This document shows positions 1-28,675 of a stretch of DNA of 28,675 nucleotides, one piece after another; positions within the stretch are counted from its first letter, which is position 1; each line of letters begins with the position of its first letter. Below the pieces are notes generated by a model. That model worked only from the letters and a program-made list of their open reading frames with translations, did not search any database and was not told the origin of the DNA. The stretch lies in the IMG/VR virus record IMGVR_UViG_3300033571_012329, positions 1 to 28,675 of that record. One strand, 5' to 3'. The stretch is from a virus. The position numbers and the translations under genes were made by a program.

Positions 1-90
1 CTGAAGGGGTACGGCGAGATCGAGCGTCGGACGATCCGACTCAACGGCGTCCTCGACACCGAGATCGGAGATCGGCTGCTGGCATTGTAG
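1..90 (+). CDS. C-terminal end of an unidentified protein (partial)
   Basis: An open frame runs from the first base to a TAG stop at 88-90 and encodes the last 29 residues of a protein whose start lies outside the window. The fragment is charged and rich in Arg, Glu and Leu; too little remains to assign a family. It is on the same strand as all the other genes, so the upstream region is probably part of the same early operon. Confidence 0.55.
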   Translation: MKGYGEIERRTIRLNGVLDTEIGDRLLAL

Positions 91-106
91 TCTGGAAGTG
101 TTCACC
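88..106 (+). promoter_or_regulatory. Recurrent TAGTCTGGA element, copy A
   Basis: The sequence TAGTCTGGAAGTGTTCACC overlaps the stop codon of the first gene. It matches copy B at 2192-2210 at 18 of 19 bases and copy C at 12085-12103 at 15 of 19. A strong GC-rich hairpin begins at its last bases. The role is unknown; an operator, promoter part or RNA processing signal are all possible. Confidence 0.55.
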
Positions 107-135
107 CGGCGGGCGGCAACTTCGCCCCCGCCGGG
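105..135 (+). terminator. GC-rich hairpin, terminator-like without a T-tract
   Basis: CCCGGCGGG (105-113) pairs perfectly with CCCGCCGGG (127-135); inside, GGC (115-117) can pair with GCC (124-126). No T-run follows, so it is not a canonical intrinsic terminator. It could slow polymerase, protect a 3' end or act as an attenuator between the first gene and the gene at 157. Confidence 0.5.
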
Positions 136-156
136 AACCATCACGGAGGGAAAATC

Positions 157-486
157 ATGGCACGACGAGACCCAAAACTCACCTACCAGAATTTCGGCAA
201 GTTCCGACATACGTGGATTCATGAAGCCGATCGGATTTTCAGCGAATGCGATGAGTTCGTCGCTCAGCCGCCGTCTGTCAGTCCGCAGTCTGCTCGCCAC
301 TGGAGACGAGCCGCCAAGCTCTACGAGAGGTCTGCGGACTTCTACCGTCGTGCTGGTCTGGGAATCAAATCGATCGAGAGTTGGAAGTGTGCGGAGCGGT
401 GCTACGCCGCCCTTCACATGGCTGATGATCAAGAGCGTTGCCGATTGAAGGCTGTTTCGATCCCTGTTTACTACGAGGAGGACTGA
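157..486 (+). CDS. Small helical protein, function unknown
   Basis: A 109-residue protein. The ATG start is preceded at good distance by a GGAGGG ribosome binding site (about 145-150). The middle (roughly residues 45-95) is a run of amphipathic helices with regularly spaced Ala, Tyr, Arg and Cys, resembling a TPR or SNAP-like helical hairpin, which would suggest protein-protein contact; that is inference only. It ends one base before the next gene at 488 and is probably cotranscribed with it. I do not recognise the family. Confidence 0.75.
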   Translation: MARRDPKLTYQNFGKFRHTWIHEADRIFSECDEFVAQPPSVSPQSARHWRRAAKLYERSADFYRRAGLGIKSIESWKCAERCYAALHMADDQERCRLKAVSIPVYYEED

Positions 487-487
487 C

Positions 488-781
488 ATGGAAGTTGGAG
501 ACGTGGTCTACACGGCGACAGTGTTTACCGGCGACAAGCCGTGGGTGCATTTCGCCAAGAGAACGATCTCGGCAGTGATGCCGACGGGCTACGTGGTCGA
601 TGCTGTCGGCCATCCGACGGCGGTGATGAAAGCCGAAGAGTTGCACGCGACTCAGGCCGAGGCTGCTGCTCGTGCGATCGACAAGCTGAGGGGATCGATG
701 GCGAAGATCATCGAGGCCCATCTCAAGCAGATTCAAGAAGTGGAAAAAACTGGCTTGCAGGACGCAAGTCTCTCGGTATAG
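488..781 (+). CDS. Small early protein, function unknown
   Basis: A 97-residue protein with a GAGGAGG ribosome binding site that overlaps the end of the previous gene, so the two are probably translationally coupled. Residues 1-50 look like a small beta-rich domain with a Gly-Asp-Val-Val-Tyr opening; residues 50-90 form a long Ala- and Glu-rich helix. This beta-domain-plus-helix layout is common in small early phage proteins of unknown role. No catalytic motif is visible. Confidence 0.75.
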   Translation: MEVGDVVYTATVFTGDKPWVHFAKRTISAVMPTGYVVDAVGHPTAVMKAEELHATQAEAAARAIDKLRGSMAKIIEAHLKQIQEVEKTGLQDASLSV

Positions 782-800
782 TCTCGGATCACTAAACCAA

Positions 801-808
801 AGTACGGA
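801..808 (+). promoter_or_regulatory. Recurrent AGTACGGA element, copy F (degenerate)
   Basis: AGTACGGA in the 38-base gap before the SNF2 helicase. It matches the core of copies C, D and E (TAGTACGGA) but lacks the leading T. It lies 11 bases upstream of the helicase ATG, where a ribosome binding site would be expected but is not obvious. A second look-alike (ATAGTCTCGGA) lies at about 778-788. Confidence 0.4.
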
Positions 809-819
809 TACGCTGAATC

Positions 820-2187
820 ATGGCTTCAAGGAAGAAGCCGTGGCCGCATCAGGCGGCTGCGGTGGCGTGGCTTGTCGCACGTCTATACGGATATCTGAAT
901 CACGAAATGGGCTGCGGCAAGACGCTTGTAGCCATTTTGGCGACGGCAGGATGCCGAAGCACGCTCGTGGTCTGCCCGATTGCAGTCGGACCAGCATGGA
1001 TTGCACAGGTCGCATCATCGGGCGACTCTCGCCGGGTCTGCCTAGCCGTCGAAGGATCGGCGGCTAGGCGGGCCGAGCGTATCAAAGAGGCTCTTTCGAG
1101 CGACGAGCCGACGATCGTAGTCATCAACTACGATTCCGTCTGGAGGCCTGAGATCGCGAAAGTGATCGCAGGGACTCAGTGGGACGCGATCATTCTCGAC
1201 GAGTCTCACCGGATTAAGTCTCACACGGGCAAGGCCTCGAAGTTCTTGTGCAAGCTGGCGGAACGTCAGCCGCAGGCCAAGAGGCTCTGTCTTTCCGGTA
1301 CTCCGACTCCGAAAGACCCGCTCGACTGGTACGCACAAATCAAGTTTCTTGACCCCGGGATTCTTGGCTGCTCGTACCCGGCTTTCCGCAATCGGATCGC
1401 CAACACTCACCCGAAATATCCGGGCTGGATCACCGGCTTCAAGCAGGATGGTCTCGACGCTCTCCGCGAGCGGATAGACCAGCACGTGCATCGAGTCAAG
1501 AGCGACGACGTCCTCGACCTACCCGAGGCGATCCACACGGTGATCGAGGTGGAAATCACCGGAAAAACCAGACAGTTCTACGACTCGCTCGAAAACGACA
1601 TGATCGCGTTTCTCGACGGCGAGCCGGTGACGGCTGCGAATCAGCTTGTCGTGGTCAGCAGACTTCGCACGGCGGCGGGCGGCTACAGTCGCATCGACGG
1701 CGGCAGTGAGTTCCAGTTGATCGACGGGACGCCTGCCAAGTCTTTGACGTTCGCGGACTGGCTCGAAGACTTCCCGCAACGCACGCCTCTCGTGGTTTTC
1801 TGCTCGTTCGTCCGCGACATCGAAGAGGTCGTCTCCCAGTGTCGCAAGGCAGGCAGGAGCGTGTCTCAGCTACGCGGGGGCACGAACCAACTTTCCGAAT
1901 GGCAGGCCGGTGAGACGGACGTGATCGTGATCCAGCAGCAGTCTGGCGGTGCGGGGATCGACTGCACGAGGGCCAGCCACTGCGTGTACTACAGCGTCGG
2001 CCACAGCTTGGGCGACTTCGACCAAAGCCTCGCGAGGCTCCGCAGGCCGGGCCAGAAACACACGTGCCGCTACTACCACTTTGTTGTGAAGAACACGGTG
2101 GAGGAGACGATCTACGCCGCACTGCAAAACAAGAGAGACGTGGTTGAGGAAGTTCTATCGAGGCTGACAAGGAGGGTCGCGAAATGA
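820..2187 (+). CDS. SNF2-family DEAD/DEAH-like helicase (phage type)
   Basis: A 455-residue superfamily 2 ATPase. Visible motifs in order: Walker A (MGCGKT, 30-35), Walker B/DESH (127-130), motif III SGTP (159-162), motif V (SGGAGID, about 375-381) and motif VI with an arginine finger (QSLARLRRPGQ, about 402-412). The C-terminal RPGQ and VEETIY signatures are typical of Swi2/Snf2 proteins. Phage members are compact, with no extra DNA-binding domains, and are usually placed in replication or recombination modules; the precise role (fork remodelling, strand exchange) is not known. The gene overlaps the next one by four bases. The start has no clear ribosome binding site; an AGTACGGA element lies just upstream. 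Confidence 0.9.
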   Translation: MASRKKPWPHQAAAVAWLVARLYGYLNHEMGCGKTLVAILATAGCRSTLVVCPIAVGPAWIAQVASSGDSRRVCLAVEGSAARRAERIKEALSSDEPTIVVINYDSVWRPEIAKVIAGTQWDAIILDESHRIKSHTGKASKFLCKLAERQPQAKRLCLSGTPTPKDPLDWYAQIKFLDPGILGCSYPAFRNRIANTHPKYPGWITGFKQDGLDALRERIDQHVHRVKSDDVLDLPEAIHTVIEVEITGKTRQFYDSLENDMIAFLDGEPVTAANQLVVVSRLRTAAGGYSRIDGGSEFQLIDGTPAKSLTFADWLEDFPQRTPLVVFCSFVRDIEEVVSQCRKAGRSVSQLRGGTNQLSEWQAGETDVIVIQQQSGGAGIDCTRASHCVYYSVGHSLGDFDQSLARLRRPGQKHTCRYYHFVVKNTVEETIYAALQNKRDVVEEVLSRLTRRVAK

Positions 2188-3005
2188 GTGATAGTCTGGA
2201 AGTGTTTACCGACATGAGCAATGAGACCTATCACGGGCGAAAGTCGCACGTGAGCCGGTCGCAGGCGAGTCGGTATCGAGGTGTTCGCGGAGGGCGAGCG
2301 CAGCGTTACGAGGAGGTGAAGGGTGGCAAGCTATTCGAGGGCAATGCCGGGACGTCTTTCGGGACGCTCGTGGACGTCGCCTTCGAGGCTGAGGCTCGTG
2401 GTCTCGACTGGCGGAGCCGGTGTGCTGTCGCGCCGCCGGAGGTGCTGACATCGAACGGCCAGCGGCGTGGCAACGCGTTCGCGGCGTGGAAAGAGAGCCT
2501 TCCGCCCGGTGCGTTGGAGTGCAGCGTGGCCGACTTCGTGAAGGTCGCCGACATCATCGAGTCTCTCAAGGAACACAAGATCGCTCGTCAGTTGCTGGAG
2601 TCGATCAAGCACACGCAGTACAGCGTGTTCTGGAAGGACGAGGACGGGCACGACCGCAAGGCACGACCTGACGGCTTGAACGACGACGAGTGGTTTGACT
2701 TGAAGACGACGAGCAGCGAGTTCAGCAAGCTCAAGTATTCGTTCCGCGAGTTTGCCTATGACTGGCAGGCAGCTTGGTATCTGGACAGTGCGATCGCCGC
2801 AGGATGGAAGCCTTTCAGATTCCGCTTCATCGTTGTCCAGACTTTCGCTCCGTATGACGTCGCTGTCTTTAGTCTCGAAGACGAGGCGATCGAGAACGCT
2901 CGTCACGAGATCAGGAAGACTCTGGCAGACATGAAGCACCGTCGCGAGACGGGAGTCTACGTGCCTGATCAATATCACGCGGAGCAAGTGTTGGAGTTGG
3001 GTTGA
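2184..3005 (+). CDS. PD-(D/E)XK nuclease, DUF3799 / RecE-C-like
   Basis: A 273-residue protein resembling the exodeoxyribonuclease VIII/DUF3799 nuclease domain found in phage recombination modules. Signatures: an early Asn-Glu-x-Tyr-His (13-17), FGTLVD (59-64), RPDG with probable metal ligand D163, DLKTT with D172 and K174, and the downstream YDWQAAWYLD helix with Q195, all as expected for this fold. It probably resects double-stranded ends to expose single strands for annealing or strand exchange together with the neighbouring helicase and the protein at 3062. The start at 2184 has an AAGGAGG site (2169-2175); a second ATG at 2214 is possible. The recurrent TAGTCTGGA element lies inside its first codons. 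Confidence 0.85.
   Translation: MSDSLEVFTDMSNETYHGRKSHVSRSQASRYRGVRGGRAQRYEEVKGGKLFEGNAGTSFGTLVDVAFEAEARGLDWRSRCAVAPPEVLTSNGQRRGNAFAAWKESLPPGALECSVADFVKVADIIESLKEHKIARQLLESIKHTQYSVFWKDEDGHDRKARPDGLNDDEWFDLKTTSSEFSKLKYSFREFAYDWQAAWYLDSAIAAGWKPFRFRFIVVQTFAPYDVAVFSLEDEAIENARHEIRKTLADMKHRRETGVYVPDQYHAEQVLELG
2192..2210 (+). promoter_or_regulatory. Recurrent TAGTCTGGA element, copy B (inside a coding start)
   Basis: TAGTCTGGAAGTGTTTACC, within codons 3-9 of the nuclease gene. It differs from copy A at one base (T for C in TTTACC). Its position inside a reading frame argues against a simple ribosome-binding or untranslated-leader role, unless the true gene start is the ATG at 2214. Confidence 0.5.
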
Positions 3006-3008
3006 TTG

Positions 3009-3031
3009 TCGAGTCGGACTGTCTGACTCGA
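3009..3031 (+). terminator. 23-base near-palindrome between two recombination genes
   Basis: TCGAGTC (3009-3015) pairs with GACTCGA (3025-3031), and the inner bases are also nearly self-complementary about T3020. TTTGTT follows. It could be a weak terminator or attenuator, or a dimeric operator, in the 56-base gap before the gene at 3062. Confidence 0.4.
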
Positions 3032-3061
3032 TTTGTTCGGTAGGCAAGGAGGATCATCATC

Positions 3062-3805
3062 ATGGCGAATGCCATCGCGACGGTAGGTAGTTTCGGTCTG
3101 TCGGTCAGCGGAGACGATTTCCGCAGGAACGAGCAGACGATCGTGAAGATTCCCGGCGGCGGGATCACGAAGTGGTCGTGGTCGACCATACTCGGCGATC
3201 AGGTGGAGAGCGAGATCACTGGCGTGATCGTGGCTCTCACCGAGGTGCAGCACGACCTGTGGCCTCACACGGGTCAGGCTTCTGAGAAGTCGAGCCCGTA
3301 CATGCGGAGCCTCGACGGCAAGACGGCGAAGATCGTGGGGGCTGACTCCGGCGACCTCGACGTCAAGCACATCGAAGCGGCGAGGATCGAGGGCACCGAA
3401 TTTTTCGACTGCTCGAAGATCAAGTATTTCCTGTGGGAGAAGCAGGGCGATCGAAACATCCCGCCGCGTGCCAACGCGACGAGTACGATCGGCATCCTCC
3501 GCGCGGGAGACTCGGCTCCTCTTTTCATCCGGCTGTCGAAGACCTCGTCGCCGAAGGTGCAGGAGTTCGCTCGTCGGCTGCGTGGTCAGGGCGTGCAGCC
3601 CTATCAGGCGATCGTGAGTCTCGGTCTGGAGGCTGTGAAGGGTGCGAAGGCGACCTACAGCCGCGTGGTGCCGAAGTTCGTCAGCCCGGCCCCGGCGGAG
3701 ATGGTCGACGCGTTTCGTAGCTACTTCGAGCAAGTCTCGCCGAAACTGCGTGGCTCGATGGAACTCTACGTGGGCAAGGAATCGCTCGACGCGGTTCCCT
3801 TCTGA
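3062..3805 (+). CDS. Putative ssDNA-binding or recombination accessory protein
   Basis: A 247-residue protein with a perfect AAGGAGG site (3047-3053). The N-terminal half contains a KIPGGGITKW segment (about 29-38), followed by an E-x-x-G-V-I-V strand (about 50-58), a Leu-Trp-Pro motif, and S-x-D-G. This pattern recurs in phage proteins that sit between a RecE/DUF3799 nuclease and a primase or helicase and that are often annotated as ssDNA-binding-like. A basic, Gln-rich C-terminal half (170-230) is predicted helical. The assignment rests on pattern memory and position, not on catalytic residues. The gene ends just before a TAGTACGGA element and a strong hairpin, so it probably closes a transcription unit. 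Confidence 0.65.
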   Translation: MANAIATVGSFGLSVSGDDFRRNEQTIVKIPGGGITKWSWSTILGDQVESEITGVIVALTEVQHDLWPHTGQASEKSSPYMRSLDGKTAKIVGADSGDLDVKHIEAARIEGTEFFDCSKIKYFLWEKQGDRNIPPRANATSTIGILRAGDSAPLFIRLSKTSSPKVQEFARRLRGQGVQPYQAIVSLGLEAVKGAKATYSRVVPKFVSPAPAEMVDAFRSYFEQVSPKLRGSMELYVGKESLDAVPF

Positions 3806-3808
3806 TCG

Positions 3809-3818
3809 ATAGTACGGA
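3809..3818 (+). promoter_or_regulatory. Recurrent ATAGTACGGA element, copy D
   Basis: ATAGTACGGA directly after the stop of the gene at 3062 and 14 bases before a large hairpin. Copy A has the same order (element, then GC-rich hairpin). Confidence 0.5.
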
Positions 3819-3832
3819 CTCGTGTTCTTTTT

Positions 3833-3868
3833 GCCCGGCCGGTGTGGGGCTGTCCCCACCGGCCGGGC
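3833..3868. terminator. Strong GC-rich hairpin, probable bidirectional terminator
   Basis: GCCCGGCCGGTG (3833-3844) pairs perfectly with CACCGGCCGGGC (3857-3868), and GGG/CCC can extend the stem past a bulge. A T-tract precedes it (TTCTTTTT, 3825-3832) and a looser T-rich stretch follows (ATTTCTC, then ATTTTTC). This is the best terminator candidate in the window and separates the recombination genes from the primase-polymerase. Confidence 0.65.
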
Positions 3869-3904
3869 ATTTCTCACCATTTTTCATCAATCCAAGGAGG
3901 TTTT

Positions 3905-5503
3905 GTGGAGTACCGCGCACAGGAAGTGTTTCAGGCGGCGGCGGCAGTCGCAGGCAAGGGCTGGAAGGTCGTCAAGCTTTACGGCGTCAAGGACGACGCC
4001 ACGTGTACGTGCCACCGTGGGGCTCAGTGCCCAACTCCGGGCAAGCACCCGGCCGGTGGTGCAGACTGGCAGAATCGTGCCACCGACGACGAGGACAAAA
4101 TCTCTGAGTGGTTCGACTACTCTGACACGAGCCAGAGCGACCGAGTCAACGTCGGCGTGAGACTTGGCGAGTCCAGCGGCATCATCGACGTCGAGGTCGA
4201 CGGCCCGGAGGCCGAGGAGACCCTGCGAAAGTATGGTCTCGACAAGATCGCGACCCCAACCTACCGGGCGTCTCGTGGATGCCACCGGATTTTCAAGTAC
4301 GAGGACGATCTTCCTGACGTCGGAGTCGTGAAGGTCGACCAGCTTGAGGTGAGACTTGGCGGCGGCGGTAAGGCCGCTCAGTCCGTCATGCCATCGTCTT
4401 GGCATCGGACGGGCATCCAATACTTGTGGCTCCCCGGCCTGTCTCTGGAAGAGGTTGAACCGGCACCACTGCCACCAGAGTTCCGGGCGGCTGTGAAGGC
4501 CAACAGCAAGCAAGGCGGCAGCGGGGCCGTCGCTCAGGCCGTGCAGGCGATCATCGGAGAGGTTCAGGTGCCGATCGGGAATCGGCACGGATACTTGGTC
4601 GGCGTCGCCTCGTGGCTGTGCGGCAACCTGAAGAGGCACTTGCCCGAGGATCGCACCATCGTCACGAACCTCCTGCTCGCCCAGAACAGGTCTCTGCCCT
4701 CGCCAAAGGCTCCTGAAGAGGTCATGCGGATCGCCGCAGACCAGTTCGAGTATTACCGGATGCGTGCCGAGGAGCGTCGCAATAACCGCGAACGTCCGTT
4801 CGAGGCCTACGGTCTGGAGTGGAACTTAGAGAGCCGCGAGTGGGATGCCGGGACGTGGTCGCTCACGATCATCCGCTCCGATCCTGTCGAGTACCGTCTC
4901 ACGTTCCCTCACGAGGGGCGTGTTGTCAGCGTCTCGATGAACGAGACTCAAATCTACAACCCTGTCGTCGTGTCATCGCTCATCCTGTCTGCCAGCACGA
5001 ACATCGACATGATGGTGCCGTACTCGGACGCGTGGAAGCTTCTTTGGATGGGAGGGCGGGTTCGCGACGGAGACGGCTGGAGGAACGTGGTCTCGCTCCG
5101 GGCGAGGCTGATCCAAGACGCCGAGGTCGAGACGCCTTCGCTCGACTCCTGCATCTGGAGCCAGCACGCAGCCATCCTGAGAGGCTATCTGAGGCCGTTC
5201 AGCCGGTCAGACGACGACGAGAACGACCCTCCGTGTGCCGACGGCACGCCAAAGTGGATCAAGAAGGGCGGAAGCTGGCTCCTGTACTTCAAGTGGCAGG
5301 AAATGCTCAGGGCTGCGTGGCGGACCGTCTCCGTGCCGATCACGGTCGAGCAGGAGCGGACCCTGAAGAGGAAAATCCTCGAAGTCACAGGCGAGAAGGA
5401 CTTCAAGGAGGCGGGCTTCCACCACAACGGCGAGAGTCTGGGCAAGTTCAAGGTCTGGACCGACGCCCATATCAACGCGCTCGACCAACTCACCGGGGCT
5501 TGA
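3905..5503 (+). CDS. Primase-polymerase (archaeo-eukaryotic primase type, Prim-Pol)
   Basis: A 532-residue protein from a GTG start with AAGGAGG four bases upstream (3894-3900); an ATG further up at 3842 falls inside the terminator hairpin and is unlikely. Residues 15-200 match the bifunctional primase/polymerase N-terminal domain: Cys-rich insert and GKHP (34-49), the metal-binding DxE triad region D95-V-E-V-D99, the SRGCHR motif with H127, and the PSSWH motif (163-167) before the Y-x-W strand. The C-terminal part (200-532) is probably a primase C-terminal and linker region; I see no Walker A helicase motif in it, unlike many phage Prim-Pol-helicase fusions. The protein would prime, and possibly extend, phage DNA. 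No replicative polymerase is visible in this window. Confidence 0.82.
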   Translation: MEYRAQEVFQAAAAVAGKGWKVVKLYGVKDDATCTCHRGAQCPTPGKHPAGGADWQNRATDDEDKISEWFDYSDTSQSDRVNVGVRLGESSGIIDVEVDGPEAEETLRKYGLDKIATPTYRASRGCHRIFKYEDDLPDVGVVKVDQLEVRLGGGGKAAQSVMPSSWHRTGIQYLWLPGLSLEEVEPAPLPPEFRAAVKANSKQGGSGAVAQAVQAIIGEVQVPIGNRHGYLVGVASWLCGNLKRHLPEDRTIVTNLLLAQNRSLPSPKAPEEVMRIAADQFEYYRMRAEERRNNRERPFEAYGLEWNLESREWDAGTWSLTIIRSDPVEYRLTFPHEGRVVSVSMNETQIYNPVVVSSLILSASTNIDMMVPYSDAWKLLWMGGRVRDGDGWRNVVSLRARLIQDAEVETPSLDSCIWSQHAAILRGYLRPFSRSDDDENDPPCADGTPKWIKKGGSWLLYFKWQEMLRAAWRTVSVPITVEQERTLKRKILEVTGEKDFKEAGFHHNGESLGKFKVWTDAHINALDQLTGA

Positions 5504-5687
5504 TCGCGATCTCTCTATATAGGGAGGTTTCATTTTTTAAATCGAAAATATGAGGTATGGGGTATTACACGTCAAAGTGCGGAATGTAACCCCAAACCAG
5601 ATAAGGATTTGTGTCTTATATAGTGCAATACCCCGAGCGAATCATGTCGGGGTTGCGGAGGTATGACTTACCAAGGAGATGGAGAAG
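5504..5687 (+). other. AT-rich noncoding gap with GGGGTATT/AATACCCC repeats
   Basis: This gap of about 184 bases is much richer in A+T than its surroundings. It holds CTATATAGGG (5515-5524), GGGGTATT (5559-5566), GTAACCCC (about 5587-5594), GCAATACCCC (5625-5634) and a hairpin made of ACCCCGA (5630-5636) and TCGGGGT (5647-5653). The same words recur only in the noncoding region before the terminase. It may be a replication origin, control region or packaging-related site. A TATAGT at 5619-5624 could serve as a -10 box, but no matching -35 is visible. Confidence 0.6.
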
Positions 5688-7355
5688 ATGGGCAAGGTAG
5701 AGAGGCATATTGGCGGTCCGGGCACCGGAAAGACCCGGCTGATCCTCGATCGGCTCAGCGAGACGAAGCGAGAGTTTAGTTTGTCGATCGACGAGATAGC
5801 TCTTTGCACATTCACCCGTGCGGGCAGGCAGGAGCTATCGGAGCGGGCTGCGGCGGAGTGGGGCTGCGACCCGGAGTCGCTGACCAAGCATGGGTGGTTC
5901 CGGACCGCCCACTCGATCTCTCACCGTCAGTGCCACGTCGAGGAGGGGCAGCTTCTCCAAGGATCGGAAGGGGCCGAGTGGATTGGCGAAGTCGTCGGAG
6001 GGAAGGTCGCCACTCGGTACGACGCTCGAAGCCGTGAGGTCAGCTTCGTGTCTGGCGAGAGCGACAACACTCTGACCCGCGCCCTCGCCGCGTGGGACTT
6101 GGCACGAGCCAACATGACCAGCCTGAAGGCAGTCCTGCGACGCTGGGCTGCGGCAGGAGAACACGTGCCAGACTCGCACGCAGTCGCGAGGTACATCGAG
6201 AAGTACGAAACAGCCAAGCGGAGGCAGGGTCGGCTCGACTACACCGACATCATTGCGAAGTTTGCAGGGATCAGGTTCACCATCGACGGCCCGGAGGAAA
6301 CCCTGCCCGAGGGCGAAGTCCCGGCTGGCATAAAGGCTCTGGCGATCGACGAGGCTCAGGACTCGTCGGTGCTGGTCGATCGCGTCTGCCGCCGTCTTGC
6401 TGAGAGTCCGTCGATCGAGCGAGTCTTCCTGAGCGGTGACGCGTACCAGAGCATCTACTCATTCAACGGCTCTGACTATCGGCTCTTCCTGAACTGGGAG
6501 GCGGAGGAGTTTATCATGCCACGCTCTTACCGATGCCCGCCTGTCGTGATGGAGCTTGGCGAGCGTTGTATCCGCCGTATGCGTCACGGCTACCGCGATA
6601 GGCGGATTCAGCCTGCGGAACACACTGGGCGTGTCAGGCGAGTCTCTCAGGCACGGCAGGCGATCGATGCCATAAAGCCAGACGAGTCTGTGCTGATCCT
6701 TGGCCGATGCGGATTCGCACTGAGCGAGTACGAAGACATCCTCAAGAGCAAGCACGTTCCGTACACGTGGATCGACAGAGTCGGCAGTGCCTCGGAAATG
6801 TCTGGATACAGTTGCTTGTGGTCTCTCCAGCATGGCAAGCCCGTCCACCACGACGACTGGGCCAACGCGATCGCGATGATCCCTGCGGAAGACGTCAGGC
6901 TCGGCCAGTTGCTTGTTCGTGGCGAAAAGGCAGCGTGGAAGAAGGGGCTCCGTTCCAACGTGGACGTGATCCTTCCGACCGACGAGCACCTGACTCTCGC
7001 CGGAGCGACGGAGGCGTTCGCTGGCCTGATCCGCAACGGTAGCTGGCACGAGTACCTCGACAAGTCTCACTCGAAGAAGGCAAGCCGCTGGGTCGAGGCT
7101 GCGAAGAGGTTTGGCCCGGACACTGCCTGCAATCCGAAGGTCCGCCTGTCAACGATCCACAGTGCCAAAGGGTGCGAGGGGGACACGGTGATTCTCTCGA
7201 CGATCTCAAGCCCTGCCGTGGAGCGAGGTCGTCAGGAGGTCGACGACATCCACGACGAGGAGTGCCGCGTGAACTACGTGGCCGTGACTCGTGCCCGGAA
7301 AGACTTGTGGATCGTCAACGACGGCGGCAAGTTTGCGATGGAGATTCCCGCATGA
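5688..7355 (+). CDS. UvrD/PcrA-like superfamily 1 helicase
   Basis: A 555-residue SF1 helicase. The ATG at 5688 is chosen because AAGGAG (5673-5678) lies nine bases upstream; the ATG at 5679 abuts it directly. Motifs: Walker A GGPGTGKT (9-16), motif Ia TFTRAGRQEL (41-50), Walker B DEAQD (221-225), motif III GDAYQSIYSF (250-259), motif IV SYRCPP (280-285), motif V STIHSAKG (near residue 487) and motif VI YVAVTRARKDL (near 530-540). This is the UvrD/Rep type, a 3'-5' translocase that unwinds DNA; family members normally exceed 600 residues, so this is a compact phage form with reduced 1B and 2B insertions. It probably supplies the helicase activity that the neighbouring Prim-Pol lacks. It overlaps the next gene by ATGA. 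Confidence 0.92.
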   Translation: MGKVERHIGGPGTGKTRLILDRLSETKREFSLSIDEIALCTFTRAGRQELSERAAAEWGCDPESLTKHGWFRTAHSISHRQCHVEEGQLLQGSEGAEWIGEVVGGKVATRYDARSREVSFVSGESDNTLTRALAAWDLARANMTSLKAVLRRWAAAGEHVPDSHAVARYIEKYETAKRRQGRLDYTDIIAKFAGIRFTIDGPEETLPEGEVPAGIKALAIDEAQDSSVLVDRVCRRLAESPSIERVFLSGDAYQSIYSFNGSDYRLFLNWEAEEFIMPRSYRCPPVVMELGERCIRRMRHGYRDRRIQPAEHTGRVRRVSQARQAIDAIKPDESVLILGRCGFALSEYEDILKSKHVPYTWIDRVGSASEMSGYSCLWSLQHGKPVHHDDWANAIAMIPAEDVRLGQLLVRGEKAAWKKGLRSNVDVILPTDEHLTLAGATEAFAGLIRNGSWHEYLDKSHSKKASRWVEAAKRFGPDTACNPKVRLSTIHSAKGCEGDTVILSTISSPAVERGRQEVDDIHDEECRVNYVAVTRARKDLWIVNDGGKFAMEIPA

Positions 7356-7819
7356 ACCAGCTTTTCGACACGTCTCCGATCGAGGACGAGGACGGCAAAA
7401 AGAAGAAGAAGGGCAAGAAGAAGCAGCCCGAGCCGCAGCACGTCACGACCTACCGGCGAGAGCCTGACGTTGAGTTGGCCCAGCCCGGCTACCTCGCCAG
7501 CATCGAGGGTCACTACTCGTGCGACCGCTGCGGGCTGACGACTCTCGACCTGATTGACGTCCGTGGCACGAAGTGGCTCGTAATGTGCGGCTGGTGGTGT
7601 CTGCACTCGTGGCTCGTGGACCCGATCCCCGGCCTGCTCGACAAAGAGGATCGCAAGCAAGCCCCGGACGCGTTTGTCATGCGAGACGGTCTCTTTAGCG
7701 GCAAGACTTTCGACGAGATCGCTGCTGCCGGTGGCCGGGCCTACATCGAGTCTCTGCCTGTCGTGTCGAAGAGACAGGCTGTCAAAGACGCCGCGAAAAA
7801 ATGGCTTGACAGTCATTGA
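7352..7819 (+). CDS. Zinc-finger protein with ExoX-C-like tail
   Basis: A 155-residue protein that starts in an ATGA overlap with the helicase gene, implying coupled translation. Residues 10-27 are a Lys-rich linker. C57xxC60 and C79xxxC83 probably bind zinc. Residues 113-152 (GLFSGKTFDEIA, then a Tyr and helix) resemble the small C-terminal domain found after ExoX-type exonucleases and in many stand-alone phage proteins, which is thought to contact DNA. No exonuclease active site is present. A DNA-binding partner of the UvrD-like helicase is a reasonable guess. Confidence 0.65.
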   Translation: MNQLFDTSPIEDEDGKKKKKGKKKQPEPQHVTTYRREPDVELAQPGYLASIEGHYSCDRCGLTTLDLIDVRGTKWLVMCGWWCLHSWLVDPIPGLLDKEDRKQAPDAFVMRDGLFSGKTFDEIAAAGGRAYIESLPVVSKRQAVKDAAKKWLDSH

Positions 7820-7833
7820 ATAGTACGGATACT
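7806..7833 (+). promoter_or_regulatory. Possible promoter with TAGTACGGA element, copy E
   Basis: TTGACA (7806-7811, inside the previous stop region) and GATACT (7828-7833) are spaced by 16 bases, a fair sigma-70-like pair. The recurrent TAGTACGGA (7821-7829) lies across the spacer and -10. The pair at 12078-12105 (TTGACG, 16 bases, TACCTT) has the same spacing, but the element sits at a different place relative to its -35, so the promoter reading remains uncertain. Confidence 0.35.
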
Positions 7834-7865
7834 CACCCCCACACCGCATCTCAAAAGGAGTTGAT

Positions 7866-8333
7866 ATGCCCAAGCCTCTGCCCGGCGTCGTTGACGCTCT
7901 TCAGGCCTCTCTCAGGAATCACTGGACGCAAATCGCGGCCTACGAGACTCAGGCGTCTCACTTCGCACGATGGGGATATTCCCAGCTTGGCGTGGCGTTT
8001 CAGGACTACGCGGTTGAGGAGCGTGACCACGCGAAGAAGCTGATCGACCGTCTGGAGTTCTTCGACTCCCAGCCCACCTACGAGTTCGAGCAGCCGCTGT
8101 GGCCCCGTCATGACTTCGAGGGAATCCTCGAAGTGAACTACGTGTTCGAGACCACGACGGCCAACACAGAACGGTCTGGATACCTTCTCTGCGTTGAACT
8201 GGGTGACGCCGAGACTGCGGCGATCTTCGCCGACCTCCTGAAGGGCAGCGAAGACGGCATGGCAGAGATCGAGGCCACGCGTCTCGTGATCGACCAGATT
8301 GGCCTCGACAACTATCTGGCGGATCGCACGTGA
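7866..8333 (+). CDS. Bacterioferritin-like protein with incomplete ferroxidase site
   Basis: A 155-residue four-helix protein behind an AAAGGAG site. It aligns by eye along its whole length with bacterioferritin: an early AYE helix, HFARWG (32-37), the EERDHA box with E52 and H55 (equivalent to the family E51/H54), RLEFF, a long loop, and the terminal IGLDNYL (145-151). Differences: the first-helix Glu is replaced by H19; the second ExxH is not kept (S128 and G131 at the aligned positions); the heme-ligand Met is Arg53. It therefore probably keeps the fold but not a standard diiron or heme site. It could be a structural or regulatory ferritin-like protein, or an iron binder with altered ligands. 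Function in the phage is unknown. Confidence 0.7.
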   Translation: MPKPLPGVVDALQASLRNHWTQIAAYETQASHFARWGYSQLGVAFQDYAVEERDHAKKLIDRLEFFDSQPTYEFEQPLWPRHDFEGILEVNYVFETTTANTERSGYLLCVELGDAETAAIFADLLKGSEDGMAEIEATRLVIDQIGLDNYLADRT

Positions 8334-8482
8334 AGCGACTTTGCAACCGCTGCAACGCGGAGAAGACGTCCAACGCACCGTGCGAGAAGTGCGGGTGCCA
8401 AGAGTTCCGAATCATCGGACCACCATGTCCGTCAGGTGCTGCATATCACGGCACCGTTGGTAGCCAAGCCGGTGTTGGCTGA
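8330..8482 (+). CDS. Small zinc-ribbon protein
   Basis: A 50-residue protein whose GTG start overlaps the previous stop (GTGA). C5xxC8 and C18xxC21 (plus C23) form a classic rubredoxin-like zinc knuckle pair in the first half; the C-terminal half is Gly- and Ala-rich and probably disordered. Such short ribbons in phages often bind nucleic acid or host RNA polymerase, but nothing here shows which. Confidence 0.6.
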   Translation: MKRLCNRCNAEKTSNAPCEKCGCQEFRIIGPPCPSGAAYHGTVGSQAGVG

Positions 8483-8564
8483 TAACCCCGGCTGTCGAGG
8501 CGAGTGTTTAGCTCTTTTCCGCTTGTGACTCGATCGTCTGCCTCACGTTACGAGGCCCATACAC

Positions 8565-8813
8565 ATGATGGACGACCTAGCAGAAATCAACCCTGAAGCC
8601 CTGCTCGCCGACGGCCTCGAAAAGGCTTTCGTTGGCTACACCGTCAATCACCACCACGCTCACGTCGCTGTGTATGACGTGCAGAGGTGCGTCGACATTC
8701 TCGTCGAGCGTGATGGCATGACTCACGAGGGTGCTGAAGAGTACCTGTCGTTTAACACCCTTGGTTGTTACGTGGGGCCGAATGGGCCGATTTACGTGAG
8801 GATGACCGCATGA
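8565..8813 (+). CDS. Conserved small phage protein, function unknown
   Basis: An 82-residue protein that starts at one of two adjacent ATGs (8565 or 8568). The body DGLEKAFVGY, then VDILVERDGM, then EEYLSFNTLG with YVGPNGP, matches a family seen in many unrelated phages and in phage-like regions; its role is not known to me. Two His-rich positions (HHHAH, about 28-32) are a variation within the loop. It ends in an ATGA overlap with the HNH gene. The 82-base gap before it contains no other clear gene. Confidence 0.75.
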   Translation: MMDDLAEINPEALLADGLEKAFVGYTVNHHHAHVAVYDVQRCVDILVERDGMTHEGAEEYLSFNTLGCYVGPNGPIYVRMTA

Positions 8814-9604
8814 AGTCAGACAAGCGAAAAAGAGCGGGCATTTCGTCGAAGACTCGTTGGGATGTTTTTCGCAGGGATGGTTTTAAGTGCATCTACTGCG
8901 GCTCCTGCGAGGAGCTTGTTATAGACCACGTAGACCCATTTGCCCGTGGAGGCATTGACTCACAAGACAATTTTGCGACGGCCTGTAGGAGGTGCAACTC
9001 AGGGAAGCGAGACAAAGTTCTTGTGCCTCCGCTTGCTGTAAATCAGGAATTTTTTGACGAGCAAAGGGTCGTGAGTTCTGGTGTTTCGTATAGAAACCAC
9101 CTGCACAAAGACTGGGGCCAAGCCCTTCAGCACGCAGATTGTTTTTCTGCGGTCGAATACATCGCAGACAAAAAACTTTGCCAAGGGGCAGATTTCAGTA
9201 TGTGTTCGATGCTCACAGGACAAAGGCGGTACATGCGGGTTGTTATCGCCAGCATGTGCGACGAGCGTTCGCCTGAGCAGCAGAACAAAATACGCGAAGC
9301 GGTTTCTAGGGCGTTGAACAGAGATAAAACAATCCTTCTGATTGGGTCTCCGTTTTACTTCTACGCGATGGTAATCGATTTGTATTACCCGGAGTCGCCA
9401 TGCGTTGGTCAACTAACAGACAGTCTGACGCTGTCAGATCGGACTATAGATCGTTCTGATCTCGAAGAGTGGCTCTCTCTCACCGAGGAAGATTTTGTGG
9501 AGCCTGCTGACGCTTTTTACCTCAAAGCCAGAAGTTTCCCTTGGAGGAAACGCATGGACGAGATTTACGAGGGTTCTTGTGCAATACGAAATAAAAGCAA
9601 TTGA
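8810..9604 (+). CDS. HNH endonuclease
   Basis: A 264-residue protein starting in ATGA. The N-terminal domain is an HNH nuclease of the CxxC type: C27xxC30, D39-H40, N54, C59xxC62 and N63, with the typical basic start (KTRWDVFRRDGFKC). Residues 90-264 are unlike the common HNH families and could be a DNA-recognition or regulatory domain. Codon use and base composition are more A+T rich than the neighbouring genes, as in the next gene, which suggests recent acquisition of the pair. It could be a homing endonuclease or a defence/recombination nuclease. Confidence 0.85.
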   Translation: MKSDKRKRAGISSKTRWDVFRRDGFKCIYCGSCEELVIDHVDPFARGGIDSQDNFATACRRCNSGKRDKVLVPPLAVNQEFFDEQRVVSSGVSYRNHLHKDWGQALQHADCFSAVEYIADKKLCQGADFSMCSMLTGQRRYMRVVIASMCDERSPEQQNKIREAVSRALNRDKTILLIGSPFYFYAMVIDLYYPESPCVGQLTDSLTLSDRTIDRSDLEEWLSLTEEDFVEPADAFYLKARSFPWRKRMDEIYEGSCAIRNKSN

Positions 9605-10139
9605 GACAAAGTACAAGGGCATCTTGTTTCGTTCGCGCCTTGAAGCCAAGTGGGCGTGCTTCTTCGACCTTCTGGGGTGGAAGTGGAGGTATGAGCCAGC
9701 AGACTTCAACGGATGGATTCCTGACTTCGCCATTTATGGAGCAGATTGCGTCTATGTCGAGGTGAAGCCTGTAATCGATTTCCCTACTGACGTTGCTGAG
9801 AAGATAGACGCCAGCGGTTGCAGGAATGAAGTTTTGATTCTTGGTGAGCTTGGACCGGAACTCGGTAGTGAAGACTATTGGTTTCGTTTGGGCTGGCTGA
9901 GAGAAGTTAATCATTACGATGAGGCTTCGGCTCCTGATTTTTTATGGGATGAAGCTGTGCTGGGGAGGTGGGAGGCAGGAAAGGGTTCTATTGGATTTTG
10001 TCATTCCGGCATTGCATTTTCGGACAGAATTTCTGGCGGGTACGACGGGGGATGCTTCGGCGAATTGCCGCTGCATTGGGATGAGATAGATGAGTTGTGG
10101 GCTGCTGCCTGTAACTCGACTCGCTGGAAGCCTCGCTAA
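9579..10139 (+). CDS. PD-(D/E)XK-type nuclease-like protein (RSRLEA family)
   Basis: A 186-residue protein. The GTG at 9579 is preferred, with GAGGG five bases upstream; an in-frame ATG at 9495 would overlap the HNH gene by 110 bases. The FRSRLEAKWA motif (17-26, E22), PDF (48-50, D49) and EVKP (61-64, E61/K63) reproduce the spacing of a PD-(D/E)XK active site and the signature of a family common in phages and plasmids. The C-terminal 100 residues are Trp- and Gly-rich with no known motif. Base composition is A+T rich like the HNH gene, so the two probably moved together. Probably a DNA endonuclease; substrate unknown. Confidence 0.72.
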   Translation: MQYEIKAIETKYKGILFRSRLEAKWACFFDLLGWKWRYEPADFNGWIPDFAIYGADCVYVEVKPVIDFPTDVAEKIDASGCRNEVLILGELGPELGSEDYWFRLGWLREVNHYDEASAPDFLWDEAVLGRWEAGKGSIGFCHSGIAFSDRISGGYDGGCFGELPLHWDEIDELWAAACNSTRWKPR

Positions 10140-10154
10140 AGGCAAGGAAGCCTC

Positions 10155-10895
10155 ATGTCCGTAAAATCCCTCGCCAAAAAACACATCGCATACACCGACC
10201 TCCTCAACGAGTTCGAGTCCCCGTTTTCGTCGAACAAGGTCACCGGCCACTCCCTGAATTTCCCGATCATCAACAGTTGCACGCCGACGATCGTCTGTGC
10301 CGAGACGTGCTACTTCGCGAAGGGGCCATCCACTTGGACGGCTTCTCTCAAGAAGCAGCACCGCCTCATGAACTCGATCAAAGCCTCGCCGACGCACATG
10401 GCTGTGATTATCGCCGACTGGACTCGTCGACTGAAGCTCGACTTCGTTCGCTGGAACGGCGGCGGAGACTTGTTCGCCGAGAGCGTCGACTGCATCAACC
10501 GGGCCGCGCCGCTCATGCCGACGATCCCGCAGTGGATCGTGAGTAGGAAGCCCAAGCTGGCGGCGGCGATCGAGCCTGCCTCGAACGTCTACGTGCATTT
10601 CTCGGTCGACAAGACGTCATGGGATCGTCTCGAAGAGATGCAGAGCCTTGCCCCGGCCGGGCTGCAATGGTTTTGGTCTTACCAGTGCGATAAGGGCGAG
10701 ACTCCGCCAGACCCGATGGTCGCGCCGGTGATCTTCCGCGACGGCTACGATCCAAAAGGCGGGGAATTGTACGGAAACGACTGCCCGCTCAATGCAAACG
10801 AAGATATCGCAGGCGTCTGCGGCAAATGCCAGCGTTGCTTTAACGGCTGGGCAATTGAGGGGGCAAAGGAATGCCTGTCTCAGACACGGCGTTAG
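10155..10895 (+). CDS. Gp88-like / radical-SAM-related cysteine protein
   Basis: A 246-residue protein with an AAGGAAG site. It resembles the phage gene product 88 family (first named in mycobacteriophages) and, more distantly, DUF5131/Gp37-Gp68 proteins: SLNFPIINSCTPT then C42, C48 and C52-Y53 near the N terminus, a conserved RWNGGGDLF core (99-107), an IVSRKP strand, and a C-terminal cluster C210, C222, C225, C228. The N-terminal cysteines suggest an iron-sulfur cluster of radical-SAM type, the C-terminal ones a second cluster or zinc site. Chemistry and substrate are not established. It overlaps the next nuclease-like gene by 25 bases. Confidence 0.75.
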   Translation: MSVKSLAKKHIAYTDLLNEFESPFSSNKVTGHSLNFPIINSCTPTIVCAETCYFAKGPSTWTASLKKQHRLMNSIKASPTHMAVIIADWTRRLKLDFVRWNGGGDLFAESVDCINRAAPLMPTIPQWIVSRKPKLAAAIEPASNVYVHFSVDKTSWDRLEEMQSLAPAGLQWFWSYQCDKGETPPDPMVAPVIFRDGYDPKGGELYGNDCPLNANEDIAGVCGKCQRCFNGWAIEGAKECLSQTRR

Positions 10896-11257
10896 GAGAG
10901 GTCGGTCGGCTGCTCGCGTCGGCGGAGATGCTTTTGCACGGCATATCTGCAACTCGACCAGAGTGCGACGTCGGCGTCGACATCGTGGCTGTGTTTGGTC
11001 AGAAAGCGTGTCGCGTTCAGGTGAAGTCAGTGCGAGATCACAAGCCATCACCGCGAACTAAAGCACACAAGTTCAAGATTCGGCGGTCGAGGACTGGTGG
11101 CGTCTATGCAAACCATGAGATCGACGCGTTTGTGTTTGTCAGCATCGCAAGTAAGTCGTTTTGGGTGGTCCCAGTGAGCGACCTGAATCTTTCGGCACAC
11201 GCCGTTTTTCATCACCCCGGATCGCGATGGCACAACGCGTGGCACTTACTGAAATGA
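10871..11257 (+). CDS. PD-(D/E)XK-like protein, QVK variant
   Basis: A 128-residue protein. The layout G-x-x-AE (E19), VGVDIVAV (D37) and VQVKS (Q50, K52) is that of small PD-(D/E)XK proteins in which Gln replaces the second acidic residue, as in Mrr-like and some resolvase-like members. The remainder is beta-rich with FVFVSI and FWVVPV strands, typical of the family fold. Overlaps at both ends (25 bases with gp88-like, ATGA with the next gene) indicate a tight operon. Confidence 0.68.
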   Translation: MPVSDTALGEVGRLLASAEMLLHGISATRPECDVGVDIVAVFGQKACRVQVKSVRDHKPSPRTKAHKFKIRRSRTGGVYANHEIDAFVFVSIASKSFWVVPVSDLNLSAHAVFHHPGSRWHNAWHLLK

Positions 11258-11541
11258 CACTCGAAACCACCATCACGAGGTCGATTGTGACGCTCGCGAA
11301 AGCGAAGGGGTGGTGGACGTTCAAGATTGCTGGCGGGCCGATGCAGATGGCTGGAGTTCCAGACTTGTTGACAGTGAAGCATGGACGAGCGGTGTTCCTC
11401 GAAGTGAAGCAGCCGGGCAAGAAGTCTCGCCCGCTTCAAGTGCAGAGGATGAAAGAGATACGCGAGATCGGCGGAGCCGTCGCGGAAGTGGTCACGAGCA
11501 GGGCTGAGGCAGAAAGGATTCTCGATGCGAACGATGTATGA
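11254..11541 (+). CDS. VRR-NUC domain nuclease
   Basis: A 95-residue, single-domain VRR-NUC protein. GVPDLL (D37), FLEVKQPGKK (E50, V51, K52) and the following PLQ (Q62) are the textbook residues of this Holliday-junction-resolvase-like family. Phage VRR-NUC proteins cut branched or flapped DNA. It starts in an ATGA overlap and shares 17 bases with the next gene. Confidence 0.88.
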   Translation: MTLETTITRSIVTLAKAKGWWTFKIAGGPMQMAGVPDLLTVKHGRAVFLEVKQPGKKSRPLQVQRMKEIREIGGAVAEVVTSRAEAERILDANDV

Positions 11542-11968
11542 GACAGAGGCCGATCTAAGCAACGAGGCTGCGGTCCGCAGCTACGTGGCTCAGACCTTCT
11601 CTGCCGAAGTCAACAAGGTGCCGCTCAGCTACGGCGTCGACTCGATGGTCTCCGTGGACGGCAAGCTCGTGGCGTGGCTGGAGATCAAGTGCAGGCCCGG
11701 CATGACGTGGGGGCAGTATCCGGACGTCATGATTTCCGTCCTGAAGCTGCGGGCAGCGGCTGGGCTGAAGGCCTCGACCGGCATCGACACGCACTTCGTC
11801 GTGGCCGACTCTTGCGGCGTCATCAAGAGTGCGAACCTCTGCAAGACTTCGCCTGATTGGATCAAGTACGGCGGCAGGACCGCCCAGACACGAGACCCGG
11901 CCGACATCGAGCCCGTCTGTCACATACCTCTCGAACAGTTCACGGAGGGCACGCCGTGGGGTCAATAA
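11525..11968 (+). CDS. PD-(D/E)XK-like protein
   Basis: A 147-residue protein. SNEAAVRSY (E14), YGVDSMVSV (D39) and WLEIKCRPG (E53, K55) fit the PD-(D/E)XK core. Residues 60-110 include a helix and a beta-hairpin (THFVVADSCGVI) usual for the C-terminal half of this fold. It is the fourth such protein in a row, apart from the Gp88-like gene. The exact subfamily is unknown to me. Confidence 0.68.
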   Translation: MRTMYETEADLSNEAAVRSYVAQTFSAEVNKVPLSYGVDSMVSVDGKLVAWLEIKCRPGMTWGQYPDVMISVLKLRAAAGLKASTGIDTHFVVADSCGVIKSANLCKTSPDWIKYGGRTAQTRDPADIEPVCHIPLEQFTEGTPWGQ

Positions 11969-12081
11969 CAACACGTGAGACTTGGCCTCCAGAGCCGCCG
12001 AATAAGCCACCCAAACACTGGGAATGGCAGATCGTCGACGGCGTCAAAAAACTCGTCCCGATCAAGAAAAAAACCCCTTGA
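11956..12081 (+). CDS. Small basic protein
   Basis: A 41-residue protein from GTG 11956, six bases after GGAGGG (11944-11949). Pro-rich start (PPEPPNKPPK), a Trp-rich centre (HWEWQIVDG) and a Lys-rich tail. It shares 13 bases with the nuclease before it. The good ribosome binding site is the main support; function unknown. Confidence 0.5.
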   Translation: MGSITTRETWPPEPPNKPPKHWEWQIVDGVKKLVPIKKKTP

Positions 12082-12084
12082 CGA

Positions 12085-12103
12085 TAGTACGGAAGCGGTT
12101 ACC
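12085..12103 (+). promoter_or_regulatory. Recurrent TAGTACGGA element, copy C
   Basis: TAGTACGGAAGCGGTTACC lies immediately upstream of the ATG at 12106; TTGACG (12078-12083) and TACCTT (12100-12105) could be a -35/-10 pair with 16-base spacing, but the -10 would touch the start codon. The element rather than the promoter pair is the better-supported feature. Confidence 0.5.
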
Positions 12104-12105
12104 TT

Positions 12106-12510
12106 ATGCGAGCATTCACGACGACCGTCGGACAACTGAGCCTCATCGATGCCGAGTGCATCATCACGAGGCTCACATGGCCGAAGTCGGAGTTTCAGGT
12201 CGAGGTCAAGGAAAAGACTTCGACCACTCCGGTGGCGATCGTGAGGACGGATCAGGAGCGAGTAGCGGCATGGACGGCGACGCACTACTGGCGAGGTATG
12301 CAGACGCTGGAGGGATTCACCAATCCCGCCTGTCGTCGTCGCGGCCTTGCTCGCGCGGCAGCGAGTCTGCTTATCGCCGACTGCTCCATCGATCCACGCG
12401 AAACACTGGCAGTCTTCTCACCGCAGTGCGTTTCAATAGCGACTGCGTTGGGTTGTAGGGACGTTCGTCTGTACGAGCGTCGTGGTAAGGAGTGGGTCCA
12501 GAATTCTTAA
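12106..12510 (+). CDS. GNAT-like acetyltransferase (tentative)
   Basis: A 134-residue protein. The stretch GFTNPACRRRGLARAAASLL (about 70-89) contains R77-R-R-G80-L-A, similar to the acetyl-CoA pyrophosphate-binding loop (Q/RxxGxG/A) of GNAT enzymes, followed by a helix and a strand with LGC and a terminal LYERRGKEW as in many small acetyltransferases. The N-terminal half is short for the fold. No ribosome binding site is visible. The substrate cannot be read from sequence. Confidence 0.55.
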   Translation: MRAFTTTVGQLSLIDAECIITRLTWPKSEFQVEVKEKTSTTPVAIVRTDQERVAAWTATHYWRGMQTLEGFTNPACRRRGLARAAASLLIADCSIDPRETLAVFSPQCVSIATALGCRDVRLYERRGKEWVQNS

Positions 12511-12526
12511 AGCCAAGGAGGGCTAT

Positions 12527-12907
12527 ATGTTTCTCTTGCTGTTGATTGCGTTGATGGGCGGTGGCGATTGCACAAATCTGACTGAGGCTGAGTCGCAGGT
12601 CGTCGCCGAGACGAACTCTGCTCGTGCTGAGGCCGGTCTTCCGCCTCTTGTCGTCGACTGCCGACTGATGGGCCGGGCTCGTCGTCACGCGGCTCGCATG
12701 GCGAACGAGGGTTTCTTCGCACATTCAAACGGTGCGACGGAAAACATCGCTACAGGCCAGCCTCACGCTGTGGCTGTGGTTCGCACGTGGCTGAACAGTC
12801 CCGGCCACCGGGCGAACATCATGAGCCGCAGCAGCACTCGAATCGGAGTCGCTGGCTTCGTTGGCCGCGACGGAAAAATCTACTGGGTGCAGCAGTTCTC
12901 GCACTAA
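12527..12907 (+). CDS. CAP/SCP superfamily secreted protein
   Basis: A 126-residue protein from ATG 12527 behind AAGGAGGG. A short hydrophobic N-terminal stretch (MFLLLLIALMGGG) could be a signal peptide. The CAP fold follows: an N-terminal helix with TNSARAEAG, H54-A-A-R-M-A, F-A-H66-S, E72-N-I-A, W88-x-x-SPGHR-x-NI (H94), and a final YWVQQF strand. The conserved His/Glu pocket (H66, E72, H94) is present. CAP proteins are usually secreted and act on the cell surface; roles are diverse (proteolysis, lipid binding, adhesion). CAP genes are unusual in phages. It may help act on the host envelope together with the papain-like protein downstream. Confidence 0.85.
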   Translation: MFLLLLIALMGGGDCTNLTEAESQVVAETNSARAEAGLPPLVVDCRLMGRARRHAARMANEGFFAHSNGATENIATGQPHAVAVVRTWLNSPGHRANIMSRSSTRIGVAGFVGRDGKIYWVQQFSH

Positions 12908-13025
12908 ACACCGTCCCCTCCGGTGGTCCCGCCGTCGCTTCATCGGGTAGGTGGAGCGGCGGTGGGCCACTCTGGAACATCTTGCGGAGCATTCATGATT
13001 TTCGACTTTTTCAGGAGGTTTTTCG

Positions 13026-13397
13026 GTGGAAAAGAAAGTCAAGTACATCAAGAGTCGACTCGACCTGACGCAGAGGCGCGCGGAGGCGACGTTTCAGTAC
13101 CTCCAGTCCCACTGGACGGTGTCGCGGGTGGCGGACATTGCGAAGCATCTAAAACTGTCGGAGACGACGGTCCGCAGCATCGCTCGAAAAATCGATCTCG
13201 GCCCAAGACCCGAAAAGGCATCGCATCTCGACCCCACGCCAGAACAGATAGAAAGACGAGCAGCCGCGATTCGCAGGACGTGGAGCCCAGAGGAGCGAGC
13301 AAGAAGAGACCTTCGCGGGCGAAGCGAGGCGGGCCGGGGACGTCTGGTAGTTAGTCTCTTCACCGAAGCACCGTCATTCTCAAGGAACTCACTGTGA
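13026..13397 (+). CDS. Helix-turn-helix protein (paralogue of the one at 15493)
   Basis: A 123-residue protein from GTG 13026, with AGGAGG (13012-13017) upstream. Residues 28-60 form a clear HTH (VADIAKHLKLSETTVRSIARK), after which a charged W-S-x-EERARR segment (about 86-93) matches W-T-x-EERERR in the gene at 15493. Likely a DNA-binding regulator or a modification-specificity factor. The previous 118 bases hold no clear gene. It overlaps the methyltransferase gene as GTGA. Confidence 0.72.
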   Translation: MEKKVKYIKSRLDLTQRRAEATFQYLQSHWTVSRVADIAKHLKLSETTVRSIARKIDLGPRPEKASHLDPTPEQIERRAAAIRRTWSPEERARRDLRGRSEAGRGRLVVSLFTEAPSFSRNSL

Positions 13398-13984
13398 ACA
13401 TCGAATTTTGGCTCACTGATCCCGTGCTGAATGCGATCAACGGACTAGCCTCCAAGTCTCTGGCGGTTGACGTTGGTGCGAACGTAGGCACGTGGGCTGT
13501 CCCGCTTTGCGAGATGTTTGACGAGGTGCTGGCCTTCGAGCCAGACGAGCGAAACTACTCTCAGATTCCGACGATCGAGAACCTCACTGTCGTCAGGGCT
13601 GCTGTGTCGGATCAGACTGGCGAGACGCCGTTCTTCGTTCGGTCCTCGTCCGGGCATAACTCGATCCTCGAAGTGCATCCGATCGGCGGCGAGGGCATGG
13701 CTCCAGTACCTGTCGTCGAGGAGAAGACCGTCTCGTGCTTCTCTCTTGACGACGCGTGCGGCAACGGTGCCGACTTCGTGAAGATCGACATCGAGGGCGG
13801 CGAGGTGCTTGCGTTGCAGGGCTGCGTGGACGTGCTGAAGTGGCAGCGGTCCGTCTTCCTCGTCGAGTGCCACGACACGTTTAGCGACGTCGAGCGTGAG
13901 CTTGCCCGCCTTGGCAAGCGTGTCACTCGAATCCCACACCCGCTCGTCGCCCATCCCGGTCACTGCTGGGCAATCGGCGAATGA
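13394..13984 (+). CDS. FkbM-family SAM-dependent methyltransferase
   Basis: A 196-residue class I methyltransferase. SAM-binding motif DVGANVGTWA (26-35), the acidic FEPD (48-51), and the family signature VKIDIEGGE (about 131-139) with EC strand at the end. FkbM enzymes usually methylate hydroxyl groups of sugars or polyketides; next to two glycosyltransferase-like genes, a sugar on a surface glycan, virion glycan or modified base is the likely substrate. GTG start overlaps the preceding stop; its own stop overlaps the next ATG (ATGA). Confidence 0.9.
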   Translation: MNIEFWLTDPVLNAINGLASKSLAVDVGANVGTWAVPLCEMFDEVLAFEPDERNYSQIPTIENLTVVRAAVSDQTGETPFFVRSSSGHNSILEVHPIGGEGMAPVPVVEEKTVSCFSLDDACGNGADFVKIDIEGGEVLALQGCVDVLKWQRSVFLVECHDTFSDVERELARLGKRVTRIPHPLVAHPGHCWAIGE

Positions 13985-14646
13985 TCCTCGTCTCGCAGTC
14001 TTACAATCCACAGTCTGAGCATCGGAAACAAGAGCTTCAGAAGGTAAGGCTGCACAACGAGACTTCAGGACTGTTCGATCGAGTCGAGTATCTTGACGCT
14101 GGCGATCGGACAATCTCCTTCAGCGAGCTACACGAACACTGCCTTTCCAAGTATCGCGGCAAGTGGTGTGCGATCGCGAACAGCGACATCACGTTCAACG
14201 CCACGGCCTATATGCTGAAAGGCCTGAAGAGGGCTGGCAGGCTCGTGGCGTTGACCCGATGGGATACCCACTACGGCCCACGATTCATAGGTCACCAGTC
14301 TGAAGACAAATTCTTCAGCGGATCGCAGGACTCGTGGGCGTTTATGGCAGGCTCGCTGCCCCCTCTGACGATCGACATACCGCTCGCTGTCATGGGGTGT
14401 GATCAAGTCATCGCTGGCTGGGCGTGCATGGGCGGTGTTGAGGTGATCGACCCCGCACTGTCTATCAAGACGACTCACGTTCACGAGCTAGACGACCGAC
14501 CTACCGACCGCCCGGCGGCGTCTGGATTCTTTGGTTATCCGCACCTCACGACGATGCACACGAGCGGAGAAGTTCTCTGCCACGAGTGGCCTCGTGCTGA
14601 TGGGGAATGGGAGTACGAATGGCGACTATATCGCTACGGGAAATAG
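13981..14646 (+). CDS. Glycosyltransferase-like protein (GT-A type, tentative)
   Basis: A 221-residue protein. A Rossmann-like start (MILVSQSY), then a conserved ANSDITF (66-72, with N67-S-D69 in place of a DxD metal motif), LVALTRW, GSQDSWAF and a GCDQVIAGWACMGG segment. This order resembles nucleotide-sugar GT-A glycosyltransferases of phages and bacteria. It lies between the FkbM methyltransferase and a second glycosyltransferase, so a small glycan-modifying cassette is likely. Donor and acceptor unknown. Confidence 0.6.
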   Translation: MILVSQSYNPQSEHRKQELQKVRLHNETSGLFDRVEYLDAGDRTISFSELHEHCLSKYRGKWCAIANSDITFNATAYMLKGLKRAGRLVALTRWDTHYGPRFIGHQSEDKFFSGSQDSWAFMAGSLPPLTIDIPLAVMGCDQVIAGWACMGGVEVIDPALSIKTTHVHELDDRPTDRPAASGFFGYPHLTTMHTSGEVLCHEWPRADGEWEYEWRLYRYGK

Positions 14647-15596
14647 AGCAGCATCACCCGGACCTGTTGCTGCCACCTGACGAGGAGTTCGCCAACTACT
14701 ACGGCGAGTTTGCCGACGTCGGCCTAGAGAAGGCCAAGTCTCTCAGGGTCGCGTTTGTGGCGATCTGCCGCAACGCGATGCCGTTCCTGCCGTTCACGAT
14801 GCAGTACGTGCAGGCGGCGGGCGAGTGCTTCGACGACTACCGGGTGTTCGTCTACGAGAACGACTCGACCGACGGCACGAAAGATTTTCTGTACCAGTGG
14901 TCGGACGGCGAGCGCACGTTCTGCTCGCTTCGGGACAACGGCAGGCCTCACCTGAACTCGACGAAGCACGCCTCGCGGACGATGGCTCTGGCAGAGTACC
15001 GCAACGCGTGTCGCAAGTGGGTCGACGGCAACTCAATGGACTTCGACTACGTGATCGTGTTCGACACGGACCCGTGGGGAGGCTTCAGCGTCGGCGGAAT
15101 CTTGAACACGATCGGACGGATGGAGACTCGCGATCATCTCTGGACGTCAGGCATGGCGAGCTACTCTTGGTGCGAATGGGGTCCGCCGGTCTGGTCGAGG
15201 CCGACTCTGTGCCACTACGACGCTTGGGCGTGCCGCTGGACGGGATGGAAAGAGCGTCAGGACATGCTCTGGTTCCACCTCTGGCACCCGCCTGTCGGGT
15301 CACCGCCCGTGAAGGTGAACTCCGCCTTCGGCCAGCTTGCTGTCTATCGCGAGAAGAGCTTCCTGATGGGCGTTTACTCTGGCGACGACTGCGAGCATGT
15401 GCCGTTTCACCGATCTATGGGGGGCGAGTTCTTCCTGAACCCGTCAATGCGATGCGTTTCTTTCTGGATTCCGGAGGGGGCAAGGATGCCCAATGGCTCG
15501 ATCGACGACGACAATTTGCACGGCGACGTTTGCGGCGATGTGGACCGCAGGGACGCCGACCCGGATCATCAGCCAGACGCTGAAGATATCCGCTGA
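14619..15596 (+). CDS. Glycosyltransferase, GT-A fold
   Basis: A 325-residue protein. ATG 14619 is chosen because GGGAG (about 14609-14613) is five bases upstream; ATG 14607 is also open. Motifs: AFVAICRNAMPFL (start of the nucleotide-binding domain), YENDSTDGT (79-87), VIVFDTDPWGG with DTD (149-151) as the metal site, and AFGQLAVYR and FHRSM near the acceptor side. This matches family GT-A transferases of the Anp1/capsule type. The last 33 residues, where the frame runs over the next gene, are not expected from the family and are probably a run-on. Confidence 0.82.
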   Translation: MATISLREIEQHHPDLLLPPDEEFANYYGEFADVGLEKAKSLRVAFVAICRNAMPFLPFTMQYVQAAGECFDDYRVFVYENDSTDGTKDFLYQWSDGERTFCSLRDNGRPHLNSTKHASRTMALAEYRNACRKWVDGNSMDFDYVIVFDTDPWGGFSVGGILNTIGRMETRDHLWTSGMASYSWCEWGPPVWSRPTLCHYDAWACRWTGWKERQDMLWFHLWHPPVGSPPVKVNSAFGQLAVYREKSFLMGVYSGDDCEHVPFHRSMGGEFFLNPSMRCVSFWIPEGARMPNGSIDDDNLHGDVCGDVDRRDADPDHQPDAEDIR

Positions 15597-15891
15597 CCGC
15601 TGCGACACGACCCGCAAACAGCTTGGCCTCGCGAGACGCGAGAGTTGGCACGGGTCGAAGACCGGCCACAGGAAGGCCTACTTGCCGAGCGAGGACGAGA
15701 TCAGGCAGAAGTGCCTCGAATTTCAGGCGGGTTGGACGGACGAAGAACGCGAGCGTCGTCGAGTCGGGGGCGTCGTGAAGCACGTCCCATACGAGGCTCC
15801 TGTCGTTCCCGAGAGCCTGTTCCGCTTTTCGGACGACGACGAGTCCGGTCCGCAAACCTTTCTCGAAGGCCTGATCGATACTTCAGGGTGA
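15493..15891 (+). CDS. Helix-turn-helix protein (paralogue of the one at 13026)
   Basis: A 132-residue protein; ATG 15493 has AAGG seven bases upstream. Residues 10-50 form an HTH (IISQTLKISADRCDTTRKQLGL), followed by SEDEIRQKC and GWTDEERERRRVG (about 79-91), which parallel LDPTPEQIERR and WSPEERARR in the gene at 13026. It shares 104 bases with the end of the glycosyltransferase in another frame, unusually long for this tightly packed genome. Likely a DNA-binding regulator of, or moved with, the sugar cassette. Confidence 0.68.
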   Translation: MARSTTTICTATFAAMWTAGTPTRIISQTLKISADRCDTTRKQLGLARRESWHGSKTGHRKAYLPSEDEIRQKCLEFQAGWTDEERERRRVGGVVKHVPYEAPVVPESLFRFSDDDESGPQTFLEGLIDTSG

Positions 15892-15919
15892 TCGCTGTCG
15901 GTTGCTAGGCTGAAAACGT

Positions 15920-16141
15920 ATGGGCCAACTCCACGTTTACGCGAGGCTTTTTCTCGCTGCTGGCGACGACCGGGCACGGGCTCAAGTGTTCGCCGAGGCG
16001 GTGGAGTGGCTTGAACACACGGCCGAGACCACGATCGAAACGGGCCTAAAAACCCGTATTTTTGCGATTCTCTGCACCCAAGAGGGTGCTGACTTTCTCC
16101 GCTGGGCGACCGCGAATGACGCTGAAAACGGCCACTCTTGA
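15920..16141 (+). CDS. Small protein, function unknown
   Basis: A 73-residue helical protein with no recognised motif and a weak ribosome binding site. It overlaps the next gene by 26 bases (its stop lies inside), as do many neighbours, which supports it as real. Confidence 0.5.
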   Translation: MGQLHVYARLFLAAGDDRARAQVFAEAVEWLEHTAETTIETGLKTRIFAILCTQEGADFLRWATANDAENGHS

Positions 16142-16478
16142 GCGAGTTTTGTCGGGGATGCTGATCTCCGACAGGCTCTGGCTCAAGTCTATCTACGAAT
16201 CAACGCGGGACGTCGTGAAGGCCGACGGTCTCGTCGATGATCCCACGATCGTTACGCTCGCAGACTGGGTAAAAATCCATCGATCGATCCAGAGATTCAT
16301 CTGGTCTGGCCTCTCGACCGTCTGCCCCGGCATCTATCCGGACCTGATTGCGGCAATCGACAGGGAGGTTGCCCTGTCTCTGGAGCCTTGCGGCGGGAAA
16401 GTCACCCCTGACGTGCGTCGGCGGCTTGTCTCTTCCCTCGACCGCATCGCGTGGGCTGGTCTCGGAGGTGACGAGTAA
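16116..16478 (+). CDS. Protein of unknown function
   Basis: A 120-residue protein from ATG 16116 (an ATG at 16062 is open but lies deep in the previous gene). Mostly helical, with no transmembrane segment or motif that I recognise. It ends with TAATG into the next gene. Confidence 0.55.
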   Translation: MTLKTATLERVLSGMLISDRLWLKSIYESTRDVVKADGLVDDPTIVTLADWVKIHRSIQRFIWSGLSTVCPGIYPDLIAAIDREVALSLEPCGGKVTPDVRRRLVSSLDRIAWAGLGGDE

Positions 16479-16849
16479 TGGTCGCCGACTCCGCCATCAC
16501 CGCTGCGAACGAGGCTCCGGGGCTTTCCGAGAAGGTGAAGGCCTACGTGCAGCGAGCCAAAGAGCTTGCCTCGGACGGCTTGAGCGTGGCGGACTTCGCT
16601 GAACTGGCGACGTCGCTCCTGAGACTTGTCGTGTCGGCACTCGACTCGATCCCGGCCGACGGCGAGCAGAAGAAAATCTGGGCTGTAGCGGCTGTCGCGA
16701 CCTTGTTTGACGCCGTCTCCGACAAGTGTGTGCCGATCTATTTCACGCCTTTCTGGATTGTTTCCCGTCCGACGTTTCGAGCGATCGTTCTGCTCGCGGC
16801 AGGCGGCGTTGTCGAGTCTCTTATCCCGATCGTGAGGGCTTCCAAGTGA
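16478..16849 (+). CDS. Membrane-associated protein, unknown function
   Basis: A 123-residue protein. The first 60 residues are amphipathic and Ala-rich; residues 85-120 contain the hydrophobic stretch YFTPFWIVSRPTFRAIVLLA and a second Val/Leu-rich run that could span or dip into the membrane. TAATG links it to the previous gene and GTGA to the next. One of a row of small membrane-anchored proteins; a holin-like role cannot be excluded. Confidence 0.55.
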   Translation: MVADSAITAANEAPGLSEKVKAYVQRAKELASDGLSVADFAELATSLLRLVVSALDSIPADGEQKKIWAVAAVATLFDAVSDKCVPIYFTPFWIVSRPTFRAIVLLAAGGVVESLIPIVRASK

Positions 16850-17121
16850 TTTTCCTGCTCATCATCGCCGCAGCCGTGGCTCTCCTTCTGTGGCCCGAGT
16901 CGAAGGCTTCTGTGCCTGCCACCGCGAAGCCTGTCCCGCTGCCGTCGATCGACGTGCCTGCGATCCCGCAGCCGCCGAAGGCACCGAGCTACCGCAGTGC
17001 GATCGAGAGTCTTGCCGCAGTCCGGAGCCGCCTGATCGCGACCGACACGCTCGACGACAAGGCGAAGGCGGCGATCAATGAACTCACGTTATGTCTCGTG
17101 GCTGGGAGCGACAAGGAATGA
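16846..17121 (+). CDS. Small signal-anchored protein
   Basis: A 91-residue protein. GTG 16846 overlaps the previous stop. The first 17 residues (IFLLIIAAAVALLLWP) are a membrane anchor or signal sequence, followed by a Pro-rich linker and a helix (60-88). Topology would place the body outside the cytoplasm. It ends with ATGA into the next gene. A spanin-like role is possible but unproven. Confidence 0.6.
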   Translation: MIFLLIIAAAVALLLWPESKASVPATAKPVPLPSIDVPAIPQPPKAPSYRSAIESLAAVRSRLIATDTLDDKAKAAINELTLCLVAGSDKE

Positions 17122-17585
17122 CGACTCTTCAACGGCAGATCGCAGCGGGGTGCCTCGTAGCACTCGCGTTGATCGTGTGGGTGGCTTCACTCGGACGCGA
17201 CGATTCAGGTCCGAATCCGGGGCCAGTGCCTCCGACAGGCCTAGTCCTTCGCGGCCTCTTCGTCGGCCCCAACTCTTCGAGCGACGCCTCCATGCTTTCC
17301 GCCCTCACCGCAGAGATCGGCGACTGCATCGAGTACGACGGGACGCTGCCTGATCCTCGCCTGAAGACAGGCGTCGCGTTCGACGATCTCAGGATCGCTG
17401 CTCGTGAGGCCCGGATGCGTGGCGAGAGCCTCGGTGCCCGTCAGCCGAAGGTCAAGGAAGCGATTCACTCTTACCTCGACGAGACCGTCGGGACGTCTGG
17501 CGGACCTGTAACGCCTGCGGAGCGAGCCAAGTGGGTCGCCGCCATGAAGGACATCTCAAGGGCTTGTTCTGATGCCGCGAAGTAG
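17118..17585 (+). CDS. Small signal-anchored protein
   Basis: A 155-residue protein. Start ATG 17118 is in the ATGA overlap. Residues 6-26 (AAGCLVALALIVWVASL) form a transmembrane anchor; a Pro/Gly linker follows, then a soluble domain of about 110 residues with LRGLFVGP and ARMRGESLGARQPK. I do not recognise it. It shares 14 bases with the peptidase gene. Confidence 0.6.
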   Translation: MTTLQRQIAAGCLVALALIVWVASLGRDDSGPNPGPVPPTGLVLRGLFVGPNSSSDASMLSALTAEIGDCIEYDGTLPDPRLKTGVAFDDLRIAAREARMRGESLGARQPKVKEAIHSYLDETVGTSGGPVTPAERAKWVAAMKDISRACSDAAK

Positions 17586-18678
17586 GATCACAGTTTCGGC
17601 TCTCGTCACAGTGATCGTCGTGTCGTTCATCGGCGCGCTCGTTCAACTGGCGACGTTCCGTCTGGCGAATCACATTGAGAACAACTTCGGTTACCAGCCT
17701 AATCCGGCTGGCCTGAAAGAGTTCCTCGGTGAACTCAAGGAGCCGACTTTTGCTCAGGCTGGTGCCGACGCCGTGAAGAAGGCGAAGGGCAAGGATGTGT
17801 ACCTTTATCGGTACGCGGATCAGGCTCATCGCAAGGTCTACGGAACGCCGTTTGAGGCTTGGAATCAGGGCTCTGCTGGCACGTGCGTGAGCTTTGGGTG
17901 GGGACTCGGAGCGTACATCGGCCAGAGCGTTGATTACGCGACGGGCTCGCTGCCGAATGCACCACTTGAATGCGACACGTCCGGAATTTACGGCGGAAGT
18001 CGAACAGCCGGAAGAATGCCTCCCGTGAATGGAAACGCGGGATTCTCAGACGGCAGCTACGGCGCGGCTGCGGCGAGGTGGGTCGCTGGCAAGTGCAAGC
18101 AGACGGGCATAGGCGGGATTCTGTACAAGCAAAAGTACGGAAGCACTGACCTGACCAACTACTCGATTCCGCGATCGCGCGAGTGGGGAAACTCTGGAGT
18201 GCCGCTCGATCTCGCGAAGGAGGCGAACAAGCACACTGCAAAAGCAGTCGCCCAAGTCTCCACGTGGGAGGAACTTAGCGCGGCACTTGAGTCAGGTTAT
18301 TGCGTCCCGATCTGCTCGAACGTCGGCTTCGCTGCGACGAACGTCAGGGATGAGGACGGCCTGCTTCCAAGGGGGTCGCAGTGGTCGCACTGCATGCTCA
18401 TAGCAGGAATTCGTCACGCCGCCAATGCCCCCGAGAACGGCATGAAGCGTCCCCGCGACTGTGCGCTCATTATCAATTCTTGGGGCACCCGGTGGGTCGT
18501 CGGCGGAAAGCTTCCCGCCGATCAGCCAGACGGAAGCTTCTGGGCTGAACGCAAAGACGTCGAGGCGATCCTCGCCCAAGGCGATTCATTCGCGATCGGC
18601 GGGGTGAGTGGATTCGCGTATCGAGACTTGGATCACGGCGGATGGCTGCAACCGGGAGCGAACGATGAAAGTAAGTGA
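17572..18678 (+). CDS. Membrane-anchored papain-like (C1) cysteine peptidase
   Basis: A 368-residue protein. Residues 7-30 are a transmembrane anchor. The peptidase domain has the papain order of catalytic residues: the oxyanion Gln and nucleophile in WNQGSAGTC (Q99, C105), H273 in the SHCMLIAG strand, and N302 in INSWG, followed by the usual aromatic tail (SGFAYR). The spacing is close to that of bacterial C1A-like enzymes. Likely extracytoplasmic, facing the envelope: processing of host surface proteins or peptidoglycan-linked peptides, or virion maturation, are options. It sits among several small anchored proteins, and no ordinary endolysin is visible in the window. Confidence 0.85.
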   Translation: MPRSRITVSALVTVIVVSFIGALVQLATFRLANHIENNFGYQPNPAGLKEFLGELKEPTFAQAGADAVKKAKGKDVYLYRYADQAHRKVYGTPFEAWNQGSAGTCVSFGWGLGAYIGQSVDYATGSLPNAPLECDTSGIYGGSRTAGRMPPVNGNAGFSDGSYGAAAARWVAGKCKQTGIGGILYKQKYGSTDLTNYSIPRSREWGNSGVPLDLAKEANKHTAKAVAQVSTWEELSAALESGYCVPICSNVGFAATNVRDEDGLLPRGSQWSHCMLIAGIRHAANAPENGMKRPRDCALIINSWGTRWVVGGKLPADQPDGSFWAERKDVEAILAQGDSFAIGGVSGFAYRDLDHGGWLQPGANDESK

Positions 18679-18925
18679 CCGCAACGTGTTGATCGCTGGT
18701 CTCGTCTGTCTCGCCATCGGCTGGTGGCTCGCGTCGTCGCCAGCGTCTCCGATCAGGCCTGAGACAGAGCCACGCCGCCCCGTTCTACGCTTCGTCGCAC
18801 GAGTCGCGAAGACGTTTCTCTGGGTGATGATGGTCGCCGAGCGACCGCCGCAAGAGGCAAACATCGTTCACGCCCGCATCGACTCCGAGGGACATCAAGT
18901 CTTGAACCACGGTCAGGGGTGGTGA
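18665..18925 (+). CDS. Small membrane protein
   Basis: An 86-residue protein, ATG 18665 with GGGAG six bases upstream. Residues 7-26 (NVLIAGLVCLAIGWWLA) are a transmembrane helix; a second hydrophobic run (FVARVAKTFLWVMM, about 44-57) may be another. It overlaps the peptidase gene by 14 bases. Confidence 0.6.
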   Translation: MKVSDRNVLIAGLVCLAIGWWLASSPASPIRPETEPRRPVLRFVARVAKTFLWVMMVAERPPQEANIVHARIDSEGHQVLNHGQGW

Positions 18926-18926
18926 C

Positions 18927-19085
18927 GTGAAAGAGAACATCTACAGCATCAGAAACCAAGAGTTTCGCTTCCCGGTTCCGTGGTGGACTTACGTGGTCGC
19001 GCTTGTCATCGCTCCGTTTTCTCTGTTCGTAGCTGCGGCGTGGTGTCTGGACGTTCAACGGCAGCACGTGGAGGTATCGAAATGA
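18927..19085 (+). CDS. Small single-pass membrane protein
   Basis: A 52-residue protein from GTG 18927, one base after the previous stop. Residues 17-40 (VPWWTYVVALVIAPFSLFVAAA) form one transmembrane helix flanked by charged ends. It overlaps the next start (ATGA). Part of the small membrane protein row. Confidence 0.5.
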   Translation: MKENIYSIRNQEFRFPVPWWTYVVALVIAPFSLFVAAAWCLDVQRQHVEVSK

Positions 19086-19216
19086 CCTCGCTATGGTCTT
19101 GGATCGCCGCAATCTTGACGTCTCTGTCTGCGGACCCTCACGCGATGAACGTCGAGGCTCCGAAGGCTGCTGCCGCAGTGACTGTCGCCTACGCCTCATT
19201 CGCGACGGAGAAGTGA
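19082..19216 (+). CDS. Small hydrophobic protein
   Basis: A 44-residue protein, ATG 19082 with GGAGG eight bases upstream and an ATGA overlap. The first 16 residues are hydrophobic (SLWSWIAAILTSL); the rest is Ala-rich. Last member of the membrane-protein run; function unknown. Confidence 0.5.
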   Translation: MTSLWSWIAAILTSLSADPHAMNVEAPKAAAAVTVAYASFATEK

Positions 19217-19217
19217 A

Positions 19218-19568
19218 TTGGCTGACTACGCATTACTGCCGCAGAACTTAAATCTTTCCTTCATAAGAGGGGACGAATTCTGGTTCACCGTGGACGCGGA
19301 TATCAACCTGACTGGCTACACGTTCTCGTCGTCGATCTACAAAGTCACGAGCGTCGTTAACGGCGTGATCACAGGGACTCAAGAGGTCGCTCAGTTCACG
19401 ATCACTCCGATCGATCTCACTACCGGGAGACTCAACCTGTCTCTCCAAGAGAATCAGACCGCCGCTCTCAGCACCACCGACACGCTTCGTTGGTACTTTC
19501 GATGGGTCGGTCCGGGCGTTGTGACTCGTACCGTTCTGTCTGGCAAGCTGACGCCGGGGGACGCGTGA
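19218..19568 (+). CDS. Baseplate/tail-tip protein, BppU-N-like
   Basis: A 116-residue beta-rich protein from a TTG start. The pattern LPQNLNLSFIRGDEFWF, then LTGYTF, then GRLNLSLQENQTAAL and RWYFRWVGPG is typical of upper-baseplate (BppU-like) domains that connect receptor-binding fibres to the tail. It is clearly related to the gene at 23661, which is likewise followed by a collagen-like protein. It probably attaches the fibre encoded next (19570), one base away. Confidence 0.72.
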   Translation: MADYALLPQNLNLSFIRGDEFWFTVDADINLTGYTFSSSIYKVTSVVNGVITGTQEVAQFTITPIDLTTGRLNLSLQENQTAALSTTDTLRWYFRWVGPGVVTRTVLSGKLTPGDA

Positions 19569-19569
19569 C

Positions 19570-21696
19570 ATGAGCGACGTCATCGTCAACATCACGCCTC
19601 CTGCTCCGATCGAGCTTCTGTACTCGCAGGGCGGTGCTGTGGGTCCGCAGGGTCAGACGGGAAGCGTGGGACCAGTCGGCCCTACGAACAGACTCGTCGT
19701 GGGCACGGTCACTTCTGGTACGGCAGCTTCCGCGACCATCAGTGCCCAGACTGTGGCGAACGGAACAGCGACTCAGACTCTGAATCTCGTCCTCCCCCAA
19801 GGCGAGACCGGAAGTCAGGGCATTCAGGGAGTCGTGGGACCAGCCGGTCCTGTCAATGTCCTGTCTGTGGGCAGTGTTGAGACGACTTCGGCGACTACCG
19901 CGTCGATCTCGATAACCGGGACGGCACCGTCGCAAGTCATCTCTTTTGTAGTGCCTCGCGGGCCGCAGGGAATTCAGGGCGAAGTCGGTCCGTTCATGAG
20001 CGTCCAAGTGGGCGGAGTGACGACTGGCGCATCCGGCACAAACGCGAAGGTCGAGACGGTCACAGCCGGTGGCACGGTGACCTTGAACTTCACCATTCCT
20101 CGCGGTGCGGACGCCACTGCAAACCTCGCCGACGAGACTCCTCAGCCACTTGGAATAGCGAGCGTTGGTTCGGCCCTAAAAGCCGCACGTGCTGACCACG
20201 TGCATTCAGTCCCAGCCATTTCATTCGGTTCGTTGACTGGGGTGCCACTCACGTTCAGCCCATCCGCCCACACTCACGCCGTAAGCGACGTCGCGAACTT
20301 GCAGGCGGCACTGGACTCGAAGCAGCCTGCCGGGAGCTACGCCACGCTCGTAAACGGAGCCGTACCGTCGTCAATGTTACCGGGCTTTGTCGACGACATT
20401 ATCGAGTACGCGACTCTCAGTGCCTTCCCGGCAACGAATGATGTTGGCAAGATTTACACGGCGATCGATACGCGGAAAATCTACCGATGGTCAGGGACTG
20501 GCTACGTTGAGATTTCTCCATCCCCCGGCACGACGACTGACGTGCCTGAAGGGACGAATCTCTACCACACGACTGCACGTGCCGCAGCAGCAGCACCAGT
20601 TCAGAGCGTTTCGGGCCGCACGGGCTCGATCTCGATCACGAAAAGCGACGTGGGTCTCGACAACGTCCCAAACACAGACGCAACGGCGAGGGCAAATCAC
20701 ACTGGCACCCAGACGGCATCGACGATCAGCGACTTCGCCGCCGAGGCTGCGAAGTACGGCCCCGTCACCAGCGTGTCGGGCCGCACGGGTGTCATCACGC
20801 TCGCCCAGCTTGGCAGTTCCGGCACCGCGTCAGCATCGACGTTCCTGCGAGGGGATGGGCAGTGGACTGCGGCGGGTGGCACTAACATCGTCGAGTCGGC
20901 CACGGCGGCGGGCTTCCCGGCGACGGGGGCCAGCAGCACTCTGTATATCGCCACTGATGCCAACCGCGTTTTCAGATTTGATGCGTCTGGCGTATATGTC
21001 GAGGTCGGCCCCGGTGCAGTTGCTGCGGTCGGCGGTGGTGGCGCGGGCGGCACGACAGACCCGCTCTGGTCGAGCGTTCGTCTGCTCTTGCCGCTGGACG
21101 CCAACACCTACGACTACCGCTCGGGCCAAGGCAGCACTGTTACGGCTTTCGGCAGTGCAGCGATTGCCAGCAGTTCGCCAAAGTTCGGCGCAGGTTGTTT
21201 GTTTCTCGACGGCAACTCCGACTATTTGCAAGTCGTGGACGGGTTCAACTACATCGTCCCGGGCACAGGCGACTTCACTATTGAGGCGTGGGCGCGGCCA
21301 GCATTTTTGTCGGCAGAAGCGAACTATGTGTTCGAGGCGCGAGAAACTCAAGTCGCAGGGTACGGCGTCTACCTCAATAGCAGCAGCACCGTAGTGGTTG
21401 CGTCGTCGTCTGCAACTTCGCTGATAACGGGGGCAGCCCTGTCTACAGGCCAATGGCACCACGTTGCCCTATGCCGCGCGAGCGGGACGCTGCGGCTGTT
21501 TATCAACGGCACCGTGGCGGGCACGCCCGTTGCGAATACAACAAACTTCGCATCGAACAGACTGCTGATCGGTCGCTCGCTGTCTGACAGTACGCCGTTC
21601 TGGTTCGACGGCAACATTGACGACGTGCGCTACACGTCGGCAGCACGGTATACGAGCAACTTCTCAGTGGCGACTGCGGCATTTCCGACAAGCTGA
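19570..21696 (+). CDS. Long tail fibre: collagen-like repeats plus LamG-type C-terminal domain
   Basis: A 708-residue protein. Gly-x-Y repeats (about residues 24-40, 77-92 and 135-147) alternate with short strand-rich segments. Middle: HTH-like fibre repeats (SGRTGSISITKSDVGLDN), an HVHS metal-site-like motif and the recurring FPATxxxGxLYxAxDxxRxYxWxGxxYVEV module (two copies, about 275-310 and 455-490). C-terminal 210 residues are a concanavalin A/laminin G fold (GTGDFTIEAWARP, WHHVALCR, LFINGT, LIGRS, GNIDDVRY), a likely glycan-binding tip. Trimeric receptor-binding fibre. Confidence 0.85.
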   Translation: MSDVIVNITPPAPIELLYSQGGAVGPQGQTGSVGPVGPTNRLVVGTVTSGTAASATISAQTVANGTATQTLNLVLPQGETGSQGIQGVVGPAGPVNVLSVGSVETTSATTASISITGTAPSQVISFVVPRGPQGIQGEVGPFMSVQVGGVTTGASGTNAKVETVTAGGTVTLNFTIPRGADATANLADETPQPLGIASVGSALKAARADHVHSVPAISFGSLTGVPLTFSPSAHTHAVSDVANLQAALDSKQPAGSYATLVNGAVPSSMLPGFVDDIIEYATLSAFPATNDVGKIYTAIDTRKIYRWSGTGYVEISPSPGTTTDVPEGTNLYHTTARAAAAAPVQSVSGRTGSISITKSDVGLDNVPNTDATARANHTGTQTASTISDFAAEAAKYGPVTSVSGRTGVITLAQLGSSGTASASTFLRGDGQWTAAGGTNIVESATAAGFPATGASSTLYIATDANRVFRFDASGVYVEVGPGAVAAVGGGGAGGTTDPLWSSVRLLLPLDANTYDYRSGQGSTVTAFGSAAIASSSPKFGAGCLFLDGNSDYLQVVDGFNYIVPGTGDFTIEAWARPAFLSAEANYVFEARETQVAGYGVYLNSSSTVVVASSSATSLITGAALSTGQWHHVALCRASGTLRLFINGTVAGTPVANTTNFASNRLLIGRSLSDSTPFWFDGNIDDVRYTSAARYTSNFSVATAAFPTS

Positions 21697-21714
21697 CACT
21701 CAGGGCACTCCACC

Positions 21715-22665
21715 ATGCCATTTTCTTTCCCAGCATCACCAGCACTCAACGCGACCTCAACCCAAAACGGGCGAGAGTACCGCTACGCCGGTAACAACAC
21801 ATGGGAACTCGTCGCCGCGAGCGGTGGCGGCGGCGGCTCGGGCAGCATCGTCACCGCAGCGACAGTCGCAGGATTCCCCGCGACGGGTGCATCGGGCACG
21901 CTGTACCTCGCTACGGACACGGCTCGCGCCTACATCTGGGCGGGTGCCTACGTCGAGGCTGGTGTGAGTGGCGGCGGCACCGACACTGAGTTGCGTGCGT
22001 TGTTCACGCCCGGCGCGCCGACGAGCGTGACTCCCACGGCGGGCAACGCACAGGTGTCGCTCGCGTGGACTGCGCCAACCGTTCTTTCTGTCACTCCAAT
22101 AACGGACTACACCGTTCAGTTCAGCAGCAACAGCGGCTCAACGTGGACGACGTTCACTCGGTCGGCGTCCACTGCGACGAGCGCAACCGTCACGGGGCTG
22201 ACCAACGGCACGGCGTATGTGTTCCGCGTGTCGGCGGTGAATGGCGTTGGAACAGGAAGCTACTCGGCGGCGAGCAGTGCCGTTACGCCTGCGGCTGCAT
22301 CGGCCTCGCTGGCTGTCGCTACGGCTGGAAGCGGCTCTGGAAGTTGGTCGGGGGCTGGAACTCAATCCTCGCCGTTTGTTCGATCAGCCGTTGGCTGGTC
22401 TGGATCAGGCAACTGGGTTGCCGACCCAGTATTTACTGCCAGCGGTAGCGGCTCTGTGCGTATTTCGTGGGCGAGTCGCGCGCAGGCTGGAGACGCAGAC
22501 CCGGCACTGTATGTGCAGAAAAACAACACCACAGTCCAGACTCTGGCGTGGTCTAGCAGCGGTGCCTCAATCACTCCGGTGAGCGTGGTGGCTGGCGATA
22601 CAGTGCGACTCGTGACTGAGAACGTAGGCCAACAACTGACAACAGTATCCGCGTGGATTCAGTAA
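21715..22665 (+). CDS. Tail fibre with fibronectin III domain
   Basis: A 316-residue protein. Head (1-40) is nearly identical in layout to that of the gene at 22680 (STQNGR, WELVAASGGG). The FPATG module follows (54-90), then one fibronectin type III domain (about 99-193, PGAPTSVTPTAGNAQVSLAWTAP to SSAVTP), then a Ser/Gly-rich beta domain (200-316) that resembles bacterial adhesin or carbohydrate-binding folds. FN3 domains are common in virion surface proteins. A short fibre or decorating protein that binds host glycans. Confidence 0.8.
   Translation: MPFSFPASPALNATSTQNGREYRYAGNNTWELVAASGGGGGSGSIVTAATVAGFPATGASGTLYLATDTARAYIWAGAYVEAGVSGGGTDTELRALFTPGAPTSVTPTAGNAQVSLAWTAPTVLSVTPITDYTVQFSSNSGSTWTTFTRSASTATSATVTGLTNGTAYVFRVSAVNGVGTGSYSAASSAVTPAAASASLAVATAGSGSGSWSGAGTQSSPFVRSAVGWSGSGNWVADPVFTASGSGSVRISWASRAQAGDADPALYVQKNNTTVQTLAWSSSGASITPVSVVAGDTVRLVTENVGQQLTTVSAWIQ
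21802..21831 (+). repeat. 30-base exact direct repeat, copy 1
   Basis: The 30 bases from TGGGAACTCGT to GGTGGCGGC are identical to 22764-22793. Both encode the W-E-L-V-A-A-S-G-G-G head of neighbouring fibre genes, so the repeat could serve as a recombination site for swapping fibre bodies. Confidence 0.85.
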
Positions 22666-22679
22666 GTAGGAGATAGCAC

Positions 22680-23609
22680 ATGCCCTTAAGCTTTCCCAGT
22701 AGCCCTAGCGTGGGCCAACAATCGACACAGAACGGCCGCACCTACTCGTGGACGGGCTATGCGTGGGAACTCGTCGCCGCGAGCGGTGGCGGCTCTGGCC
22801 TGTCATGGTCAGCCGTGCCAGCCTCCGCGACGGCAAGCGGCACGGCGGGGCAGATAGCGTATGACGGCGACAACGGGTTTTTCTACGTTGCGACGGCTAC
22901 GAATACTTGGAAGCGTGCGGCGATATCAACGTGGACGCTTGATCCGCATTGGCAAAACGTCTCGCTACTACTGAACGGCGACGGCAACCTCACAGATCTC
23001 TCCACCAATAACACATCAATTACAGCGTATGGCAACGTCGCAGCGACAGGGTCGGCGAAGTATGGCAGCGGCTCAATGACGTTTGACGGCAGCGGCGATT
23101 ACCTTGCAATGACAGGGCCGCAGTTTGCGTTTGGCACGGCGGACTTCACTATGGAGGCGTGGTTGTTTGTAGACAGCCACAACAACGGGTGGCGGACTAT
23201 TATGGGGGCTTCGACCGATCCGCCCTCAAACGTTGTCGCACCACGGCTTATTCTCTCTGCTGCGTCCGGTGGCGAGGTAACCAACGGTCTTAAGCTAGAC
23301 GTGTGGGACGGGTCAACAGGCACGGCGATCAGGGACTCTGTAGCGTTCCCAACGGGGGAGTGGGTCCACATTGCTCTTGTCCGACAGTCTGGCACGGCAA
23401 GGCTTTACAGAGGCGGCGTGCAGGTCGGCAGCACATCAATGACGAGGCAGCTTGCCCGTGAGCAGTTTTTCATAGGCAGAGGCTACGACAACGTAGATGG
23501 AGAGTACTTCGCGGGGAGAATCGACGACCTGCGAATCACCAAGGGCATTTGCCGCTATCCCGATGGCACCACATTCACGCCAAGCACAACGGCATTTCCT
23601 AATGCGTGA
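22680..23609 (+). CDS. Tail fibre with LamG-type domain
   Basis: A 309-residue protein behind TAGGAG (spacing seven). Same head as the gene at 21715 (MPLSFPSSP, STQNGR, WELVAASGGG), then a short linker and a LamG/concanavalin domain (about 97-305: VSLLLNGDG, FGTADFTMEAWLF, WVHIALVRQSG, RLYRGG, FIGRGYDNVDGEYFAGRIDDLRIT), related to the tip of the fibre at 19570. Probably binds host surface glycans. Confidence 0.82.
   Translation: MPLSFPSSPSVGQQSTQNGRTYSWTGYAWELVAASGGGSGLSWSAVPASATASGTAGQIAYDGDNGFFYVATATNTWKRAAISTWTLDPHWQNVSLLLNGDGNLTDLSTNNTSITAYGNVAATGSAKYGSGSMTFDGSGDYLAMTGPQFAFGTADFTMEAWLFVDSHNNGWRTIMGASTDPPSNVVAPRLILSAASGGEVTNGLKLDVWDGSTGTAIRDSVAFPTGEWVHIALVRQSGTARLYRGGVQVGSTSMTRQLAREQFFIGRGYDNVDGEYFAGRIDDLRITKGICRYPDGTTFTPSTTAFPNA
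22764..22793 (+). repeat. 30-base exact direct repeat, copy 2
   Basis: Identical to 21802-21831 and in the same place within a fibre gene; see that entry. Confidence 0.85.
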
Positions 23610-23660
23610 CGCGAAGAACCTCGCGTGTGAGATCGGGTACGCGATTGAAGGAGTGACGCG

Positions 23661-23987
23661 ATGAGCAGCACATACAACCAGTTACCGGGCACGATGAATT
23701 TGGCGTTCCGTCGCTCAAATGACTTCGCCACACTCATCGACTTCGACGGCACGACACTTGTCGGTTACACCGTCACGGCGAGCGTAAAAAGCCTCGTCAC
23801 CGGAGCGACCGTGGTGCCGTTCACGACGAGCATCACCGACGCCTCGGCGGGACAGGTCAACATTGCTCTGACCGACACGCAGACCGCCGCTCTCGCGGCT
23901 GGCACCTACGGCTGGCAGCTTGACTGGGTCGCTCCCGGCAGCGTGCAGCGGACGGCTCTCAGTGGCACCGTGGAGGTCTACGCATGA
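23661..23987 (+). CDS. BppU-N-like baseplate protein (second copy)
   Basis: A 108-residue protein with GAAGGAG seven bases before the ATG. It shares NL-x-F-x-R, L-x-GYT, QTAAL, W-x-WV-x-PG and RT-x-LSG with the gene at 19218, so the two are paralogues. It ends in an ATGA overlap with the following collagen-like gene, which repeats the order of the first copy. Confidence 0.72.
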   Translation: MSSTYNQLPGTMNLAFRRSNDFATLIDFDGTTLVGYTVTASVKSLVTGATVVPFTTSITDASAGQVNIALTDTQTAALAAGTYGWQLDWVAPGSVQRTALSGTVEVYA

Positions 23988-24271
23988 CACAGATCACAGC
24001 GAGCGTCTCGGCCCAGCCGATTACGGCCAGCGTCAACGCCTCGGGGAGCATCTCCGCGAGCGTGGGCTCGTCAGTCGTCGAGGCATCGGCAGGCGGCGGC
24101 ATCGGGCCGCAGGGTCCGCAGGGCGTGATCGGCCCTCCCGGCAACGCACTTTCTGCGGCGAGCGACGTGCAGTTGAGCGGGGTCGCCGAAGGCGACGTGC
24201 TGCGGTACTCGAACAGCAAGTGGCGAAACTACCCCGAAGGCGACATCGTAATCGACGGGCAGAATTTTTAA
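23984..24271 (+). CDS. Short collagen-like tail protein
   Basis: A 95-residue protein. An Ala/Ser/Val-rich beta segment (SASVSAQPITASVNASGSIS) leads into GIGPQGPQGVIGPPG (about 40-54), then a small beta domain with DVLRYSNSKWRNYP seen in many phage fibres. Looks like a shortened form of the fibre at 19570, which is also preceded by a BppU-like gene. Starts in ATGA. Confidence 0.7.
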   Translation: MTQITASVSAQPITASVNASGSISASVGSSVVEASAGGGIGPQGPQGVIGPPGNALSAASDVQLSGVAEGDVLRYSNSKWRNYPEGDIVIDGQNF

Positions 24272-24280
24272 GGAGCAATC

Positions 24281-24988
24281 ATGGCGAATCGTCTTAGGCT
24301 GAAGCGTAGAGTCTCAGGCAATGCGGGGTCGCCCGCGACACTCTTGAACGGCGAGGTTGCCTACAACGAGGTCTCGGATCAGCTTTGGTACGGCAAGGGC
24401 TTGGGGCAGGATGGCAACGCCACCAGCGTGATCTGCATCGGCGGCGAAGGCACATACGCCACGAAGAGCCATGTCGCCTCGGCGGTCGCTGCGGTTGACG
24501 TTTCCTCGCAGCTTGCCAACTACCTGACCACGGCGAATGCGGCGACGACCTACCTGACGATCTCGTCGGCGAGCAGCACCTACCTCTCGCAGTCGAGTGC
24601 GAGCAGCACATATGCGCCTCTGGCGTCTCCAGCACTGACCGGCTCGCCAACCGCCCCGAATCAGACCGCTGGCGACTCTTCGACGAAGATCGCGAACACC
24701 TCGTTCGTCATGACGGCTGTGGCGAATCTGGTGGCGAGTGCCCCAGAGGCACTCAACACACTGGCAGAACTCGCGACCGCTTTGGGTTCAGACGCCTCGT
24801 TCTCCACGACGATCAGCAACAGCATCGGCGGCAAGCTCGCCAAGGCCAGCAACCTTTCTGATCTCACTGACGCGACCACGGCCCGCACGAACCTCGGCCT
24901 CGGCACGATGGCGACTCAGGCGTCGAGCAACGTGAACATCACTGGTGGCAGCATCGACAATATCACGATCGACTCAGGAACCTTTTGA
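24281..24988 (+). CDS. Tail fibre protein
   Basis: A 235-residue protein with AAGGAG about five bases before the ATG. The N-terminal domain (RLKRRVSGNAGSPATLLNGEVAYNEV, then LWYGKG) is a common phage fibre attachment domain. Residues 80-130 are Ser/Ala/Tyr repeats; the end (LSDLTDATTARTNLGLGTMATQ) is the widespread fibre C-terminal repeat. Its stop overlaps the next gene as TTGA. Confidence 0.78.
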   Translation: MANRLRLKRRVSGNAGSPATLLNGEVAYNEVSDQLWYGKGLGQDGNATSVICIGGEGTYATKSHVASAVAAVDVSSQLANYLTTANAATTYLTISSASSTYLSQSSASSTYAPLASPALTGSPTAPNQTAGDSSTKIANTSFVMTAVANLVASAPEALNTLAELATALGSDASFSTTISNSIGGKLAKASNLSDLTDATTARTNLGLGTMATQASSNVNITGGSIDNITIDSGTF

Positions 24989-25326
24989 TCGTGGCAAACG
25001 TCGTCCGCAACCCGTACAGCAACACGGCTGGCAATGTGCCCAGTTCGCTGGGGAACGGCGTCCTCGCCGTGAATCAAGCTGACGGCAGGCTGTTCTACCG
25101 CAATGGTGCCGGGTCTGTGACGACGTTCTCGTCGATCGCGTCGTTCGCGACCACAGGGTCGTTCCCGGCAGTCGGTTTGGCGAATTTGCTGTACCTCGCG
25201 TCCGATAGCTCTCGCGCCTATCAGTTCGTGGGCGGGGTATACATAGAGGTCGGCGTGTCTGGTGGCGGCAGTAGCGGCGGCACAGAAACAGACTCACTTC
25301 ATCCTTTCCTTCTGATGGGAGGCTAA
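24985..25326 (+). CDS. Short tail fibre protein
   Basis: A 113-residue protein from TTG 24985 (TTGA overlap) or GTG 24991. The head (RNPYSNTAGNVPSSLGNGVLAVNQADGRLFY) is a distant relative of that at 24281; residues 58-93 are another copy of the FPAxGLxNLLYLASDSSRAYQFVGGVYIEV module shared with the fibres at 19570 and 21715. Probably a short accessory fibre. Confidence 0.62.
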   Translation: MIVANVVRNPYSNTAGNVPSSLGNGVLAVNQADGRLFYRNGAGSVTTFSSIASFATTGSFPAVGLANLLYLASDSSRAYQFVGGVYIEVGVSGGGSSGGTETDSLHPFLLMGG

Positions 25327-25327
25327 T

Positions 25328-25657
25328 GTGCCACAGGCTCACAAAGTTCTTGGGCAAAGCAACCCAACTGCGACGACGCTGACAACGCTCTACACAGTGG
25401 CGTCTTCCACTAACGTCATTGTGTCAACGATCTCGATTTGCAACCAAGCGGCGGCGTCAGCGACTTACAGGATTGCAATTCGACCGGCTGGCGCAACGGC
25501 GACGGCAGTTCATTACCTCGTCTTTGATTCTGTGATCCCGGCTAACGACACAATCACACTGACGCTTGGCTTGACGCTAGCGGCAACCGATGTAATTAGC
25601 GTCTACGCAAGTTCTGCCACGGTATCGTTCCATGCCTACGGCGTAGAGATCACATGA
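25328..25657 (+). CDS. Conserved phage structural protein (beta-rich, ca. 110 residues)
   Basis: A 109-residue protein from GTG 25328, GGGAGG six bases upstream. The sequence KVLGQSNPTATTLTTLYTVASST, then a C-N motif, then VIPANDTITLTLGLTLAATDVISVYASS is a familiar small beta-sandwich found in tail or decoration proteins of aquatic phages. It overlaps the next gene by four bases. Confidence 0.7.
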   Translation: MPQAHKVLGQSNPTATTLTTLYTVASSTNVIVSTISICNQAAASATYRIAIRPAGATATAVHYLVFDSVIPANDTITLTLGLTLAATDVISVYASSATVSFHAYGVEIT

Positions 25658-26496
25658 GCCGCAGACTAACAAGCTCTACATCACTGCGAGGTGCTGCCCT
25701 CTCGCCGTTGACGTGGCCTGCGAGGGTTCTTGTTCAGTATTTGATCGCTGGCGGTGGCGGCAGCGGCGGAGCGGGGCCGCGTGCTGCCGCTGGAGGTGCT
25801 GGGGGTGTGTTGACAGGGATATTTCCGGCTACTCCCGGCGTCAGCTACTCTTTCGTTATTGGCGGTGGCGGATCACTGGCGTTTGCGCATGGTTCCGGCA
25901 ATGCAACGCCGGGAACTGCTGGCACGGCGTCTACGGCATTTGGCTTAACTGCATTAGGGGGAGGTCTGGGTGCTGGCGGCGACGGCTCCATCTCCGGTGG
26001 CTTTGGCGCGAGCGGTGGCGGCGCGTGGGCGAGCGGTGCCGCAGGCATAGGATCAGTCGCGCAGGGATTTCGGGGCGGGTTCGGGGCCAATAGTGGCGTG
26101 TACGGCACAGGCGGCGGCGGCGGAGCAGGCGGAGCGGGCGGAAGTGGCACATCATCCGCGAGCGGCAATGGCGGTGCCGGAATCAATAGCACCATCACAG
26201 GCAGTTCAGTCGGCTACGGCGGAGGCGGCAGCGGCGCAAACTTCTCGTCGGCAACCGCTGGGTCTGCATCGGCGGGCGGCGGCTCAGGACGCAACACTTC
26301 GCCCAGCAATCAATCTGCTGCGCAAGGCACTGCGAACCGAGGCGGCGGTGGCGGCAGTGGAGGCAGTGGAGGATCGGGCGTGGTCATCCTGCGCAGCACA
26401 TCGCCAGCGATTGAGACTACCGGATCGCCAACAGTCAGCAACGCTGGCACAGACTATGTCTACACGTTCACGGGCAGCGGGAGCATCACGTTTTAA
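25654..26496 (+). CDS. Glycine-rich receptor-binding tail protein
   Basis: A 280-residue protein. After a short N-terminal head, VQYLIAGGGGSGGAG opens a long Gly/Ser/Ala-rich region (30-250) of the polyglycine-helix type found in phage adhesins, closing with GGGGGSGGSGGSGVVILR and a small beta cap (YVYTFTGSGSITF). Such Gly-rich tips form the host-contacting surface and vary fast. Its stop overlaps the next start (TAATG). Confidence 0.85.
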   Translation: MSRRLTSSTSLRGAALSPLTWPARVLVQYLIAGGGGSGGAGPRAAAGGAGGVLTGIFPATPGVSYSFVIGGGGSLAFAHGSGNATPGTAGTASTAFGLTALGGGLGAGGDGSISGGFGASGGGAWASGAAGIGSVAQGFRGGFGANSGVYGTGGGGGAGGAGGSGTSSASGNGGAGINSTITGSSVGYGGGGSGANFSSATAGSASAGGGSGRNTSPSNQSAAQGTANRGGGGGSGGSGGSGVVILRSTSPAIETTGSPTVSNAGTDYVYTFTGSGSITF

Positions 26497-26789
26497 TGGC
26501 ACACTTCGCTGAACTTGACGAAAACAACGTCGTCGCGTCTGTAGCCGTGGTATCCAACACGGTGCTTCTCGTTGACGGCGTTGAGGTTGAGTCGAAAGGC
26601 GTTGACCTCATGGAGTCGATCACCGGGCACAGGCGTTGGAAGCAAACGTCATACAGCGGAAGGTTAAGGTGCAACTACGCAGGCATCGGCATGACCTACC
26701 GCGAAGACATTGACGCCTTCGTGCCGCCATGCCCCGGCGAGGGCTGGACGCTGGACGAGTCGACAGGCGAGTGGGTGCAGCCGCAGTAA
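26496..26789 (+). CDS. Conserved tail-associated phage protein
   Basis: A 97-residue protein. MAHFAELDENNVVASVAVVSN, WKQTSY, R-x-x-YAGIG-x-x-Y and W-x-LDESTGEWVQP match a small protein very common next to tail fibres in cyanophage- and pelagiphage-like genomes. Role not established; fibre assembly or capping is a common guess. Confidence 0.75.
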   Translation: MAHFAELDENNVVASVAVVSNTVLLVDGVEVESKGVDLMESITGHRRWKQTSYSGRLRCNYAGIGMTYREDIDAFVPPCPGEGWTLDESTGEWVQPQ

Positions 26790-26840
26790 TGCTATTTGCG
26801 TCAGACGCGGTGCGTGGCAGAACACTCTAGGAGCAAATAC

Positions 26841-26984
26841 ATGCCATTCTTCAGCATCCCAGCCACGCTCTCCGGTGCTCCGTATGTCGAGCGGACGCAC
26901 CCGATGTTGATTCCGCTCGCGGCGGCTCTCGGTCTGTCTGAGGCTCAGGTCGATCAGGCGTTTGTCGAGGCGGCGAGCATTTGA
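26841..26984 (+). CDS. Small protein, function unknown
   Basis: A 47-residue protein with TAGGAG seven bases before ATG 26841. Hydrophobic and helical in the second half (PLAAALGLSEAQVDQAFVEA). Its stop overlaps the next start (TTGA). Confidence 0.6.
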   Translation: MPFFSIPATLSGAPYVERTHPMLIPLAAALGLSEAQVDQAFVEAASI

Positions 26985-27094
26985 GCAAAATCCTAGCCGC
27001 CATAGCGATTGCCATAGCCATAGTCGCTCAAGCTCTCATGTTCGCTGCTGAGGCTATCGGAGACATGAGCGATGAGTGGAACTCCGATCTCTAA
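26981..27094 (+). CDS. Very small single-pass membrane protein
   Basis: A 37-residue protein from TTG 26981. A hydrophobic run ILAAIAIAIAIVAQALMFAA spans residues 4-23, followed by a charged tail. No good ribosome binding site; supported mainly by the overlap at both ends. Function unknown. Confidence 0.35.
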   Translation: MSKILAAIAIAIAIVAQALMFAAEAIGDMSDEWNSDL

Positions 27095-27194
27095 GGAGCA
27101 ACTCGCAACTCGTGGAGTGTGCTGTGGCATGAGATGCTTGAACTGCCCATACATACCTAAGCACCAAGGAGGCTCTCGTGTTCTCAATTCTTAG
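27072..27194 (+). CDS. Tiny cysteine-rich CCGxxCxxCPY protein
   Basis: A 40-residue protein from ATG 27072 (GGAG nine bases upstream). The core C17-C18-G-M-R-C22-L-N-C25-P-Y-I-P-K-H is the signature of small iron-sulfur or zinc-binding proteins of the DUF5522/oxidoreductase-like type; four cysteines sit within nine residues. It overlaps the next gene by 17 bases and contains that gene's ribosome binding site. Confidence 0.6.
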   Translation: MSGTPISKEQLATRGVCCGMRCLNCPYIPKHQGGSRVLNS

Positions 27195-27423
27195 CTGGCT
27201 GATCTATGGAGTGATTGTGGGTGGCATTGCGAGGGCCATCTACAAGGGTGACACTCCTCCGGGCTGGATTCCCACCATTGCCACAGGGGTGGCAGGCTCT
27301 GTTTTGGGTGGCATGATCCACTCCATGATCTCAGGGGGCAGACAAGACTCTGCCGGGATCGTTTTTGGAGTGATTGGAGGCATTCTGGCCTGCTATCTCT
27401 ACTCGAAGTGGCAGAATGCCTGA
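27178..27423 (+). CDS. GlsB/YeaQ/YmgE-like small membrane protein
   Basis: An 81-residue protein from GTG 27178 with AAGGAGG at good spacing. Three hydrophobic, Gly-rich helices (LIYGVIVGGIARAI, TIATGVAGSVLGGMI, GIVFGVIGGILACYLY) match the stress-response/transglycosylase-associated membrane family. In phages it may affect the host envelope, for example in lysis or superinfection. Its stop overlaps the HNH start. Confidence 0.75.
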   Translation: MFSILSWLIYGVIVGGIARAIYKGDTPPGWIPTIATGVAGSVLGGMIHSMISGGRQDSAGIVFGVIGGILACYLYSKWQNA

Positions 27424-27697
27424 GCGATTTGGCTTCTTCAAGCCCAAGAAGCCCCCTATCAGGAAGAAAGGCCCAAGCTTCTCTCAGAGGTATGGGCCAG
27501 AATGGGAAGCTATCAGACTTCAAGTCTTAGTGAGAGACAATTGGCAATGCAGGCATTGTGGGAGAGTTTGTGGAGATAGGTGGGAAGCACAAGTTGACCA
27601 CATTGTGCCACTTAGGCAATCTGAGAATCACTCAGAAGAGAATCTCCAGACTCTGTGCATCAGATGCCATCTCAAGAAGACTCAGCAAGGCCTCTAG
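27416..27697 (+). CDS. HNH endonuclease next to terminase
   Basis: A 93-residue protein from ATG 27416 (ATG inside the end of the previous gene). HNH residues: C45xxC48, D61-H62, N76, C81xxC84-H85. The position just before terS is that of the HNH proteins that work with HK97-type terminases in cos cleavage. Base use is A+T richer than the tail genes. Confidence 0.85.
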   Translation: MPERFGFFKPKKPPIRKKGPSFSQRYGPEWEAIRLQVLVRDNWQCRHCGRVCGDRWEAQVDHIVPLRQSENHSEENLQTLCIRCHLKKTQQGL

Positions 27698-27781
27698 CTC
27701 TCGATTTAAGACAGTTCTGAATAGTCTGGGTATGGGGACACCCTTTTCGAGAAGTGGGCTTTGTAGCTCATTTAATGCAAT

Positions 27782-27860
27782 ACCCCAATACCCCATTTTT
27801 CTTCTATATAGGGCCAATTTGAAAAAATCTCCAGAAATGGGGTTTTTGGGGTATTGGGGT
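27782..27860. repeat. 14-base perfect inverted repeat
   Basis: ACCCCAATACCCCA (27782-27795) is the exact reverse complement of TGGGGTATTGGGGT (27847-27860), separated by 51 bases. AATACCCC is itself tandem (27779-27786 and 27787-27794). Three GGGG runs in the right arm region (27839, 27848, 27856) could also form unusual structures. Confidence 0.85.
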
Positions 27861-27959
27861 TTTTACCTTTGTTTTTCTCGAAGAAAACACAGAAAAAAGT
27901 AATACCCCAATTCGCGGAATCGGGGTATGAGGGGTTTTGGTTTTGGTCCCTATATAGAA
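27802..27959. repeat. 12-base inverted repeat TTCTATATAGGG
   Basis: TTCTATATAGGG (27802-27813) and CCCTATATAGAA (27948-27959) are exact reverse complements. CTATATAGGG also appears once at 5515-5524. The pair frames the right arm of the 14-base repeat and the 27-base palindrome. Confidence 0.8.
27902..27928. repeat. 27-base near-perfect palindrome
   Basis: ATACCCC (27902-27908) pairs with GGGGTAT (27922-27928) and ATTC (27910-27913) with GAAT (27917-27920) about GCG, with one mismatch. This is a typical dimer-protein site or hairpin. Confidence 0.85.
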
Positions 27960-28125
27960 AAGTCGCTTGCAAAGCTGGATTCGACTTTACGGCTTTTGCC
28001 AAGAGGTTCATACTCGCATGCAGACGCGAAAGTAGGCCCACTCCGGGGGAGTATCGTTTTCCCCAGCGTTTTACGCTTACCGGCCCACACCGGGCCGAAC
28101 CGTGAGCGGCTGCAAAAAAATCAGG

Positions 28126-28142
28126 AGGGGCTTTTTGCCCCT
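28126..28142 (+). promoter_or_regulatory. Hairpin over the terS ribosome binding site
   Basis: AGGGGC (28126-28131) and GCCCCT (28137-28142) form a stem with a TTTTT loop. It includes half of AGGAGG (28123-28128), the only good ribosome binding site for terS, which lies about 19 bases before the ATG, too far unless the hairpin shortens the distance or hides it. Confidence 0.5.
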
Positions 28143-28147
28143 AAAAC

Positions 28148-28612
28148 ATGGGTCGCCCGCCGATCCCCACAGCCATCAAGATCGTTCGCGGCAACCCCGG
28201 CCAGAGACCGATCAACACTGATGAGCCTCAGCCGCCACCGGCCGACTGCACGCCGCCTGAGACTCTCAGCGACGTCGGCGTGGAAAAATGGCTTGAGCTT
28301 ACAGACTTGCTCAGTAGGATGGGCGTGTTTACCCTCGCAGATCGCAGCGCGATCGAGAGGTACTGCTTGCTCCACGAGCAATGGATGATCGTGGTAAAGC
28401 ACGTTCGAGAGAACGGAATGACGCAAGTCACGCAGACTGGATACAGCCAACTGACCGCAGAGGGGTCACTGTTCAAGAGTTTGCCGGGCGATCTGCTCAA
28501 GTTAGAGCAGCAGTTCGGCATGACTCCGGCAGCGAGGTCTAGTCTCAAGGTAACGGATGCCGCTGCCCCCGCCGATCCGCTTGACGCGTTTGTCAAAAGC
28601 AGACGCGCTTAG
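28148..28612 (+). CDS. terS: Terminase small subunit, P27 family
   Basis: A 154-residue protein. The start GRPPIPTAIKIVRGNPGQRPIN is the hallmark of P27-like small terminases; the helical middle (VEKWLELTDLLSRMGVFTLADRSAIERY, then EQWMIVVKHV) and the QFGMTPAARSSL end match too. It recognises the packaging site and hands DNA to the large subunit. P27 members commonly pair with an HNH protein, as here at 27416. Confidence 0.95.
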   Translation: MGRPPIPTAIKIVRGNPGQRPINTDEPQPPPADCTPPETLSDVGVEKWLELTDLLSRMGVFTLADRSAIERYCLLHEQWMIVVKHVRENGMTQVTQTGYSQLTAEGSLFKSLPGDLLKLEQQFGMTPAARSSLKVTDAAAPADPLDAFVKSRRA

Positions 28613-28675
28613 TCAGGGTCTCGACTACTACTTCGACCAGCGAAAAGCCGACCACGCCGTCAGCTTCTTCGAGAA
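28557..28675 (+). CDS. terL: Terminase large subunit, N-terminal fragment
   Basis: The frame is open to the window end. ATG 28557 is preferred, with AAGG about six bases upstream; TTG 28581 or 28590 are other options. The visible ADALSQGLDYYFDQRKAD followed by a Val-Ser-Phe-Phe-Glu helix is typical of the start of P27-associated large terminases, before the ATPase domain. It overlaps terS by 56 bases. Gene continues outside the window. Confidence 0.75.
   Translation, partial: MPLPPPIRLTRLSKADALSQGLDYYFDQRKADHAVSFFE

What the first reader, a model, noticed from the sequence alone, without database searches (positions are those of the whole stretch)
88..12103. A recurrent TAGT(A/C)(C/T)GGA element marks gene boundaries of the early region
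TAGTCTGGA or TAGTACGGA, always on the + strand, occurs at 88-96, 2192-2200, 3810-3818, 7821-7829 and 12085-12093, with degenerate copies at 801-808 and 27722-27730. Three copies (A, B, C) stay similar over 19 bases up to ACC. Almost all lie in the few short gaps between early genes, none in the 12.1-27.7 kb half. It is not explained by ribosome binding sites, and possible -35/-10 pairs sit at different distances from it. It may be an operator, an activator-dependent early promoter, or an RNA signal controlling a regulon that includes the helicases, recombination genes and the bacterioferritin-like gene.
Basis: partly seen in the sequence, partly recalled or inferred. Interest (0 to 1): 0.72.

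Follow-up and report, generated by a model that had tools for sequence, protein, structure and literature searches.

The report
Dispersed one-way binding sites in phage
An uncultivated temperate bacterial virus carries about twenty copies of a 20-letter DNA signal, all pointing the same way and mostly at the ends of genes, which look like docking sites for one viral control protein that holds the virus's genes off, an arrangement so far well described only in a few laboratory phages.

Summary
All five exact TAGTMYGGA copies exist (+ strand only; 0.27 expected). Related IMG/VR phage contigs show it to be a subset of an asymmetric 20-mer, A[TA][AT]GT[AC][CT]GGA[TCA][AGT]CNNTYRCC, with about 15-26 copies per contig: 114 forward versus 2 reverse hits above 14 bits in five contigs. 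In two distant contigs not used for training it scores 26/0 and 18/0. The window has eleven copies, four or five of them inside genes. Intragenic copies are under synonymous constraint. Gap copies keep their core (89% identity) while flanks fall to 49-58%. Sites mostly sit right after a stop codon, and some overlap or follow sigma70-like promoters in different registers. No flanking -35, Shine-Dalgarno or RNA structure is conserved. The fuller phage contigs have an integrase and a gene for a predicted tandem winged-HTH protein whose own ribosome-binding site lies in a copy, directly behind a terminator, in both clades. Best reading: a stoperator-like operator network, new in motif and candidate regulator. 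Binding and repression are inferred, not shown.

The parts
87..106 (+). element copy 1; its TAG (88-90) is the stop codon of the upstream DUF932-domain gene
   Evidence: same place in G001, G002, G005-G009
105..135 (+). very stable GC hairpin right after copy 1; same place, different sequence in relatives
   Evidence: mean -32 kcal/mol over 7 contigs against -16.4 background
755..782 (+). sigma70-like promoter TTGCAG-N16-TATAGT just upstream of copy 2
   Evidence: same pair found in G001, G005, G006, G007
   Evidence: 21.8 bits; orthologous copies in G001, G002, G005-G009
2191..2210 (+). element copy 3, across the first codons of the RecE-like exonuclease gene 2184-3005
3809..3828 (+). element copy 4, right after the stop codon (3803-3805) of gene 3062-3805
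3833..3868 (+). very stable hairpin after copy 4, terminator-like in some relatives; conserved place, diverged sequence
   Evidence: mean -35.6 kcal/mol
6797..6816 (+). element copy inside the UvrD-like helicase gene; codons kept identical in five phages
7806..7833 (+). sigma70-like promoter TTGACA-N16-GATACT; the element lies over its spacer and -10
   Evidence: the same in G001, G005, G007; related in G008
7820..7839 (+). element copy directly after the stop codon of the preceding gene, before the ferritin-like gene 7866-8333
8171..8190 (+). element copy inside the ferritin-like gene
   Evidence: 15.5 bits
10766..10785 (+). element copy inside the GP88-family gene; a Tyr-to-Ser codon change in G006 stays within the motif (AC to CT)
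12078..12105 (+). possible sigma70-like promoter TTGACG-N16-TACCTT; the element fills its spacer
   Evidence: sequence; TTGACG pair in G005, G006, G007; below the score cut
12084..12103 (+). element copy before gene 12106-12510
18132..18151 (+). element copy inside gene 17572-18678
27721..27740 (+). weak element copy (12.7 bits) in a gap; weak orthologues in G005 and G006

Best explanation
The element is a double-stranded DNA binding site of about 20 bp for a regulator of this temperate phage, repeated about twenty times and always pointing with the rightward (lytic and late) transcription. A few copies lie over or just behind promoters and act as ordinary operators. Most lie behind stop codons or inside genes without a promoter and would hold up RNA polymerase that has escaped, as stoperators do in cluster A mycobacteriophages. 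The likeliest binder is the phage's own tandem winged-HTH protein, encoded beside the integrase (in G001 at about 1829-2302, some 24 kb before the start of the window; also in G005, G008-G010), which would bind as a monomer with two unlike domains and so read a site without twofold symmetry; it would also control its own synthesis through the copy in its ribosome-binding region. Shown here: motif, orientation, positions, constraint, co-occurrence with the gene, predicted fold. Inferred: that this protein binds, that binding represses, and that it stops elongation.
For: Count and strand: 123 forward and 3 reverse above 10.5 bits in five contigs, column-permuted matrices mean 7.5; synonymous-shuffled genomes give 8.0 +/- 2.8 against 114 above 14 bits. 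Distant G008 and G009, not used in training: 26/0 and 18/0 above 14 bits. Core identity 89% against 58% upstream and 49% downstream at 13 orthologous gap sites. Intragenic copies: 26 of 33 codons for conserved residues identical against 368 of 1047 elsewhere, p = 8e-7. 71 of 148 sites start within 30 nt of a stop codon. Promoter-like pairs near 23 elements against 5.0 expected, in two registers. No conserved flank, and gap and intragenic profiles alike. Integrase and tandem HTH gene in the same phages; terminator, element, Shine-Dalgarno, HTH gene in the same order in five contigs of two clades although the hairpin sequences differ. The two distant contigs were found independently by HTH protein and by DNA motif. 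Predicted structure: two winged-HTH domains, pLDDT 76, best solved match TraN, a monomeric two-wHTH repressor that regulates its own promoter (PMC10877727).
Against: No binding or expression data. The HTH model rests on five sequences and its Foldseek matches are modest (best E 4.8e-3). A second tandem HTH_17 protein lies in the early region and could be the binder. The HTH gene sits where an excisionase or cro-like gene often sits, and a weak profile match is to excisionases. Nearly all genes are rightward, so 'with transcription' and 'one absolute direction' cannot be told apart. No element was found on the leftward integrase side. The codon test favours conserved sites because they were found by score.
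Confidence: 0.58

Rival explanations
1. The element is itself a promoter or an activator-dependent promoter box (its TACNNT resembles a -10), giving each operon segment its own start during lytic growth.
For: Several copies have TTGAC-like hexamers 16-18 bp upstream of a -10 made of element bases. In the HTH leader the element is almost the only sequence between terminator and gene.
Against: Averaged over 34 gap clusters there is no -35 signal at any fixed distance. In other copies the promoter lies wholly upstream and the element is at about +10. The Shine-Dalgarno of the HTH gene lies inside the element, so a start downstream of it would lose it. Intragenic copies far from gene ends are equally constrained. 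No single-subunit RNA polymerase hit (weak negative) and no sigma factor over the cut-off.
Confidence: 0.17
2. The element acts in RNA: an antitermination, processing or translation signal carried in the transcript (nut/put-like or a protein-binding leader element).
For: One orientation only, many copies close upstream of the next gene, and two copies (window 87 and 3809) run straight into very stable conserved-position hairpins.
Against: The 20-mer does not fold, shows no compensatory pairing, and no Rfam family matches the window. Several copies lie over a -35/-10 pair and would be left out of that promoter's transcript. Intragenic copies far from any start exist.
Confidence: 0.12
3. Same operator network, but the binder is another protein: the second tandem HTH_17 protein of the early region (G002 36200-36577 minus strand and relatives) or a host regulator.
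For: HTH_17 matches in all seven contigs, two of them in one 170-residue frame of G002.
Against: It has no element at its own ribosome-binding site in the contigs looked at, while the lysogeny-module HTH gene does in five contigs.
Confidence: 0.12
4. Chance or codon usage: the 9-mer is a by-product of composition and of common peptides such as SGY or YGS.
For: Some intragenic copies encode SGY or YGN peptides.
Against: Shuffle, synonymous-shuffle, permuted-matrix, reverse-strand and out-of-sample controls all fail to reproduce it.
Confidence: 0.01

Closest known systems
Stoperators of cluster A mycobacteriophages (L5, Bxb1, TipsytheTRex) and their Rep repressor
   Same: 20-30 sites without dyad symmetry spread over the genome, predominantly one orientation relative to transcription, few at promoters and most not, one in the repressor's own upstream region, monomeric repressor with two unlike DNA-binding domains (PMC6550527, PMC9283540).
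   Different: Motif is unrelated and longer (20 against 13-14 bp); the L5 consensus, given from memory, has only chance-level matches in the window; a third to nearly half of copies here are inside genes; the candidate regulator is predicted to have two winged-HTH domains and has no sequence match to any solved structure; host and phage are different and uncultivated.
SPbeta repeated element (SPBRE) bound by MrpR
   Same: One motif repeated in intergenic regions of a temperate phage and bound by its master repressor (PMC10516654).
   Different: SPBRE is a 15-bp motif found at promoters; MrpR has a tyrosine-recombinase fold, the candidate here does not.
TraN of plasmid pIP501
   Same: Monomer with two winged-HTH motifs, repressor, binds its own promoter (PMC10877727); best solved fold match of the candidate regulator.
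   Different: Plasmid transfer regulator with two known sites; no sequence relation found.

Membership tests
Cluster A stoperator system | 20-30 copies of one motif dispersed over a phage genome | tested here: met
   roughly 15-26 strong copies per contig of 39-94 kb
Cluster A stoperator system | asymmetric site in one orientation relative to transcription | tested here: met
   123/3 (above 10.5 bits), 26/0 and 18/0 (above 14 bits) forward/reverse; caveat that almost all genes point the same way
Cluster A stoperator system | some copies in promoters, most not | tested here: met
   23 of about 148 near promoter-like pairs (prediction only)
Cluster A stoperator system | 13-14 bp consensus of the L5 clade | tested here: not met
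   4 matches with 2 mismatches, 1.36 expected, none at the element
Cluster A stoperator system | homologous Rep repressor (HTH plus Stoperator domain) | tested here: not met
   no sequence match to any PDB chain; best fold match is TraN, no cluster A repressor among the 50 listed
Cluster A stoperator system | repressor-dependent, orientation-dependent stop of elongation | not testable with these tools
   needs reporter assays
SPBRE/MrpR system | binder with tyrosine-recombinase fold | tested here: inconclusive
   the candidate is tandem winged HTH, but the binder itself is not proven
Promoters of a phage RNA polymerase or sigma factor | phage encodes such a polymerase or sigma factor | tested here: inconclusive
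   no PF00940 match but no control rang; only sub-threshold HTH-like matches to Sigma70_r4
Structured RNA element | conserved fold or covariation | tested here: not met
Temperate phage with lambda-type cI repressor (HTH_3) | HTH_3 repressor gene | tested here: not met
   none in seven contigs, controls ring in 14 of 14; contigs may be incomplete

The most novel reading that the evidence does not exclude
An independent invention of the stoperator strategy: a phage family unrelated to mycobacteriophages silences its prophage by about twenty directional roadblocks bound by a monomeric protein made of two excisionase-like winged-HTH domains, with roadblocks also written into coding sequence by synonymous choice and coupled at two gene ends to strong hairpins.
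Probability: 0.4. Interest if true: 0.75.

Novelty: new variant of a known kind. Interest (0 to 1): 0.6.

Why it matters
Control of a whole prophage by dozens of one-way roadblocks is documented for very few phages, and how the direction is sensed by RNA polymerase is open. A second system with a different protein fold and a longer site would allow a comparison of what is essential. It would also give a motif by which lysogeny regulation can be read off uncultivated phage contigs.

Tried and rejected
Cultured relatives: none by DNA and only distant protein matches. Host: two scans of 85,000 species genomes with two different proteins found no prophage relative, so the host is unknown. G003 and G004, which share one 19-mer with the window, are taken as chance hits: G004 is unrelated by blastn to the window and its copies run against the direction of most of its genes, and G003 has a single copy. 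Four other contigs from the motif scan carry only one or two copies and were not followed. Hairpin reading of the 20-mer rejected. A T7-like promoter resemblance of TAGTACGGACTC was considered: it does not hold for the full motif and no polymerase gene was found. A leftward gene next to the integrase was considered as repressor: it is not conserved in G008/G009, whereas the HTH gene is. The single-sequence structure prediction was too poor to use. A literature search for a further described system of this kind by descriptive words found nothing.

Full report
Observation. The window is a 28,675-bp virus record. A nearly identical, longer contig (G001, IMGVR_UViG_3300032313_000663, 54.3 kb, 99.3% identical over the whole window) extends 25.6 kb upstream. 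Further relatives: G002 (3300034103_000802), G005 (3300027747_001390), G006 (3300032305_001858), G007 (3300034101_002812) and, more distant, G008 (3300032293_001730) and G009 (3300032304_001793); G010 (3300037189_023019) is a short fragment. The exact 9-mer has 10, 5, 9, 9 and 10 copies in G001, G002, G005, G006 and G007 in one orientation, against 0, 0, 0, 1 and 1 in the other.

The true motif. Iterating a weight matrix over orthologue-weighted sites gave a 20-mer A[TA][AT]GT[AC][CT]GGA[TCA][AGT]CNNTYRCC. Above 14 bits there are 114 forward and 2 reverse hits in five contigs. Column-permuted matrices give 1.4, and shuffles that keep every protein and its codon usage give 8.0 +/- 2.8. G008 and G009 were not used for training and give 26/0 and 18/0. 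Left-one-cluster-out scores stay above 14 bits for 39 of 46 independent positions. Positions 5-6 are coupled (AC, CT or CC), as a base step read by a protein could be.

Constraint. At 13 orthologous gap positions the core keeps 89% pairwise identity, the 20 bases before it 58%, the 20 after it 49%. In six coding positions shared by four or five phages, 26 of 33 codons for unchanged residues are identical inside the element against 368 of 1047 elsewhere in the same genes (p = 8e-7; somewhat inflated because sites were picked by score). In the GP88 gene a Tyr codon TAC stands as a Ser codon TCT in G006, which changes the protein but stays within the allowed forms of the motif.

Positions. Of 148 sites in six contigs 71 start within 30 nt of the end of the upstream gene, 25 lie in other gaps, 52 inside genes. 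In 15 the TAG of the element is itself the stop codon. Promoter-like TTGACA/TATAAT pairs lie near 23 elements against 5.0 by rotation, in two registers: with the element over the spacer and -10 (window 7806-7833), or with the promoter ending before the element (window 755-782). By inspection a third window promoter, 12078-12105, has the element in its spacer, but it is below the cut. No -35, Shine-Dalgarno or other feature is conserved at a fixed distance, and gap and intragenic profiles are the same. Two copies (window 87 and 3809) run into hairpins of about -28 to -44 kcal/mol, kept in place but not in sequence in seven contigs.

The phage and the candidate regulator. G001 and G005 carry a tyrosine integrase and next to it a rightward gene for a 156-residue protein with an HTH_17 match. 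In G001, G005, G008, G009 and G010 the order is intrinsic terminator, element, Shine-Dalgarno, HTH gene, although the hairpins of the two clades differ in sequence. The HTH protein is 54% identical between the clades. The same two distant contigs were found once by this protein and once by the DNA motif. With five sequences AlphaFold2 gives two consecutive winged-HTH domains (residues 5-62 and 65-117, pLDDT 76). The best solved match is TraN of pIP501 (E 4.8e-3), a monomeric repressor with two wHTH motifs that also binds its own promoter (PMC10877727). No HTH_3 repressor was found.

Mechanism and comparison. Cluster A mycobacteriophages have 20-30 asymmetric sites oriented with transcription, few of them promoter operators and most 'stoperators', with one upstream of the repressor gene (PMC6550527). 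Their repressor is a monomer with two unlike DNA-binding domains, and reversed sites do not stop elongation (PMC9283540). The arrangement here matches each of these points that can be read from sequence. It differs in motif, in the predicted fold of the candidate and in the many intragenic copies. I therefore say that it works like a stoperator system (inferred) and is not a member of the cluster A family. Binding, repression and the stop of elongation are untested.

Limits. Host unknown. Gene calls are my own codon-score calls. Promoter scoring used E. coli-like weights from general knowledge. A second tandem HTH_17 protein could be the binder. Almost all genes run rightward, so orientation with transcription cannot be separated from a fixed absolute orientation.

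Noticed in passing
window 105-135 and 3833-3868: Two extremely stable GC hairpins at gene ends, each directly behind an element, kept in position with compensatory sequence change in seven contigs.
   Followed up: partly
G002 36200-36577 (minus strand); likely counterparts at G005 39812, G006 11777, G001 21059, G007 8205: A second small protein in the early region with HTH_17 matches, two of them in one frame in G002; function unknown.
   Followed up: partly
window 7866-8333: Ferritin-like protein gene (PF00210) in a phage early region, preceded by a promoter-like pair that carries the element.
   Followed up: no
window 3062-3805: A 247-residue protein next to the RecE-like exonuclease, 85-87% identical in relatives, no Pfam or PHROGs match; its place suggests a single-strand annealing or ssDNA-binding role.
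   Followed up: no
window 21802-21831 and 22764-22793: Perfect 30-base direct repeat in the tail-protein region, likely from duplicated tail protein segments.
   Followed up: no
L025 3325-3561 (minus), L015 1438-1665 (minus): Conserved 79-residue leftward gene between integrase and HTH gene in clade A, absent from clade B; no family match.
   Followed up: partly
L024 1514-6778 and 13263-18527 (G005): Two very large proteins of 1754 residues in the structural region, nearly without family matches.
   Followed up: no
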